From an uncultured Lachnospiraceae bacterium (GTDB lineage Bacteria; Bacillota; Clostridia; Lachnospirales; Lachnospiraceae), in NCBI GenBank assembly GCA_947177445.1, contig CAMWUL010000001.1, forward strand, positions 1-64,000: a stretch of DNA of 64,000 bases. The letters run 5' to 3'. Of this stretch, positions 1 to 64,000 are shown in pieces. The translations under genes and the position numbers were made by a program. Position 1 is the first letter of the stretch, and each line of letters begins with the position of its first letter. The notes beneath the pieces are model-generated. The model was given only the letters and a program-made list of their open reading frames with translations, did not search any database and was not told where the DNA came from.

Positions 1-2
1 CA

Positions 3-110
3 ACGGTAACGCCGGAGCCTACGACCAGCCCCGCACCAACGGTAACGCCGGAGCCCACGGCCAGCCCTGTACCAACAGTAACGCCGGAGCCTACGGTCAG
101 CCCCGCACCT
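3..110 (+). repeat. Three 36-bp tandem repeats coding TVTPEPT-type units
   Basis: Units at 3-38, 39-74 and 75-110 differ by a few bases, and a fourth, degenerate start (TEPPEP) follows. The period is a multiple of three, so a change in copy number would lengthen or shorten the stalk without breaking the frame. The array may continue to the left of the window. Confidence 0.85.
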
Positions 111-302
111 ACAGAGCCTCCGGAGCCCGGGGAGTCTTCAGCTCCTGCGGAGCCTTCCGAACCATCAGGAGGAGAAGGATCCACGGAACCCTCAAACCCT
201 GAAGAATCAGCAGCTCCTGAGGAACCATCAGAACCGTCAGACAGTGGGGAGTCTTCTGGGGATGGGGACACCTTGGCCGGGGCGGGAAGGACAGGCACTT
301 GA
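3..302 (+). CDS. C-terminal tail of a Pro/Thr/Ser/Glu-rich protein (5' end outside window)
   Basis: An open frame enters from the left edge and stops with TGA at 300-302; only the last 99 codons are visible. They hold three 12-residue repeats of the type TVTPEPTxSPxP, then a Ser/Pro/Glu-rich stretch and the tail GDGDTLAGAGRTGT. Such sequence is typical of extended linkers or wall-spanning stalks of exported proteins, but the folded part lies outside the window, so no function can be given. The stop overlaps the TTG start of the next gene by two bases, which suggests one transcript with the polysaccharide genes downstream. Confidence 0.7.
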   Translation, partial: TVTPEPTTSPAPTVTPEPTASPVPTVTPEPTVSPAPTEPPEPGESSAPAEPSEPSGGEGSTEPSNPEESAAPEEPSEPSDSGESSGDGDTLAGAGRTGT

Positions 303-1783
303 AGGGCGAACACTTGAAGCGCGGAGATTTGAAGGACAGTAGTGCGGATCCGGGGGGATATCGGGAACGATTTGAGACGTATCGGGACATTCTGTCAAAA
401 AGACCCGACTGCAGCAGTGCAATTCGGCGATTGGAGCAGGAAAAAAATCTTCCGGACCCTGCCAGATTATACCTGTATGGGTTTGTGCCGGCAATCCTGG
501 ATTTTACGGATTGGACACTGAAGCAGGCCATCCGCACAGGAAAGCAAAGACTTTACTTTCTCAGCAGAGACGGCTGGCAGATGTATCTGACCGCCCAGCA
601 TTTGACCAGGCAAAGGGAGCTTCCCATAGAATGCCGTTACCTGCATGTATCCAGATACTGTCTGCGCCTGCCGGAATATCACCTGGATTTTCGTCAGGGA
701 ATGGACAAGATGTGTGTGGGCGGCATCGATGTAACTCTTGAGCGGATCCTGAAGCGCGGAGGGCTGACGAAGGAGGAAGCGGAGGAAATCGCCGGGCGGA
801 TGGGATGGCAGGACAGATACAGAGAGATTTTGAATTATCGCCAGGTCCTGGAATTAAAGCCGGCACTTTTAGGGCAGGAAAAGCTGCATGAATATATTAA
901 AAAGCATTCTGAGCGTGCATATGAGAGCACAATGGGATATCTGGAGCAGAAAGGCCTGCTTTCGGATATTCCCTATGCCATTGTGGACAGCGGCTGGGTG
1001 GGAACGCTTCAGCAATCTCTGCAGACTCTGGTGCACAGCCGGCGGCCTGATATTTCTGTGGAGGGATATTATTTTGGATTATATGAACTTCCCGGCGAGG
1101 CAGACCCTGACGCTTACCATGGATTTTATTTTACGCCCTGCACCGGATTAAGAAGGAAAGCGCATTTTTGCAATTCCCTGTTTGAAGCCGTATGCAGTGC
1201 GGAAGGAGGCATGACGGTAGGATACATTCAGAAAGAGAACCGATTTGTGCCTGTGACGGAGCCTTCCGGTAATCCGAACAAAGAACAGCTGCAAAGGAAT
1301 CAGGAAGCTCTCCGGGAATTTCTTGCCTGCTATGGCGGTGAGAACAGCCAAAATGCGGACCAGCATGGAAGCGCCATATTGGAAAGGCTTTTTGCAAAGC
1401 TGATGGCCCGTCCGGCGGAGCTGGAAGTGGAGGCCTTTGGAAATAATCTCTTTTCCGACGATGTCCGGGAGACAAGCCTGAAAAGAGTTGCCGCAAAGCT
1501 GACAGAAGAAGAGATTCAAAACCAACGTTTTCTGAACAGGCTTCTGATTATGGCAGGCATAAAAAAAGGAACCATTCATGAAAGCGCCTGGATTGAAGGA
1601 AGTATTGTTAAATGCGGAATGCAGGAAGAAGAATCTGAAACTGCTGTAAGGAAAAATCTCCGCCACGCCTGCCTGTACAAATATATTGTATATGGAAGAA
1701 AACAGATCAGATCATGGGCAGCAGCCAAGAGGAAGAGGAACAGGAACAAAAGGTATGCTTTTTGCTGGAAAGAAGGACTATAA
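299..1783 (+). CDS. COG5610-type protein lacking the N-terminal HAD domain
   Basis: The 494-residue product has the conserved blocks of the C-terminal half of COG5610 (predicted HAD-superfamily proteins of surface-polysaccharide loci): LYFLSRDG at about residues 85-92 and IVDSGWVGT at about 228-236. The N-terminal HAD phosphatase motifs (DxDxT and later GDN) of the full-length relative at 19619-21682 are absent. The start is TTG at 299, 8 bases after a GGAAGG site and overlapping the upstream stop. The molecular activity of this half is not established. It is probably cytoplasmic and belongs to the polysaccharide operon. The family link is fairly secure; the function is open. Confidence 0.7.
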   Translation: MKGEHLKRGDLKDSSADPGGYRERFETYRDILSKRPDCSSAIRRLEQEKNLPDPARLYLYGFVPAILDFTDWTLKQAIRTGKQRLYFLSRDGWQMYLTAQHLTRQRELPIECRYLHVSRYCLRLPEYHLDFRQGMDKMCVGGIDVTLERILKRGGLTKEEAEEIAGRMGWQDRYREILNYRQVLELKPALLGQEKLHEYIKKHSERAYESTMGYLEQKGLLSDIPYAIVDSGWVGTLQQSLQTLVHSRRPDISVEGYYFGLYELPGEADPDAYHGFYFTPCTGLRRKAHFCNSLFEAVCSAEGGMTVGYIQKENRFVPVTEPSGNPNKEQLQRNQEALREFLACYGGENSQNADQHGSAILERLFAKLMARPAELEVEAFGNNLFSDDVRETSLKRVAAKLTEEEIQNQRFLNRLLIMAGIKKGTIHESAWIEGSIVKCGMQEEESETAVRKNLRHACLYKYIVYGRKQIRSWAAAKRKRNRNKRYAFCWKEGL

Positions 1784-3701
1784 CAAAAAATACTTCAAAA
1801 GAGAAGGCCGTATCCATAAAGAAATTCTGGGAGCCGTCCTGATGGCATTGCTGTTTGCTCTTCTGGGAAATCCGGTATACGCAGCAGAGGCATCACTGGT
1901 GTTTGATCAGGAAGCCTATTTCCTTAAAAAGGAAGAAGACTTTGAAATAAAAATGTCTATTCAGGCGGAAGGACAGATCGGAGCTTACAGGATAACACTT
2001 CGTTATGACGCTTCCAGAATGGAATACATTTCGGGAGCGGAGACAGAGGAAGACGGTGTTATCACATTGGAAGGAACCGGATTCGACAGTCAGGTGACCT
2101 ATGTCCTTGCATTCCATGCCGCAGGAGCCGGTGAAGCCGGCATACAGGTAACGGATGCTGTGATCAGCTCCGCCGGGGAAGATGCCGGCAGCTATACGGT
2201 CAGTGCGCTTCCAGCAGCTCCGATTACCATCGAGGGGAACCCGGAAGAGGGAGAAGCGCCCGAAGGTCCTTCCTTTTTTGACCGGCTTCCGGAGGAGGTG
2301 CAGGATGCGGAATCCGGCAGCGTTTATGGAATCAGCACCAACATTCCAATAAGCGGAAGCATTACGGACGGAGACGGAAATATTCTCTATGTGGTGGATC
2401 TGGCAGACTATGAGCCGGATATGAAGCTGTGGGATTACAGGCTTGTTACAGATGCCTATATCAATCAAAGTCTTACATATTTTACGGATCATCAAAGAAA
2501 TGTGAGAGTTGTTCTGGTCATGGACGAAAGAGAAAACTTTTTTCTCTATGCCTTTGAGAAGACTGCTCAGCGCTTTTATCCGGTAAGTGAGATATCCTCC
2601 GGAGACCTTACCTATTACATTATGTCCCTGAAGGCCTGCCAGACGCTTCCGGAGGGTCTGACGGAGGAAGCGGACAATGGAACAATTTTTTACGGCATCA
2701 GCCAAAACGGAGCAGGTGGATACTACCGCTACACAGTAAGCGGTGTATTGGAAGAGTGGACGCCTGAGCCCGGGCCGGATGGGGATGATGATGAGGCAGG
2801 GAAGGGATATGTAGCGGCGGCAGCGGTCATAGGCATTTTAGCAATCCTGCTGGCAATTGTACTGCTGGTTAATATGTCTTCTCAGGAAAGCATCCGCAGT
2901 ATAATACGGAAAAGAATAAAAGGGATCTCGTCATATATCGCGGAAAAAAAGCAGTATTTGTTTGTGATTCAGGAACTGACCTCGAGAGAGGTCAAACGGA
3001 AATATGCGCGGAGCCATTTGGGGATTATATGGAGTGTGCTGAATCCACTGTTGATGATGATTGTTATGTCCATGGTGTTTTCATACATGTTTAAGCGGTC
3101 TATTGACAATTTCCCCTTGTATTATTTGACCGGTTCATTATTCTGGGAATTATTCAGCAATGGGACAAACCAGGCAATGTCGGCGCTGGTGGACAACAAA
3201 TCTCTGCTGCTTAAAGCGAAGCTGCCCCGGCAGACCTTTGTACTGTCAAGAATGTATACGGCATTGGTCAATTTTGGCTTTTCCATAGTTCCTTATGCGC
3301 TGATGCTGGTGTTTTTTAAAATCAAGCCCTCCTGGACAATGCTTTTGCTTCCGCTGGATGTAGCGTTAACCTTTGCCTTTGCCATGGGAGTGGGCTATCT
3401 GTTGTCTATTTTGTATGTATTTTTTGCAGATATCAGATATTTATATAGTGTTTTCCTGCGTATTCTGCTTTACCTTACGGCTATTTTTTATCCGGTGTCT
3501 TCCTTGCCGGAAGCTCTTCAGTCGTTGATTGGGTGGAACCCGGTATATATGTCTATTTACATAGCCAGGGAGTGCATGGTATACGGAAGAGTTCCTTATT
3601 ATACAGCCTGGGTCAAGCTGGCGCTGGCCGCCTTGATCAGCTGTACCGTTGGCTGGATTGTATTTAAAAAGAATCAAAATCTTGTAATGCAGAAAATATA
3701 G
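1755..3701 (+). CDS. ABC-2 polysaccharide exporter permease fused to a secreted cohesin-like domain
   Basis: The product of about 648 residues is built in parts. There is a basic N-terminus with a signal-like hydrophobic segment (about 26-38) and a VYA-A cleavage-type site near 44. A cohesin/dockerin-receptor-like beta domain follows (about 46-160, with YRITLRYDASRMEY), then a second unassigned extracellular domain (about 190-330), an acidic/Pro linker, a transmembrane helix (about 353-372), and a complete Wzm/TagG-type ABC-2 permease (about 400-648, with SREVKRKYARSHLGIIWSVLNP). Such permeases are usually about 260 residues. The ATPase gene follows after 11 bases. The start ATG 1755 has AGGA 9 bases upstream and overlaps the preceding gene; TTG 1686 or ATG 1692 are alternatives. 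The outer part may bind the exported glycan (inference). Confidence 0.8.
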   Translation: MLFAGKKDYNKKYFKREGRIHKEILGAVLMALLFALLGNPVYAAEASLVFDQEAYFLKKEEDFEIKMSIQAEGQIGAYRITLRYDASRMEYISGAETEEDGVITLEGTGFDSQVTYVLAFHAAGAGEAGIQVTDAVISSAGEDAGSYTVSALPAAPITIEGNPEEGEAPEGPSFFDRLPEEVQDAESGSVYGISTNIPISGSITDGDGNILYVVDLADYEPDMKLWDYRLVTDAYINQSLTYFTDHQRNVRVVLVMDERENFFLYAFEKTAQRFYPVSEISSGDLTYYIMSLKACQTLPEGLTEEADNGTIFYGISQNGAGGYYRYTVSGVLEEWTPEPGPDGDDDEAGKGYVAAAAVIGILAILLAIVLLVNMSSQESIRSIIRKRIKGISSYIAEKKQYLFVIQELTSREVKRKYARSHLGIIWSVLNPLLMMIVMSMVFSYMFKRSIDNFPLYYLTGSLFWELFSNGTNQAMSALVDNKSLLLKAKLPRQTFVLSRMYTALVNFGFSIVPYALMLVFFKIKPSWTMLLLPLDVALTFAFAMGVGYLLSILYVFFADIRYLYSVFLRILLYLTAIFYPVSSLPEALQSLIGWNPVYMSIYIARECMVYGRVPYYTAWVKLALAALISCTVGWIVFKKNQNLVMQKI

Positions 3702-3712
3702 AGGGTATGTGC

Positions 3713-4846
3713 ATGGAAATAGACATGAGAATTCTCGCTATTGTGTTATTTGCCGGAATTATATTTGTGTGCGTCCTGCTGATTCTGCTGATTTCCACCG
3801 TCCATATATGTGATGTCAGCAGGGGAAAAAAGAGACGCAGAATGCCGGATACAAGAGAAATTGTATTCGATGTGGATGAAGATGAGGCAGAGGATAATGC
3901 GGAAGATGATGAGACAGAAGGCATTGAGACAGAAGACGTTGAAGCAGAAGGCATTGAGATAGAAGAGATTGAAGTAGAAGAGATTGAAGTAGAAGAGATT
4001 GAGACAGAATATGTGGAAGCGGATGACATGGATGCAGAAGATACTGATAGAGGGAATGGTGATTTGCTGTTGGAGTCTGAAAGTGATATAGAACAGAAGG
4101 AAGAAGGGGAGCTGCCAGTCATAGAGGTTCGCAATGTGACCATGAAATTTAAGGTTTCCACAAGCAGTACATCGGGCCTGAAGGACTACATGATTCAAAG
4201 AATCAAAAAGCAGCTTACGACCCGGGATTTATTGGCGTTGGACAATGTAAGCTTTGAGGTTTACAAAGGAGAGGTGGTCGGAATTATCGGCACAAACGGC
4301 TCCGGAAAATCCACGCTGTTAAAGATTGTATCCGGGGCGCTGGAGCCCACCTCCGGTCAGGTAAAGGTAGATAAAAAAAAGATACAGCTTTTGACCCTGG
4401 GAGCAGGCTTTGACACAGAGCTTTCAGCAAGGGAAAATGTATATTTAAACGGTGCGATTATTGGATACTCAAGAGAATTTATTGACAAGCATTATTCGGA
4501 GATTGTGGATTTCGCCGAACTGGAAGGCTTTATGGATGAAAAAGTAAAAAATTTTTCCAGCGGTATGGTAAGCAGACTGGGATTTTCCATTGCTACCGCC
4601 GGAGACGCTGCGGAAATCCTGATTTTAGATGAGGTCTTGAGCGTGGGGGACGAATTTTTTCGAAAGAAAAGTCTGGCCAGAATTAAAGAGATGATCCATG
4701 GAGGCAGCACTGTATTGATGGTGTCACATGGAATGGGGACGATTCTTTCTAACTGCACCAAGGTGGTCTGGATCGAAAAGGGAAGACTGCAGATGGTGGG
4801 AGAAGCGAAGGAAGTATGTGGGGCATATCGCAAGCAGTTTGATTGA
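3713..4846 (+). CDS. Wzt/TagH-type ABC transporter ATPase with N-terminal membrane anchor and acidic repeat
   Basis: This is the ATPase partner of the upstream permease, energising export of a surface polysaccharide. The ABC domain (about 136-377) has Walker A GTNGSGKST (193-201), the family-typical signature FSSGM (281-285), Walker B ILILDE and the H-loop histidine (339). It lacks the C-terminal glycan-binding domain of long Wzt proteins. Unusually, the N-terminus has a transmembrane helix (about 7-29), a basic stop-transfer cluster (GKKRRR) and about 60 residues of Glu-rich repeats (EIEVEE units). The chosen start ATG 3713 has GAGGG seven bases upstream; ATG 3707 is an alternative. Exporter ATPases are normally soluble subunits, so the tether is noteworthy. 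Confidence 0.85.
   Translation: MEIDMRILAIVLFAGIIFVCVLLILLISTVHICDVSRGKKRRRMPDTREIVFDVDEDEAEDNAEDDETEGIETEDVEAEGIEIEEIEVEEIEVEEIETEYVEADDMDAEDTDRGNGDLLLESESDIEQKEEGELPVIEVRNVTMKFKVSTSSTSGLKDYMIQRIKKQLTTRDLLALDNVSFEVYKGEVVGIIGTNGSGKSTLLKIVSGALEPTSGQVKVDKKKIQLLTLGAGFDTELSARENVYLNGAIIGYSREFIDKHYSEIVDFAELEGFMDEKVKNFSSGMVSRLGFSIATAGDAAEILILDEVLSVGDEFFRKKSLARIKEMIHGGSTVLMVSHGMGTILSNCTKVVWIEKGRLQMVGEAKEVCGAYRKQFD
3880..4060 (+). repeat. Glu-rich codon repeat inside the ATPase gene
   Basis: Short imperfect repeats of 15-30 bp (GAAGTAGAAGAGATT and relatives) encode the acidic spacer between membrane helix and ATPase domain. Two exact tandem 15-bp copies lie near 3968-3997. All units keep the frame, so recombination would change spacer length only. 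Confidence 0.7.
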
Positions 4847-4921
4847 AGAAAAGTACTGATAAGATGTTATATTAAGGAATGTTTTCAGAAAATTGAGCAT
4901 AAAGCACAAGGAGTAACAGTC

Positions 4922-5917
4922 ATGGAAAATGAAATGGAAAAAGTTTTATTGTGTACTATCAATAATAATGAACATCTGGGGCAGATCCTTTCGACATATG
5001 CTCTACATGTGACTTTACAGAATCTAGGATATTGTCCGGTAGTTTTTGATGATCTATATCGGATGAATACAGTTACTTCAAAGTATATAAAAGAGCGATG
5101 CTGTTTGTTTTCAGATATGTGCATACATAATAGTAAGGAGAAGTATCTTGATACCTTTAATTATTTACTTACAGGAGCAGAAAAAAAATGGAAATATACC
5201 GAAAAGGAGTCTATGGATCAGTGTTTTCTGAACTTCGGGAAAGAAGATGCGCGAAAAATTGCTTATGCGCCGAGTTTTGGAAAGAGGTGTGATATTCCAT
5301 TAGGACCCAAAAACGCGGCGATCTTTGCTTTGAAAAGATTTGACGGAATATCTGTAGAGGATAATAACACACTACGCATTTTGAATATGGAATTTGGAAT
5401 TGACGCTGAAAAGGTATGCAGTCCGCTTTTTTTGGTTGAAGACTATCCTCATTTTGACAGGGAGGAAATAGAAGGATTATTTATATCCGTTTTCTTTGAA
5501 GATCGTGACAACCAAAAGCAAAAGGTTGTCGAAATGTCAGAGGAAATTCTTCAATATCGGATAATTGATTTATCTAAAGATATTGAAGATCATTTGGATA
5601 GTTCAATTGATGTGTTTTTGAATGCATTAGAAAAAGGAGCATTGATTATTACTGATTCCATAGCGTTTGCTCATATGGCAGTTATTTATAAAAAACCATT
5701 TATTTTGATTACGTCTCGACTGGGAGACGCTGCTGGAACCTTATCTGGTTTGGAAAGTCTTGGACTGATGGAAAGAGTCATTTACATAGAGGATGATGTT
5801 TGTGAAAAAAAGTATCTTTGCAGAAAGCCGATTCGGTATGGTTTGGTAGATTATAAACTGATGGAACTACGTTCTAAATCAATTCAATGGTTGGAAGAAA
5901 AACTGAAAAAGGAATAA
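4922..5917 (+). CDS. Degenerate polysaccharide pyruvyltransferase-like protein
   Basis: The 331-residue product aligns by eye with the pyruvyltransferase-like half of the fusion gene at 7864: LGQILSTYALHVTLQNLGY near the start, IAYAPSFGK in the middle, a YKKPFILI block and a KSIQWLEEKLKK tail. However, the family hallmark TDSFHG is replaced by TDSIAFAH, so the histidine is lost from its usual place, and the GSDQxW block is missing. It may be a catalytically dead paralogue or have another activity. The start ATG 4922 follows an AAGGAGT site. It is the first gene of the AT-rich cassette, and its base composition clearly differs from the ABC genes before it. Confidence 0.6.
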   Translation: MENEMEKVLLCTINNNEHLGQILSTYALHVTLQNLGYCPVVFDDLYRMNTVTSKYIKERCCLFSDMCIHNSKEKYLDTFNYLLTGAEKKWKYTEKESMDQCFLNFGKEDARKIAYAPSFGKRCDIPLGPKNAAIFALKRFDGISVEDNNTLRILNMEFGIDAEKVCSPLFLVEDYPHFDREEIEGLFISVFFEDRDNQKQKVVEMSEEILQYRIIDLSKDIEDHLDSSIDVFLNALEKGALIITDSIAFAHMAVIYKKPFILITSRLGDAAGTLSGLESLGLMERVIYIEDDVCEKKYLCRKPIRYGLVDYKLMELRSKSIQWLEEKLKKE

Positions 5918-5953
5918 AAGATTTCAGAATAGAACCGCAATATGGAGGAAAAC

Positions 5954-7777
5954 ATGGATAGAGTAGTCAAATTACAAAATTTGCTATTTCCGAAGTTAGA
6001 TATGAAACAGCATTTCTGGATGTTTTGTAGAGGGGAACAGTTAACTCACAATAAAATAGAGTCGGCTTATTGTCTGGAGGAAGATAAATATACAGAATTT
6101 TTTACATATTTTAATGCTTTTTCTCTGGAAAAATGGAAAAAATATACACAGATTGAGCATGCTTTTTTAAGCTTATCAGTAAAAGGAAAGTTTGGTGTTC
6201 AAATGTTTGGACACTATATGAATGGAAATGATATCGAAAAAGAGATCATTTCAGAAAATTACTTCGAATTAGAAGCGAAAGAGACGATTTTAATACCGAT
6301 TCCTATGGATTCAAAAAGCCAGGTGGTTTCCTTTCAGATCTTTGCTTATGGTAATTTGTCAATTTATGAGGGAAGCTATGTGGCGGCTATTCAAGCTGAG
6401 AATTTGAGGGAAGTTAATTTGTCCTTGGTGACAGTCACTTATAAAAAGGAAGACTTCATTACCAGAAATTTGCAGCTTTTGGAAAATGAAATTATTTATT
6501 CAGGTGAGGATATTGCAGATCATATTTTTGTCAGAGTAATCGACAATGGGCGGACGTTGAAGGCAGACGAGTGGAATAGTGAAAGAATTCATATATACCA
6601 GAACCCCAATGCCGGAGGGGCCGGAGGGTATTCCAGGGGTATGATGGAGACGCTCTTTGACAATGAATTCTCTGCGACACATGCACTTTTGATGGATGAT
6701 GATGTTAAGATTCTTCCAGAAAGCATTATCAGGACATATAATCTTCTGCGTTGCCTGAAGCCAGAGTATCAGGATCATTTTATCAGTGGGGCAATGCTTT
6801 ATTATGAGCGGATGCATATTCAGCATGAGGACGTTGGGTTTGTCAGCAGTGATGGGACCTATGGGCCCAGAAAGCCTGTTATGGAAATGCACTTAGCGCA
6901 GTCTGTTATACGTAATGAGAAAATATATGAAGACATGCCTAATAATTATGCCGGATGGTGGTATTGCTGCATTCCCCGTACTAAGATGGATAAGAACAGG
7001 CTGGTGCTTCCTCTATTTATCAGAGGAGATGATGTAGAGTTTTCCATTGCAAACAATGCTAAATTTATTACTATGAATGGTATTTGTATATGGCATATGG
7101 GTTTTGCTGCTAAATTTAATATGGCTATGGAGTTTTATCAAGTTCACAGAAATAGTCTGATTATTCAGGCGGTGAGCGGCGTAACTCCTGAGGTTGACTT
7201 TAATGATCGAATATCCAAAATGTTTTTTACAGAGCTGAACCGTTTTAATTATATTGGATGTGATCTTTTGCTTGATGCAATAGAAGATTATCTAAAAGGA
7301 CCAGAATTCATCATGCATTTGTCAGGGGAGGAAATAATTGTAAAACAATCGGCAAGAGCAGAAAAAATGATAGATTTAAATCAGAATTTTTCAAGGATTA
7401 CGGTGGATATTTCTCAAATTTATCAAAGCGAAAGCAAATTGAAGGGGTTACGCAAAATTTTGTACAAGAGAACCTATAATGGACATCTTCTTCCAACATT
7501 TATGTTGAAAAAGGCGCCAGGAGTTATAGCATATGATTGGTTTGATGCACCGGAAAAGCAATATCTTAGAGAATCTGTTCTGGCAGTAAATCCTCATGAC
7601 TTAACGGGAATTTTGCGTTATCGATCTCGGAGAGAATTTTTAAGATTGATGAAACGATATCATTCATTGAACCGGAGATATATGAAAAATAAAAATATCG
7701 TGAAAAAAAATTATGCAGAAGCGAAGAAAAAGCTTATCGGACAGGAATTCTGGCAGGAGTATCTGAAAATTGAATGA
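5954..7777 (+). CDS. GlfT2-like galactofuranosyltransferase (GT2 family)
   Basis: This cytoplasmic, membrane-associated glycosyltransferase of 607 residues resembles mycobacterial GlfT2. It has an N-terminal beta-rich region, a GT-A fold with NAGGAGGYSRG (GGAGGY at 221-226), the metal-binding DDD (248-250), a GWWYCC block, then a FIRGDDVEFS block and WHMGF. GlfT2 polymerises galactofuranose from UDP-Galf; the mutase that makes UDP-Galf is encoded at 18438. ATG 5954 is preferred because GGAGG lies five bases before it, whereas ATG 5942 overlaps that site and has none of its own. The C-terminus (about 430-607) is basic and poorly conserved. The acceptor and the linkage cannot be read from sequence. 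Confidence 0.8.
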   Translation: MDRVVKLQNLLFPKLDMKQHFWMFCRGEQLTHNKIESAYCLEEDKYTEFFTYFNAFSLEKWKKYTQIEHAFLSLSVKGKFGVQMFGHYMNGNDIEKEIISENYFELEAKETILIPIPMDSKSQVVSFQIFAYGNLSIYEGSYVAAIQAENLREVNLSLVTVTYKKEDFITRNLQLLENEIIYSGEDIADHIFVRVIDNGRTLKADEWNSERIHIYQNPNAGGAGGYSRGMMETLFDNEFSATHALLMDDDVKILPESIIRTYNLLRCLKPEYQDHFISGAMLYYERMHIQHEDVGFVSSDGTYGPRKPVMEMHLAQSVIRNEKIYEDMPNNYAGWWYCCIPRTKMDKNRLVLPLFIRGDDVEFSIANNAKFITMNGICIWHMGFAAKFNMAMEFYQVHRNSLIIQAVSGVTPEVDFNDRISKMFFTELNRFNYIGCDLLLDAIEDYLKGPEFIMHLSGEEIIVKQSARAEKMIDLNQNFSRITVDISQIYQSESKLKGLRKILYKRTYNGHLLPTFMLKKAPGVIAYDWFDAPEKQYLRESVLAVNPHDLTGILRYRSRREFLRLMKRYHSLNRRYMKNKNIVKKNYAEAKKKLIGQEFWQEYLKIE

Positions 7778-7863
7778 AAATAGAATGAAGATTGTCTATC
7801 TGGCAGAAAATGCAGTTATCCTGTTTATAGTATAATAGCTATTTGGGTACGAGGAGGTTTATA

Positions 7864-10719
7864 ATGAAAAAGAACCAAAATTATGATGTTGGAATATATG
7901 GATTATGGTATGGTCATAATTATGGAAGTATTATAACTTACTATGCATTGAATAATGTTATAAATTCCATGGGCTATTCGACTGTAATGATAAAAAATCC
8001 CTTGGGATCAAATGTAGATGTGTCAATGTTGAGAAGATCACATCCTTTGAGATTTGCTCATAAACACTATGAGATCACGCCATTATTGCGTATCTCTGAA
8101 ATGGAAAAATTGAATCAGATTTGTGACAGATTTCTGCTGGGATCAGATCAGATGTGGAATTATGGTTTAAGCCGGCCATATCAGCAGTCTTATTTTTTTA
8201 ACTTTGTTCAAGAAGAAAAGATTAAAGTTGCATATGCCACTTCCTTTGGAAGAGAAAAATATGATGCCCCAAAAGAGTATAAAAGAGAAGTAAAGAAGAA
8301 TTTGGATAGATTTACTGCCATTTCAGTACGGGATGATTTTTCTAAAGAAATATGTGAAAAAGAATTTCAGCTGTATGCAGAACAGGTAATTGATCCTGTC
8401 TTTTTATGTGATAAGAACAATTATATCGAATTAATGGGAGAAGCAGAAAGAAAATATAAAAACTTTATTTTTGCATATATTTTGGATCCAGGAACGGAGT
8501 GGGGAAAAGTAATTGAGAATTTGTCAAAAAAGACAGGAAAGAAAATTATTGTAATATTTAATGAGGGAAGTGATAAACAGGAAGCGATAAACAGATTGGG
8601 TATAATTGATACTTCAGTGGAATTTTTTACGGACGCCAATATATATGAATGGCTTTACTGTTTTAAGCACTCTGATTTTGTTATTACAGATTCTTTTCAT
8701 GGAATATGCTTTTCAACAATTTTCCATAAGCCTTTTATCGTTTTAAGAAATAATGGAAGAGGCGGCAGGCGATTCGACTGCCTGCTGGATATTATAGGAC
8801 TGAAAGCCCAGATGGTCACGGAGGTTTATCAAGTAATCGACGCATTTGATAAATTATGTTCAACAGAAATAGATTATCAGCGGGTTGACGCACAAATAGA
8901 GGTTCATCGGCAAAAGGGGATGAGATGGCTGGAAAATGCGCTAAAAGGGAAAAGTCAGATTGTTAGATTAGAGAAAAAAAATTTGGATGAAGTTAACAAA
9001 GATCCGGAAAAATCGGGAATGAAAAAAAATTCAGAGTCTGTCAGTGGACAATCTGATATGCAGAAAAACACAGTAGCTTCCACACAGGTAAGGCTTCATC
9101 CAGATATTGAGAGGGCACGAATGCTGGTTTCTCTTTTAAAGGCTTATGGATATAGTAAAGTGATTATTTCATCTGGAACGCGTGATTTGTCATTGGCCAG
9201 AATAATTGAGAACAATTCTTTTTTTGAAGTTTATTTAGTTACAGATGAAAGGAGCGCGGCCTATTTTGCGCTTGGTCTTTCCGTTAAGACAGAACAGCCC
9301 GTTGTCATAATGTGTACTTCTGGAACGGCAGTTTCAAATTACTTGCCCGGAGTGACAGAAGCATATTATCAAAAAGTTCCAATTATAATAATCACAGGTG
9401 ATCGATATTCGTATTACATAGGACAGATGGAACCACAAATGATTAAACAATACGGATTATTCAGAGATGTATGTAAATTAAACATAAATTTAGATATAGA
9501 AGATACACAACGTTGCAAATGGTCAAATTACAGAAAAATATGTGAAGCACTTTTGGAAGTGAATCACCATGGAAAAGGGCCGGTTCATATTAATTTTCCT
9601 ATAGACATCGTTGAACATAATCCGCCAGATCCTGTTACATACGTTTTACCTAAATATGAAAAAATTGAAAGAGTAGATTTTTATTCAGGACGATGTGTAT
9701 GGGAAGGATATGAAAAACAACTTCGTATGGCACGACGAATTATGGTAATTTGTGGACAGAATCAACCGTGGTCACAAGAAAGTAGAAAGTGGTTTAATCT
9801 GTTTACTGAAAAATATAATTGCGTAGTTTTGACGGATCACCTTTCCAATATTTCCGGGAAATATTGTTTAAATCCATATCGATTACTCAAAAATTGGTCA
9901 AATGACCAGTTTAAAAAAAATTTGATGCCTGATATATGCATTTATGTTGGAGGGAAAAGAACATTGAACGATCCTTTGTCTGCAAAAATGCGTTCGATTA
10001 GCCGTAGGATTCAATTTTGGCATGTAACAGATGATGGTATGATTGCGGATATGTATTATAAGCTTACCCACATATTTGAATGTATGCCGGAACAATTTTT
10101 TCGATTTTTTGCAGAAGCAGCAGGAGAGATACACAATGATGGAGAATATTGTGAACAATGGAAAGTAAATGCGGCAACAATTCCACCGGTTGATTTTTCA
10201 AAAATTCGGTTTACTTCTTTTTATACTATGGGGAAAATTGCTGTGAATTTGCCACAAAATTCCATGTTGCATCTTGGTGTGGGAAATACATTTATTAATA
10301 TAGAAAATTTCCCGATAGATGAAAGTATTACAGTTTATTGTAATATGGGAACTAACGGGATAGACGGAAGTGCTTCATCCTTCATTGGACAATGTATGGC
10401 AGGAGAACAGAAAGGTTTTCTGGTAATCGGAGACTTAAGCTTTTTCTATGATATGAATTCCATATGGAATAAAAAACTAAATGGAAATGTCAGAATCATT
10501 TTGCAAAATGATAGTGGTGCAGGACTTTTGGCTCATTATCAAAGTCCATCTATAACTCAAGAGCACAATGCCGTAGCGGAAGGATGGGTAAAAACATGTG
10601 GCTTTAAATATATGTGCGCAAGAGATGCAGAAGAATTTGATGCTCAGTTGGACGATTTTTTGAACGGAGAAAGTGAAAAACCCGTGTTCTTTGAAGTGTT
10701 TACATTACGCAGTAACTAA
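7864..10719 (+). CDS. Fusion: polysaccharide pyruvyltransferase-like domain + MenD-like ThDP-dependent enzyme
   Basis: The start ATG 7864 follows GAGGAGG, giving 951 residues. Residues about 5-340 are a pyruvyltransferase-like domain with family motifs intact (NYGSI near 20, GSDQMW at 93-98, TDSFHG at 275-280). A Lys/Ser-rich linker (about 365-405) leads to a complete MenD-like domain: DER at 461-463 including the ThDP-activating Glu, CTSGTAVSNYLP, NMGTNGIDGS and the cofactor motif GDLSFFYDMN (856 on). MenD adds a decarboxylated 2-oxoglutarate to isochorismate. No other menaquinone gene is nearby, and the family residues around the second substrate look different, so a new 2-oxoacid-derived decoration of the glycan is more likely (inference). 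A TATAAT box at 7831-7836 hints at its own promoter. Confidence 0.8.
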   Translation: MKKNQNYDVGIYGLWYGHNYGSIITYYALNNVINSMGYSTVMIKNPLGSNVDVSMLRRSHPLRFAHKHYEITPLLRISEMEKLNQICDRFLLGSDQMWNYGLSRPYQQSYFFNFVQEEKIKVAYATSFGREKYDAPKEYKREVKKNLDRFTAISVRDDFSKEICEKEFQLYAEQVIDPVFLCDKNNYIELMGEAERKYKNFIFAYILDPGTEWGKVIENLSKKTGKKIIVIFNEGSDKQEAINRLGIIDTSVEFFTDANIYEWLYCFKHSDFVITDSFHGICFSTIFHKPFIVLRNNGRGGRRFDCLLDIIGLKAQMVTEVYQVIDAFDKLCSTEIDYQRVDAQIEVHRQKGMRWLENALKGKSQIVRLEKKNLDEVNKDPEKSGMKKNSESVSGQSDMQKNTVASTQVRLHPDIERARMLVSLLKAYGYSKVIISSGTRDLSLARIIENNSFFEVYLVTDERSAAYFALGLSVKTEQPVVIMCTSGTAVSNYLPGVTEAYYQKVPIIIITGDRYSYYIGQMEPQMIKQYGLFRDVCKLNINLDIEDTQRCKWSNYRKICEALLEVNHHGKGPVHINFPIDIVEHNPPDPVTYVLPKYEKIERVDFYSGRCVWEGYEKQLRMARRIMVICGQNQPWSQESRKWFNLFTEKYNCVVLTDHLSNISGKYCLNPYRLLKNWSNDQFKKNLMPDICIYVGGKRTLNDPLSAKMRSISRRIQFWHVTDDGMIADMYYKLTHIFECMPEQFFRFFAEAAGEIHNDGEYCEQWKVNAATIPPVDFSKIRFTSFYTMGKIAVNLPQNSMLHLGVGNTFINIENFPIDESITVYCNMGTNGIDGSASSFIGQCMAGEQKGFLVIGDLSFFYDMNSIWNKKLNGNVRIILQNDSGAGLLAHYQSPSITQEHNAVAEGWVKTCGFKYMCARDAEEFDAQLDDFLNGESEKPVFFEVFTLRSN

Positions 10720-10728
10720 AAACATGCG

Positions 10729-10761
10729 CTTTCTTAGGCCAAAGCATCTGGCCTAAGAAAG
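10729..10761 (+). terminator. Perfect 12-bp stem-loop between the MenD fusion and the DUF6270 gene
   Basis: The arms CTTTCTTAGGCC (10729-10740) and GGCCTAAGAAAG (10750-10761) pair perfectly around a 9-base loop. No T-run follows, so this is not a canonical terminator. It could attenuate, protect or process the mRNA. The right arm shares GCCTAAGAAA with the mutS-mutL hairpin at 33202-33261. Confidence 0.55.
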
Positions 10762-10788
10762 ATTCGACGTTTGTGGATGAGGTGAAAA

Positions 10789-11996
10789 ATGGTTTCATTT
10801 AATATATTAGGCGATTGTGTGTCAAGAGACATATTGAATCCTCTTGGGGGGGGGTAAAAGTTCTGCAATATCATGCCTTTTCAAGTCCGATATCATTATT
10901 TTCACCCAAAGGGATGATAGATATTCAGCTGGCTGATTTTATAGGAAAAAATGAAACAATCAGTGCGTTTACAAAAAGATGCACAATGTGTGACTTCAAT
11001 AAATCTATGTTAGATTTTGTTTTCAAAAAGAAATCAGATTATTTCATCTTGGATATTTTAGATGCAAGGCTAAAATTGATGAAGCATGATGAACATATTT
11101 TTACAAAAAATATATTTATGCAATTAGATGATTTCCCGCATCATTTGGGTTTAAATGAATATGAAGAATTAAATCCATTTACAGACATAAGTGAAGAACA
11201 ATGGGAAGACAGTATCGATAAGCTGACAGAACATATACAACGACATTATACTCCCGCCCAGATCATTATACCATTGCATTATGGAGTAAAAGAATATATA
11301 AAAGATTTTGTGCTGAAGAAGTTTGTATTATGGAGAAAGGATTACACCAATGCATTTAATCCGCTTGTAAAAAAATTATTTAAAAGGATAATTAATAATT
11401 TGGACGGATGTCATGTAATTGAGTTTCCGGATAATGTAGTGGCAGATGCAGGGCATAAATGGGGATTGAGTCCATTGCATTATAATAAAATCTATTATGA
11501 ATATGCGGCAGAGGCTGTTAAAGTAATTCTTCGCAGTTTATCTGATCATGAAGAAAAAGGAGAGTTGGAGAAATTAAAGTCTTTGTATTCTGAGCGCTTT
11601 GAGATGTTGCACACAAAAGAGGAACTTAATGCTTTAAAGAGGAAACTTACCAGCTGTAATTCTGCTCTTGAATTTGCGAAAGCACATGCCTTTGACTGCT
11701 ATGAAAGCAAAATGCTAGAGAAATGGTTAATGTTAAATAAAGGAAAAAGGATTGCTGTATTAAAATGCCAGGATGTCGCAGGGCAGATTTTGCTAAAGGG
11801 CTTAGAAAAATATGGATTTAATATTATTTTTTCAACAAGTAATAGTAATTTTGAAAAGCTGACAGAAGAAGAGATGAAACTTTGTAAAGAAGCTGACATA
11901 GTGGTATCTGCAGATATTCATTCCAATATTCTGCCGGAGCATGACTCGGTAAAAGTTATACGCATTAATGAGTTGCTGGAAAATGCAAATCAATAG
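10789..11996 (+). CDS. DUF6270-like protein, frame broken at a nine-G tract (candidate phase-variable gene)
   Basis: ATG 10789 follows a GAGGTG site and reads MVSFNILGDCVSRDILNPLGGG, then TAA. GDCVSRD matches the (G)SCVSRD block that opens DUF6270 proteins. The rest of the protein (VKVLQYHAFSSPISLFSPKG onward) lies in another frame that has no credible start of its own. The break falls exactly at nine consecutive G (10846-10854). One more G, or two fewer, joins both parts into about 402 residues. The C-terminal part includes a Rossmann-like segment (KGKRIAVLKCQDVAGQILLKGLEKYGF). Family function is unknown; members occur in surface-polysaccharide loci. As sequenced the gene is OFF, unless this is a homopolymer read error. 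Confidence 0.75.
10846..10854 (+). repeat. Poly-G tract (G9) that sets the reading frame
   Basis: Nine G in an otherwise AT-rich region, within codons 20-22 of the DUF6270-like gene. Such tracts change length by slipped-strand mispairing and act as ON/OFF switches in other bacteria. Here G9 gives a stop directly after the tract, while G10 or G7 would be in frame. Confidence 0.9.
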
Positions 11997-12027
11997 ATTG
12001 TGGGATGCCATAAGGAGGAGATGGATT

Positions 12028-13047
12028 TTGACAGGATATCGAGTTTGGTTTGTTCAAAAGGAGAAAGCTATTTTACAAACATTTAAGGTCAGGGATCCTA
12101 AACCTGATGAAGTACAGGTAAAGGTAGACTTTACACTTATTTCAGCAGGAACGGAAAAGGCATACTTGTCGGGATCCAATAATACCGCAGGCAAGTTTCC
12201 AACATGTCCGGGATATTCGAGCGTAGGAACCATTATTGGGACTGGTGCTAATGTTGTAAATTATAAAGAAGGGGACAGGGTTTTTGTAGCCTACGGCGGA
12301 CATGGAAGCTATAATATTGTCAGTCATAAAAAGTGCACGCTGATACCAGATAGGGTTTCCTTTGAGGAAGCCGTTTTTACAAGACTTGCCGGATTTCCAT
12401 TATTAGCACTTAGAAGATCAAGAATTGAAATGGGAGAATCTGTTGTTGTTGTGGGACTGGGCATGCTGGGTCTGTTTGCTGTTCAATTAGCAAGATTGTA
12501 TGCTATCCCTTTAATTGCAGTCGGGAACCGTGAAATAAGAAGACAGAAAGCTTTAAAATTTGGGGCAGAATATGTTTTTGCGCCCGATGAGCCGAACTTA
12601 TCACAGAATATTCAAGATATAATCAAAATGAAAACAGGGCGAATGGGGGGGGCAGATGTTATTATAGAAACATCAGGCCAAATTGATGCTCTAAACTCTT
12701 GTTTGACATATACGGCCAGATTAGGGCGTGTTATGCTCAGTGGATGTAATAGAGTTACAGACAAACCAATAGATTTGTACAAATATATTCATTATAAAGG
12801 CGTAGAACTAATAGGAGCTCATGATGGCACCAGAACACGATATAATTCTGCACCTTTTCGATGGACGGCTCAAAGAGACTATAATACAATTTTGAAATTT
12901 TTAGAGGATGGACGGCTTAATGCAAAAGATATGCTGAGTGAGATTGTCAGCCCTGCTGAAACGACTTTGATATATAATAGATTGCTATATGAAAGAGATT
13001 TTCCATTGGGGGTTGTGTTTGACTGGCGGGAATTTCACGATAATTAA
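12028..13047 (+). CDS. Zinc-type medium-chain alcohol dehydrogenase-like oxidoreductase
   Basis: The MDR-family product has 339 residues. An N-terminal GroES-like domain includes FTLISAGTEKAYLSG and GYSSVGTIIGTG. A Rossmann domain with VVVVGLGMLGLFAVQLAR is followed by GGADVIIETSG and GAHDGTR. The canonical catalytic zinc Cys and GHE motif are not obvious, as in bacterial MDR relatives of sorbitol/threonine dehydrogenase in biosynthetic loci. TTG 12028 is chosen because AAGGAGG ends nine bases before it; the frame is open further upstream but has no ribosome site. It lies 31 bases after the DUF6270-like gene and is probably co-transcribed. It may oxidise or reduce a sugar or the MenD-like product (inference). 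Confidence 0.75.
   Translation: MTGYRVWFVQKEKAILQTFKVRDPKPDEVQVKVDFTLISAGTEKAYLSGSNNTAGKFPTCPGYSSVGTIIGTGANVVNYKEGDRVFVAYGGHGSYNIVSHKKCTLIPDRVSFEEAVFTRLAGFPLLALRRSRIEMGESVVVVGLGMLGLFAVQLARLYAIPLIAVGNREIRRQKALKFGAEYVFAPDEPNLSQNIQDIIKMKTGRMGGADVIIETSGQIDALNSCLTYTARLGRVMLSGCNRVTDKPIDLYKYIHYKGVELIGAHDGTRTRYNSAPFRWTAQRDYNTILKFLEDGRLNAKDMLSEIVSPAETTLIYNRLLYERDFPLGVVFDWREFHDN
12645..12652 (+). repeat. In-frame poly-G tract (G8) in the dehydrogenase gene
   Basis: Eight consecutive G code for the Met-Gly-Gly-Ala junction of the conserved GGADV block. The gene is in frame at this length; loss or gain of one G would truncate it. This is the second-longest G run noticed in the window and lies 1.8 kb from the G9 tract. 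Confidence 0.85.
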
Positions 13048-13079
13048 TTTATTTACTCCTGGAGCAATCGTATAACAAG

Positions 13080-14408
13080 GTGGAAAGCCTTCCTGCCCTA
13101 TTACAAATGAAAACAGAGGTGATAACAATTAGTAATATAGGAGCTTCCCCAAAGATAACTATCGTTGTCCCGGCGTACAATGTAGAGGCATATCTGGAGC
13201 AGTGCCTGAACAGTCTGCTGAATCAAACAGAACGAAATTATAAGGTAATCATTGTAGACGACGGTTCCACGGATGATACTGCATGCATATGTAAAAAATA
13301 TATTTCCGAAGCAGGGGATATGTTTAGGTATGTATATCAGGAGAACAAAGGCTTGGGGGCCGTCCGAAACAAAGGGCTGTCTCTGGTGGAGACGCCATAT
13401 ACGGCGTTTCTTGACAGTGACGATTGGCAGGATATCCGCTTTGTGGAGAAATTCGAGGCATTTGTGGAGCGTCTGGATTTTGTCCCTGATATGATATTTA
13501 CCCTGCCCAGGTGCTATAATGAAGCGTCGCATCTTCTGGAAGACTGGATGGACAAGCCCCTGTATGATGAGATATTTATGACCGGAGCCGGAAATGAAAT
13601 CAAGAATCTGAATGCGTCCATTTGTCCAAAATTATATTTATTGGAGGTAAATGCCAACCGCAAGATTTATCGGACGGCTTTTTTAAAGGAAAATGGATTT
13701 TCTTTTCCGGAGGGTGTGAAATGGGAGGATATAAGGCCTCATATTCAGCTGGTGCATCTGGCTAAAAGCTGTGTTGCTTTACCCGGAACCGGTTTTATCT
13801 ATCGGATGAATCGTGCAGGGCAGATTACGGCAGGAACAGGTAAAGGACGATTGGATATTCTGAAGGTTTTTGAGGATGTACTGGACGGAATATACAACGG
13901 ATACCAGGCTTCATCCGGCGGTCTGCCTTCGGCGGCATTCGAAGGAAAAGAGCTGTCTGCAATAATGCACTTGATCTGTAATTACACGATCTGGATGATC
14001 GAAATGACAAATATGGAATATATTCAGGCCTTGCTGGAGGGATTGCACGAGGTATTTGTACATATTTCGGAGAAAATGATCTCTGCATATTCCGAAGATT
14101 CTGAGCCCTTGTCAGGAAAAGCAGCTGCGATGGATGATTCCGCAGAAACTGGCCGCTGGCTTTTGGCGGAAAGAAATAAGCGGATCGGGTTGATCCGCTG
14201 TCTCAGGGGGAGGGACTGGAGTCAGCTGCTGTGCTACGAGGATAGAAAAAATCTGTATCGGTATTGGTCTGTTAACGGTGGGAAAAGGAAAAATCTGATC
14301 AGCGGCGGGATCCAATGTATTAGAGACAGCGGGGTGAAATATACGGTAAAGCTGTTGTTTCGAAAGGCTTTTTATGCCGCAGAAAATTTTCTGGCAAAGA
14401 GACGCTGA
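13080..14408 (+). CDS. GT2-family glycosyltransferase
   Basis: The 442-residue product starts with a GT-A nucleotide-sugar domain: ITIVVPAYNVEAYLEQCLNSLLNQT, VDDGSTDDT, NKGLGAVRNKGL and the DxD-type FLDSDDW. A C-terminal helical extension of about 200 residues follows. It is most like teichoic-acid or capsule GT2 enzymes that add one sugar to a membrane-linked acceptor in the cytoplasm. The start is uncertain: GTG 13080 gives the full frame, while ATG 13107 and GTG 13119 are alternatives lying just before the conserved domain. Base composition returns here to that of the wider chromosome, so this gene marks the right edge of the AT-rich cassette. Confidence 0.8.
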   Translation: MESLPALLQMKTEVITISNIGASPKITIVVPAYNVEAYLEQCLNSLLNQTERNYKVIIVDDGSTDDTACICKKYISEAGDMFRYVYQENKGLGAVRNKGLSLVETPYTAFLDSDDWQDIRFVEKFEAFVERLDFVPDMIFTLPRCYNEASHLLEDWMDKPLYDEIFMTGAGNEIKNLNASICPKLYLLEVNANRKIYRTAFLKENGFSFPEGVKWEDIRPHIQLVHLAKSCVALPGTGFIYRMNRAGQITAGTGKGRLDILKVFEDVLDGIYNGYQASSGGLPSAAFEGKELSAIMHLICNYTIWMIEMTNMEYIQALLEGLHEVFVHISEKMISAYSEDSEPLSGKAAAMDDSAETGRWLLAERNKRIGLIRCLRGRDWSQLLCYEDRKNLYRYWSVNGGKRKNLISGGIQCIRDSGVKYTVKLLFRKAFYAAENFLAKRR

Positions 14409-14440
14409 GAGGAGGCCTGCCTGGATAAAGGGGGATACAA

Positions 14441-15859
14441 ATGGAAGAACTGGAATTGTTTTTGGCGTCTCTGCAGATAGACAAAGCGGCCATTTTAGTG
14501 GGGGATTGCGGACCGGAGCGGCTTGAAGAATTATTTCGGTATGTCAATTTAAAGCAATGCTGTGTAGTATGTCCATGGCCGGCAAGGGATATGGAAATAC
14601 TGGAGGAAAGGATTCGTAATGACGCAGCCAGGGGGCTTTTTTCACTGCCGGAGGAGCTGGTTTTTCTGCCCTGTTATCGATTTGGCGGCATGGAAGGGGT
14701 ATGGGCTTTCTGTCCCATACGATGTAAAGGAGCGGACCTTCTGCCGATTTTGAATTATGCTCCCCAGTATTTGGCGGGCTCAATTTTAGAGGGAGAGGTA
14801 AGTGCCTTTCATATCTGGGAGCAGTGCAGAACCTTTTCCCGGGAGGTCAATTTAAAGACCTGGAGAGAGGGCAGGAGTCCCGTTGTCTTGGATTGGAAGA
14901 AGGGATGCGAAGGTGGGAAGGAGCTGAGTGTAATTTTCCCGGTTTACAATGTGGCTCCGTATCTGGAAAGGTGTCTGAAGAGTGTTACCGCATGGAAGGC
15001 GGAGTATCTGGAATTTATCTTTGTCAGCGACGGCTCAAAGGATCATTCTGTAAATATCATCAAAAAGTGGATGGAGCAGGACTCCCGGATCCGGTTGATT
15101 GAGAAGGAAAACGGCGGTTGTGCGTCGGCCCGCCAGATGGGTCTGGAGAATGCTTCAGGCCGATATGTGGGCTTTGTTGATCCGGATGATTTTATTGATG
15201 AGAATATGTACCGAAAGCTGCTGCGGGCGGCTATGTGCGGCTGCTTTGATGTGAGTCTGTGCGGATATAACGAGTATTATGAAAATACGGGAAGGATTCA
15301 TGCGGCAGAGGACTCGCTGTGGTATCCCTATATCGATGGCTGCTATGATGAGGATAAGATCCGTGAGCTGATTACTTACTGCCGGGTGGCTATCTGGAGA
15401 GGCATTTATCGTAAAGAGTGGCTGGAGAAAAACAGGATTGGATTTTATACGGATTTGAAGCGGTTTGACGATTTGCCGTTTAAGGTGGAAACCTTTGCCT
15501 GTGCAAAATCAGTGGTTATGGTTCCGGAGTATCTGTATTATTACAGGCTGGAGAGGGAAGGGCAGGATGTGTCCGCTGACGATGAACGTCTTTATGTTCA
15601 TTTTGACATTTTTGCGCATCTGGATCGTTTTGTCGGGAAATCCCAAAATCAAAAGCTGATCGACAATCTTCAGATGTGCAAGATCCAGACCCATAGATAC
15701 GCTCTCTCAAAGATCAGGACAGAATACCGGGAGGAATATTTGCGGCGGGCACGAACGGATCTGAATTATTTATGTGATTTTCAGCGTACCTGTAAGATAG
15801 CCAATATGATGCTTGGCAGCGAAACGGCAGACGAATACCGAAAAATCATGCAGGGATAA
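14441..15859 (+). CDS. GT2-family glycosyltransferase with an unassigned N-terminal domain
   Basis: Of 472 residues, the first 150 or so form a domain not recognised here (MEELELFLASLQIDKAAILV, with VCPWPARDMEILEERI). The GT2 domain then begins with LSVIFPVYNVAPYLERCLKS and carries FVSDGSKDHS, ENGGCASARQMGLENASG and FVDPDDFID. The start ATG 14441 is preceded by an AAGGGGG site. The gene lies between another GT2 and a GlfT2-like gene in the same direction, so it probably acts on the same glycan. The N-terminal part could be an acceptor-recognition or partner-binding module (inference). Confidence 0.8.
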   Translation: MEELELFLASLQIDKAAILVGDCGPERLEELFRYVNLKQCCVVCPWPARDMEILEERIRNDAARGLFSLPEELVFLPCYRFGGMEGVWAFCPIRCKGADLLPILNYAPQYLAGSILEGEVSAFHIWEQCRTFSREVNLKTWREGRSPVVLDWKKGCEGGKELSVIFPVYNVAPYLERCLKSVTAWKAEYLEFIFVSDGSKDHSVNIIKKWMEQDSRIRLIEKENGGCASARQMGLENASGRYVGFVDPDDFIDENMYRKLLRAAMCGCFDVSLCGYNEYYENTGRIHAAEDSLWYPYIDGCYDEDKIRELITYCRVAIWRGIYRKEWLEKNRIGFYTDLKRFDDLPFKVETFACAKSVVMVPEYLYYYRLEREGQDVSADDERLYVHFDIFAHLDRFVGKSQNQKLIDNLQMCKIQTHRYALSKIRTEYREEYLRRARTDLNYLCDFQRTCKIANMMLGSETADEYRKIMQG

Positions 15860-15896
15860 CGCCGTTTGTGTTAATTCGTCGGGATGTGCAGGGGTA

Positions 15897-16982
15897 ATGA
15901 GCAAAAGCAGGAAAAGAAGGCAGAAATGCATTGAGGATTATCAGAAAAACAGCGGCGGACAGAAAAACAGAGTGTGCATCGCGGTGAATATTTGCACCTA
16001 CAGACGGGAGGAACAGCTGAACCGGATTTTGGATAAGCTGCAGGGATCGGCCTTTTTTGACCAGACAAAGAAGACGGATTATTCAGGGGCGTTGTACATA
16101 TATGTTGTGGATAATGCCTGTGAGCTTTCGGAAATCAGGTCGGAATATGTGAATCTGAGACATAATCCCAGAGGAAATACGGGCGGGGCGGGAGGCTATC
16201 AGTATGGGATCGAGCTGATCCGTTCGGCGCAGGCAGAGTTTACGCATGTGGTGTTTATGGACGACGATGTGGAATTTGATTTGTGCTGTTTTTACAGGCT
16301 TTTTGATTTTCTGCAGCAGGTTAAAGGAGCGGATGCCTTCAGGCCGGTAGCCGGAAGGATGTTTCGAATGGACCGGCGGAATATTCAATATACGGCAGGG
16401 GAAATATGGAATGCAGGCAAGATATCTCATGTTGGCTTTAACAGGACCGCAGCAGAAGTGGATCAGGAGCCGGAGATTATATGCGATTCAGGGGCGGAGT
16501 ATGGGGGATGGTGGTTTTGCTGCTTCCCCTATGATTTTGTAAAGGAAAATGACATTATGCCCTTTTTTATTCATTGCGATGATGTAGAATATGGATTGAG
16601 GTACGGCAGACCGCCTGTTATAATCCGGGATGTCAAGGTCTGGCATGAAACCTTTGAATACAGACAGACTCCGGTTATGCGCTATTATGACACCAGAAAT
16701 CCGTTGTTTGTAAATGAAAAATATCAGCTGAATAAGGATGCGTCTCAGATATTGAGTGAGTGGAAGCAGGAAATATCCGCTTACCATGCGGATGGAAAGT
16801 GGGATTATGAATATTATGTAATCCGGGGAATGCTGGACTATTTGAAGGGTATGAAATGGCTGTATCGGATCCACCCGGGGAAATATCATGATAAGCTGAA
16901 GAAAGCCAGGACCAGCAGGTATAAAAATGCAATATTATGGAGGATTGCCGAGCGGCGTTTCAGGAGAAGATATGAGGTGTGA
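15897..16982 (+). CDS. Second GlfT2-like galactofuranosyltransferase
   Basis: The 361-residue product has NICTYRREEQLNRILDKL, GNTGGAGGYQYG (GGAGGY 96-101), FMDDDVEFD (DDD 122-124), YGGWWFCCFP, FFIHCDDVEYGLR and VWHETF. These are the blocks that define the catalytic core of GlfT2-like galactofuranosyltransferases. It lacks the long N- and C-terminal extensions of the relative at 5954. ATG 15897 is chosen, with an AGGGG site close before it; the frame is open back to 15813 inside the upstream gene. With glf at 18438 it supports a galactofuranose-containing product. The two GlfT2-like enzymes may divide initiation and extension, as GlfT1 and GlfT2 do in mycobacteria (inference). Confidence 0.85.
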   Translation: MSKSRKRRQKCIEDYQKNSGGQKNRVCIAVNICTYRREEQLNRILDKLQGSAFFDQTKKTDYSGALYIYVVDNACELSEIRSEYVNLRHNPRGNTGGAGGYQYGIELIRSAQAEFTHVVFMDDDVEFDLCCFYRLFDFLQQVKGADAFRPVAGRMFRMDRRNIQYTAGEIWNAGKISHVGFNRTAAEVDQEPEIICDSGAEYGGWWFCCFPYDFVKENDIMPFFIHCDDVEYGLRYGRPPVIIRDVKVWHETFEYRQTPVMRYYDTRNPLFVNEKYQLNKDASQILSEWKQEISAYHADGKWDYEYYVIRGMLDYLKGMKWLYRIHPGKYHDKLKKARTSRYKNAILWRIAERRFRRRYEV

Positions 16983-17021
16983 ATAACCATGCCGCAATGG
17001 GCTAAAATATTCAATATAAAC

Positions 17022-17050
17022 TTGCGAAACCATTTTCCTTGGTATATAAT
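17022..17050 (+). promoter_or_regulatory. Sigma-A-type promoter for the DUF4143 ATPase gene
   Basis: TTGCGA (17022-17027) and TATAAT (17045-17050) are separated by 17 bases and lie about 50 bases before the ATG at 17102. This gives the ATPase gene its own promoter inside the polysaccharide locus. Confidence 0.65.
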
Positions 17051-17101
17051 GAATGCATGTTACAGGCTTTACGAGCAAAATTGTCCGGCGGGGTGGTGTA
17101 T

Positions 17102-18391
17102 ATGGAAATAAAGCGTGACAGCTATTTGAAGCAGTTAATTTCATATCGCTTTGACGGTCTGGTCAAGGTTATAACAGGCATTCGCCGTTGCGGAAAATCC
17201 TACCTTCTGACGAAAATATACAGAGATTATCTTATTCAAAACGGTGTAAAAAATGAACAGATTATTTTGATTGAGCTTGATCTTGTCAAAGACATTAAGT
17301 TTCGAAATCCTTTGCTGCTTTCTTCTTTTGTAAGGGAAAGGGTGGAGAGCAGACAGGAGGAATTCTATTTATTTATTGATGAAATACAAATGTCGGATCA
17401 GGTTGCCAATCCATATAATCCCTATGGTGAGAAAATTACATTTTATGATGCATTAAATGATCTTCGAAGCCTGACGAATTTGGATATATATGTGACAGGA
17501 AGTAATTCAAAGATGCTGTCAAGCGATATTTTGACGCAGTTCAGAGGAAGAAGTGATGAGATTCGTGTTCATCCGCTCAGCTTCGCGGAATATTATTCTG
17601 CTGTCGGCGGGGATAAGAATGAAGCTTTTGATGAGTATGCTTTTTATGGTGGAATGCCGCTGATTTTATCCAGGCCAAATGACGCTGCAAAGATGAATTA
17701 CTTAAAAACGCTTTTTACAGAGGTTTATATAAAGGATATTGTGGAGCGAAAGAAAATTGAACGGCAGGATGTCCTGGAGCAGATTTTGGATTTATTGTGT
17801 TCCTCTATCGGTTCGCTGACAAACCCATCCAAAATAGCGGATACCTTGAATTCTAAACAGATAAAAGGTGTTTCTTCCAACACAATTCGAGCATATATCG
17901 GACATTTGGAGGATGCATTCCTTTTTTCGGAAGGCAAACGCTACGATGTAAAAGGAAAAGCATACTTTGATTCACCGCTTAAGTTTTACTGCGAGGATAT
18001 AGGACTGCGGAATGCGCGTATTGGATTCCGACAGCAGGAAATGACGCATATTATGGAAAATATTATCTATAATGAGTTGATCAATCGTCAGTTTTCTGTT
18101 GATGTGGGGGTAGTGTATGCCAGAGCCCTGAATCAGAATGGAAATTCTGTGCGCGTACCCAGAGAAATTGATTTTGTTGTTACTTCCGGCGGCAAAAGGA
18201 CTTATATTCAATCGGCATATGCAATATCAACGGCGGAAAAAGCAGAAATGGAGCTTAGGCCGTTTGCCCTTATCGGAGATTCGTTTCCGAAGATTGTAGT
18301 ACGCAAGGATATTGGCAAACGCTGGTATGATGATAAGGGAATTTTGAATATTGGTTTACTTGATTTTCTCTTGGACAAAGAATTAATATAA
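17102..18391 (+). CDS. AAA-family ATPase with DUF4143 domain
   Basis: The 429-residue protein has Walker A GIRRCGKSYLL, Walker B FYLFIDEIQ, the sensor-like TGSNSKML and RGRSDEIRVHPLSFAEY block of AAA_14 proteins, and the C-terminal DUF4143 region (SNTIRAYIGHLEDAFLFSE, with a nuclease-like EIDFVV block near the end). These ATPases are common in gut bacteria; their role is not established. ATG 17102 is chosen as the start; the frame continues upstream to 17039 without a good ribosome site. With its own promoter and no glycan-related domain it looks like an independent insertion into the polysaccharide locus. Confidence 0.85.
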   Translation: MEIKRDSYLKQLISYRFDGLVKVITGIRRCGKSYLLTKIYRDYLIQNGVKNEQIILIELDLVKDIKFRNPLLLSSFVRERVESRQEEFYLFIDEIQMSDQVANPYNPYGEKITFYDALNDLRSLTNLDIYVTGSNSKMLSSDILTQFRGRSDEIRVHPLSFAEYYSAVGGDKNEAFDEYAFYGGMPLILSRPNDAAKMNYLKTLFTEVYIKDIVERKKIERQDVLEQILDLLCSSIGSLTNPSKIADTLNSKQIKGVSSNTIRAYIGHLEDAFLFSEGKRYDVKGKAYFDSPLKFYCEDIGLRNARIGFRQQEMTHIMENIIYNELINRQFSVDVGVVYARALNQNGNSVRVPREIDFVVTSGGKRTYIQSAYAISTAEKAEMELRPFALIGDSFPKIVVRKDIGKRWYDDKGILNIGLLDFLLDKELI

Positions 18392-18437
18392 TGAGGGGCG
18401 GAGTCATTCCCGTACAGATATAAAGGAGACGGATGAT

Positions 18438-19556
18438 ATGAAGTATGATTATTTGATCGTAGGTGCAGGTTTATACGGCGCTGTGTTTGCACAGCAGGCA
18501 AAGCAGGCAGGGAAGCGGGTTCTGGTGATTGATAAGAGGTCCCATGCCGCAGGGAATGTTTATACGAAAAATGTGGAAGGAATTCAGGTGCACCAGTATG
18601 GAGCACACATTTTTCATACGAATCTGACCAGAGTATGGGAGTATGTCAACCAGTTTGCCGGCTTCAACCGTTTTACCAATTCTCCTGTGGCCAACTATAA
18701 GGGGGAATTGTATTCTCTTCCCTTTAATATGTATACCTTTAACAAAATGTGGGGGGTGGTGACGCCCGCCGAGGCGGAGGCAATGATCGAGGAGCAGAGG
18801 AAGTCGGCGGGGATCACCAATCCCAGAAATCTGGAGGAGCAGGCTATTTCCCTGGTGGGAATCGATATTTATGAAAAGCTAATAAAAGGATATACGGAGA
18901 AGCAATGGGGAAGGCCCTGTGATCAGCTTCCCGCGTTTATTATCAAAAGGCTGCCCGTGAGACTGACCTTTGACAATAATTATTTTAATGCCCTGTATCA
19001 GGGAATCCCTGTGGGGGGATATACCCGGATGGTGGAAAATATGCTGGAGGGTGTGGAGGTACGTCTGGAAACGGATTATCTGAAGCAGAAGGATGCGCTG
19101 GACGCGCTGGCGGATCGGGTGATTTACACAGGGCCTGTGGACGCTTATTTTGGCTATTCTCTGGGAGCTTTGGAGTATCGTTCTGTCCGGTTTGAGACAG
19201 AGGTTTTGGACCAGCCGAATTTCCAGGGGAATGCGGCGGTAAATTACACGGATGCCGAGACGCCCTGGACCCGTATTATTGAGCATAAATGGTTTGAATT
19301 CGGAAAGGACCGGGAGGGGAATGAGATTCCCAGGACGGTGATCAGCCGGGAATACAGCTCGGAGTGGAAGCCGGGGGACGAGCCTTATTATCCGGTGAAT
19401 GACGAGAAAAACGGAAAGAGGTATCAGGAATATAAGGCGCTGGCGGAGCGGGAGAAAAAGGTGGTTTTCGGAGGCCGTCTGGGAGAATACAAATATTATG
19501 ATATGGACGCGGTTATTGCCAGCGCACTGGATATGGCGGCGAGGGAGCTTTCGTGA
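18438..19556 (+). CDS. glf: UDP-galactopyranose mutase
   Basis: This cytoplasmic flavoenzyme interconverts UDP-galactopyranose and UDP-galactofuranose, the donor for Galf polymers. The N-terminus has the FAD-binding Rossmann motif VGAGLYGAVFAQQAKQAG followed by DKRSHAAGN. The characteristic HQYGAHIFHT, the GYTEKQWGR block and the C-terminal GRLGEYKYYDMD are all present. At 372 residues it has the usual bacterial length. ATG 18438 lies 8 bases after AAGGAGA. Together with the two GlfT2-like genes it defines the sugar chemistry of this locus. Confidence 0.96.
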   Translation: MKYDYLIVGAGLYGAVFAQQAKQAGKRVLVIDKRSHAAGNVYTKNVEGIQVHQYGAHIFHTNLTRVWEYVNQFAGFNRFTNSPVANYKGELYSLPFNMYTFNKMWGVVTPAEAEAMIEEQRKSAGITNPRNLEEQAISLVGIDIYEKLIKGYTEKQWGRPCDQLPAFIIKRLPVRLTFDNNYFNALYQGIPVGGYTRMVENMLEGVEVRLETDYLKQKDALDALADRVIYTGPVDAYFGYSLGALEYRSVRFETEVLDQPNFQGNAAVNYTDAETPWTRIIEHKWFEFGKDREGNEIPRTVISREYSSEWKPGDEPYYPVNDEKNGKRYQEYKALAEREKKVVFGGRLGEYKYYDMDAVIASALDMAARELS

Positions 19557-19578
19557 CATGCGTGACATGCGTGACATG
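19552..19578 (+). repeat. Three tandem copies of CGTGACATG at the end of glf
   Basis: Three exact 9-bp copies begin at the glf stop codon (TGA lies in the first copy) and run into the spacer before the next gene. They could alter spacing to the next gene by slippage; no function is evident. Confidence 0.8.
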
Positions 19579-19618
19579 CAGCGGATCTTTTTAAAGACTG
19601 CCGGGAAGAAAAAGAGAA

Positions 19619-21682
19619 TTGAAAATCCATATGAGAATGCATATTTATAATTTTCTGGTAAATCGACACAGCGGGATCCGGAGCAGATATCACAGGGTTC
19701 ATGACAACGGCGGAGGTCTTCGGAAGCTGATATCCTATGTGTATCTGCTGTGCATGAATTTCGGGTATTATTTTTTGTTCTGCCGTTTCCTGAGCCAGCC
19801 TCAGGCGGTGGAGGTCTACGAAGAAAAAAGGCTGTCTCTGGAGCCGGAGTCGGCGGTTTGCGACAGGGAAAAGCTGAACGTGGAATATTTTGTGGACAGG
19901 CTGTCGAAGTATGATCTGATTTCCTTTGATATTTTTGATACCTTGATTTTCAGGCCGTTTTCCGAACCTGCGGATCTGTTCTTTTTTCTGGGAGGGCAGC
20001 TGGAGAGGCCGGATATTCGGAGGATCCGTATGGAGCAGGAGTCGCTGGCCAGGAAGGACGCTCTGGCGCAGTGCGGGCATTGCGAGGTTACGCTTTCCCA
20101 TATCTGGAAGCGGATGGAGCGGGAGACAGGAATACCTGCGGATTCAGGCATGGAGCTGGAAATGCAGCTGGAAATGGATTTCTGCTATGCCAATCCTTTT
20201 ATGCTTCAGGTGTTTGGGGCGCTGCGCAGGATGGGGAAGAAAATGATCATTGTCTCCGATATGTATTTATCCCGGGATTTCCTGGAAGCATTGCTGGAGA
20301 AAAACGGGTATGGCGGCATAGAAAAGCTGTATGTATCCTGCGAATATGGAAAAAGCAAGGCAGACGGAGCGCTTTTTGAGCTGATAAAGGGTGAGTATCC
20401 GGGGACGGCTGTGATTCATGTGGGGGATAATGAGCACAGCGATAAAAAGATGGCGAAAAAGAACGGGTTTGAGAGTCTTTTTTATCCGAATGTAAACCGG
20501 ATGGCCGTACTTTTGCGCCCCTATGATATGTCTCCGGTAATAGGCGGTGCATATCGGGGAATTGTGGATAATCATTTGTATCAGGGAAACATGAGCTATT
20601 CCCGGGAATATGAATACGGTTATGTGTACGGAGGTTTGTTTGTACTGGGATATTGTCAGTTTATTCACGAGTATTGTGTGAATGAAAAAATCGACAGGCT
20701 TCTTTTTCTTTCCCGGGACGGAGATATCTTAAAGCAGGTGTACGATCAGCTGTATCCCGAAGATGAGACTGCCTATGTCTATTGGTCCAGGGCGGCGGCT
20801 GTAAAGCTGATGGCGGAATTTGACCGATATGATTATTTTCGCAGATACCTGTACCACAAGGTCAATCAGGGGGTCACTGTGGGCGAGGCGCTCAGGTCCA
20901 TGGAGCTGGAGGCGGTTGTGCGCCCGGCCTTTTGCCTTTCCGATGAACTGACGGATCGGAATGTGGGGATGCTGAAAGAGCTTCTTCTGGAGCATTTTGA
21001 CACAATCTGTGCCGTTTACCGGGAACAGCGGCGGGCGGCAAAGGCATATTTTGAGAGAGAGCTGGCAGGAGCGGCAAGGGCTGCCGCCATTGATATCGGC
21101 TGGGCGGGCAGCGGGGCCCTGTCTCTTTCCTATCTGGTGGAGCAGGTATGGAGGATGCCCTGCAAAGTAACCGGCGTGGTGGCGGGAACCAATACCGTAC
21201 ATAGCGGAGAGCCCGATGCCGGCGAAATTTTTTTGCAGAGGGGAAAGCTGGTATCCTTCCTGTTTTCCCAGGCGCATAATCGGGATGTAATGAAAAAGCA
21301 TGATCCTAATAAGGATTACAATGTGTATTGGGAGCTGCTGCTTTCCTCCGCTTCGAGGCAGTTTCTGGGATTTCAGTGCGGATCAGGTCTTTCCGGGAGA
21401 AAGTGCTGCATGGAAAGTGGTACGGGTATTTTCCTGGAGGACGGCCGGGAGGTAATGCTGCGTTTTGGCCGGGAGGATGCCAATCAGGAGGGAATTCGGG
21501 AAATTCAGAAGGGAATTTTGGATTTTGCCGCCGATTATCGGGAACATTTTGAAAAGGTGCCTTATATGCTGCGGATCAGCGGCAGGGACGCCTGTGCGCC
21601 CATGCTTGCCGCTGCCGGACAGAAGGAACGGTATTTAAGAGCCATGGCGGAGCGGTTTTCCCTGGAAAAGGGGATCAGCTGA
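19619..21682 (+). CDS. COG5610-type protein: HAD phosphatase domain plus C-terminal domain
   Basis: The 687-residue product has a complete HAD domain (about 85-300): FDIFDTLIF (nucleophile and acid Asp), IIVSDMYLSRDFL, GKSKADGALFE and HVGDNEHSDKKMA. The second half has LLFLSRDGDIL and AIDIGWAGSGAL, the same blocks seen alone in the gene at 299-1783. COG5610 proteins lie in capsule and O-antigen-like loci; a phosphatase step on a sugar phosphate or lipid-linked intermediate is plausible but unproved. The start is TTG 19619 or ATG 19631; neither has a strong ribosome site. It is followed after 17 bases by an unassigned membrane-anchored protein. Confidence 0.8.
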   Translation: MKIHMRMHIYNFLVNRHSGIRSRYHRVHDNGGGLRKLISYVYLLCMNFGYYFLFCRFLSQPQAVEVYEEKRLSLEPESAVCDREKLNVEYFVDRLSKYDLISFDIFDTLIFRPFSEPADLFFFLGGQLERPDIRRIRMEQESLARKDALAQCGHCEVTLSHIWKRMERETGIPADSGMELEMQLEMDFCYANPFMLQVFGALRRMGKKMIIVSDMYLSRDFLEALLEKNGYGGIEKLYVSCEYGKSKADGALFELIKGEYPGTAVIHVGDNEHSDKKMAKKNGFESLFYPNVNRMAVLLRPYDMSPVIGGAYRGIVDNHLYQGNMSYSREYEYGYVYGGLFVLGYCQFIHEYCVNEKIDRLLFLSRDGDILKQVYDQLYPEDETAYVYWSRAAAVKLMAEFDRYDYFRRYLYHKVNQGVTVGEALRSMELEAVVRPAFCLSDELTDRNVGMLKELLLEHFDTICAVYREQRRAAKAYFERELAGAARAAAIDIGWAGSGALSLSYLVEQVWRMPCKVTGVVAGTNTVHSGEPDAGEIFLQRGKLVSFLFSQAHNRDVMKKHDPNKDYNVYWELLLSSASRQFLGFQCGSGLSGRKCCMESGTGIFLEDGREVMLRFGREDANQEGIREIQKGILDFAADYREHFEKVPYMLRISGRDACAPMLAAAGQKERYLRAMAERFSLEKGIS

Positions 21683-21699
21683 CAGAGGAGTCGATCTGG

Positions 21700-22692
21700 A
21701 TGAAGGATAACAGGGTGAAACGAAAATTTTTTTATTATCTGCTCAGTATGCTGGGATTGCTTCTGCTGGTGGGTATCGCTTTTATGGGGCCTCAGATGGT
21801 TTTTCAGGCGGGGGATTATTATCTGTGGCAGGATACGGAGCTGAGTGAACGTGAAACCATGGATATCGCTTTGCTGACCAACACTTATGAGCAGTCCAAG
21901 AAACAGCGGCTGAAAAACTTTGCGGAAGGACTGGAGCGGGGGGAAAAGTATTATGTTACCTCTAAGGAGCTGTCGGAAAGCCGGCAGGAGTCCTCTGATG
22001 CCGGAATTGTTGCGAAATTTGATGAGCTGGACGGATTTTATCAGGAAAATTTTGCGTGGCTGGCGGAACTTGAGCTTTTTCCCATGGATATGTTTTGGGC
22101 GGGATACTATATCAATTCCTGTAAGCAATATGTAATTTACAGCGATAATTATGCAAAGGGAGTCAATTTTATCACCTGGTGTCTGGAGATAGAAGCTGTG
22201 AATGGAGCCCGGGTGACACTGTTGATAGATTCAGAGGATGGCGTAGTCTATGCTATGAAATTCCACGGTCTGGAAAGGTCGCCGGAGCTGAATCCAAATT
22301 ACAAATTTTTGTTTGATAACCGGCAGGAGGAATATATGCCCACCCAGTATTATATGGGAAATATTTTCTGCCACTATTATGGGGCCATAGCTGACGAAGA
22401 TCTGAGGTATGTGCAGGAGCAGATATATTACAGGGATCTTCAGCTGAAAAGTGAGAATTATTCTTTTTTGGTGGATATCCCCTTTGACCAATACTCTCTG
22501 GAATTTGATATCCGGCCTCAGGAAAATTATTGGGAGGGCGGGATTATTGTGGACTCCGACGGAGGCTCAGAACATATAGAGCCTGTTGATCCAACCTGGT
22601 CTTATCTTCCCCGGTTTCCGGAATTTATCAGCGGGATTACTGAAATTTACCGGTTGATTCCCGAGTTTGCGGAAAGCTCCGGAGAGGAATAA
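21700..22692 (+). CDS. Membrane-anchored protein of unknown function
   Basis: The 330-residue product has a short basic N-terminus, one transmembrane helix (about 11-29, FYYLLSMLGLLLLVGIAF) and a long extracellular part without recognised motifs. That part is rich in Tyr, Glu and Asp and contains hydrophobic-aromatic beta-like stretches. GAGGAG precedes ATG 21700. It is probably the last gene of the polysaccharide operon, because the next gene is preceded by a hairpin. A type II membrane protein facing the wall would fit a role in polymer transfer or surface structure, but no family was recognised. Confidence 0.65.
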   Translation: MKDNRVKRKFFYYLLSMLGLLLLVGIAFMGPQMVFQAGDYYLWQDTELSERETMDIALLTNTYEQSKKQRLKNFAEGLERGEKYYVTSKELSESRQESSDAGIVAKFDELDGFYQENFAWLAELELFPMDMFWAGYYINSCKQYVIYSDNYAKGVNFITWCLEIEAVNGARVTLLIDSEDGVVYAMKFHGLERSPELNPNYKFLFDNRQEEYMPTQYYMGNIFCHYYGAIADEDLRYVQEQIYYRDLQLKSENYSFLVDIPFDQYSLEFDIRPQENYWEGGIIVDSDGGSEHIEPVDPTWSYLPRFPEFISGITEIYRLIPEFAESSGEE

Positions 22693-22697
22693 TGAAG

Positions 22698-22780
22698 TCC
22701 CTGTGCCAATATATTAGAGTAACAGTTTGGCCGGTCCGCGAAAAACGTGCAGAGGCCGGTGAATGGCACAGGGAGTTTTT
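22698..22780 (+). promoter_or_regulatory. Long-loop hairpin with U-run overlapping the ribosome site of the symporter gene
   Basis: TCCCTGTGCCA (22698-22708) pairs perfectly with TGGCACAGGGA (22764-22774); G and five T follow (775-780), and the ATG is at 22781. The right arm contains the GGGA of the ribosome-binding site. The structure could terminate transcription before the gene or hide its ribosome site, so it may be either the terminator of the upstream operon or an attenuator. Confidence 0.55.
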
Positions 22781-24166
22781 ATGGAAAAATGGCTGGAGCA
22801 GGCGGATGATCTGGTATGGGGTCCCTGGTTGCTGGCGCTTTTGCTGGGAACAGGATGCTTTTTGATGGTAAGGCTCAGGTTTCTTCCCCTGAAAAACCTG
22901 AAATATGCCTTGAAATGCGCTTTTGGAGGGGATAAGGGAGAAAACCGAAGCGGGGGCATTTCATCCTTTGCGGCGCTGACTACGGAACTGGCTACAACTC
23001 TTGGGATCGGAAATATTATCGGAGTGGCCACCGCCATGGTTCTGGGAGGACCGGGAGCCTTGTTCTGGATGGTGGTGACAAGCATCGTGGGTATGGCTAC
23101 CAAGCTGGTGGAAAGCATGTTGGCAGTAAAATACAGAGGGAAAAACAGCGCAGGACAGATTGCAGGCGGCCCCATGTATACCTGTCTGCATGCTTTTCCC
23201 TGTAAAAAGGCTGGAATGCTTCTGGGATTGGTGTTTGCTCTTTTTGCTGTAATGGCATCCTTTGGTATGGGCAACATGACGCAATCCAATTCCATTGCTG
23301 ATGCCTTGTGGGTGGCTTTTCGGATTCCCCGGGCAAAAACAGGACTTTGTGTGACGATCCTTACCATTCTGGTAGTGCTGGGAGGGATTGGCGTGATTGG
23401 GAAGGTGACGCAGGTTCTGGTGCCTTTTATGGGTATTTTCTATATGCTGGGAACGCTGGCTGTGATCGTGGTGCATTGGAGAAGTCTGCCGGAAGCTGTG
23501 GGGAGTATTCTGACGGCAGCGTTTTGTCCCCGGGCAGTGTCAGGCGGCATTTTCGGCAGTATTACAGTGTCGGCTTTTCAATCCCTGCGCTGGGGGGTGT
23601 CAAGGGGGATTTTTTCCAATGAGGCCGGGCTGGGGGCGTCAGGTATTACGACTGCCGCGGCGGATACGGAGGACTATGTAAGGCAGGGCTACATAAGCAT
23701 GACGGGAGTGTTTCTGGATACGGTGATCGTGTGTACGGTCACCGGGCTGGCCTTTGGCGTCTCCGGGGTGGTGGGAGCCACGGATGCTGCGGGAGAGCCG
23801 CTTACCGGAACGGCGCTGACTCTGGCTGCCTTCGGAACGGCGCTGGGAAAGTGGGGAGGCGCTTTTGTAAGCGTATGCATTGCATTGTTTGCCTTTGCCA
23901 CAGTGATCGGCTGGGCCTATCAGGGGGAGCGGGCGTTTGAATTTCTCATGGGTGGAAAGACAAAATATAATCTGTGGTACCGGTTTGCCTATGGCCTGAC
24001 AGCTTTTCTGGGATGCGTCTGCCCTCTGGAGGCAGTGTGGACCTTCTCCGATATCTGCAACGGCCTTATGGCGGTTCCCAACCTGATCTGTGTGCTTGCC
24101 CTGTCGGGTAAAGCCTGCCGGGAAATCCGCGAATATGAAAAAAAGCGACGCAGAAAACAATTGTGA
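22781..24166 (+). CDS. AGCS-family sodium:alanine/glycine symporter
   Basis: The 461-residue multi-helix protein has the family features: a first helix PWLLALLLGTGCFLMVRLRFLPL, SSFAALTTELATTLGIGNIIGVATA, GGPMYTC, and FSNEAGLGASGITTAAA in the middle. AGCS proteins import alanine or glycine with sodium across the cytoplasmic membrane. ATG 22781 is chosen because GGGAG lies five bases before it; ATG 22763 upstream would place that site inside the gene. Expression may be limited by the hairpin that covers the ribosome site. The substrate cannot be decided from sequence. Confidence 0.92.
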   Translation: MEKWLEQADDLVWGPWLLALLLGTGCFLMVRLRFLPLKNLKYALKCAFGGDKGENRSGGISSFAALTTELATTLGIGNIIGVATAMVLGGPGALFWMVVTSIVGMATKLVESMLAVKYRGKNSAGQIAGGPMYTCLHAFPCKKAGMLLGLVFALFAVMASFGMGNMTQSNSIADALWVAFRIPRAKTGLCVTILTILVVLGGIGVIGKVTQVLVPFMGIFYMLGTLAVIVVHWRSLPEAVGSILTAAFCPRAVSGGIFGSITVSAFQSLRWGVSRGIFSNEAGLGASGITTAAADTEDYVRQGYISMTGVFLDTVIVCTVTGLAFGVSGVVGATDAAGEPLTGTALTLAAFGTALGKWGGAFVSVCIALFAFATVIGWAYQGERAFEFLMGGKTKYNLWYRFAYGLTAFLGCVCPLEAVWTFSDICNGLMAVPNLICVLALSGKACREIREYEKKRRRKQL

Positions 24167-24186
24167 GAAACCATTTGTTATGATAT

Positions 24187-24244
24187 GATAACCGCAAAGG
24201 AAAAACAAGCGGCTCCGAAGAAGCCTGTTTTTCCAGCGGTTATC
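24187..24244 (+). terminator. Extended hairpin between the symporter gene and pepT
   Basis: GATAACCGC (24187-24195) pairs with GCGGTTATC (24236-24244), and inside it GGAAAAAC pairs with GTTTTTCC, giving a long, slightly bulged stem. No T-run follows. It may terminate weakly or stabilise mRNA ends. Confidence 0.5.
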
Positions 24245-24283
24245 AGGTTATCAAATATATGCAGATCAGAAAAGAGGACAAGC

Positions 24284-25546
24284 ATGACAAAAACAATAGA
24301 AAACTTTTTGCAATATGTCAGAATCGATACACAGTCGGAGGATTGCTGCGAAAATACGCCCAGCACGGAAAAGCAGCATGCATTGGCCGGGCTGCTGGCA
24401 GACCAGCTGACCGGGATGGGCGCTGAGGATGTGGTATATGACAGAGAACACTGCTATGTCTATGCCGCAGTCCCGGCCTCGGAGGGCTGCGAGAATGCCC
24501 CTGTGCTTGGATTTATCGCTCATATGGACACGGCGCCCGGAGTATCCGGCGCCGGAGTAAAGCCCAGAATCGTTGAAAATTATGACGGCGGCGATATTGT
24601 GTTGAATGAAGAGAAAGGCATTGTTCTTCGGACGGAGGACTTCCCGGAGATTCGAAAATACAAGGATCAGGATCTGATTGTGACGGACGGAACCACCCTG
24701 CTTGGGGCTGACGACAAGGCGGGAGCTGCGCAGATCATGGCCATGGCGGAATATCTGCTGACCCATCCGGAGGTAAGGCACGGCAGGATCCGTATCGGCT
24801 TTACTCCTGACGAGGAAGTGGGAAGAGGAACGGATCATTTTGATATAAAGCTTTTCGGCGCTGATTATGCCTTTACGGTGGACGGCGGAGAGCTGGGTGA
24901 GCTGGAGGATGAGACCTTTAATGCCGCTGACGGAATTCTCGAGGTAAACGGAAGAAATGTCCACCCCGGCAGCGCCAAGGGGAGGATGATTAATTCTATT
25001 TTGATCGCTCAGGAATTTCACAGCCTGCTTCCCGTATTTCAAAATCCTATGTACACAGAAGGGTACGAGGGGTTTTTCCACCTGGACAATATCAAAGGAG
25101 ACGTGGAACATACTGTAGCCCAATATATTATCAGAGATCATGACAAGAGCTTTTTTGCCCAGAAAAAAGAAATGTTCCGGCAATGCGCGGATTTCCTGAA
25201 CCAGAAGTATGGAGAGGGGACTGCAAGCGTCAGGATTCAGGATTCTTACTATAACATGAAAGAGGTTCTGAAGCCCCATGCCCATTTGGTGGAAAATGCC
25301 TGTGAGGCCATGCGGGAGCTTGGAATTGAACCGATGATCACGCCGATCCGCGGCGGAACAGACGGCGCACGCCTTTCCTATATGGGATTACCCTGTCCTA
25401 ATTTGTGTACCGGAGGAGCCAATTTCCATAGCCGGTATGAGTATGCCTGCGTCCAGTCCATGAATAAGGTTACGGAGCTGCTGATTAAGCTGGCTGTAAG
25501 ATATGGGGAGCCAGGAAATATAAAAAGAAACGAGTACCCCGCTTGA
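24284..25546 (+). CDS. pepT: Peptidase T (tripeptide aminopeptidase)
   Basis: A cytoplasmic zinc peptidase of the M20 family that removes the N-terminal residue of tripeptides. Visible signatures are AHMDTAPGVSG, LLGADDKAGAAQ, FTPDEEVGRGTDHFD, the dimerisation-domain HPGSAKGRMIN, and RGGTDGARLSYMGLPCPNLCTGG. ATG 24284 (420 residues, the usual length) has AGAGGA six bases before it; the open frame upstream to 24185 is inside the hairpin and is unlikely to be translated. A terminator overlaps the 3' end. Confidence 0.95.
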   Translation: MTKTIENFLQYVRIDTQSEDCCENTPSTEKQHALAGLLADQLTGMGAEDVVYDREHCYVYAAVPASEGCENAPVLGFIAHMDTAPGVSGAGVKPRIVENYDGGDIVLNEEKGIVLRTEDFPEIRKYKDQDLIVTDGTTLLGADDKAGAAQIMAMAEYLLTHPEVRHGRIRIGFTPDEEVGRGTDHFDIKLFGADYAFTVDGGELGELEDETFNAADGILEVNGRNVHPGSAKGRMINSILIAQEFHSLLPVFQNPMYTEGYEGFFHLDNIKGDVEHTVAQYIIRDHDKSFFAQKKEMFRQCADFLNQKYGEGTASVRIQDSYYNMKEVLKPHAHLVENACEAMRELGIEPMITPIRGGTDGARLSYMGLPCPNLCTGGANFHSRYEYACVQSMNKVTELLIKLAVRYGEPGNIKRNEYPA

Positions 25547-25580
25547 GCATAAAGCTGTACGGTAAAAACTCGTTTCTTTT
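25523..25580 (+). terminator. pepT terminator
   Basis: AAAAGAAACGAGT (25523-25535) and ACTCGTTTCTTTT (25568-25580) form a perfect 13-bp stem ending in a T-rich tract. The left arm lies inside the last codons of pepT. Confidence 0.6.
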
Positions 25581-25619
25581 AAGAAATTGTATGATAGAAA
25601 GGTAAAAAAGTCAAGAGAA

Positions 25620-27098
25620 ATGTATAATGAAATTGATCTGGATAAAATAGACATAAATGCAGAACCGCCCACAGAGGAGCCGGCCAGACAGCATTATTTT
25701 ATGGCAAAATGCCGCAAATGGGTAAAAGACTTTGAGCAAAAAAATGGTCGTCTTCCCCAAGCCTGCGTAGTCAATATGGGCTGTCAGATGAACGCCCGGG
25801 ATTCCGAGAAGCTGACCGGCATTCTGCAGAATACCGGGTATGAGATCACTGAGGATGAGCGGGCTGACTTTGTAATTTTGAATACCTGTACGGTTAGGGA
25901 TAATGCAAACCAGAAGGTGTACGGGAGGCTGGGAGAGCTGAACGGCCATAAGCGGAGAAATCCGGAGATGAAGATCGCTTTGTGCGGCTGTATGATGCAG
26001 GAAGCAGCGGTTATTGAGAAGATTAAAAAAAGCTATTCCTTTGTGGATCTGATATTCGGCACCCACAATATTTTTAAATTTGCAGAGCTGCTATGGACAC
26101 TTCTTGCATCAGAGCGTATGATAATCGATATATGGCAGGATACGGACAAGATCGTGGAAGCCCTTCCTGTAGAGCGGAAATATCCCTTTAAGTCAGGGAT
26201 TAATATTATGTTTGGCTGCAATAATTTCTGCAGCTATTGCATCGTGCCCTATGTGAGAGGCCGGGAGCGGAGCAGGGAGCCGGAGGATATCATTCGGGAG
26301 ATACAGGGGCTGGTTTCCGACGGGGTGGTTGAGATCATGCTGCTGGGACAGAATGTAAATTCTTACGGCAAAAGTCTGACAAACCCGATTTCGTTTGCGG
26401 AATTGCTGCGCAGGGTCGAGCAGATTGAAGGAATAAAAAGGATCCGGTTTATGACCTCACATCCCAAGGATCTGTCCGATGAATTGATTGAAGTGATGAA
26501 GCATTCCCGTAAGATATGCAGGCATCTGCATCTGCCCCTGCAATCAGGCTCCACCCAGATTTTGGAGCAAATGAACCGACGGTACACCAGGGAGCAGTAT
26601 CTGGAGCTGGCGGAGAAGATACGCCGGGAAATTCCCGATATTGCCATCACCACGGATATCATCGTGGGATTTCCCGGCGAGACGCCGAAGGATCTGGAAG
26701 AAACCATCGATGTTGTACGCCGGGTGAAATTCGACAATGCATTTACCTTTATCTATTCCAAACGCACCGGAACTCCGGCGGCAGCCATGGAGAACCAGGT
26801 TCCGGAGGCACAGGTGAAAGCCGGCTTTGACCGTCTGCTGAAGGTCGTACAGGAAACGGCCAGAGAACAGGTGTCAAAGCATCAGGGGAAGGTGCTGGAT
26901 GCTTTAATTGAAGGGATAAACGAAAATGACGATACAATGGTTACGGGCCGGCTTTCTAACAATACGATTGTTCATGTGCCGGGAGACGAGTCTTTGATAG
27001 GAAGGATTGTCAGTGTCTCTCTGGATGAATGCCATGGATTTTATTACATAGGGCACGTGACGGACTTAAATGAGCAGAAGAGGGAGACAGGACAGTGA
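25620..27098 (+). CDS. miaB: tRNA-2-methylthio-N6-dimethylallyladenosine synthase
   Basis: This radical-SAM enzyme adds a methylthio group to i6A37 in tRNAs. The N-terminal UPF0004 domain supplies three cluster cysteines (NMGCQMNARDSE, NTCTVRDNA, CGCMMQE). The radical-SAM motif is CNNFCSYCIVPYVRGRERSR, and a TRAM domain closes the protein (about 425-490). ATG 25620 gives 492 residues. The i6A substrate is made by MiaA, encoded in this window at 35448. The stop overlaps the next start as GTGA, so translation is probably coupled. Confidence 0.96.
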   Translation: MYNEIDLDKIDINAEPPTEEPARQHYFMAKCRKWVKDFEQKNGRLPQACVVNMGCQMNARDSEKLTGILQNTGYEITEDERADFVILNTCTVRDNANQKVYGRLGELNGHKRRNPEMKIALCGCMMQEAAVIEKIKKSYSFVDLIFGTHNIFKFAELLWTLLASERMIIDIWQDTDKIVEALPVERKYPFKSGINIMFGCNNFCSYCIVPYVRGRERSREPEDIIREIQGLVSDGVVEIMLLGQNVNSYGKSLTNPISFAELLRRVEQIEGIKRIRFMTSHPKDLSDELIEVMKHSRKICRHLHLPLQSGSTQILEQMNRRYTREQYLELAEKIRREIPDIAITTDIIVGFPGETPKDLEETIDVVRRVKFDNAFTFIYSKRTGTPAAAMENQVPEAQVKAGFDRLLKVVQETAREQVSKHQGKVLDALIEGINENDDTMVTGRLSNNTIVHVPGDESLIGRIVSVSLDECHGFYYIGHVTDLNEQKRETGQ

Positions 27099-28792
27099 CA
27101 GGCAGGGTGCGGACCACCATAGAAAGAATAGCGGTGGCGCCCGGACAGAGGCTGCTTGTTGTCAGCGATATTCATGGGCATTTTGATTATTTGGTTCAGC
27201 TGCTGAGAAGGCTCGAGTACGACAATGACGATGTTTTGATCGTTGTAGGGGATCTGGTGGACAAGGGACCGGAAAGTCTGCGGGTGGTGCAGTATCTCAT
27301 GGATCTTTGCCGCCGGCATCCGGTCTATGTCTCTATGGGAAATGTTGATCTGGCCAGACTGTCTATGCTTCAGGAGGACTCCCCGGAGTCGGGAGAAGAA
27401 TTTGCCGGTTTTGTGCAATGGTCGGAAAGGTACTGGGGAAGCAGTTTGTTTCAGGAAATGCTGGAGGAAACAGGCGTAAAGCCCAGTCAGTTAAACGGGC
27501 AAAATGCAGCGGAGTACCGCAGGCGGCTCAGAGAACAATTTCATGAGGAGCTGGACTTTCTTGGAAGCCGTCCCACGATTTTGACGGCGGGAAGATATCT
27601 TTTTGTACATGGGGGCATTCCCACGGAGGATTTAGAGGCCCTTGAGGGCACGGATGCAGTACCATATCTGAAGAACGACGCCTTTTTAGACCGAAGCTGC
27701 GGGTTTGAAAAATATACCGTTGTAACAGGACACTGGCCTGCCTGTCTGTATCGGAGGGACAGAGAAGATGTAAGTCCGTTGTTTGATAGGGAGAAAAACA
27801 TTCTGTGCATCGACGGTGGCTGCGGGCTGAAATCAGCAGGCCAGCTGAACGGAATTATCATACCGGACTGCAGGTCGGAAATGAAAGAGCTTCAATGGAC
27901 AAGCTATGACGGTTTTCCGCTGGCGACGGCGCTGGAATCTCAGGAAGAGAGAGCGGCGGATGTCCATATTACTTATTTTGACTGCAAGGTGGAGCTTTTG
28001 GAGGAAAATGGGAATATGGGAAGGATCCGCCAGCTTTCTTCCGGAAAGACCATGGAGGTTCCGCTGTCCTGGCTGAAAACCTGGAACAGCGGCGAGCTTT
28101 GCTGCAGCGACTGCTGTGACAGGTATCTTCCGGTGTCTTTCGGGGAACAGCTTTCGGTGATCTATGAAGCACAGAAGCGCCATTATGTAAAAAAGCGGGG
28201 GGAAATCGGCTGGTACGAAGGCGAAATGAGACCGGTTCAGGACAGGCTGCAGCTGATTGCGGGAGCGCCCCGGGACAGATGCTGGCGGCGGGAGAGAGAG
28301 CTTGCGGTATATGACCTTCTGGAGCGGCTGAATATCTCCTTCCAGCGGGTGGATCATTGCGAGGCCAATACCATGGAAGCCTGCAGGGTTATTGACGGTG
28401 CGCTGGATGCAGTCATTTGCAAAAACTTATTTTTGTGCAATCAACAGCGGACAATGTTTTACCTGCTGATGATGCCGGAAGGGAAAAAATTCAAAACAAA
28501 GGATCTATCGAAGCAGATCAACAGCGCCCGGCTTTCCTTCGCAGAGGCGGTCTACATGGAACGGTTCTTACATATTTCGCCTGGCTCCGTCAGTGTGATG
28601 GGGTTGATGAACGACAGAGAAAACCGGGTGCAGCTGTTGATCGACAGGGAGATTTTGACAGGTGAGTTTTTTGGATGTCATCCCTGTATGAATACCTCCA
28701 GTATTCGGCTCAGATTTACGGATCTTTTGGAAAAATTTTTGCCGGCGGTGCATCATGAACCGTATTTCGTGGAGCTTCCGTCAGCGCTTTAG
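27095..28792 (+). CDS. Fusion: calcineurin-like metallophosphatase + PrdX/YbaK-type aminoacyl-tRNA deacylase domain
   Basis: The 565-residue product starts with a PrpE-type metallophosphatase (about 18-260) with SDIHGH, GDLVDKGPE, FVHGG and VTGHWP. The GNHE motif reads GNVD, so the usual catalytic histidine is a valine. A middle segment with a CCSDCC cluster follows. The last 170 residues are a ProX/PrdX-like domain (DHCEANTMEACRVIDG, ICKNLFLCN with the family lysine at 443, KDLSKQINSARLSFA, ISPGSVSVMGLMND, FFGCHPCMNT). PrdX-type proteins hydrolyse Ala-tRNA(Pro) in trans. The GTG start overlaps the miaB stop. The pairing suggests a tRNA quality-control function with a phosphoesterase step (inference). 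Confidence 0.8.
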   Translation: MTGRVRTTIERIAVAPGQRLLVVSDIHGHFDYLVQLLRRLEYDNDDVLIVVGDLVDKGPESLRVVQYLMDLCRRHPVYVSMGNVDLARLSMLQEDSPESGEEFAGFVQWSERYWGSSLFQEMLEETGVKPSQLNGQNAAEYRRRLREQFHEELDFLGSRPTILTAGRYLFVHGGIPTEDLEALEGTDAVPYLKNDAFLDRSCGFEKYTVVTGHWPACLYRRDREDVSPLFDREKNILCIDGGCGLKSAGQLNGIIIPDCRSEMKELQWTSYDGFPLATALESQEERAADVHITYFDCKVELLEENGNMGRIRQLSSGKTMEVPLSWLKTWNSGELCCSDCCDRYLPVSFGEQLSVIYEAQKRHYVKKRGEIGWYEGEMRPVQDRLQLIAGAPRDRCWRRERELAVYDLLERLNISFQRVDHCEANTMEACRVIDGALDAVICKNLFLCNQQRTMFYLLMMPEGKKFKTKDLSKQINSARLSFAEAVYMERFLHISPGSVSVMGLMNDRENRVQLLIDREILTGEFFGCHPCMNTSSIRLRFTDLLEKFLPAVHHEPYFVELPSAL

Positions 28793-28803
28793 GGGAGGAT
28801 AAA

Positions 28804-30471
28804 ATGGAAAAGTTAAAGCCAAAGCTTTTTTCGGTTATGAAGACTTACACAAAGGAGCAGTTCATAAAGGATGTGGTGTCAGGCATCATTGTGGCCATTA
28901 TCGCCCTTCCGCTTTCCATTGCGCTGGCGCTGGCCAGCGGAGTTACGCCGGAAAAGGGGATTTATAGCGCCATTACGGCAGGATTTGTGATCTCCCTCCT
29001 GGGCGGAAGCCGGGTGCAGATCGCCGGTCCTACGGCAGCCTTTGCCACCATTGTTGCGGGAATTGTGGCAAAAAACGGCTTTGAAGGTCTCGTGATTGCC
29101 ACGCTGATGGCGGGAATCATTCTGATCCTGATGGGATTACTTCGTCTGGGCAGTCTGATCCGTTTTATTCCTTACACCATCACCACAGGCTTTACGGCAG
29201 GAATCGCCGTCACCATCGTAATCGGTCAGATTAAGGATTTCCTGGGGCTTACCGTAGTGACTGAGGAGCCGCTGATCGAAACGGTGGAAAAGCTGGCGGC
29301 AGTATTTCATTTTATTGGGACGATTAACTGGCAGGCGGCGGCAGTGGGAGCAATCTGTCTGGCAATCCTCATCGGCTGGCCTTATCTTCCGGGGGTGTGT
29401 AAAAAGATACCGCCTTCCCTGATCGCGGTTCTGGCCGGCATCGCCATGGTCAGCGGTCTGAAGCTGCAGGTAAATACTATCGGGGATCTGTATGAGATAT
29501 CCAATAAGCTTCCGGCGCTTTCGCTTCCGGCGTTTCGGTTTGAGACCATACACAGCGTGCTGCCGGATGCTTTCACCATAGCGGTTCTGGCGGCTATCGA
29601 ATCCCTGCTGTCCTGTGTGGTGGCGGACAGTATGATCGGAAGCCGGCATCAGTCCAACACGGAGCTGGTGGCCCAGGGGGCCGGCAATATCGTGTCGGCT
29701 CTGTTTGGAGGAATCCCGGCTACAGGGGCCATTGCCAGGACGGCGGCCAATATTAAAAACGGCGGGCGCACGCCTATAGCCGGCATGGTTCATGCAGTGG
29801 TGCTTTTGTTGATTCTGGTGGTGCTGATGCCTTACGCCGCTCTGATCCCCATGCCTGCCATAGCAGCCATTTTATTTATGGTGGCATACAATATGTGCGG
29901 CTGGAGAAAATTCGTACATTTATGCAGGACCTCTCCCAAGAGCGACATTGCGGTTCTGGTGGTTACCTTTGTGCTGACAGTGGTATTTGATCTGGTGGTG
30001 GCTATCGAGGTCGGTATTTTGATGGCAGCGCTTCTGTTTATGAAACGGATGAGCGATGTGACTCAGGTGAAAGGGTGGAAATATGCACAGGAGGCGCAGG
30101 ATCCCGACGGAACGGAGCTGCATGCGGTGCCCGAGAACACCAGGGTGTATGAGATCAGCGGACCGCTGTTTTTCGGAGCGGCTGACAAGATTCTGCAGAT
30201 TGCGCCGGAGGGAAAGACGCGGTACCTGATTCTGCGTATGCGCAGCGTCAGCGCCATCGATGCCACGGCTATGCATACCCTGGAGGAGCTGCAGGAAAAA
30301 TGCCGGCAGAAAAATATATGTCTGATTCTGTCCCATGTGAATGAACAGCCCATGCAGGTGATGAAAAAAGCAGGTTTTACGAAAAAGGTGGGAGAAGAAA
30401 ACTTCTGCAGTCATATTTATGAGGCCCTGGACAGGGCCCAGGCGCTTGGGGAAGCAGGCCAGAATAAGTGA
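28804..30471 (+). CDS. SulP-family anion transporter with STAS domain
   Basis: The 555-residue membrane protein has the SulP core (ALPLSIALALASGVTPEKGIY, GSRVQIAGPTAAFATI, the 14-helix pattern, TGAIARTAANIKNGGRTPIAG) followed by a cytoplasmic STAS domain (about 445-545, with FFGAADKIL and MRSVSAIDATAMHTLEEL). SulP proteins move sulfate, bicarbonate or organic acids; the substrate cannot be told. GGGGAGG lies before ATG 28804, 11 bases after the phosphatase/deacylase gene, which suggests co-transcription. Confidence 0.93.
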   Translation: MEKLKPKLFSVMKTYTKEQFIKDVVSGIIVAIIALPLSIALALASGVTPEKGIYSAITAGFVISLLGGSRVQIAGPTAAFATIVAGIVAKNGFEGLVIATLMAGIILILMGLLRLGSLIRFIPYTITTGFTAGIAVTIVIGQIKDFLGLTVVTEEPLIETVEKLAAVFHFIGTINWQAAAVGAICLAILIGWPYLPGVCKKIPPSLIAVLAGIAMVSGLKLQVNTIGDLYEISNKLPALSLPAFRFETIHSVLPDAFTIAVLAAIESLLSCVVADSMIGSRHQSNTELVAQGAGNIVSALFGGIPATGAIARTAANIKNGGRTPIAGMVHAVVLLLILVVLMPYAALIPMPAIAAILFMVAYNMCGWRKFVHLCRTSPKSDIAVLVVTFVLTVVFDLVVAIEVGILMAALLFMKRMSDVTQVKGWKYAQEAQDPDGTELHAVPENTRVYEISGPLFFGAADKILQIAPEGKTRYLILRMRSVSAIDATAMHTLEELQEKCRQKNICLILSHVNEQPMQVMKKAGFTKKVGEENFCSHIYEALDRAQALGEAGQNK

Positions 30472-30524
30472 AAACAAAGGCGTGCTCTTGAAGCCGGCCA
30501 AAAGAACAGGAGCGGAGAAAACCG

Positions 30525-33194
30525 ATGTCGGAACAGATACCTATTGAAGAATTGACACCCATGATGCAGCAATACATGGAGACAAAGAAGCAGTATAAGG
30601 ATTGTATTCTTTTTTACCGCCTGGGCGATTTTTATGAGATGTTTTTTGAGGATGCCCTGACAGTGACTAAGGAGCTGGAGCTGACGCTTACCGGAAAGGC
30701 CTGCGGGCTGGAGGAGAGGGCTCCCATGTGCGGCGTTCCCTATCATGCGGTGGAGGGCTATCTGACCAAGCTGATCAGCAGAGGCTACAAGGTGGCGATC
30801 TGCGAGCAGGTGGAGGACCCTAAACTGGCGAAGGGACTGGTGAAGCGGGAGGTCACCCGGATCGTTACGCCGGGAACCAATCTGAATGTCCAGGCCATGG
30901 AAGAGACGAAAAACAATTTCCTCATGTGCATTACCTATACGCCTTCCCGAATCGGCATTTCAACAGCTGATGTGACCACCGGGGATTACTTTCTCACAGA
31001 GGTGGAGGATCTGCGGAAGCTGAATGATGAGCTGATGAAATATGAGCCGGCGGAGATCATCTGCAATGAAGCCTTCCTGGTCAGCGGCTTTGACATCGAG
31101 GAGCTGCGGGGACGGTATCATATTTCCGTCAATGCCCTGGAAGCCCATGTGTTTGATGATGAGAGCTGCAGGAGAACGCTGCTTCGGCATTTTAAGGTGA
31201 ATACGCTTGCCGGGCTGGGGATAGAGGATTTTCCTGTGGGAATGCTTTCCGCGGGAGCTTTGCTTCAGTACCTTTATGATACACAGAAGACGGAGCTGGC
31301 ACATTTTACCCATCTGTATCCGTATCTGACCAACAAATATATGCTGCTGGACAGCTCTACCAGAAGAAACCTGGAGCTGACGGAAACGCTGCGTGAGAAG
31401 CAGAAGAAGGGCTCTCTGCTTTGGGTTCTTGACAAAACCCGGACTGCCATGGGAGGGCGGCTGCTGCGCAGTATGCTGGAGCAGCCCCTGGTGGATAAGG
31501 CGGAGATGGAGAAGCGTCTGGACGCGGTGGAGGAACTGAACGGGGACAGCGTATCCAGGGATGAGCTGCGGGAATATCTGAATCCGGTATATGATCTGGA
31601 GAGGCTTCTGAGCAAGGTGACCTACAAAACCGCCAACCCCAGGGACTTTATCGCCTTTCGGAATTCTCTGGAGATGTTTCCGGCCATAAAAAAGGTTCTG
31701 AAGGGCTTTCGCTGTCAGGAGCTTGTAAATGTGGAGGAGGAGATCGACAGTCTGGAGGATATCTTTCAGCTGATTAAAGAGGCTATTGAAGAGGAACCGC
31801 CGGTGACCATCCGGGAGGGAGGCATGATCCGGGATGGCTTCGACGAGACCATAGATATGCTGCGCAGCGCCAAGCGGGATGGCAAGCAGTGGCTGGCGCA
31901 GCTGGAGGAACAGGACCGGGAGCGGACCGGAATCAAAAATCTGAAAATCAAGTTTAACAAGGTTTTCGGATATTATTTTGAAGTGACAAACTCTTATCGA
32001 CAATTGGTTCCGGAGGATTATGTGCGCAAGCAGACCCTGGCTAACGCCGAGAGATATACTACACCGCGGCTGAAGGAGCTGGAGGATACGATTTTAAATG
32101 CCGAGGATAAGCTGACGGCCCTGGAATATGATCTGTTCTGTAAAATCCGGGATTCCATTGCCATGGAGCTGGAGCGGATTCAGAGGACGGCCCGGGCGGT
32201 GGCCAGGCTGGATGTGTATGCTTCTCTGGCTCTGACAGCCGAGCGGAATCATTATGTCCGTCCCAAACTGAACGAGAAAGGGCTTATCGATATCAAGGAC
32301 GGAAGGCATCCTGTGGTGGAGCAGATGATCACCAACGATCTGTTTATCGCAAACGATACCTATCTGGACAATGGAAGCCATTGCATCAGCGTCATCACCG
32401 GGCCAAACATGGCGGGGAAGTCCACCTATATGCGTCAGACGGCCTTGATCGTGCTCATGGCTCAGGTGGGAAGCTTTGTGCCGGCAAAGAGCGCAAACAT
32501 CGGGATCGTGGACAGGATTTTTACAAGAGTGGGAGCCTCCGACGATCTGGCCAGCGGACAATCCACCTTTATGGTAGAGATGAATGAGGTGGCCAATATT
32601 CTGCGCAACGCAACCTCTCGCAGCCTTTTGATTTTAGATGAAATCGGCAGGGGAACCTCCACCTTTGACGGACTGAGCATCGCCTGGGCGGTGATCGAGC
32701 ATATCAGCAACCGGAAGCTTTTGGGCGCCAAAACGCTTTTTGCCACACATTATCACGAGCTGACCGAGCTGGAGGGCAAGATGAGCAATGTGAATAATTA
32801 CTGTATCGCCGTAAAGGAGCGGGGAGACGACATCGTATTTCTGCGCAAGATCGTAAAAGGAGGGGCGGACCGCAGCTACGGAATCCAGGTGGCAAAGCTG
32901 GCGGGAGTGCCGGACATGGTCATTGACAGAGCCAGAGAAATCGTGGAACAGCTCACAGACAATGACATTATAGAAAAGATCCAGAGTATCAAGGTGGATG
33001 TGAAAAACGAGGGAAAGCCTCGGAAGATTCCCAGGCAGGACGAGGTGGATCTGGCCCAGATTTCCCTGTTTGACACGGTGACGGATGAGGATGTGCTGAA
33101 GGAGCTGATGGAGGTGGAGGTAAACACGCTGGCGCCTATCGATGCGCTGAATACATTATACAGACTGCAGAACAAGCTGAAGAATCGTTGGTAA
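30525..33194 (+). CDS. mutS: DNA mismatch repair protein MutS
   Basis: The 889-residue protein recognises mismatches and works with MutL. It has the mismatch-reading motif FYRLGDFYEMF near the N-terminus, connector, lever and clamp domains, and the ATPase with TGPNMAGKSTYMRQ, DDLASGQSTFMVEM, LILDEIGRGTSTFDG and the TLFATHYHEL block. A helix-turn-helix tail follows. ATG 30525 lies after a GCGGAG site. Three hairpins fill the spacer to mutL. If the G9 tract is truly phase-variable, loss of this system would be expected to raise its switching rate. Confidence 0.98.
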   Translation: MSEQIPIEELTPMMQQYMETKKQYKDCILFYRLGDFYEMFFEDALTVTKELELTLTGKACGLEERAPMCGVPYHAVEGYLTKLISRGYKVAICEQVEDPKLAKGLVKREVTRIVTPGTNLNVQAMEETKNNFLMCITYTPSRIGISTADVTTGDYFLTEVEDLRKLNDELMKYEPAEIICNEAFLVSGFDIEELRGRYHISVNALEAHVFDDESCRRTLLRHFKVNTLAGLGIEDFPVGMLSAGALLQYLYDTQKTELAHFTHLYPYLTNKYMLLDSSTRRNLELTETLREKQKKGSLLWVLDKTRTAMGGRLLRSMLEQPLVDKAEMEKRLDAVEELNGDSVSRDELREYLNPVYDLERLLSKVTYKTANPRDFIAFRNSLEMFPAIKKVLKGFRCQELVNVEEEIDSLEDIFQLIKEAIEEEPPVTIREGGMIRDGFDETIDMLRSAKRDGKQWLAQLEEQDRERTGIKNLKIKFNKVFGYYFEVTNSYRQLVPEDYVRKQTLANAERYTTPRLKELEDTILNAEDKLTALEYDLFCKIRDSIAMELERIQRTARAVARLDVYASLALTAERNHYVRPKLNEKGLIDIKDGRHPVVEQMITNDLFIANDTYLDNGSHCISVITGPNMAGKSTYMRQTALIVLMAQVGSFVPAKSANIGIVDRIFTRVGASDDLASGQSTFMVEMNEVANILRNATSRSLLILDEIGRGTSTFDGLSIAWAVIEHISNRKLLGAKTLFATHYHELTELEGKMSNVNNYCIAVKERGDDIVFLRKIVKGGADRSYGIQVAKLAGVPDMVIDRAREIVEQLTDNDIIEKIQSIKVDVKNEGKPRKIPRQDEVDLAQISLFDTVTDEDVLKELMEVEVNTLAPIDALNTLYRLQNKLKNRW

Positions 33195-33201
33195 GTATGA
33201 A

Positions 33202-33324
33202 AGGCGAAAAGATTTTCTAAGGCGTCAAAGGACACCGCCTAAGAAAATCTAAGTTTCGCCTCAAAGAATCGCTTGCGCGATTCTTCCCGATTCCATCAAT
33301 TGTTTATGCCGCTGAAGGCGGTAT
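33202..33324 (+). repeat. Three consecutive hairpins in the mutS-mutL spacer
   Basis: Hairpin 1 (33202-33261) has outer arms AGGCGAAA/TTTCGCCT and inner arms AGATTTTCT.AGGCG/CGCCT.AGAAAATCT. Hairpin 2 (33264-33285) is AAGAATCGC-TTGC-GCGATTCTT, perfect. Hairpin 3 (33306-33324) is ATGCCGC-TGAAG-GCGGTAT with one G-T pair. None has a clear T-run. They could partially terminate transcription, or be a repetitive extragenic palindrome cluster. Confidence 0.6.
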
Positions 33325-33367
33325 ATAAGGAAAATGATCTGGTATACGGAAAGGAAAAAGGTACGAT

Positions 33368-35413
33368 ATGGCGGGAATACATATTCTGGATTCGGAGACA
33401 ATAGACAAGATCGCCGCCGGAGAGGTGGTGGAGCGTCCCTCCAGCGTAGTTAAGGAGCTGGTGGAAAATGCTGTGGATGCGGGAGCCGACGCCGTTACCG
33501 TGGAGATAAAAGACGGGGGCATTGAATTGATCCGGGTCACGGACAACGGCTGCGGTATGGAGCAGGGACAGCTGCGCACGGCTTTTCTCCGCCACGCTAC
33601 CAGCAAAATAGAAACCGTGGAGGATCTGTCCAGAATTTCCAGTCTGGGATTCCGGGGGGAGGCCCTGTCCAGCATTGCGGCGGTGGCCAGAGTGGAGGTG
33701 GTCACAAGGACTGCGGCAAGTCTGGCCGGCAGCCGTATTTTTCTGGAGGGAGCCAGGGAGGTGGAATTCGGAGAGGTGGGGGCGCCGGAGGGGACTACCT
33801 TTCTGGTCAGAAATCTTTTCTTTAATACCCCTGTACGGCGGAAGTTTTTGAAGCAGCCTGCCACGGAGGGCGGATATATCGCCGACCTGATGGAGCATCT
33901 GGCTCTGTCGAGGCCGGATATTTCCTTTAAGCTGGTAATAGGAAACCAGCTTCGCTTCCACACCTCCGGCAACGGTGACCTGCGGGAGGTAATTTACCGC
34001 ATCTACGGGAAGAAGGCGGCGGAGGCTCTGGTTCCCATCCAGGCGGAAAAAGCGGGCATCCGGGTGGAGGGATATCTGGGGAAACCGGTCCAGGTGCGCG
34101 CCAACAGGAATTTTGAGATATATTTTATCAACGGAAGATTTATCCGCAGTAATATTGTGGCCCGGGCCCTGGAAGAGGGCTACCGGGAATATCTGATGCA
34201 GCATAAGTTTCCCATGTGTGTGCTGCACATCACCATGGATGCGGAAACGGTAGATGTAAATGTACATCCCACAAAAATGGATGTACGATTCAGCGATGGC
34301 CCGGGAGTCAGCGAGTTTCTGACATCGGCGGTGAAGCAGACGCTGCAGCAAAGGGAAATGATGCCTGAGGCTTTTCTTTCTGGGGACAGAGAGAGAAAGG
34401 CGGAAGAGAGAGAAGAACGCAGGCTCAGGGAGAAGGAGCACACCCCGGAGCCCTTCGAGCAGAAGCGGATCCAGGAGTACCGGGTCATGGAGGAAAGCCG
34501 GTATCAGGCGGATCATCCCCGAAAGCAGGATTTCCTGCACAATCCAGTGTGGGCCAGAGTGAAGGGCACAGAGGATGCCGAGGCTGCGGGAGACTGCACT
34601 TTGGGAGAAAGCGGCAGAATTCCGGAATCGCAGCCGGAACCGCAGTCGGAGCCGGAAACGGATGGGGAAGACCCGGCTGCAGAGGAATTTGTTTTTACAG
34701 AAACCTCAGAATTTCCCCGGGAAATCAGCCAGAACGATGGAATATCTGAAGACAGAGGGGAACAGGACGTTTCCGAATTCCAGCCTGTACAGCTGAATTT
34801 GTTTGAGGAAAAGATCCTTACGGAGGATAACCGTGCCAGGTTCCGCATTGTGGGCCAGGTCTTTGAAACCTATTGGCTGGTGCAGTTTGAGGACAAGCTG
34901 CTTATGATCGATCAGCATGCCGCCCATGAAAAGGTAAATTATGAGCGGCTGATGACACAGTACCGGGAGAAGAAGGTTCTTTCCCAGAGCCTTTTACCGC
35001 CTGTGATCGTAAGCCTTTCGGGCCGGGAGGAATCGGTTCTGAGGGAGAATGAATCCGTTTTTCGGGCGCTGGGCTTCGAAGTGGAGGATTTCGGAGGAAG
35101 CGAATACGCTCTGCGGAGCGTTCCGGTGGATCTGTACGGCTGTAATGAGCGGGAGATGTTTCTGGAGGTACTGGATCAGCTGGCAGAGGGAAGCGGCTTT
35201 GGAGGGATCCGGGCGGCGGAGGAAAAGATAGCCTCCATGTCCTGCAAGGCGGCGGTAAAGGGAAACCGATGTCTTAAGACGGTGGAGGCGGAGGCGTTGA
35301 TTGACGAGCTGTTAACCCTGGACAATCCTTATAACTGCCCTCACGGACGTCCTACCATAGTGACCATGACCAAAGCGGAGATGGATAGAAAGTTTAAAAG
35401 AATTGTAAATTAG
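33368..35413 (+). CDS. mutL: DNA mismatch repair protein MutL (endonuclease type)
   Basis: The 681-residue protein has the GHKL ATPase N-terminus (LIDKIAAGEVVERP-type block, NAVDAGADAVTVE, TDNGCGM, SLGFRGEAL), an acidic linker of about 130 residues, and the C-terminal nickase domain with DQHAAHEKVNYERL and the zinc-site block NCPHGRPT. MutL of this type nicks the strand to be repaired in bacteria without MutH. ATG 33368 is the only start that keeps the whole ATPase domain. It lies 34 bases before miaA. Confidence 0.97.
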   Translation: MAGIHILDSETIDKIAAGEVVERPSSVVKELVENAVDAGADAVTVEIKDGGIELIRVTDNGCGMEQGQLRTAFLRHATSKIETVEDLSRISSLGFRGEALSSIAAVARVEVVTRTAASLAGSRIFLEGAREVEFGEVGAPEGTTFLVRNLFFNTPVRRKFLKQPATEGGYIADLMEHLALSRPDISFKLVIGNQLRFHTSGNGDLREVIYRIYGKKAAEALVPIQAEKAGIRVEGYLGKPVQVRANRNFEIYFINGRFIRSNIVARALEEGYREYLMQHKFPMCVLHITMDAETVDVNVHPTKMDVRFSDGPGVSEFLTSAVKQTLQQREMMPEAFLSGDRERKAEEREERRLREKEHTPEPFEQKRIQEYRVMEESRYQADHPRKQDFLHNPVWARVKGTEDAEAAGDCTLGESGRIPESQPEPQSEPETDGEDPAAEEFVFTETSEFPREISQNDGISEDRGEQDVSEFQPVQLNLFEEKILTEDNRARFRIVGQVFETYWLVQFEDKLLMIDQHAAHEKVNYERLMTQYREKKVLSQSLLPPVIVSLSGREESVLRENESVFRALGFEVEDFGGSEYALRSVPVDLYGCNEREMFLEVLDQLAEGSGFGGIRAAEEKIASMSCKAAVKGNRCLKTVEAEALIDELLTLDNPYNCPHGRPTIVTMTKAEMDRKFKRIVN

Positions 35414-35447
35414 AAAAGAATTACAGGTCTGAAAAGGAGCGGTTTCC

Positions 35448-36425
35448 ATGGACGAAAAAAAATCTCCTTTGATTGTGTTGACCGGCCCTACGGCCGTGGG
35501 AAAGACCAGATTGTCTGTCGACCTGGCCAGGGCGGTGGGCGGTGAAATCGTGTCTGCGGATTCCATGCAGGTATACCGGCATATGAATATTGGTTCCGCC
35601 AAAATAACCCGGGAACAGATGCAGGGAATCCTCCACCATATGATAGATATACTGGATCCCCGGGAAAGCTTTAATGTGGCAATGTTTCAGGAAAAAAGCA
35701 GGGAATGCCTGGCACAGATTTACGGGCGGGGGCATATTCCGGTGGTCACCGGAGGCACAGGGTTTTATATCCAGGCATTGTTAAAGAATGTGGATTTTTC
35801 GGGAGAGGAAGGCCTTGACGGGGAAAAGGAGGAGCCCGGAGCATACCGGAAATATCTGGAAGCGCTGGCGGAGGAAAAGGGACCGGATTACCTGCATTCG
35901 CTGCTGTGCCAGGCAGATCCGGTTTCTGCAAAGGCCATTCATGCCAATAATATCAAGCGGACGATCCGGGCGCTGGAGTTCTATCATTTGACGGGACAGC
36001 GGATATCGGAGCACAATCGGCAGGAAAAGCAGAAGACTTCCGTCTACAATTCCTGCTATTTTGTGTTGAATGATGAGCGGGAAAGGCTTTATTCCCGCAT
36101 TGAACAGAGGGTGGATGAAATGCTGGAGGAAGGGCTTGTGGAGGAAGTGAAGGCGCTTAAGCGCATGGGCTGTCATAAGGGGATGGTTTCCATGCAGGGC
36201 CTGGGCTATAAGGAAATTCTGGCCTGGCTGGAAGGAGAATGCACCTATGAGCAGGCAGTGGAGGTACTGAAGCGGGACACCAGACATTTTGCCAAGCGCC
36301 AGCTGACTTGGTTTCGCCGGGAGAGGGAAGTCATCTGGGTGGAAAAAAACAGGTTTGACTATGACGATGAGAAAATCCTGGAATTTATGCTGGAAAAATT
36401 GCGGGAAAGGGGAATTGTATCATGA
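35448..36425 (+). CDS. miaA: tRNA dimethylallyltransferase
   Basis: The 325-residue enzyme transfers dimethylallyl to A37 of tRNAs reading UNN codons, making the substrate of MiaB. It has the P-loop GPTAVGKTRLS, DSMQVYRHMNIGSAK, VTGGTGFYIQALL, GMVSMQGLGYKEI and the C-terminal TRHFAKRQLTWFRR. AAAGGAGCGG precedes ATG 35448, and the stop overlaps the next start (ATGA), so translation of the two genes is coupled. Confidence 0.97.
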   Translation: MDEKKSPLIVLTGPTAVGKTRLSVDLARAVGGEIVSADSMQVYRHMNIGSAKITREQMQGILHHMIDILDPRESFNVAMFQEKSRECLAQIYGRGHIPVVTGGTGFYIQALLKNVDFSGEEGLDGEKEEPGAYRKYLEALAEEKGPDYLHSLLCQADPVSAKAIHANNIKRTIRALEFYHLTGQRISEHNRQEKQKTSVYNSCYFVLNDERERLYSRIEQRVDEMLEEGLVEEVKALKRMGCHKGMVSMQGLGYKEILAWLEGECTYEQAVEVLKRDTRHFAKRQLTWFRREREVIWVEKNRFDYDDEKILEFMLEKLRERGIVS

Positions 36426-37714
36426 AAGAAGATTTGCTGAAGGAAATGTATGCCGGCATGGGCATCAGCCGTGAGGTATATGAATACGGAGAGCGGACTT
36501 TAGCGGCGCTGGGGGACCGTTTTCGAAGGATCGATGAGGTTTCGGAATACAACCAGCTGAAGGTGGTGCGGGCCATGCAGGAGTGCCGGGTGAGCGAGGC
36601 CTGTCTGCTGGGCACCACAGGGTATGGCTACAACGATCTGGGCAGGGATACCCTGGAGGCAGTGTATGCAAAGGTCTTCCACACAGAGGATGCGCTGGTC
36701 CGTCCTCAGATCACCTGCGGAACCCATGCGCTGGCGCTGGCGCTCATGAGCAATCTCAGGCCGGGGGATCAGCTGCTTTCTCCTGTGGGAAAGCCCTACG
36801 ATACCCTGGAGGAGGTCATCGGTATTCGGCCCTCCCGGGGGTCTCTGGCGGAATACGGCGTTTCCTACAGACAGGTGGACCTTCTTTCTGACGGAAGCTT
36901 TGACTATGAGAATATCCGGAATAATATTAATGAGCATACACGTCTGGTTACCATACAAAGGTCCAAGGGCTATCAGACCCGTCCTACGCTTTCCGTGGAA
37001 AGGATCGGGGAGCTGATCTCCTTTATCAAAGAAATCAGGCCGGATATTATCTGCATGGTAGACAACTGCTACGGTGAATTTGTGGAGACCATAGAGCCCG
37101 GCGACGTGGGCGCGGATATGGTGGTGGGGTCTCTCATCAAAAATCCCGGAGGCGGTCTGGCTCCCATCGGCGGATACATCGCAGGGAAAAGAGAGTGCGT
37201 GGAGAACGCGGCATTTCGTCTGACGTCTCCGGGGCTTGGCAAGGAGGTAGGCGCCTCGCTGGGGGTGCTGAAAGATTTTTATCAGGGGCTGTTTCTGGCC
37301 CCCTCCGTCACCGCATCTGCCCTGAAGGGGGCTGTGTTTGCCGCAAATCTGTATGAGCCGCTGGGTTTTTCCGTGGTACCGGACAGTACGGAGAGCCGTC
37401 ATGATATTATACAGGCAGTGACCTTCGGCACCCCGGAGGGAGTCGTGGCTTTCTGCCAGGGGATCCAGGCCGCCGCGCCGGTGGACAGTCATGTGACGCC
37501 CCAGCCCTGGGACATGCCGGGCTATGATTCACAGGTGATTATGGCGGCCGGTGCTTTCGTATCGGGCTCCTCCATCGAGCTTTCGGCAGACGGCCCCATC
37601 AAGCCGCCCTATGCCGTTTATTTTCAGGGAGGCCTGACCTGGCAGCATGCGAAATTCGGAATCCTGAAATCCCTGCAGACGCTTTTGGACCGGGGAGTGC
37701 TGCTGCATATATAG
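36422..37714 (+). CDS. Methionine gamma-lyase family protein (PLP-dependent, COG4100)
   Basis: The 430-residue protein belongs to the fold-type I PLP family once called aluminium-resistance protein or cystathionine beta-lyase-like (COG4100, YnbB). It has GTTGYGYNDLGRDTLE, QITCGTHALALAL, SPVGKPYDTLEEVIG, MVDNCYGEF, the lysine-containing GSLIKNPGGGLAPIGGYIAG, and a C-terminal PPYAVYFQGGLTW. The substrate is unproved. Position directly after miaA is common in clostridia. The overlap with miaA (ATGA) shows translational coupling. Confidence 0.9.
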   Translation: MKEDLLKEMYAGMGISREVYEYGERTLAALGDRFRRIDEVSEYNQLKVVRAMQECRVSEACLLGTTGYGYNDLGRDTLEAVYAKVFHTEDALVRPQITCGTHALALALMSNLRPGDQLLSPVGKPYDTLEEVIGIRPSRGSLAEYGVSYRQVDLLSDGSFDYENIRNNINEHTRLVTIQRSKGYQTRPTLSVERIGELISFIKEIRPDIICMVDNCYGEFVETIEPGDVGADMVVGSLIKNPGGGLAPIGGYIAGKRECVENAAFRLTSPGLGKEVGASLGVLKDFYQGLFLAPSVTASALKGAVFAANLYEPLGFSVVPDSTESRHDIIQAVTFGTPEGVVAFCQGIQAAAPVDSHVTPQPWDMPGYDSQVIMAAGAFVSGSSIELSADGPIKPPYAVYFQGGLTWQHAKFGILKSLQTLLDRGVLLHI

Positions 37715-37824
37715 TAGAAAAATGTAAAAATAAATTATTTGATTTTTATGTACAGAAAAAGCATTTTATGTTACTATATAAAGACGTATGGAGCATGCAT
37801 CGCACGGGCAGCGGGGCATGCGGA

Positions 37825-37849
37825 ATCAGGTGTTTCGCAGACACCTGAT
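37825..37849 (+). terminator. Hairpin in the leader of the radC-mre operon
   Basis: ATCAGGTGT (37825-37833) and ACACCTGAT (37841-37849) pair perfectly around TTCGCAG. No T-run follows. It lies in the 166-base gap between the lyase-family gene and the DUF4321 gene, next to two GCATGC palindromes, and may be part of a structured mRNA leader or the end of the upstream operon. Confidence 0.45.
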
Positions 37850-37880
37850 GAAAATACAAAAGAAAGGATGAGGAATTGTT

Positions 37881-38120
37881 TTGAAGAAAGTCAACTGGGT
37901 ATTGGTGCTGCTGGTGCTGGTGGGGTTTGTGATCGGCAGGTTTATCGGCACATATTTTGAGGGCACCTTTCTGAACTATGGGCAGTCCTTTGGGCTGAGC
38001 ACACCTGTGGTTCTGGATCTGGGTTTCTTTGTCCTCACCTTCGGGCTGACGATACAGATCACCATCGCAAGCGTGGTGGGTGTGATCATCGCCCTGGTGG
38101 TATACCGCTTTATCAGATAA
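37881..38120 (+). CDS. DUF4321-family small membrane protein
   Basis: The 79-residue protein has two hydrophobic segments (about 6-24 and 43-76) and the blocks VLVGFVIGRFIG and LDLGFFVLTFGLTIQITIASVVG. This pattern is shared by DUF4321 proteins of clostridia, which often precede radC and mreB. Their function is unknown. The start is TTG 37881 with GAGG eight bases upstream. It is the first gene of the shape/division operon. Confidence 0.8.
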   Translation: MKKVNWVLVLLVLVGFVIGRFIGTYFEGTFLNYGQSFGLSTPVVLDLGFFVLTFGLTIQITIASVVGVIIALVVYRFIR

Positions 38121-38152
38121 GATGCGTCGGAGAAGGCTGGAAAAGGAGACGC

Positions 38153-38872
38153 ATGAAAACAGAAAAAAGAAATACCCTGCAGGAGCTTCCTTATGAGAGG
38201 TTTCTGCGTTTCGGGCCGGAAAATCTTACGGAGGCAGAGCTGCTGGCCATCATTATCCGTACCGGCACCAGGGAGAGGAACGCGCTTCAGGTGGCGGAGC
38301 AGGTGCTGCAGCTGGCCAGATATCCCAAACGGGGACTTCTGGGGCTTTACGACGTATCTCTGGAGGATCTGAAGTCCGTCAAGGGAATCGGAGACGTTAA
38401 GGCAGTGCGGCTGAAGTGTCTCACCGAATTATCCATGCGGATGAGCGCCGCCAGGGCTGTCAGCGGGGCGAAGCTCACCAGGTCCTCCCAGGCGGCGGAG
38501 TACTTTATGGAAAGGCTTCGTCACAGGGACACGGAATGTGTCATTTTGGTGTGCCTGGATGCAAAGGGACAGATCATCAGAGAAAAAAAGCTCTCTGATG
38601 GCAGCGTGAATGTTTCACTGATTTCTCCCAGAGAGGTTTTTCTGGAAGCTCTTGCAGACCGGGCGGTGAATATCCTGCTGATCCATAATCATCCCAGCGG
38701 GGATCCCACTCCCAGCAGAATGGACCGGGAGTTAACGGATAATATCCGGGAGATGGGAGCGAAGCTGAATATTCCTCTGCTGGATCATATTATTATCGGA
38801 GACCGCAGGTATGTGAGCTTTAAGGAATCCGCCTGGTTTGAAAATATTGGGGATTCTCTCCACAAAACATGA
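38153..38872 (+). CDS. radC: RadC family protein (JAB/MPN domain)
   Basis: The 239-residue product has the N-terminal helix-hairpin-helix region (LKSVKGIGDVKAVRLKCL) and the JAMM metal motif HNHPSGDPTPSRMD, plus the GDRRYVSFKE end. Despite its name, the biological role of RadC is not settled. GAGACGC stands before ATG 38153. The end overlaps the upstream open part of the mreB frame, but mreB itself begins at 38934. Confidence 0.95.
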   Translation: MKTEKRNTLQELPYERFLRFGPENLTEAELLAIIIRTGTRERNALQVAEQVLQLARYPKRGLLGLYDVSLEDLKSVKGIGDVKAVRLKCLTELSMRMSAARAVSGAKLTRSSQAAEYFMERLRHRDTECVILVCLDAKGQIIREKKLSDGSVNVSLISPREVFLEALADRAVNILLIHNHPSGDPTPSRMDRELTDNIREMGAKLNIPLLDHIIIGDRRYVSFKESAWFENIGDSLHKT

Positions 38873-38933
38873 CATGAACTATGCAGCAGGCCGCGCCGTG
38901 CCGCTGCGGTTACATCGGAAAGGGGCTGTCATT

Positions 38934-39944
38934 TTGGCAAACAACGCATTCGGTATCGATCTCGGTACCAACAACATTAAAATTTACAGCAGGAGCGACG
39001 AAAATGTTCTGATCGAAAAGAATATGATCGCCATTGAAAACAAGAATACCCTGTTTGCGTATGGGAATTCTGCTTTTGAAATGTATGAGAAGGCGCCCGG
39101 AAATATTCATATTTCTTATCCGCTTTCCAACGGAGTCATCGCGGACATCAAGAATATGGAGACTCTGATCCAGTACTTTATCGGAGATCTGCAGAAGGGT
39201 ATTGCCAAGCCTGCGGATTTTTATATTGCGGTTCCCACGGATGTGACGGAGGTGGAGAAGCGGGCGTTCTACGATCTGATCAAGGATGCCGGAGTAAAGG
39301 CCCGCAAGATTATGGTGGTGGAGAAGGCCGTGGCGGACGGTCTTGGTCTGGACATCGACGTAAAAAATTCCCAGGGCGTCATGGTGGTCAACGTAGGCTA
39401 TGAGACCACCGAAATTTCCATTCTGTCTCTGGGAGGGATTGTTTTAAGCCGCCTGATCAAGACGGGCGGATTGAAGTTTGACGAAGCCATCAGAACTGCT
39501 GTCAGAAAGAAATTCAGCCTGGTCATCGGCGGAAAGACCTCCGAGACGGTAAAAATTCAGCTGAAGGATCTGGAGGCCGAGGGAAGAGGAGCCGTGGTTT
39601 ATGGCCGTGACATTGTCACGGGACTGCCCGTGGAGCGGGAGATCCCGACCAAGCTGGTAGACGAAGCCCTGGAGGAGCATTTCAACAGTATTATCGATAA
39701 CGTGAAGGTGATTCTGGAGCGGACGCCTCCGGAGCTGGCAGCCGACATATACCGGCATGGAATATATCTTACCGGCGGCGCCTCTCAGGTGAGTCATCTG
39801 GCGGAACGGTTGGCCATGGGAACGGGGCTGCGGGTCAATGTCTCGGAGAACCCTTCCATCAGCGTCGTCATGGGCCTGGCCAAGATTATTAAGGACGAAA
39901 ATTACAGATCGGTTGCCTACGCCATCGAAGGGATGAGTAAATGA
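38934..39944 (+). CDS. mreB: Rod-shape actin homologue MreB
   Basis: The cytoplasmic actin-like protein organises the side-wall synthesis machinery. Signs are FGIDLGTNNIKIYS (phosphate 1), VPTDVTEVEKRAF, VVEKAVADGLGL, VNVGYETTEISIL (phosphate 2) and LTGGASQVSHLAERL (adenosine). The start is taken as TTG 38934, preceded by GGAAAGGGG, giving 336 residues, the usual length; the frame is open back to 38838 but adds a non-family sequence. The end overlaps mreC (ATGA). Confidence 0.94.
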   Translation: MANNAFGIDLGTNNIKIYSRSDENVLIEKNMIAIENKNTLFAYGNSAFEMYEKAPGNIHISYPLSNGVIADIKNMETLIQYFIGDLQKGIAKPADFYIAVPTDVTEVEKRAFYDLIKDAGVKARKIMVVEKAVADGLGLDIDVKNSQGVMVVNVGYETTEISILSLGGIVLSRLIKTGGLKFDEAIRTAVRKKFSLVIGGKTSETVKIQLKDLEAEGRGAVVYGRDIVTGLPVEREIPTKLVDEALEEHFNSIIDNVKVILERTPPELAADIYRHGIYLTGGASQVSHLAERLAMGTGLRVNVSENPSISVVMGLAKIIKDENYRSVAYAIEGMSK

Positions 39945-40810
39945 GCCCTGTTTTAAAAAGAAGAGGGGAGAGATTTACGATACCGGGTAAATATCTCCTT
40001 TTGATTCTGACAATTTTATGTGTGCTGATGATGCTGGTCACCTTTGGCACAGACGTGTTTAACAGGCCGCTGAATACCATAGTGGGATATGCGGTGGTTC
40101 CGTTTCAGCAGGGGATCGGGAAGGTGGGCAGGTGGCTGTCCAACCGCTCCGAGGAGCTGGTGCAGATCCGCATGCTTTTGGAGGAAAACGCCAGACTGAA
40201 GGAAGAGGTAGCCGCCCTGACGGAGGAGAACACCCTGCTCCAGCAGGATAAGTATGAGCTGAACGAGCTGAGGGAGCTGATGTCCCTGAGCGAACAGTAT
40301 GGAGAGTATCATAAGGTGGGCGCCCGTATTATCGGCAGGGATTCGGGCAACTGGTTTTCCTCTTTTCTGATTGATAAGGGAACGGAGGACGGCCTGGCGC
40401 TGGACATGAATGTGATAGCCGGGGGCGGGCTTGTAGGGCGAATCACTTCCGTGGGTCCCAATTGGGCAAAGGTTACTTCCATTATTTCCGACAACAGCAA
40501 TGTCAGCGGAATGACTCTGTCCACAGGTGACAATCTGATGGTGTCGGGGGATTTAAAGCTCATGGCCGACGGCTGCATTACCTTCAGCCAGCTGATGGAC
40601 AGTCAGAATGCAGTGGTAGAGGGAGATAAGGTAGTTACTTCGGATATCAGCGATAAGTTTCTGCCGAACATACTGATCGGATATATCAATTCTATCAGCA
40701 GGGATCCCAACAATCTGACAAAATCAGGTCTGATCACGCCGGCTGTGGATTTTGAGCATCTGAGCGAGGTGCTGGTGATCACAGATATGAAGCAGTCTGC
40801 CGGAGAGTAG
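39941..40810 (+). CDS. mreC: Rod shape-determining protein MreC
   Basis: The 289-residue protein has a short cytoplasmic N-terminus, one transmembrane helix (about 15-36), a coiled coil (about 65-110, LLEENARLKEEVAALTEEN) and the two-part beta domain with GRDSGNWFSSFLIDKG and GLVGRITSVGPNWAKVTSI. It links the cytoplasmic MreB to the wall enzymes. Overlapping start with mreB; mreD follows after 27 bases. Confidence 0.95.
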   Translation: MSPVLKRRGERFTIPGKYLLLILTILCVLMMLVTFGTDVFNRPLNTIVGYAVVPFQQGIGKVGRWLSNRSEELVQIRMLLEENARLKEEVAALTEENTLLQQDKYELNELRELMSLSEQYGEYHKVGARIIGRDSGNWFSSFLIDKGTEDGLALDMNVIAGGGLVGRITSVGPNWAKVTSIISDNSNVSGMTLSTGDNLMVSGDLKLMADGCITFSQLMDSQNAVVEGDKVVTSDISDKFLPNILIGYINSISRDPNNLTKSGLITPAVDFEHLSEVLVITDMKQSAGE

Positions 40811-40837
40811 GCGGGCTGGATATGGCCGGGAGGAATT

Positions 40838-41356
40838 ATGCTCAGAAAAGGGATTGTGTTTTTATTTATATTGATCAGCTTTATTCTGCAGTGCAGCGTG
40901 TTCGGAAGCCTTGCCTTTGCGGGAATCATTCCGAACCTGATGGTGATTCTCACATCCTCTTTCGGTTTTATGCGGGGAGAAAAGGAAGGGCTGGTCATTG
41001 GTTTTTTCTGCGGTCTTCTGACAGATATCTTTTTTGGCAATTTTCTTGGATTCTACGCCCTGGTGCTGATGTACATAGGTTATCTGAACGGTAAATTCAG
41101 CAGAATATTTTATCCGGAGGATCTGAAGCTTCCCATAGCGCTGATCATTGTCAGTGACCTGTCCTACGGGGTGATCTGCTATGTTTTAATGTTTCTGCTG
41201 AGGAGGCGGTTTGAGTTTATTTATTATTTTTCTCATATTATACTGCCGGAAATGTTATACACTATTGTAGTTACTATCTTCCTGTACCCGTTGATTCTGA
41301 AAGTGAACGAGAAGCTGGAAGCAAGGGAAAAAAGGAGAGCACAGAAATTTGTTTGA
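40838..41356 (+). CDS. mreD: Rod shape-determining protein MreD
   Basis: A small integral membrane protein (172 residues, about five to six helices) with the family-like GEKEGLVIGFFCGLLTDIFFGNFLGFYAL. It works with MreB and MreC in the elongation complex. GGGAGG lies before ATG 40838. The stop overlaps the TTG start of the PBP2 gene. Confidence 0.93.
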   Translation: MLRKGIVFLFILISFILQCSVFGSLAFAGIIPNLMVILTSSFGFMRGEKEGLVIGFFCGLLTDIFFGNFLGFYALVLMYIGYLNGKFSRIFYPEDLKLPIALIIVSDLSYGVICYVLMFLLRRRFEFIYYFSHIILPEMLYTIVVTIFLYPLILKVNEKLEAREKRRAQKFV

Positions 41357-44234
41357 TGAATTAAAGGACAAGCTTATAGGGATCATAACCAGCAGATTGA
41401 CTGTTTTTACCCTGGTTTTTTTTGCCCTGGGCGCCATTCTCATTTATCGGTGCTTTGATTTACAGATCGTCCGGGGAGAAGAATATCTGGAGGATTTTGC
41501 CCTGCAGATCGAAAAGACCCGGGACATTGCCAGTACCAGAGGAAATATTTATGACAGAAACGGTAATGTGATGGCCTATAATGAACTGGCATATTCCGTC
41601 AAAATAGAGGATGTGTTTGAGACCAACCGTCAGAAAAATTCCAGGGTAAACGAGACGGTGATGCGTCTGATTCAGATGATTGAGAAAAACGGCGATCATG
41701 TGATCACGGATTTCAGAATTGTTCTCAACGAGGACAATGAATTTGAATATTCGGTGGAGGGGACAAGCCTTTTACGTTTTTTGGCCGATGTCTACGGCAG
41801 AAAGACAGTAGGCGAACTGAAGCCGGAGGAGCAGACGGCGACTCCTCTGGAGATTATGGAGTTTTTAAGCCGTCCAAGCGGTTTTGCCATTGGAGTATAT
41901 GAGGATCCGGATAACACGAAAAGCACGTTCCTGGCCGGAGAAGGATATTCCAGGGAGGACTGGCTGAAGCTGGTAACCATCCGCTATGCCATGAATCTAA
42001 CATCCTACCGTAAGTATATCGGCACCACCGTGGCGACCAATGTCTGCCGTGAGACAGTCGCTGTCATCATGGAAAATTCTGCGGAGCTTCCCGGTGTTTC
42101 CATTGTGGAGGACACGGTTCGTCGATATGTGGACAGTGAGTATTTTGCCCATTTGCTGGGATATACCGGCAAGATTTCTTCGGAGGAGCTGACAACGCTG
42201 AATGAAGAGCTGGCAGCCCAGGGCATGGGTACGGATACCTATAATATTAATGATGTGGTGGGAAAAAACGGGATCGAGGCATCCTTCGAAACCACTCTGC
42301 AGGGTGTCAAGGGCTATGAAAAGGTCATAGTGGATGTGACGGGAAAGGTAATCAGCATTGAGGAGCGTCAGGAGGCTCAGGCAGGGAAGGACATTTATCT
42401 GACCGTGGATATGGAGCTGACAAAGGCGGTGTATCACATATTGGAGCAGCGTCTGGCGGGATTGGTTTCCAGCAAAATATTTGACGGCAGAGAATATGTG
42501 CCCGGACCCAACGCAAGCAGTTCAGATATCAAGATTCCGATTTATGATGTCTATTTTGCCATGTTCAACAATTCCATTATCGATATGAAGCATATGGCAG
42601 GGGAGGATGCCGAGGAGACGGAGCGGGCAGTATACGAGGCATATCTGCAGTATAAGGCTTCCGTCTATGAAAGGCTGACGGAGGAGCTTACGGAGGAACT
42701 GACGCCGTATAATAAGCTTTCCAAGGAGTATCAAAATTACGAGACCGATATTGTGAGACTGCTCAACAGAAACGGTGTGATTATGTCCGAGGCGGTAGAT
42801 GCGGGTGACTCTGTCCAGGTGGCCTGGGTTTCGGAGGAAACCATCAGTCTCTGCGAATATCTCAGGTACTGTATTTCGAAAAACTGGATTGACGTGAGTA
42901 AGCTGTCGTTAAATGATAAATATTCCGATTCTTCGGAAATCTACAGCAAGCTCCTGGAATATATTCTGGAATCTATCGATAACAACACGGAATTTCAGAA
43001 AAAATTTTATAAGTATATGCTTTTGTCCAATGCTATAACCGGAAGAATGGTCTGCCAGGTGCTCTGCGAGCAAAGAGCTGTGGAAATTCCGCCGGAGGAT
43101 GAGGAAGCGCTGTACAGCGGCAGGCTCAGCGCTTATCAATTCATGAAAAACCGGATTAACAATATTGACATCACACCGGCCCAGCTGGCTCTGGATCCCT
43201 GCAACGCCTCTGTGGTAATCACGGATGTGAACAGCGGAGATGTGCTGGCGATGGTGTCCTACCCGGGTTATGACAACAATAAAATGGCCAATTCCATCAA
43301 CGCAGAATATTTTGCCAAGCTGAATGCGGACAAGGCCAATCCTCAGATCAATTACGCCACTCAGTATAAAGCGGCGCCGGGATCCACCTTCAAAATGGTC
43401 TCTGCGGCGGCGGGACTGATGGAGAATGTGATTTCTCTGAACGGCAGGGTAAATTGTACCGGTACCTTTACGGAGGTTACGCCTTCGCCCAGATGCTGGA
43501 TGCGAAGCGGTCATGGAAATGAGAATCTGACCACTGCCATCCGGGATTCCTGCAACTACTATTTTTACAATTTAGGCTATATGCTTGCCACCGAATCCGG
43601 AACCTACAGCGACTCGGAGGGGCTGAATATTTTATACGAATATGCAGATATGTTCGGTCTGACGGAAAAGTCCGGTGTGGAGATATCGGAGGCGGTTCCG
43701 GAATTTTCCGATATTGACCCGGTGCGTTCTGCCATCGGCCAGGGAACCAACAGCTATACCACCGTTGGGATTGCTAGGTATACTACTGCCGTGGCCAACG
43801 GCGGAACCTGCTATAATCTTACTCTGGTAGACAGGATAGAGGACTCTCAGGGCGTTTTGATCCGGGAAATAGAGCCCTCGATCCGCAATATCATCGAGCT
43901 TCCGGACGAATATTGGAACGCCGTTCACTCCGGCATGCAGCAGGTGGTCCAGCGGAAGAGCTACTTCAATGATCTGGCGGTGGAGGTGGCGGGAAAGACA
44001 GGAACTGCAGAACAGACCACTTCCAGACCTAGCCATGCTCTGTTTGTCTGCTATGCGCCCTATGAACAGCCGGAGATCTCCATTGTGACCCGAATTCCGT
44101 TCGGATACTCCTCGGATCACGCGGCGCAGACGACCAAGGATATCATCATGTATTATTATGGCCTGGCAGAAAAGGAGGATCTGATCACCGGTGCGGCGGT
44201 CGCTCCCGATGCAGGAGTTTCCAATGAGTTGTAG
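41349..44234 (+). CDS. mrdA: Large penicillin-binding protein 2 (peptidoglycan D,D-transpeptidase)
   Basis: The 961-residue product has an N-terminal membrane helix (about 16-36), a dimerisation domain (STRGNIYDRNGNVMAYNELAYS), and a transpeptidase domain with SxxK at 679-682 (STFK), SCN at 734-736 and KTGT at 883-886. A stretch of about 240 residues, rich in charged helices, is inserted between the first part of the catalytic domain (LTVDMELTKAVYHILEQRLAG) and the block DPCNASVVITDVNSGDVLAMVSYPG. Usual PBP2 lengths are 600-720. The start is TTG 41349, after AAAGGAGAG. It is the elongation transpeptidase that pairs with RodA, encoded further down the same operon. Confidence 0.93.
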   Translation: MFDELKDKLIGIITSRLTVFTLVFFALGAILIYRCFDLQIVRGEEYLEDFALQIEKTRDIASTRGNIYDRNGNVMAYNELAYSVKIEDVFETNRQKNSRVNETVMRLIQMIEKNGDHVITDFRIVLNEDNEFEYSVEGTSLLRFLADVYGRKTVGELKPEEQTATPLEIMEFLSRPSGFAIGVYEDPDNTKSTFLAGEGYSREDWLKLVTIRYAMNLTSYRKYIGTTVATNVCRETVAVIMENSAELPGVSIVEDTVRRYVDSEYFAHLLGYTGKISSEELTTLNEELAAQGMGTDTYNINDVVGKNGIEASFETTLQGVKGYEKVIVDVTGKVISIEERQEAQAGKDIYLTVDMELTKAVYHILEQRLAGLVSSKIFDGREYVPGPNASSSDIKIPIYDVYFAMFNNSIIDMKHMAGEDAEETERAVYEAYLQYKASVYERLTEELTEELTPYNKLSKEYQNYETDIVRLLNRNGVIMSEAVDAGDSVQVAWVSEETISLCEYLRYCISKNWIDVSKLSLNDKYSDSSEIYSKLLEYILESIDNNTEFQKKFYKYMLLSNAITGRMVCQVLCEQRAVEIPPEDEEALYSGRLSAYQFMKNRINNIDITPAQLALDPCNASVVITDVNSGDVLAMVSYPGYDNNKMANSINAEYFAKLNADKANPQINYATQYKAAPGSTFKMVSAAAGLMENVISLNGRVNCTGTFTEVTPSPRCWMRSGHGNENLTTAIRDSCNYYFYNLGYMLATESGTYSDSEGLNILYEYADMFGLTEKSGVEISEAVPEFSDIDPVRSAIGQGTNSYTTVGIARYTTAVANGGTCYNLTLVDRIEDSQGVLIREIEPSIRNIIELPDEYWNAVHSGMQQVVQRKSYFNDLAVEVAGKTGTAEQTTSRPSHALFVCYAPYEQPEISIVTRIPFGYSSDHAAQTTKDIIMYYYGLAEKEDLITGAAVAPDAGVSNEL

Positions 44235-44244
44235 GAGGAATGAG

Positions 44245-44916
44245 ATGAAAGAGGCTGTGTTGATCAAAAGCTTTCCCAACGGAATCACCCTTCGTCTGGA
44301 CGGAGAGCTTCCCTTTGAAGAACTGCTGACAGAAATCAACTATAAGTTTTCCGAGGCCAGGGCTTTTTTCGGAAAGGTATCCATGGCGCTTTCCATTGAA
44401 GGAAGAGAGGTGTCGGGGCCCGAGGAGATCAGAATCCTGGACGCAATTCAGAGCAGCAGTGATGTGAAAATTATTTGCATTGTAGGAAGGGACGAAGCGA
44501 CCAACAAGAACTTTATACGGGCCCTGGCCCACATGGAAAAAAAGCTCTCCGGGGGCGATGACGGCCAGTTTTTTAAAGGCAGTCTGAAAAACAAGGAGGT
44601 GCTGGAAACGGAAAACAGTATTATCGTGCTGGGGGATGTGTATCCGGGCAGCGCGGTGATCAGCGCCAGAAACGTCATTATCCTGGGCGGGCTTTACGGA
44701 GAGGCTTATGCCGGAGGGAACGGCAGGGAAGGAGCATTTGTAGCAGCGCTTGAAATGGAGCCGGAAAGAATTAAAATCGGCGATTTCAAATATAAACCGA
44801 CTGCCAGGCAGTCAAAATGGGGCATCCGCCCGAAGGTACAACCGAAAATTGCATATGTGAAAAACAATAAGATAACCTTTGACGGACTTACGAAAGATTT
44901 GCTGAGCACCTTCTAG
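44245..44916 (+). CDS. minC: Septum site-determining protein MinC
   Basis: The 223-residue protein inhibits FtsZ ring assembly away from mid-cell. The N-terminal half is the FtsZ-acting domain; the C-terminal half is the beta-helix with IIVLGDVYPGSAVISARNVIILGGLYGEAYAG, which binds MinD. AGGAGG precedes ATG 44245, only 10 bases after the PBP2 gene. Confidence 0.95.
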   Translation: MKEAVLIKSFPNGITLRLDGELPFEELLTEINYKFSEARAFFGKVSMALSIEGREVSGPEEIRILDAIQSSSDVKIICIVGRDEATNKNFIRALAHMEKKLSGGDDGQFFKGSLKNKEVLETENSIIVLGDVYPGSAVISARNVIILGGLYGEAYAGGNGREGAFVAALEMEPERIKIGDFKYKPTARQSKWGIRPKVQPKIAYVKNNKITFDGLTKDLLSTF

Positions 44917-44994
44917 GGAAACGGCGCCGCAGGCTGTGCGGTGCTCCCCGGAGTGGTTCGGAGGACGACAAATCAAGATTTGGAGGAGGATCAA

Positions 44995-45816
44995 ATGGAA
45001 AATCAATTTTCCCAGGAGCGGAAGGGCTCCGAAGTCATTGTCGTCACTTCAGGTAAGGGCGGTGTGGGAAAGACCACCACATCAGCAAACGTAGGTACAG
45101 GTCTTGCAAAGCTGGGCAGAAAGGTGTGCCTTATTGACACCGATATCGGCCTGCGCAATCTTGACGTGGTCATGGGGCTGGAAAATCGTATTGTATATAA
45201 TCTGGTGGACGTGGTGGAGGGCAGCTGCCGGATTAAGCAGGCACTGATCCGGGACAAGCGTCATCCGGGGCTTTATCTGATGCCCTCCGCCCAGACCAGG
45301 GACAAGAGCGCGGTCACACCCGGACAGATGGTGAAGGTGATCGAGCATCTGAAGGAACAGTTTGACTATATTATTCTGGACTGTCCGGCAGGGATCGAAC
45401 AAGGCTTCCAGAATGCCATTGCCGGGGCCAACAGAGCGCTGGTAGTAACTACTCCGGAGGTGTCCGCTATCCGGGATGCGGACCGGATCATCGGTCTTTT
45501 GGAGGCCAACGGATTTAAACAAATTGATTTGGTGATCAACCGCCTGCGGATGGATATGGTAAGGCGGGGAGATATGATGTCTGCTCAGGATGTGGTGGAC
45601 ATTCTGGCGATTCCCCTGATCGGAATCGTTCCGGATGACGAAAATGTGGTTATCGCTACAAACCAGGGAGAGCCGTTGGTGGGCAGCGATTCTCCGGCGG
45701 GACAGGCGTATTCAAATATAGTGCACAGAGTGGAGGGCAAGGAGGTTCCCTATCTGAACCTGGACAGAGGGATTTCCTTCTGGACCCGTGTCACCGGCAT
45801 TTTTCACAAAGCGTAG
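44995..45816 (+). CDS. minD: Septum site-determining protein MinD (ATPase)
   Basis: The 273-residue ParA-family ATPase has the deviant Walker A GKGGVGKTT, DTDIGLRNLD, DCPAGIEQGF and TTPEVSAIRDADR. The C-terminus ends in an amphipathic helix (VTGIFHKA) for membrane attachment. It recruits MinC to the membrane and is released by MinE. GGAGGAG lies before ATG 44995. Confidence 0.97.
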   Translation: MENQFSQERKGSEVIVVTSGKGGVGKTTTSANVGTGLAKLGRKVCLIDTDIGLRNLDVVMGLENRIVYNLVDVVEGSCRIKQALIRDKRHPGLYLMPSAQTRDKSAVTPGQMVKVIEHLKEQFDYIILDCPAGIEQGFQNAIAGANRALVVTTPEVSAIRDADRIIGLLEANGFKQIDLVINRLRMDMVRRGDMMSAQDVVDILAIPLIGIVPDDENVVIATNQGEPLVGSDSPAGQAYSNIVHRVEGKEVPYLNLDRGISFWTRVTGIFHKA

Positions 45817-45827
45817 GGAGGATCGAA

Positions 45828-46115
45828 ATGAGACATTTCTTTCGAAGAAGAAGCTCCCGCCAGGTGGCCAAGGACAGGCTGAAGATTTTGCTGATCTCCG
45901 ACAGAGTCAATTGCTCTCCTGAAATGATGGAGCTGATCAAAAACGATATCGCCAGGGTGATATCCAAGTACATGAAGATAGATTCCGACAATATAGAAAT
46001 TCTGATTAATACACGTGGGAATAAATCAGGCCGGACCGTTAAACCCAGTCTTTATGCCAATATTCCCATCGTGGATGTCTCCGTGCCGGAATTGCATACG
46101 GAATCTGGCAAGTAG
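45828..46115 (+). CDS. minE: Cell division topological specificity factor MinE
   Basis: The 95-residue protein has the MinD-activating region (ASKDRLKILLISDR-like, here VAKDRLKILLISDR) and the beta-strand dimerisation part (IEILINTRGN, LYANIPI). Presence of MinE together with MinC and MinD predicts pole-to-pole oscillation rather than DivIVA-type anchoring. GGGAGG precedes ATG 45828. Confidence 0.95.
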   Translation: MRHFFRRRSSRQVAKDRLKILLISDRVNCSPEMMELIKNDIARVISKYMKIDSDNIEILINTRGNKSGRTVKPSLYANIPIVDVSVPELHTESGK

Positions 46116-46123
46116 AGGAAATT

Positions 46124-47251
46124 ATGTTTAGTACATTCAGAATTCGTGATTACGATTTTAAATTAGTGGTCATGACCCTGGCCCTGGCGGGCATCGGCGT
46201 CATGGCCATTGGAAGTGCCGAGCCTTCGCTCCAGACCAGGCAGCTGGCCGGCGCGGCTGTGGGCGCGGTGCTTATGATCGTGATCTCCTTTTTCAACTAT
46301 TCCTTTCTATTAAAGTTTTACTGGTTAATGTATGCCATAAATATAGGGCTGCTGGCTCTGGTCCGGTATGTGGGGGACGAGGGCGGAGGCGCCCAGCGCT
46401 GGCTGGAGATCGGAGGATTACGATTTCAACCTTCCGAAACTGCTAAAATTTTGTTGATTTTATTCTTCGCAGCGTTTATTATGAGATATAAGGAGAAGCT
46501 GAACACCATATGGATCATAGGAGCCTGCATTCTTTTGATCATGCTCCCATGGTGGCTCATATATAAACAGCCGGATCTTTCTACCAGTATCGTGGTAATC
46601 ATTGTCTTCTGCGTGGTGATGTTTGCAGGAGGGATCAGTCTGAAGCTGGTAATGGGTGTGATTGCAATCACAGTTCCTACCCTGGCGCTTCTGGTTTCTT
46701 TGGCCTTACAGCCGGATAATACATTATTGGAAGGATTCCAGAAGAACCGTATCCTCGCTTTTATCAATCCGGAGGAATATTCTGACAGGGAGGCCTACCA
46801 GCAGCTGAATTCTGTCATGGCCATAGGCTCCGGCCAGCTGGACGGAAAGGGGTACAAAAACAATGAGATCACATCCGTAAAAAACGGTAATTTTATCTCG
46901 GAGGCTGAGACGGATTTCATTTTTGCCGTGATTGGAGAGGAATTTGGTTTTAAAGGAAGCGTTGTGGTTATCGCCCTTCTAATGGGGATCGCTCTGGAAT
47001 GTATTTCTGTGGCCAGAAAGGCGAAGGATGCGGCGGGTACGATCATTGCTTCCGGTATGGGCGGGCTGGTGGCATTTCAAGGGTTCCTTAATATAGGCGT
47101 GACAACGTTTATTCTGCCGAACACGGGACTGCCGCTTCCCTTTGTCAGCTATGGGCTGACTTCGCTGATGAGCCTGTTTATGGGGATGGGGGTAGTATTG
47201 AACGTCAGGCTCCAGGCAAAAAAACAAAACAGAGAGAGGGTATCGACATGA
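46124..47251 (+). CDS. rodA: RodA/FtsW-type peptidoglycan glycosyltransferase
   Basis: The 375-residue SEDS membrane protein has about ten helices, with RWLEIGGLRFQPSETAKI, the extracellular loop with NEITSVKNGNFISEAETDFIFA-type sequence, and the C-terminal NTGLPLPFVSYGLTSLMSLFMGMGVV. It polymerises glycan strands for side-wall growth with PBP2. Its place in the mre operon supports RodA over FtsW. The end overlaps mgsA (ATGA). Confidence 0.93.
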   Translation: MFSTFRIRDYDFKLVVMTLALAGIGVMAIGSAEPSLQTRQLAGAAVGAVLMIVISFFNYSFLLKFYWLMYAINIGLLALVRYVGDEGGGAQRWLEIGGLRFQPSETAKILLILFFAAFIMRYKEKLNTIWIIGACILLIMLPWWLIYKQPDLSTSIVVIIVFCVVMFAGGISLKLVMGVIAITVPTLALLVSLALQPDNTLLEGFQKNRILAFINPEEYSDREAYQQLNSVMAIGSGQLDGKGYKNNEITSVKNGNFISEAETDFIFAVIGEEFGFKGSVVVIALLMGIALECISVARKAKDAAGTIIASGMGGLVAFQGFLNIGVTTFILPNTGLPLPFVSYGLTSLMSLFMGMGVVLNVRLQAKKQNRERVST

Positions 47252-47643
47252 ACATCGCATTGATCGCACATGATTCAAAAAAGAAGCTGATGCAGAATTT
47301 CTGCATTGCTTACAGGGGAATTTTAAGTAAAAACGAGCTGTATGCCACCGGCACTACAGGCCGGCTGATCGAGGAGGTCACAAATTTAAACATTCACAAA
47401 TTTCTGGCGGGGCACTTGGGGGGAGAGCAGCAGATAGGAGCACAGATTGAGCACAATCAAATCGATCTGGTGGTATTTTTGAGGGATCCGCTGACACCAA
47501 AGATGCATGAGCCGGATGTCAACAACGTTGTGAAGCTGTGTGACATGTATAATATTCCGCTGGCCACCAATATAGCCAGCGCCGAGTTACTGATCAAGTC
47601 CCTGGACAGAGGAGATTTAGAGTGGCGTGAGATGTACAGATAG
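47248..47643 (+). CDS. mgsA: Methylglyoxal synthase
   Basis: The 131-residue enzyme converts dihydroxyacetone phosphate to methylglyoxal and phosphate, a bypass of lower glycolysis. Motifs are ALIAHDSKKKLM, ATGTTGRLIE, GGEQQIGA, FLRDPLTPKMHEPDV (with the catalytic Asp) and NIPLATNIASAELL. Its location between rodA and a D,D-carboxypeptidase gene is common in Lachnospirales and not explained by pathway. Confidence 0.96.
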   Translation: MNIALIAHDSKKKLMQNFCIAYRGILSKNELYATGTTGRLIEEVTNLNIHKFLAGHLGGEQQIGAQIEHNQIDLVVFLRDPLTPKMHEPDVNNVVKLCDMYNIPLATNIASAELLIKSLDRGDLEWREMYR

Positions 47644-48664
47644 AGAATATTCCGAAGGCATATCTATAAGGAATAAGCAATGTACCGTCAGGAAGCATAT
47701 TGCCGCTTTACTGTGCACGGTTTCCGCGGCTGTCTGTCTGCTGTCCGGATGCGGCGGGCTGAATTACGGAATGGCATATGATCCCGATTCGGATATCAGC
47801 AGCTTTAACGTGATATCCCGGCAGGATACCAGAACTGCGGTTTCCTTTGCCAGCGGACTGTGTGTGGTAAACGACAATGTAATGGACGATGAAAATGTGG
47901 ATATGTCACAGGCGGAGGCTGCCGTTTTATTCAGCCTGAATGACAGACAGGTTATTTATTCGAAAAATGCCCACGAGGTTCTTTATCCGGCCAGTCTGAC
48001 CAAGGTCATGACTGCGCTGGTGGCTCTTCGCTACGGCCGGCTGGATCAGGTGCTGACGGCTACCAGCGCCGTGAATATCACAGAGGCCGGCGCCACATTG
48101 TGCGGGCTAAAGGCTGGAGACACCATGACAATGGATCAGGCGCTCAGGATCCTGCTGGTATATTCTGCAAATGACGTTGCAAATTTGGTCGCAGAGGGCG
48201 TGGCAGGCTCCGTTGACCGTTTTGTGGAGATGATGAATGAAGAGGCGCGGAGACTGGGGGCGACCAACACTAATTTTGCCAATCCTCACGGGCTTACAGA
48301 TCCCAATCACTATACCACGGCATATGATTTATATTTGATCTTTAATGAAGCCATTAAATTCGAAACTTTTAACGAGATCATACAGATGACAGGGTACCAG
48401 ACTACATACTATGATGCAGACGGTAAAGCGAAGGAGTTTAACAAATCCACTACAAATCAGTTTTTGAAGGGGAATTATCAGCCGCCCTCAAATGTGAATA
48501 TCATTGGCGGAAAGACAGGGACTACCAATGCCGCCGGCTGCTGTCTGGTGCTGTTATCCCGGGATGTGAGCGGTAATCCGTATATATCTGTTATCCTTCG
48601 TGCTGCATCCGGGGCGGATTTGTATACGGCGATGACGGATTTACTGGATGAGATTCATAAATAG
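47627..48664 (+). CDS. D-alanyl-D-alanine carboxypeptidase (lipoprotein, DacF/PBP5 type)
   Basis: The 345-residue product has the penicillin-binding motifs SLTK (in PASLTKVMTALVAL), SAN (YSANDVANLVAE) and KTG (GGKTGTTNAAG). It trims the stem peptide outside the membrane. A hydrophobic segment ends in a lipobox (CLLSGC), so it is probably a lipoprotein processed by LspA (53097). The start is GTG 47627, inside mgsA; no better start was found. Confidence 0.9.
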   Translation: MRCTDREYSEGISIRNKQCTVRKHIAALLCTVSAAVCLLSGCGGLNYGMAYDPDSDISSFNVISRQDTRTAVSFASGLCVVNDNVMDDENVDMSQAEAAVLFSLNDRQVIYSKNAHEVLYPASLTKVMTALVALRYGRLDQVLTATSAVNITEAGATLCGLKAGDTMTMDQALRILLVYSANDVANLVAEGVAGSVDRFVEMMNEEARRLGATNTNFANPHGLTDPNHYTTAYDLYLIFNEAIKFETFNEIIQMTGYQTTYYDADGKAKEFNKSTTNQFLKGNYQPPSNVNIIGGKTGTTNAAGCCLVLLSRDVSGNPYISVILRAASGADLYTAMTDLLDEIHK

Positions 48665-48742
48665 AGGTTGTTTTTTGATTCGATTTCACTTATAATCTAT
48701 TTATCAGGTGATGCAATAATTATTACTATAGGAGGGTTTCCA

Positions 48743-49162
48743 ATGGTTCAATTAATTGTAGGAAAAAAAGGCAAGGGAAAGACAAAACAGCTGTTGGACA
48801 GAGTTAACAGCCAGATCAAGGAGATTTCAGGAAATATCGTTTATCTGGACAAAAGCACGAAGCACATGTATGAACTGAACAACAAGGTGCGTCTTGTGGA
48901 TGTATCTCAATGTATGGTGGAGAACAGCAGCGAATTTCTTGGTTTCGTCAGCGGCATCATTTCGCAGGACCACGACCTGCAGCAGATGTATTTTGACAGC
49001 TTTCTGAAGATTGCATGTCTGAAGGATGAGGATCTTGTAGCAACTATTGAAAAATTGGAAAAACTCAGCAGGAATTTTGAGGTGGACTTCATTTTGAGCA
49101 TTTCCCTGGATGAAGAGGAGCTCCCGGCAGATCTGAAGGATAAGGTTATTGTTTCACTGTAA
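48743..49162 (+). CDS. Small P-loop protein of unknown role
   Basis: The 139-residue product begins with a P-loop-like VGKKGKGKTKQLLD and contains NIVYLDKSTKHMYELNNKVRLVD. It is a short P-loop protein conserved near dacF/mreB loci in clostridia and has no known function. TAGGAGG stands before ATG 48743. It is the last gene of the shape operon, with a terminator downstream. Confidence 0.75.
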   Translation: MVQLIVGKKGKGKTKQLLDRVNSQIKEISGNIVYLDKSTKHMYELNNKVRLVDVSQCMVENSSEFLGFVSGIISQDHDLQQMYFDSFLKIACLKDEDLVATIEKLEKLSRNFEVDFILSISLDEEELPADLKDKVIVSL

Positions 49163-49202
49163 TCTTTTCGTTCTTGTTTTTACATAGCATTCACAAGTGA
49201 TA

Positions 49203-49231
49203 AAAAGCCTCGGAAATTTTCTGGGGCTTTT
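49203..49231 (+). terminator. Terminator of the mre-min operon
   Basis: AAAAGCCTC (49203-49211) pairs with GGGGCTTTT (49223-49231), with G-T wobble in the stem and T residues at the end. Confidence 0.75.
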
Positions 49232-49264
49232 GCCTTGTATGGACGCCCTCCGGAGGTAGTGGTT

Positions 49265-50662
49265 TTGGCGAAGAGAAGTAAGATAAAGAAATACAGAAAG
49301 CCTATAAATCTGAATATTGGAATGATCATTTTCGGCGTTATCTTTTTCTATGTGCTCGTGTGTGTCATTACATATTTTCAGACGAGCCATATCGTCCGCT
49401 ATGAAGTGAAAGAGGGGTCTCTGGCCACGGACAACATATACAGAGGCGTTATTATACGGGAGGAAACCATCGTCTATGCCCAGGCCTCCGGCTACATCAA
49501 TTTTTATGCCCGGGAGGGAGAGCGGGTGGCAAAGAACGATCTGGTTTATATTGTGGACGAGACCGGAAGACTCAGTGAAAGTCTTGCAGGCTTAAGTCTG
49601 GGGGAAAACTCTCTCAGCAGCCGGGAGCTGTCGGAGTTCCGCAGTGAGATCGTGAACTTTGTTCATGGCTTCGACAGCGGAGATTATGACAGCGCGTATG
49701 ATTTCAAGGCATCTTTGAGCAACACGCTGATGAAGCTGGCGAATACCAATATGCTGGAAAGCATACGCAGCATGAACGGAACCTCCGGCGTTAACATCAT
49801 CAATTACTCCTATGCTCCCACCACGGGAATCGTATCCTACTGGACAGACGGCTACGAGGAACTGAGGCCGCAGGATGTGACAGAGGCAGTATTTGATATT
49901 AAAAGTGATTATGAAAAAGAGCAGATTGTGGGGAATTCCCTGATGGCGGCAGGGGATCCCGTCTATAAGATATCCACCAGCGAGAACTGGTCGCTGGTCA
50001 TTCCCATAGAACCGGAAAGAGGCGCAAAGCTTCAGGAAGAGGGCGTGATCAAGGTGCGGTTCCTCAAAAACCAGTACGAATCATGGGCGGAGACAAAGCT
50101 TTTGGCCAACGGAGACGGCAATACATATCTTCAGCTTTCTTTTAATAATTCCATGGTGACCTTTGTCACGGACCGGTTTCTGGATGTGGAGCTGATTGTG
50201 GAGGATGAGACCGGCCTGAAGATTCCGATTTCCTCAATTGTACAGAAGGAATTTTTCCTGATTCCCGAGGCCTTTGTTATTCCCGGCGGAAATAACGGCG
50301 GGGACAGCATTATGAAGCAGTGCTTTTTGGAAAACGGCGAGATTTCCAGTGAAGTGTTGGAGGTGGAAGTATATAATTTTGATAATGAAACAAAAGAATA
50401 TTATCTGGACAGTTCTATTCTGGATGTAGGAGACATATTATATAAGTTAGACGGGCAGGAAACCTATACGGTGAGCAAACGGGCCACCCTGGTGGGCGTC
50501 TACAATATGAACAAAGGCTATGCCGATTTCAAACAGATCAATATTCTGTATAAGAATGAAGAATATGCCATTGTCAAATCCAATACCAAGTATGGACTGA
50601 ATGTATATGATTATATCGTATTGAATGCTGAAACGGTCAAAGACGATCAGTTTATCAAATAG
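49265..50662 (+). CDS. HlyD-like membrane protein next to yggS-sepF
   Basis: The 465-residue protein has a basic cytoplasmic N-terminus, one transmembrane helix (about 20-40) and an extracellular part that begins with a lipoyl/HlyD-like barrel (IYRGVIIREETIVYAQASGYINFYAREGERVAKNDLVY) and ends with RND-adaptor-like beta blocks. No partner pump is encoded nearby. The start TTG 49265 follows GGAGGT. Direct linkage to yggS and sepF suggests a role near the division site or wall rather than efflux (inference). Confidence 0.75.
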   Translation: MAKRSKIKKYRKPINLNIGMIIFGVIFFYVLVCVITYFQTSHIVRYEVKEGSLATDNIYRGVIIREETIVYAQASGYINFYAREGERVAKNDLVYIVDETGRLSESLAGLSLGENSLSSRELSEFRSEIVNFVHGFDSGDYDSAYDFKASLSNTLMKLANTNMLESIRSMNGTSGVNIINYSYAPTTGIVSYWTDGYEELRPQDVTEAVFDIKSDYEKEQIVGNSLMAAGDPVYKISTSENWSLVIPIEPERGAKLQEEGVIKVRFLKNQYESWAETKLLANGDGNTYLQLSFNNSMVTFVTDRFLDVELIVEDETGLKIPISSIVQKEFFLIPEAFVIPGGNNGGDSIMKQCFLENGEISSEVLEVEVYNFDNETKEYYLDSSILDVGDILYKLDGQETYTVSKRATLVGVYNMNKGYADFKQINILYKNEEYAIVKSNTKYGLNVYDYIVLNAETVKDDQFIK

Positions 50663-50709
50663 CGTGTGTGCTTCGATATGCGCGTCACAGCGGGCAGAAA
50701 GGCAGAAGA

Positions 50710-51444
50710 ATGATACAGGAAAATATGGCGCTTGTGGAGCAAAACATAGAGGATGCCTGCCGGAAGGCAGGACGAAAACGTCAGGAGGTGTCGCTGATAG
50801 CGGTCAGCAAAACCATGCCGGTTTCCCTGCTTAAAGAGGCGTATGATGCGGGAGCCAGAGATTTTGGAGAAAATAAGGTGCAGGAGCTTCTGGATAAAAT
50901 ACCACAGCTCCCGAAGGATATCCGCTGGCACTTAATCGGCCATCTTCAGAGAAACAAGGTAAAATCCATCGTGGGAAAGACGGCGCTCATTCACAGCGTG
51001 GATTCCCTGCGGCTTGCGGAGGAGATCAGCCGGGAGGCCGTAAAACAGCAGGTGGATACTGACATTCTGATAGAAGTGAATGTGGCGGAGGAAGAGAGCA
51101 AATTCGGAGTTCATCTCCCGGATGCACTGGCTTTAGTGCAGCAGATCGCTTTATTGCCCGGAGTACATATTCAGGGTCTGATGACAGTGGCGCCATATGT
51201 GGAAAATGAAGAAGAAAATAGTATTATTTTTCGCAAATTGAAGGAATTGTCTGTTGACATAGCGAAGAAAAACATTGATAATGTTAACATGAATATATTA
51301 TCGATGGGCATGACCGGTGATTACATGACGGCGATCCGGGAAGGCGCTACCTGCGTGAGAGTGGGGACAGGAATTTTTGGCCGGCGGGATTACACCAAGC
51401 GTCAGTCTGAGCAGCCTCAGACTGCGGAAAGGCATGGTATTTGA
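50710..51444 (+). CDS. YggS/YlmE-family PLP-binding protein
   Basis: The 244-residue PLP-binding TIM-barrel protein has LIAVSKTMPV (PLP lysine), FGENKVQELLDK, WHLIGHLQRNKVK, GLMTVAP and LSMGMTGDYMTAIREGATCVRVGTGIFG. The family controls PLP homeostasis and lies beside sepF in most Firmicutes. ATG 50710 follows an AAAGG site. Confidence 0.95.
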   Translation: MIQENMALVEQNIEDACRKAGRKRQEVSLIAVSKTMPVSLLKEAYDAGARDFGENKVQELLDKIPQLPKDIRWHLIGHLQRNKVKSIVGKTALIHSVDSLRLAEEISREAVKQQVDTDILIEVNVAEEESKFGVHLPDALALVQQIALLPGVHIQGLMTVAPYVENEEENSIIFRKLKELSVDIAKKNIDNVNMNILSMGMTGDYMTAIREGATCVRVGTGIFGRRDYTKRQSEQPQTAERHGI

Positions 51445-51445
51445 T

Positions 51446-51979
51446 ATGGGAGTTATGGACAAGTTTTTAAATTATATGAAGCTGAACGGCGAAGACGACG
51501 AAGACTATTATGACGATGACTATCTGGATGACGACGAGGAGCTGGAGCCTGCTCCCGCGCCCAGAAGGATGCAGACTCAGAGACAGAGGGATGAGGATGA
51601 GCAGGAGGAGCGGCCTGTCAGGAGGCAGCCTGCCGCCAACAAGATCACTCCAATCAATAAACCGTCATCATCCAGACGGATGATGAACAGTGCAGGGATG
51701 GAGGTCTGTGTGATCAAACCCACCTCTGTGGAGGATGCCCGTGAGATCACGGAAACGCTTCTGGCAAATCGGACTGTAGTGCTGAACCTGGAAGGTCTGG
51801 ATGTGGATATCGCTCAGCGTATTATCGACTTTACCAGTGGTTCCTGCTTTGCCATCGCGGGAAATCTGCAGAAGATATCTCATTATATTTTTATCATTAC
51901 ACCAGCCAGTGTGGATATATCGGGCGATTTTCAGGATATTTTCGGCAATTCCTTCGATATGCCCATAAACAACGGATAA
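51446..51979 (+). CDS. sepF: Cell division protein SepF
   Basis: The 177-residue protein links FtsZ to the membrane. It has an N-terminal amphipathic helix (MDKFLNYMKL), an acidic and then Arg/Gln-rich linker (about 15-80), and the conserved SepF domain (VCVIKPTSVEDAREITETLLANRTVVLNLEGLD, FTSGSCFAIAGNLQKIS, IFIITPASVDIS). ATG 51446 starts directly after the yggS stop; ATG 51455 is an alternative with GGGAG before it. Confidence 0.95.
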   Translation: MGVMDKFLNYMKLNGEDDEDYYDDDYLDDDEELEPAPAPRRMQTQRQRDEDEQEERPVRRQPAANKITPINKPSSSRRMMNSAGMEVCVIKPTSVEDAREITETLLANRTVVLNLEGLDVDIAQRIIDFTSGSCFAIAGNLQKISHYIFIITPASVDISGDFQDIFGNSFDMPINNG

Positions 51980-51994
51980 CCGGAGAAAAATAGT

Positions 51995-53104
51995 ATGTCA
52001 GAAAGACTAACTGTACAGTACAATAAGAAACCCTGTTATGATATTGTGTTTACACAGAGCTTTGACGAGCTGTGGGACGAGCTGGAAGCTCTGGATGCAG
52101 GAAAGCGCAGGATCTGTATCCTTACGGATACCAAAGTGGATGAATTATACGGAAGCCGGCTTTTGGAGCTTTTGGAGGGAAAGTGCAAAAAAGCGGTGAA
52201 ATATGCTTTCCCCCAGGGAGAAGAACATAAGAATCTGGACACCGTGCGCGGTATCTATCGATTTCTGATAGAGGAAAGCTTTGACCGCAGGGATTTTTTG
52301 CTGGCCCTGGGCGGAGGCGTCGTGGGAGACACCGCCGGGTATGTGGCGGCCACTTATCTGAGGGGAATAGATTTTGTACAGGTTCCCACTACTCTGCTTG
52401 CCCAGGCGGACAGCAGCATCGGCGGCAAGACGGGAGTGGATTTTGACGGATATAAGAATATGGTAGGCGCATTTAAGATGCCCCGGCTTGTATACATGAA
52501 TCTGACAACCCTTACCACCTTGGAAGACAGACAGTTTTTTTCAGGGTTTGCAGAGGTTATGAAGCATGGATTGATTCGAGACGCTTTATTTTATGAATGG
52601 CTTATCGAGAATATGTATGAAATCTGTGAGAGGGACCTGAATGTACTTCAGGAAATGCTGGCCAGAAGCTGTGCCATAAAGAAGCTGGTGGTGGAGAAGG
52701 ATCCCACGGAACAGGGTGAAAGGGCGCTTTTGAATTTCGGTCATACAGTGGGGCATGCCATTGAAAAGGCCAAAGGCTTTGAATTGTATCATGGAGAATG
52801 TGTGGCTCTGGGGGCTGTGGCGGCGGCTTATATCTCCTGGAAAAAGGAACTGCTTTCCATGGATGAGTATTATGAGATCAGGGATATGTTTGTTCCTTTT
52901 TACCTTCCGATTACGGTGGATGGGATCGACCCTCAGGAGATTCTCAGGCTGACGAAATCCGATAAAAAAATGGACGCGGGGAATATCCGTTTTATACTGT
53001 TGAAAAAAATAGGCAGGGCAGTGATCGATACTTCGGTTACGGACGAGGAGCTGCTGGCTGCCATTGAGGAGATATATTTCAGTGAGGAAGACGCCCGTGC
53101 GTAA
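51995..53104 (+). CDS. aroB: 3-dehydroquinate synthase
   Basis: The 369-residue enzyme closes DAHP to 3-dehydroquinate in the shikimate pathway, using NAD and a divalent metal. It shows FPQGEEHKNLDTV, GGGVVGDTAGYVAATYLRGI, PTTLLAQADSSIGGKTGVDF, and the metal-binding GHTVGHAIE and YHGECVALG. No other shikimate gene is nearby, so it is isolated between division and lipoprotein genes. CGGAG precedes ATG 51995. Confidence 0.93.
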   Translation: MSERLTVQYNKKPCYDIVFTQSFDELWDELEALDAGKRRICILTDTKVDELYGSRLLELLEGKCKKAVKYAFPQGEEHKNLDTVRGIYRFLIEESFDRRDFLLALGGGVVGDTAGYVAATYLRGIDFVQVPTTLLAQADSSIGGKTGVDFDGYKNMVGAFKMPRLVYMNLTTLTTLEDRQFFSGFAEVMKHGLIRDALFYEWLIENMYEICERDLNVLQEMLARSCAIKKLVVEKDPTEQGERALLNFGHTVGHAIEKAKGFELYHGECVALGAVAAAYISWKKELLSMDEYYEIRDMFVPFYLPITVDGIDPQEILRLTKSDKKMDAGNIRFILLKKIGRAVIDTSVTDEELLAAIEEIYFSEEDARA

Positions 53105-53627
53105 CAAAAAGTTTTATCTGGCGGTTGATGCAGTGACAGTTGTCCTGCTTTTGGCATTGGATCAGCTCACAAAGCATCTGGCCATAGTGTACTTAAAAAA
53201 CAATCAGCCTCTGGTTTTGATTAAGGGAGTGCTGGAGCTTCAGTATCTGGAAAACAGGGGATCAGCCTTTGGAATTCTTCAGGGGCAGAAAATTTTTCTG
53301 CTGTTGACAGGAATCATATTTATGGCTGTGCTTTTGGGAGTCCTGTTTCGGGTTCCGGCGGAGAAAAAGTATGTGCTGGTACACATTTGTCTGGCGGCTG
53401 TCATAGCAGGCGGACTGGGAAATATCTGGGACAGGCTTCGGTTTGATTATGTAGTGGATTTCATTTCTTTTGTGTTGATTCACTTTCCGATTTTTAATGT
53501 TGCAGATTGTTATATAGTGGTTTCTACAATTGGTCTGTTTTTACTGTTTCTTTTTGTGTTCCGGGACGAGGATCTGGAATTCCTGAATTTTAGACGGAAG
53601 CGTCAGAAAGAGACACAACACCATTAA
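53097..53627 (+). CDS. lspA: Lipoprotein signal peptidase (signal peptidase II)
   Basis: The 176-residue membrane protease removes signal peptides from prolipoproteins. Four helices are visible; catalytic Asp residues fall in GNIWDRLRFDYVVDFI and FNVADCYIVVS. The start is GTG 53097, with GAGGAAG six bases upstream, overlapping the end of aroB. The lipoprotein carboxypeptidase at 47627 is one probable substrate. Confidence 0.95.
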   Translation: MRNKKFYLAVDAVTVVLLLALDQLTKHLAIVYLKNNQPLVLIKGVLELQYLENRGSAFGILQGQKIFLLLTGIIFMAVLLGVLFRVPAEKKYVLVHICLAAVIAGGLGNIWDRLRFDYVVDFISFVLIHFPIFNVADCYIVVSTIGLFLLFLFVFRDEDLEFLNFRRKRQKETQHH

Positions 53628-53650
53628 ATGAAGGGGCTTTGGAAGTATAA

Positions 53651-54577
53651 ATGGAAGATGCTTCAGAAAAGGTTTATTGTTTTGAAATAACAGAAGAGCA
53701 GGAAGATGAGAGAATCGATAAGTGCCTTTCGACGCTTATCGATTCTTTGTCGCGTTCTTTTATTCAGAAGATGATCCGGGATGAGGCAGTGACAGTAAAC
53801 GGGTCTCCGGTCAGGGGAAGCTATCGGGTAAAAGCGGAGGACAGGATTTGTTTTTGCCTTCCCCAGGCCGTAGAACCTTCTGTGGCGCCTGAAAATATTC
53901 CTCTGGATATTTTATATGAGGATAAGGATATTATTATAGTAAATAAGCCGAAGGGCATGGTGGTTCATCCTGCCGCAGGCCATTACAGCGGCACGCTGGT
54001 TAATGCATTGCTGTATTATTGTGGTGAAGATTTATCAGGAATCAACGGCGTCCTGCGGCCCGGAATCGTTCATCGTATTGACCGGGATACCACGGGCTCC
54101 GTCATTGTCTGCAAAAATGATATGGCCCACCGCTCCATGGCGCAGCAGCTGAAGGATCATTCGGTCACCAGAAGGTATCACGCTATCTGTTATGGAAGGC
54201 TGAAGGATCCGGAGGGGATTATTGATAAGCCCATCGGCAGGCATCCTTCGGATCGGAAAAAAATGGCAGTTAATGAGAGGAACGGAAAACAGGCTGTTAC
54301 TCATTATCGGGTATTAGATTATTTCTCCGGGTACACGTATATTGAATGTGAGCTGGAGACGGGACGGACACACCAGATCAGAGTCCATATGGCAAGTATT
54401 GGACATCCGCTTTTGGGGGACGAAGTATATTCTGCACGAAAGTGTCCCTTCCGGCTTCAGGGACAGACTCTTCATGCGAAGATTCTGGGATTTTGTCATC
54501 CGGCCTCCGGGGAATATATGGAAACAGATGCACCCCTGCCAGAATATTTTAATAACTTATTAAAAATATTAGTTTGA
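53651..54577 (+). CDS. RluD-family 23S rRNA pseudouridine synthase
   Basis: The 308-residue protein has an N-terminal S4 RNA-binding domain (ERIDKCLSTLIDSLSRSFIQ) and the RluA-type catalytic domain with HRIDRDTTGSVIVCK (catalytic Asp), AICYGRL, and TGRTHQIRVHMASIGHPLLGDEVY. It isomerises uridines in ribosomal RNA; RluD is the closest named relative by domain order. GAAGGGG lies before ATG 53651. Confidence 0.92.
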   Translation: MEDASEKVYCFEITEEQEDERIDKCLSTLIDSLSRSFIQKMIRDEAVTVNGSPVRGSYRVKAEDRICFCLPQAVEPSVAPENIPLDILYEDKDIIIVNKPKGMVVHPAAGHYSGTLVNALLYYCGEDLSGINGVLRPGIVHRIDRDTTGSVIVCKNDMAHRSMAQQLKDHSVTRRYHAICYGRLKDPEGIIDKPIGRHPSDRKKMAVNERNGKQAVTHYRVLDYFSGYTYIECELETGRTHQIRVHMASIGHPLLGDEVYSARKCPFRLQGQTLHAKILGFCHPASGEYMETDAPLPEYFNNLLKILV

Positions 54578-54585
54578 TTTTTCTA

Positions 54586-54614
54586 TTGTCTAAATTTTTT
54601 ATATGCGGTATAAT
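54586..54614 (+). promoter_or_regulatory. Promoter of the cytidylate kinase-like gene
   Basis: TTGTCT (54586-54591), 17 bases, TATAAT (54609-54614); the gene's ATG is at 54648. Confidence 0.7.
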
Positions 54615-54647
54615 ATTATCAGACAAAAATGGAGGAGAGGTGGATTT

Positions 54648-55274
54648 ATGAATACTGTAATTACGATTGGAAGACAGTTCGGATCGGCAGGCCGTGAAAT
54701 CGGATTAAAGGTTGCGGAGTATTTCGGGATTAAATGCTATGACAAGGATCTCCTGACCAGGGCCGCAAAGGAGAGCGGTTTCTGTGAGGAGATGATCCAG
54801 AACCATGACGAGCGTCCCACCAATTCGTTTCTTTACAATTTGGTGATGGATACCTATTCCTTTGGATATAATGCATCCTCTTTTGTGGATATGCCTATCA
54901 GCCACAAGGTTTTTCTGGCCCAGTTTGATACCATCAAAAAGATTGCCGATGAGGGTCCCTGCGTGATCGTGGGCCGTTGTGCGGATTATGCGCTGGCCGA
55001 TTATAAAAACGTAATTCATTTGTTTATATATGGCAACGAGGACACAAAAATAAAGCATGTCATGGAAAAGTATGAGCTGTCCGAAGCCAAGGCACGGGAT
55101 ATGATCATCAAAAAGGATAAACAGCGCCAGAGCTATTACAATTACTATTCTTCCAAGAAATGGGGCAGAGCCGACAGCTACGATCTGTGTATCAACAGCA
55201 GTATCCTTGGGGTGGACGGCACTGTAAAGCTGATCGCTCAGTACGTGGAGGATTTTGAAAAGAGAAATGCCTGA
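54648..55274 (+). CDS. Cytidylate kinase-like family protein
   Basis: The 208-residue protein begins MNTVITIGRQFGSAGREIG, a P-loop-like variant of nucleotide kinases (without GKS), followed by VAEYFGIKCYDKDLLTRAA, GPCVIVGRCADYAL and the KDKQRQSYYNYYSSKKWG lid-like block. This family is annotated as cytidylate kinase-like; true CMP kinase activity is doubtful because the loop is altered. GGAGGAG precedes ATG 54648. It is transcribed from its own promoter, ahead of rplU. Confidence 0.88.
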   Translation: MNTVITIGRQFGSAGREIGLKVAEYFGIKCYDKDLLTRAAKESGFCEEMIQNHDERPTNSFLYNLVMDTYSFGYNASSFVDMPISHKVFLAQFDTIKKIADEGPCVIVGRCADYALADYKNVIHLFIYGNEDTKIKHVMEKYELSEAKARDMIIKKDKQRQSYYNYYSSKKWGRADSYDLCINSSILGVDGTVKLIAQYVEDFEKRNA

Positions 55275-55374
55275 GGGCGTAAATAGTGGCGAAAGCTGTT
55301 TTTTGCTATAACCAGACGGAAAGAAGCATAATAAGAAATGTAATAAAAGCGTAATAAAAAGCATCTGAAAGTGT

Positions 55375-55404
55375 TGACAGAAAAAGGCATCTCATGTTAT
55401 GATA
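55375..55404 (+). promoter_or_regulatory. Promoter of the rplU operon
   Basis: TTGACA (55375-55380), 18 bases, TATGAT (55399-55404). It fits transcription start just before the structured L21 leader. Confidence 0.75.
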
Positions 55405-55409
55405 CTACG

Positions 55410-55511
55410 GTATGCCGCATGACCAGGCTTCAAGTGTGTCCGCATAGTTTTCCGGACACCGCCAAAGTCAGCGAGTAAATGAGCTTACCGAAGTTCATGA
55501 ATAGGAGGTGC
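55410..55511 (+). ncRNA. Probable L21 leader (autoregulatory 5' UTR of rplU)
   Basis: About 100 bases between promoter and ribosome site include the hairpin GTGTCCG...CGGACAC (55437-55460) and further pairable segments. Firmicutes rplU operons carry an L21 leader that is thought to bind L21 and repress translation. Identity with the Rfam family was not checked. Confidence 0.55.
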
Positions 55512-55516
55512 CTTAA

Positions 55517-55822
55517 ATGTACGCAATTATTGCAACAGGTGGAAAGCAGTACAAGGTTTCTGAAGGCGATGTCATCAAGGTTGAAAAGCTGGATGCAGAG
55601 GCCGGAAGCGTTGTAACCTTTGACCAGGTGATCGCAGTAAGTGACGGAGCCCTGAAGGTGGGATCGGATGTTGCCGGCGCAACGGTAGCGGCCACTGTTA
55701 TGGAGCAGGGAAAAGGTAAGAAGGTCATTGTATACAAGTACAAGAGAAAGACCGGATACCACAAAAAGAATGGTCACAGGCAAGCATACACTCAGGTAAA
55801 GATTGACAAGATCAACGCATAA
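55517..55822 (+). CDS. rplU: 50S ribosomal protein L21
   Basis: The 101-residue protein shows [46 protein letters not shown] and the short ending typical of L21. It binds 23S rRNA in the large subunit. TAGGAGG precedes ATG 55517. Confidence 0.98.
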
Positions 55823-55827
55823 CTGTC

Positions 55828-56160
55828 ATGACGACCATAGTGATCCGCAAAGACCAGACAGGCGCATACAGAGGCTTTTATTGTATGGGACATGCCGGAT
55901 ATGCCAGAGGCAGGAAACCCGACATACTGTGTGCGGCTATATCCGTGCTGACCATAGGAACGGTCAATTCCCTGAAGGATTTAGCGGGAGAGCAGGTATG
56001 TGCTGCCGCTGACGAGAGCACGGGTTTTTTAAAATGTGACTTTGAGAGCACGCTGCAGGAAAAGTCAAGTTTTTTACTGGACTCCATGGTATATTCCCTG
56101 GAGAATCTCAGCAGAGAATACGGTGAAAAGTATCTAAAAGTAAAATTCGAGGAGGTGTGA
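55828..56160 (+). CDS. prp: Ribosomal-processing cysteine protease Prp
   Basis: The 110-residue protein (YsxB family) has the catalytic His and Cys in [21 protein letters not shown]. Prp cleaves the N-terminal extension of L27, whose gene follows and carries the matching LQFF site. Location between rplU and rpmA is characteristic of Firmicutes. Confidence 0.95.
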
Positions 56161-56162
56161 CC

Positions 56163-56447
56163 ATGCTGCATATGAACCTTCAATTTTTCGCTCATAAAAA
56201 GGGAGTCGGTTCTACCAGAAACGGCAGAGATTCCGAATCCAAAAGATTGGGTGCGAAGAGAGCTGACGGACAATTTGTGAAAGCAGGTAATATTCTTTAC
56301 AGACAGCGCGGAACAAAGATTCATCCGGGAGTAAATGTGGGAATCGGTGGAGACGACACTTTGTTTGCCCTGGTGGACGGTGTTCTTCGCTTTGAGAGAA
56401 AGGGAAGAGACAAGAAACAGGCTTCCGTTTATCCTGTAGAGCAATAA
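56163..56447 (+). CDS. rpmA: 50S ribosomal protein L27 with cleavable N-terminal extension
   Basis: The 94-residue precursor starts [21 protein letters not shown]: the LQFF/AHKKG site is cut by Prp, exposing the N-terminus that reaches the peptidyl-transfer centre. AGGAGGT lies six bases before ATG 56163; the frame also opens at GTG 56157 but that would overlap the ribosome site. Confidence 0.97.
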
Positions 56448-56460
56448 TTTGAGTCAAGCG

Positions 56461-57895
<1,435 letters not shown>

Positions 57896-57926
57896 TGGCA
57901 TCAAAATGATGGAGGTAGTGGTCATA

Positions 57927-58232
57927 ATGACAAGCAAACAAAGGGCTTATTTAAAAAGTCTTGCCAGTAATCTCAACCCTGTGTTCCAGGTGGGAAAATC
58001 CAGCCTGACACCGGAGCTGACAGAAGCCATCAGCGAGGCTTTTAATAATAATGAGCTGATCAAGGTGGCTATTCTCAAAAACTGTATGGATGATCCCGGA
58101 GAGATTGCCCAAATGGTAGCAGAGAGAACCCATTCTCAGGTAGTACAGGTAATCGGAAAGAAATTTGTTCTTTACAAGCCGGATGAAAAAAAGCCCAGAA
58201 TCGTTCTTCCGGCCTCAAAGCAGACCAGCTGA
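57927..58232 (+). CDS. yhbY: YhbY-family RNA-binding protein (CRM domain)
   Basis: The 101-residue protein has KQRAYLKSLASNLNPVFQVGKSSLTPELTEAISEAFNNNELIKV and a GKKFVLYK segment, the CRM RNA-binding fold linked to ribosome assembly. ATG 57927 is chosen with GGAGGT ten bases upstream. It follows obgE as in other Firmicutes. Confidence 0.93.
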   Translation: MTSKQRAYLKSLASNLNPVFQVGKSSLTPELTEAISEAFNNNELIKVAILKNCMDDPGEIAQMVAERTHSQVVQVIGKKFVLYKPDEKKPRIVLPASKQTS

Positions 58233-58274
58233 CATCAGACCAGCTGACATCAGTGAACAAATCAGGAGGATGTT

Positions 58275-58889
58275 GTGAGAAGGATCGGGATCATGGGAGG
58301 AACCTTTAATCCTGTTCATACAGGTCATTTGATGCTGGCAGAATGGGCAAGATCCGAGGTGGGATTAGAGGAAGTTTGGCTTCTTCCGGCAGGTATGCCC
58401 TATATGAAACCGCCCGGACAGCTTCTGCCTGGCTCGGAAAGGCTTTATATGACCAAGCTTGCTGCAGCCGGGAACCGCGGGCTGCGCTGTCTGGATATAG
58501 AGGTCTGCAGAACAGGAGATACTTACAGCTATGAAACGCTGGAACAGCTGAATTTGGATCATCCGGATTGCCGATTTTACTTTATCGTGGGAGCTGACTG
58601 CCTTTTTACTATGGAGAACTGGAGACACCCGGAAAGGCTATTTGCTGGCTGCACCGTAATTGCCGCTTCCAGGGGGGATATTCCCATGGACAGGCTTGAA
58701 GAAAAACGTGTGGATTTGGAGCGCCGATACGGAGGAGAAATAGTACTTCTTCCGTTTTTGAATCTTTCCATTTCCTCTACCATGATACGGGAACGGGTCC
58801 GCACGGGACTCAGCGTCCGGTACATGGTGCCTGACAAGGTGCTGGAATATATGGAAGAAAAGGGATTTTATCGTGAAAAAGAACAATGA
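58275..58889 (+). CDS. nadD: Nicotinate-nucleotide adenylyltransferase
   Basis: The 204-residue enzyme makes deamido-NAD from nicotinate mononucleotide and ATP. It has GGTFNPVHTGHLMLAEWA, FIVGADCLFTMENWRHPERLF and the LSISSTMIRERV end. GTG 58275 lies five bases after AGGAGG. Its end overlaps the start of the next gene. Confidence 0.96.
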   Translation: MRRIGIMGGTFNPVHTGHLMLAEWARSEVGLEEVWLLPAGMPYMKPPGQLLPGSERLYMTKLAAAGNRGLRCLDIEVCRTGDTYSYETLEQLNLDHPDCRFYFIVGADCLFTMENWRHPERLFAGCTVIAASRGDIPMDRLEEKRVDLERRYGGEIVLLPFLNLSISSTMIRERVRTGLSVRYMVPDKVLEYMEEKGFYREKEQ

Positions 58890-59460
58890 TTTAAAGCACC
58901 TTCGAAAGGCAATAAAAAAGAGGCAGGATGCAAAGCGTTTTGAACATACTATGGGCGTTGAATTTACTGCTGCGGCATTGGCCATGCGGTATGATGAATC
59001 GATCCAAAATGCACGTGTGGCAGGAATCCTGCATGACTGTGCAAAATGCATGTCTGATGAGAAAAGACTTGCTATTTGCGACAGGCACGGGATTATGGTT
59101 ACGGATATTGAGCGAAGAAATCCTTTTTTGCTCCATGCCAAGGTAGGCGCATATCTTGCTGAAAAGAAATATGGTGTCAGAGATCAGAATATTTTTAATG
59201 CCATCAAATTTCATACAACTGGCCGAGAGGCTATGAGCACACTGGAAAAAATTATTTTTGTGGCTGACTATATAGAACCAGGCAGGAGACGAGTGCCCGG
59301 GCTTCCAGAAATCAGAAAGCTGGCGTTTAAGGACCTGGATGCCGCTGTGCTGCAGATTTTGGAGAATACACTGAATTATCTGAGGGATTCCGGAGGAGAA
59401 ATTGATCCCATGACAGAAGTAACCTGTAACTACTACAGAGAGAAGGCAAGGAGAGAGTAG
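58873..59460 (+). CDS. yqeK: YqeK-family HD phosphohydrolase (Ap4A hydrolase type)
   Basis: The 195-residue HD-domain protein shows RFEHTMGVEFTAAALA, GILHDCAKCM, HAKVGAYLAEKKYGV and KIIFVADYIEPGRR. YqeK-type proteins split diadenosine tetraphosphate symmetrically. GTG 58873 lies inside the end of nadD, so translation is coupled. Confidence 0.94.
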   Translation: MKKNNDLKHLRKAIKKRQDAKRFEHTMGVEFTAAALAMRYDESIQNARVAGILHDCAKCMSDEKRLAICDRHGIMVTDIERRNPFLLHAKVGAYLAEKKYGVRDQNIFNAIKFHTTGREAMSTLEKIIFVADYIEPGRRRVPGLPEIRKLAFKDLDAAVLQILENTLNYLRDSGGEIDPMTEVTCNYYREKARRE

Positions 59461-59844
59461 ATGGAAAAAAAGAGAGCGCTACAATTAGCCAAGGCAGCTG
59501 TCGATGCGCTGGCAGATAAAAAAGGCGAGGATATCAGAGTGATCGACATCAGTCAGGTGTCAGTAATTGCTGATTATTTTATTATAGCCGGAGGGAGCAA
59601 CCATAGCCAGATCCAGGCGCTTTGCGATAATGTGGAGGAGCAGCTCGGGAAGGCAGGATGTCCTGTAAGACAAATTGAGGGCTACGACAGTGCAAATTGG
59701 ATTCTTCTGGATTTTGGGGATGTGATAGTACACATTTTTGACAAAGAGAATCGGCTCCTGTATGACCTGGAACGTATTTGGAGAGACGGACAGCCGGTTG
59801 ATATCGAAAAAGAACTTACTGAAAAAGAGCTTACTGTCGAATAA
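59461..59844 (+). CDS. rsfS: Ribosomal silencing factor RsfS
   Basis: The 127-residue protein has LAKAAVDALADKKGEDIRVIDISQVS, DYFIIAGGSNHSQIQALCDNVEEQL, GYDSANWILLDFGDVIVHIF. RsfS binds L14 and blocks subunit joining when nutrients are short. AAGGAGAG precedes ATG 59461, which directly follows the yqeK stop. A terminator ends the cluster. Confidence 0.96.
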   Translation: MEKKRALQLAKAAVDALADKKGEDIRVIDISQVSVIADYFIIAGGSNHSQIQALCDNVEEQLGKAGCPVRQIEGYDSANWILLDFGDVIVHIFDKENRLLYDLERIWRDGQPVDIEKELTEKELTVE

Positions 59845-59934
59845 TGGGTATAGAAGCTCAAATAGAAGGAATGATATAGAATTGTTCGAGTAAAAATATT
59901 GATCATAGAAGCTTGTAATATGTGAGTGGAAAAG

Positions 59935-59978
59935 GAAGGAAGATCAACAGCATTCATGCCGGGATCTTCCTTCTTTTT
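59935..59978 (+). terminator. Terminator after rsfS (possibly bidirectional)
   Basis: GAAGGAAGATC (59935-59945) pairs with GATCTTCCTTC (59963-59973), followed by TTTTT. The stem also lies downstream of the minus-strand DUF378 gene. The rest of the 183-base gap shows nothing else. Confidence 0.9.
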
Positions 59979-60027
59979 GTCATCAACTAAGTGTTGTGCT
60001 CTTCTGAGCGCTGCCACACGTACTGTG

Positions 60028-60246
60028 TCAGACAGCTTCGCTTTTACGCTCACCGAGATGCAGATAAAAGCTGATCAGATAAAGTCCGCAGATACCTACG
60101 ATTGCATAGACAATCCTGGACAACCATGACATATTTCCAAAGATAAAGGCTACCAGGTCAAAGCGGAACAGGCCGATCAACGCCCAGTTGAGCGCACCGA
60201 TGATCACAATTGTCAGTGCAGTGCCGTCCAAAAATTTATTTCCCAT
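60028..60246 (-). CDS. DUF378-family small membrane protein
   Basis: The 72-residue protein has two hydrophobic helices with LTIVIIGALNWALIGLFRFDLVAFIFG and IVYAIVGICGLYLISF, which match DUF378 (YuzA) proteins. Function is unknown. GAGG lies five bases before its ATG at 60246. A nested palindrome stands just upstream. Confidence 0.88.
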   Translation of the reverse strand: MGNKFLDGTALTIVIIGALNWALIGLFRFDLVAFIFGNMSWLSRIVYAIVGICGLYLISFYLHLGERKSEAV

Positions 60247-60257
60247 AGTTACCTCAC

Positions 60258-60301
60258 ATTCTGCACGGTTTGCAAACCGGCAGTTATAATATTTGCAGAA
60301 T
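60258..60301 (-). promoter_or_regulatory. Nested palindrome upstream of the DUF378 gene
   Basis: CGGTTTGCAAACCG (60266-60279) is a perfect 14-bp palindrome. Around it ATTCTGCA (60258-60265) and TGCAGAAT (60294-60301) form a second inverted pair. The layout next to the ribosome site suggests an operator or mRNA structure. Confidence 0.5.
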
Positions 60302-60392
60302 GGAGAGATTTATACATTATTTATTTCATTCACAAAAAATATGATATGCCTTTCGTGTTGCCTGCGGAAGATCACGGGTTCGGGAGATGATC

Positions 60393-61010
60393 CTATCGAT
60401 AAATGCGGAACACACCGAATACCTTACCTAAAATCTGGCAATTTTCCACAATAATAGGATCCATGGTGTCATTTTCGGGCTGCAGGCGGATATGTCCATT
60501 TTCTTTATAGAAGGTTTTGACAGTCGCCGAATCGTCAATCAGCGCTACTACAATATCGCCGTTGACAGCAGTATTGCAGGAATTTACAAGAACCCGGTCA
60601 CCGTTGAGGATACCGACATTTATCATGGAATCGCCGCGTACATTTAAAATAAAAGAATCACCCTTGGGAACCATGTCGGCAGGAATAGGAAAGTAGTCCT
60701 GTATGTTCTCCTCGGCCAGGATTGGCTGGCCCGCAGCTACATTTCCGACAATGGGAATGCTGACCATTTCCGTGCGCACCATCTGAAAACTATCGTCACA
60801 TATTTCAATGGCTCTGGGCTTTGTGGGATCACGGCGGATATATCCGTTTTTTTCGAGAGTCTCCAAATGTGCATGAACAGAAGAGGTTGATTTCAGATTG
60901 ACAGTTTCACAAATTTCCCGGACAGTGGGCGGATAGCCCTTCTTTAATATTTCACTTTTAATATAATCAAGAATTTCCTGCTGTTTCGATGTAATCTTTC
61001 CAGATCCCAT
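60393..61010 (-). CDS. lexA: SOS repressor LexA
   Basis: The 205-residue repressor has the winged-helix N-terminus ([36 protein letters not shown]), the self-cleavage site in GNVAAGQPI, the serine in VRGDSMI and the lysine in SATVKTFYK. Activated RecA triggers self-cleavage after DNA damage. AGGAGGT precedes its ATG at 61010. LexA boxes between lexA and the divergent LysM gene predict autoregulation. Confidence 0.97.
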
Positions 61011-61038
61011 ATCATTACCTCCTATTTTTTATGAACTC

Positions 61039-61068
61039 ATTGTAACACATTCCAGAGGAAAAAGCAAA
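61039..61068 (-). promoter_or_regulatory. Probable lexA promoter
   Basis: On the minus strand, TTTGCT (61063-61068) and TACAAT (61039-61044) are spaced by 18 bases, just upstream of the ribosome site. A LexA box lies about 10 bases further upstream. Confidence 0.5.
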
Positions 61069-61077
61069 CATATATTC

Positions 61078-61091
61078 CAAAAATATGTTCG
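61078..61091. promoter_or_regulatory. LexA box 1
   Basis: CAAAAATATGTTCG fits 13 of 14 positions of the Firmicutes LexA/DinR consensus CRAACRNRYGTTYG. Confidence 0.75.
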
Positions 61092-61099
61092 AAATATTA

Positions 61100-61128
61100 T
61101 TGACAAACGCGCGTTCCCATGATATTCT
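61100..61128 (+). promoter_or_regulatory. Promoter of the LysM gene with LexA box 2 between -35 and -10
   Basis: TTGACA (61100-61105), 17 bases, TATTCT (61123-61128). CAAACGCGCGTTCC at 61104-61117 matches 13 of 14 positions of the LexA consensus and lies in the spacer, so bound LexA would block RNA polymerase. Confidence 0.85.
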
Positions 61129-61134
61129 ACATAA

Positions 61135-61162
61135 AGAACGAATGTTCTCGAACATATGAACT
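61135..61162 (+). promoter_or_regulatory. LexA boxes 3 and 4 at the transcription start
   Basis: AGAACGAATGTTCT (61135-61148) matches 12 of 14 positions, with a perfect GAAC-N4-GTTC core. The following CGAACATATGAACT (61149-61162) matches 11 of 14 and is weaker. They would cover the start site of the LysM gene transcript. Confidence 0.65.
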
Positions 61163-61187
61163 TCACAGGCGAAAGGATATACATATT

Positions 61188-61673
61188 ATGAGGATGGGGC
61201 AGAGAAGTATTCAGAACGGAAAAAACAGCACAGCAGCATCAAGCCTGGACTATTTCAGAGCGTTCGGCTGCTTCAGGGCATTCCAAAAAAGAGGCCGGAA
61301 AGCCAGACCCCTTCAGGGCAGAGGCGGTGACGGAGAGGGCCGGACCATGAGCAGAAAGAAGAAAAACAGCCGCAGGCCTGTAATTGTATCAGCAGCTGCC
61401 TTTTCTGCCATATGTATGATTATTATCTGCACAACTCTTTGGGGCAGTCTTCGGTCAAATGCCAACAATGGGTTTAAGTATTATACAAGCATCATCGTTC
61501 AGCCTGGTGAAACCCTTTGGGAACTGGCTGATCAGTACATAGATTATGAAAATTATAAAGACAAAAAAAGTTATATTTCTGAAGTGATGAGTATCAATCA
61601 TCTGGAAGAGGATGCGATCTGCGCGGGTCAGATGCTGGTGGTGCCATATTATTCCTCAGAATATATATATTGA
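61188..61673 (+). CDS. YneA-like LysM protein, SOS-controlled (probable division inhibitor)
   Basis: The protein has a transmembrane helix (VIVSAAAFSAICMIIICTTLWG) followed by one LysM domain (YTSIIVQPGETLWELADQYI...GQMLVVPYY). ATG 61188 has AAAGGAT upstream (161 residues). ATG 61347, after GGAGAGG, gives 108 residues, close to Bacillus subtilis YneA (about 105), and may be the true start. YneA is the SOS-induced, LysM-bearing division suppressor encoded divergently from lexA. The same gene order, domain pattern and LexA boxes make the same role likely here (inference). Confidence 0.82.
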   Translation: MRMGQRSIQNGKNSTAASSLDYFRAFGCFRAFQKRGRKARPLQGRGGDGEGRTMSRKKKNSRRPVIVSAAAFSAICMIIICTTLWGSLRSNANNGFKYYTSIIVQPGETLWELADQYIDYENYKDKKSYISEVMSINHLEEDAICAGQMLVVPYYSSEYIY

Positions 61674-61714
61674 CAATATGACTATCTGTCGTCCTGAAGG
61701 CCGATTTTTATGCA

Positions 61715-62431
61715 TTATTCGGACCAGCCTCTCAGACTGCCGTTTTTCACAGCAGTAAACATGCGTTCCTTGACTCCCGGATTTTCCCGATTAAGCTGCT
61801 TTAAAAGATTTTTGACATATTCTCTCTTTGTATGACCGTCTGCAGGGCAGGGACTCTTTACAACCGGGACGTTATATTTATGTACGAAACCGATTACGTC
61901 AGCTTCATTCATGTAGATCAGTGGCCGGATAACGGTAAGCTCTGTTCTGTCCAGATATGTGACTGGTGCAAATGTGTGGAATCTGCCTTCAAAGATAAGA
62001 GACATCAGCATGGTTTCCACCACATCATCTTTATGATGCGCGTAGGCGATCTTATTACAGCCCAGACCTTTGACCGCTTGATTCAGAGCGCCTTTTCTCA
62101 TTTTAGAGCACAGAGAGCAGGGATTTTCTTCCTGTCGGTCTTCAAAAATAATTTTTGCAATGTCTGTTTCTATAATAGTATATTCCACTTCCAGCTCTTT
62201 ACAGAGGTCTTTAATCCGCTCTAAATTTAGATTTTTGAAACCTAAATCCACTGTTACGGCATGGATATCAAAGGAAGCGGGATAAAAGCGCTTCAGATGC
62301 TTCAGTGCCCAGAGCAAAGTAAGACTATCCTTTCCTCCGGATATTCCGATTGCAATCTTGTCACCGTTTTCGATCATCCGATAGTCATCCGCCGCTTTAC
62401 GTACATAACTTAATACCTGCTGAAGCTTCAT
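61715..62431 (-). CDS. TtcA-family tRNA thiolation-type PP-loop ATPase
   Basis: The 238-residue protein has the PP-loop ISGGKDSLTLLWAL, the CxxC in NPCSLCSKMRKG, AYAHHKDDVVETML and a PCPADGHTKR block. TtcA makes 2-thiocytidine at position 32 of tRNA using a 4Fe-4S cluster; several clostridial homologues have not been tested. AAGGAGAAC precedes its ATG at 62431. It is transcribed alone on the minus strand. Confidence 0.85.
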   Translation of the reverse strand: MKLQQVLSYVRKAADDYRMIENGDKIAIGISGGKDSLTLLWALKHLKRFYPASFDIHAVTVDLGFKNLNLERIKDLCKELEVEYTIIETDIAKIIFEDRQEENPCSLCSKMRKGALNQAVKGLGCNKIAYAHHKDDVVETMLMSLIFEGRFHTFAPVTYLDRTELTVIRPLIYMNEADVIGFVHKYNVPVVKSPCPADGHTKREYVKNLLKQLNRENPGVKERMFTAVKNGSLRGWSE

Positions 62432-62614
62432 ATAAAAGTTCTCCTTTTTTCAGGAACGTAATTTTTTATCTTCTCAAAAAACTAAACCATCATTATTATA
62501 AACATATTCTATAATTTTTGCAAAATAAACTCAATACAAAATAATATTTTTAGAGTGGGGGGACATACTGTTAATAGCAGTTTAAAGAAAAATATGTTAA
62601 GGAGATATACAGCT

Positions 62615-63220
62615 ATGGCAGTAGAATTTACCAAAAGTGTGACAAAGGATAATTTGATGCGGGCTTTTGCAGGTGAAAGTCAGGCAAGAAATCGTTATAC
62701 ATTTGCCGCTTCAAAAGCAAAAAAAGATAATCTGCATGTAATCAGCGCAATTTTCGCGTTTACTGCATCCCAGGAAAAGGAACATGCGGAAATTTTTTAT
62801 AATCATCTGCAGGAAATGGCAGGCGATACAATATGGATCGATGGCGGTTATCCCATTGACATTTCCAATGATATGACAGAGCTTTTGAATATGGCTCAGC
62901 ATAATGAATACGAAGAGCACGATACAGTATATAAAAGCTTTGGGGAAACTGCAAAAAAAGAAGGATTTGACCGTGTGGCTGCGTCATTTTTCCTAATTGC
63001 AGCTATCGAAAAAATTCATGGAGACCGCTTCGGCAGATATGCTCAGCTGCTCCGGGATGGAAAATTATTTGTATCTGATGTGGAGGAAGAGTGGATGTGC
63101 CTGAATTGCGGATATGTGTTCAAAGGGAAGAGTGCTCCCGCAATTTGTCCTGTATGTCAGCATGACAGAGGATATTTTATCCGTTTTGAATTGGCTCCTT
63201 TCGAAAGCCTGCGGGTATAA
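62615..63220 (+). CDS. rbr: Rubrerythrin
   Basis: The 201-residue protein reduces peroxides in anaerobes. The N-terminal di-iron ferritin-like domain has AFAGESQARNRY, SQEKEHAEIF and IEKIHGDRF. The C-terminal rubredoxin-like part has CLNCGYVFKG and CPVCQHDRGYF. AAGGAGATATAC precedes ATG 62615. An inverted-repeat element begins eight bases after the stop. Confidence 0.97.
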   Translation: MAVEFTKSVTKDNLMRAFAGESQARNRYTFAASKAKKDNLHVISAIFAFTASQEKEHAEIFYNHLQEMAGDTIWIDGGYPIDISNDMTELLNMAQHNEYEEHDTVYKSFGETAKKEGFDRVAASFFLIAAIEKIHGDRFGRYAQLLRDGKLFVSDVEEEWMCLNCGYVFKGKSAPAICPVCQHDRGYFIRFELAPFESLRV

Positions 63221-63228
63221 GTCAAAAT

Positions 63229-63325
63229 ACTTTGTGGAAATGTTCACGGCCCATTTATGTGCTGCTATTTTGCAGGATGCTTTGCGGCAGAACAGTATTT
63301 TGGGCCGTGATCGGTTTCACAAAGT
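63229..63325. repeat. 97-bp element with 25-bp imperfect inverted ends
   Basis: Ends at 63229-63253 and 63301-63325 are inverted copies matching at 21 of 25 positions (both begin ACTTTGTG and close on TCACGGCCCA). The 47-base centre carries a further CTGC/GCAG pair. It resembles a small MITE-like element or a long terminator stem after rbr. No T-run or obvious target duplication was found. Confidence 0.7.
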
Positions 63326-63431
63326 TATTTTTCAAGAATGCTTGTTATATTCAATCATTAAGAGTAAAATATATATTGTGATTATTTTCAGTAATGAATG
63401 CTGTAAGAAGGTACATAAAAGAGGAATACAA

Positions 63432-63458
63432 ATGAATACACATTTAAAAGACACCTAA
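63432..63458 (+). CDS. Possible 8-residue leader peptide
   Basis: GAGG stands seven bases before ATG 63432, which reads MNTHLKDT and stops. It lies 66 bases before the AI-2E-family gene. It may be a leader peptide or chance; nothing else was recognised from 63326 to 63524. Confidence 0.25.
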   Translation: MNTHLKDT

Positions 63459-63524
63459 AGGCCCATTTCAGAAAAATATATAGGGCAGGGCACAAAAGAA
63501 AAATATTTGGGAAAGGAAACCATA

Positions 63525-64000
63525 ATGAAATTCAAACTAAACAACAAATACTTTAGACGTGGACTGACAGCGTTTCTTGTGATAGCAGCTGGCATTGTTT
63601 TTTACTATCTTATGTTTCACAGCTCGAATATCAAATCCAATGTGGGCAGAATTGTTGATATTCTGATGCCGGTGGTATGTGGGCTGGCAACAGCATACCT
63701 GCTGACACCTGTACTGAATTTTGTAGAAAAGAAATTATTGATACCTTTGTGTGGCTTGTGCAAAATAAAGGAGACCAAGAAGCGAGACTCCATTGTAAGA
63801 GGGATCGGAATACTGATTACAGCATTCTTGTTCGTTGAACTGATTTATCTGCTGATCGCAATGCTGGTGTCTCAGATTGTTCCCAGCGTTCAAAATATTA
63901 TATCAAATTATGATTCATATATTTCAAACTTTACTAAATGGTTGAACCAAACGCTGGAGGATAATCCGGATATCAATGATTATATAGTGAAAACCATTGA
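63525..64000 (+). CDS. AI-2E family transporter (3' end outside window)
   Basis: The first 158 residues have a basic N-terminus, helices at about 12-30, 43-65 and 90-118, and the family-like VGRIVDILMPVVCGLATAYLLTPVLNFVEKKL. The AI-2E/PerM family includes proteins annotated as autoinducer-2 exporters, though other substrates are known. AAAGG lies eight bases before ATG 63525. The remainder of the gene is beyond the right edge. Confidence 0.85.
   Translation, partial: MKFKLNNKYFRRGLTAFLVIAAGIVFYYLMFHSSNIKSNVGRIVDILMPVVCGLATAYLLTPVLNFVEKKLLIPLCGLCKIKETKKRDSIVRGIGILITAFLFVELIYLLIAMLVSQIVPSVQNIISNYDSYISNFTKWLNQTLEDNPDINDYIVKTI

Follow-up and report, generated by a model that had tools for sequence, protein, structure and literature searches.

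We examined a tract of nine G, a candidate phase-variable locus, in a 64-kb stretch of DNA from an uncultured Lachnospiraceae bacterium (hereafter the window, meaning the whole stretch analysed). The most likely reading is that the tract serves a surface-polysaccharide gene as a slippage contingency site and that Lachnospiraceae have several such sites. The initial annotation had proposed phase variation at this gene, and the proposal gained support from the reading registers of its relatives, from split genes of surface-glycan type elsewhere in the genus, and from promoters that carry poly-G tracts. Slippage as the cause of the frame break, its reversibility and a surface phenotype are what we infer from these comparisons.

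The reading frame and product of the DUF6270 gene

An ATG at 10789, a GDCVSRD block behind it and a TAA straight after nine G had been described, and the sequence and frames agree with this description. The frame from ATG 10789 reads MVSFNILGDCVSRDILNPLGGG and then meets the stop TAA 10855-10857, which adjoins the G9 tract. The rest of the gene, as had also been stated, is open in a different frame and runs to 11996. The features of the locus are as follows.

10729-10761: hairpin separating the upstream gene from the DUF6270 gene, terminator-like on the minus strand only
10779-10785, plus strand: ribosome-binding site GAGGTGA ahead of ATG 10789 (read from the sequence)
10789-10857, plus strand: short opening frame of 22 codons, including the GDCVSRD block, then TAA (sequence; relatives' profile)
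10846-10854, plus strand: G9 tract, the proposed slippage site (sequence)
10815-11996, plus strand: DUF6270 body, 393 codons and stop, in a frame that differs from that of ATG 10789 (Pfam PF19786; relatives; structure model)
1686-19556, plus strand: surface-polysaccharide cluster around the DUF6270 gene (Pfam)

The tract occupies codons 20-22, in the 5' part of the coding region, and the first start codon in the body frame, which gives 393 aa, is TTG 10815. In the state found in the window, translation would end right after the tract, and the GDCVSRD block would be severed from the body. A profile built from the window body and 14 relatives was compared with the genome, and the two pieces of the gene were recovered separately: 10789-10860 in the ATG frame matched profile positions 1-26 (E 3e-4), and 10815-11978 in the body frame matched positions 9-401. 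The ribosome site, start block and body are intact, the frame break falls exactly at the tract, and no second lesion was seen, as the initial annotation had held.

Its argument from tract length fared less well. A G9 had been called very unlikely by chance in such AT-rich DNA, but the window is not strongly AT-rich (G+C, 46.6%), and a G9 was present in 61 of 100 dinucleotide shuffles of it (mean, 1.35). Because so many shuffles hold a G9, the length of the tract is in itself no evidence; the evidence lies in its placement. A neighbouring alcohol-dehydrogenase-like gene (MGGADV), which is intact, contains a run of eight G at 12645-12652 that may be a second slippage site.

The assignment to DUF6270 was confirmed by a match of the body to Pfam PF19786 (E 2e-28) that covers the profile from position 12 through its last position, with a score of 100.1 bits against a gathering cut-off of 27.5. 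No paper naming DUF6270 was found in the literature search. The structure model of the relative P0003 (mean pLDDT, 91) has SGNH/GDSL matches over model residues 1-258, and thus the fold of the SGNH/GDSL hydrolase superfamily. DUF6270 is thereby modelled as an SGNH-type hydrolase/acyltransferase, with an SGNH-like N-terminal domain and a C-terminal alpha/beta part. SGNH block I reads GDC, GCC or GTC instead of GDS. A late His, a candidate for that of block V (Asp-x-x-His), is invariant across the 16-row alignment, and the Asp three residues ahead of it is missing in P0005, P0006, P0008, P0009, P0010 and P0012. The protein is probably an O-acyl transferase or esterase of the SGNH type, an enzyme activity predicted from the model.

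By Pfam, the surrounding cluster contains an ABC-2 exporter with its ATPase, a GlfT2-like galactofuranosyltransferase, GT2 glycosyltransferases and a UDP-galactopyranose mutase. Pyruvyl-transferase domains are found at 7843-10719 (strong) and at 4922-5917 (slightly under the Pfam cut-off). At 7843-10719 the pyruvyl-transferase domain and a thiamine-pyrophosphate enzyme are joined in a single frame, and an AAA_14/DUF4143 gene lies inside the cluster at 17039-18391.

Relatives of the gene at the tract site

Relatives were collected by a search of 5.8 billion proteins, which gave 15 at E 0.001, and by a profile search, which gave at least 38 at E 1e-20 among the 7,994 candidates listed. Two named relatives of the protein are from Lachnospiraceae and Acetatifactor. 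P0002 is 97% identical, stands for 56 sequences and comes from contigs of other sources (lgn and ena). It starts MGGGVKVLQ, that is, at the tract, and its body is open. Taken together with the flanks of the window, this protein start implies a register of eleven G, and the start is only possible at TTG 10844, because TGA 10835-10837 closes that frame upstream. In P0004 (51% identical), the DNA of the first residues can spell CVSRDII when the frame is shifted; the protein thus points to a GDCVSRD block out of frame, with the break at the same spot as the window tract. As a chance control, we counted how often a frame-shifted reading of the window could give CVSRD: only 49 of its 103,344 six-residue stretches qualified. 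P0015 (40% identical) starts three residues ahead of GGGVQVLQY and is without the GDCVSRD block; to judge from this start, it is probably out of frame at the same spot.

In five other relatives (P0003, P0005, P0008, P0017 and P0035) the frame is kept, with GDCVSRD present and GGV at the site; intact copies therefore exist in relatives. The annotated start of P0026 is late, yet its DNA (L020) is open further upstream; since this shows that gene callers err, P0007 and P0009, which also start late, were left out of the count of out-of-frame relatives. At about 97% identity, where both known states (the window and P0002) are out of frame, no in-frame copy was found.

Among 138 genomes of the genus, a clear orthologue was present in the window's own genome only, and three more genomes gave weak matches (25-29% identical). 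A single-protein query of genome contigs returned no close orthologue with DNA. An alignment query of the genome contigs returned five distant orthologues (L020-L024), of which L024 lies on CANDMD010000062.1 from an uncultured Lachnospiraceae bacterium; no G run was found at the tract site in the four distant orthologues L020-L023. The viral contigs yielded no orthologue.

These comparisons bear on the possibility that the gene is a plain pseudogene, which has suffered one homopolymer frameshift and is heading for loss. Decay of this kind would suit a gene that is rare in the genus and out of frame in both states of its species. However, the body of about 390 codons carries no other lesion in the window and is open in P0002 too; P0004, and probably P0015, break at the very spot where several relatives are in frame; and the same anatomy is met in unrelated genes of the genus, as described below. 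We therefore hold simple decay to be decidedly unlikely, and a contingency site remains the preferred reading of the tract.

Poly-G tracts in other genes and promoters

The search for G9 in the 138 genomes of the genus gave a match in 79, with counts per genome that were very uneven. Fifteen genomes were picked because their counts were high, and they yielded 73 distinct tracts of 10 G or more; 62 were fetched and 60 were scored (L085-L144), two at contig ends being left out. A second sample consisted of the first 30 loci listed in the genus G9 search, one per genome, and 22 of these are G9.

Open frames at the tracts were scanned with Pfam. The 40 frames (36 from the fetched stretches and four from three loci of the genus G9 search) were picked as long- or split-looking rather than drawn at random, and 31 of them had a Pfam match. 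Acyl_transf_3 was found at five loci; the other matches were to glycosyltransferases, pyruvyl transferases, FrhB-like proteins, two DNA methylases, two AraC regulators, LysM and Ig-like surface proteins, one flagellin and others. Three genes are split at G9 or G10 tracts, and in each the Pfam matches before and after the tract do not share a frame. In L115, Acyl_transf_3 (PF01757) is matched at profile positions 2-155 and 152-323 on either side of the tract; in L037, the same family is matched at 2-60 (weakly, E 3e-4) and 68-316; and in L113, an FrhB N domain is followed by the tract and then by an FrhB C domain. By their sequences these three share the anatomy of the window gene. L116 and L127 were not counted as splits because the second piece had no Pfam match, and frames that run through the tract in phase also exist, such as that of L095 (GT2). 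At L129 2480 (G123:C30), a G10 tract has a flagellin N-terminal domain upstream and an 868-codon frame without Pfam match downstream, possibly a phase-variable giant flagellin. Tracts of G12 at L106 2502 (G080:C4) and G11 at L144 4262 (G130:C8) lie at the ends of DNA methylase frames, which makes phase-variable methyltransferases possible at these two loci.

Some tracts lie in promoters. A promoter-like pair was defined as a -35-like hexamer with at least 5/6 identity to TTGACA and a -10-like hexamer with at least 4/6 identity that abuts the tract, at a gap of 15-22 bases. Such a pair was present at 14 of the 60 G10+ tracts, 12 of them with exact TTGACA and TAnnnT. None was present in the controls (0/262 G5, 0/33 G6 and 0/12 G7-8 runs, and 0/60 on the opposite strand); the difference between 14/60 and 0/295 for G5-G6 runs is significant (p 4e-12). 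Of the 13 genomes that contributed scored tracts, six hold these 14, and G123 alone has six of the 14; one (L114) lies inside a pyruvyl-transferase frame, where the likeness to a promoter may be fortuitous. In the second sample, the test was passed by only 1/30 (L036), and therefore the promoter class is strong in some genomes and not everywhere.

The dinucleotide TA directly follows 37 of the 60 G10+ tracts, against 16 of 262 G5 runs, and it follows 12 of the 30 tracts of the second sample. The excess of TA is also present at tracts without a recognisable -35, so promoters account for part of it only. Short inverted repeats just upstream were seen at 7/60 G10+ tracts and 7/262 G5 runs (p 0.007).

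A TA follows the window tract as well (TAAAAG), and it might be asked whether this tract, like the intergenic ones, is a promoter spacer that happens to lie inside a gene. Apart from the TA, which it shares with the 37 tracts, no promoter-like pair was called there, the hexamer ahead of it looks weak by eye, and the broken frame would still have to be explained separately; the chance that this is so appears to us extremely remote. The window tract is better read as a coding slippage site.

Four tracts of at least nine G were found in the window's own genome, a 3.63-Mb draft in 123 contigs that is 87% complete: two of promoter type, the window tract, and one (L005) at a contig end in low-complexity sequence. 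At C85:6381 (L003, 1485-1516), TTGACA is followed by a 20-base spacer with G10, by TAAAAT and then by a gene starting MKCFNHPEREAVATCQ, labelled zinc-finger-like by eye. At C26:2771, on the minus strand, TTGACT is followed by a 19-base spacer with G9, by TATAAT and then by a gene that is GGDEF-like by eye. The C85 query had matches in six other genomes. Ahead of the same gene, G105, G059 and G132 carry 9, 8 and 10 G in spacers of 17, 16 and 20 bases, and across four species of the genus (L003, L156, L157 and L158) the C85-type promoter holds 10, 9, 8 and 10 G. The C85 tract thus lies between -35 and -10 and varies in length among orthologues, as in a promoter-spacer switch. The start of the C85 gene is present in G057, where no G or C run reaches six, and a second match to it in the window's own genome (C72) has no run over six. 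G058 (G7) and G123 (G10) have the C85-type promoter ahead of other genes. The C26 promoter gave only weak matches in the genus (G036, G046 and G063), and L180, from another genus, resembles it, with G10 ahead of a similar gene.

An assembly or sequencing error, with the true tract in frame and the gene intact, is conceivable in a draft of this completeness and contig number, where another G9 sits in low complexity at a contig end, and some platforms miscount homopolymers. Against an error, P0002, from its other sources, is out of frame at this spot in another register; promoter tracts of like kind differ in length among orthologues; and in several genomes tracts of 10-14 G are found well away from contig ends. 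We judge an error to be unlikely. It is also conceivable that RNA polymerase slippage or ribosomal frameshifting through the tract gives a steady low level of full protein and no heritable switch. Long homopolymers can cause transcript slippage, and a stop directly after the tract is found at some recoding sites, but read-through leaves unexplained both the variation of tract length among orthologues and the poly-G promoter spacers, where coding frame is irrelevant. This explanation is very improbable, and heritable change of tract length is preferred.

The promoter class extends beyond the genus. In 397 genomes of the family, the string GGGGGGGGTATAAT occurred 28 times (in 23 genomes, own included) and the backwards string once (p 1e-7); within the genus the counts were 10 and 1 (p 0.01). 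Outside the own genome there are 27 family loci (L164-L190); they were chosen on GGGGGGGGTATAAT alone and have G8+ tracts abutting TATAAT. A TTGACA-like box stood at 14-20 bases in 20 of the 27 and was lacking in seven, compared with 25/546 shifted windows, and exact TTGACA was found in 10/27 versus 0/546. A downstream gene was called by rule at 15 of these loci; by simple text rules, a lipobox was present in 5/15 of the genes versus 0/44 background genes, and a signal-like N terminus in 8/15 versus 9/44. Across 299 genomes of the phylum, GGGGGGGGTATAAT occurred eight times and the control once. Since only 1/7 of the phylum loci outside the own genome had a TTGACA-like box, our claim for the promoter class does not go beyond Lachnospiraceae. 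The proportion of genomes with GGGGGGGGTATAAT was 22/396 in the family and 7/298 in the phylum (p 0.05).

Given these findings, it is likely that Lachnospiraceae, which are dominant gut commensals, possess a poly-G phasome on a par with those of Campylobacter or Neisseria, composed of coding tracts and sigma-A promoter spacers. On the coding side, it would include O-acyltransferase, glycosyltransferase, pyruvyl-transferase, DUF6270, flagellin and DNA-methylase genes; on the promoter side, a G-tract spacer abutting the -10 would drive lipoproteins and secreted proteins, among others. The single pass among the 30 loci of the second sample makes this family-wide reading slightly less probable.

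Proposed mechanism and comparison with known systems

In the proposed mechanism, the length of the tract would change in replication and with it the reading frame of the DUF6270 gene; therefore, cells of one population would differ in making the protein. The protein probably decorates a galactofuranose-containing polysaccharide exported by the ABC system, and with such a role the switch would toggle a cell-surface substituent. The locus would be a member of a wider Lachnospiraceae poly-G set that acts also via promoter spacers.

The phasomes of Campylobacter, Helicobacter and Neisseria comprise glycan-modifying, surface and DNA-methylase genes, and these classes are also found at tracts in the present genus. 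In switches of the Neisseria porA/opc type, a homopolymer lies between -35 and -10, and its length sets the spacing and hence the promoter strength. The Lachnospiraceae G tract likewise sits between -35 and -10; unlike porA/opc, it abuts the -10 of sigma-A-like promoters, some of which precede genes for lipoproteins or secreted proteins. Among gut commensals, the known cases of surface switching are mainly DNA inversions in Bacteroidota.

Many repeat tracts per genome, putatively length-switched in the present case, are a likeness to the poly-G phasomes of Campylobacter, Helicobacter and Neisseria, as far as these are described in the accessible parts of PMC6321876, PMC2823697 and PMC5084427. 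Those organisms are Proteobacteria and Campylobacterota, whereas the present case is from Bacillota. The accessible part of PMC9187656 describes a sortase-pilus locus of Bifidobacterium breve UCC2003, in which a G tract lies between two pilin-gene ORFs and replication slippage gives ON and OFF states. That system too belongs to a Gram-positive gut commensal and has a G tract that parts two ORFs, but it concerns Actinobacteria and a pilin, with slippage measured by maximum depth sequencing (PMC9187656, same part), whereas ours is a polysaccharide-cluster gene of Lachnospiraceae with putative slippage. The same part of PMC9187656 cites gsmA of Mycoplasma agalactiae, a gene required for a cell-surface polysaccharide, with a G tract in its coding sequence; the likeness is a G tract in a surface-polysaccharide gene, and gsmA differs in belonging to a mycoplasma and concerning a glucan. 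A search of mainly open-access journal papers turned up no title that dealt with phase variation by homopolymers in Lachnospiraceae, and the accessible part of PMC13317340 contains nothing on the subject. The kind of mechanism is already known; neither a Lachnospiraceae example of it nor the recurrent poly-G spacer of promoters appeared in the literature found.

Gut Bacillota face phages, IgA and rival strains. If the proposed switching is true, a single strain would be a mixture of surface types, of which an isolate genome captures one phase, and some genes annotated as broken would be switched off, not dead. These gut commensals probably toggle surface features by DNA slippage, like some pathogens.
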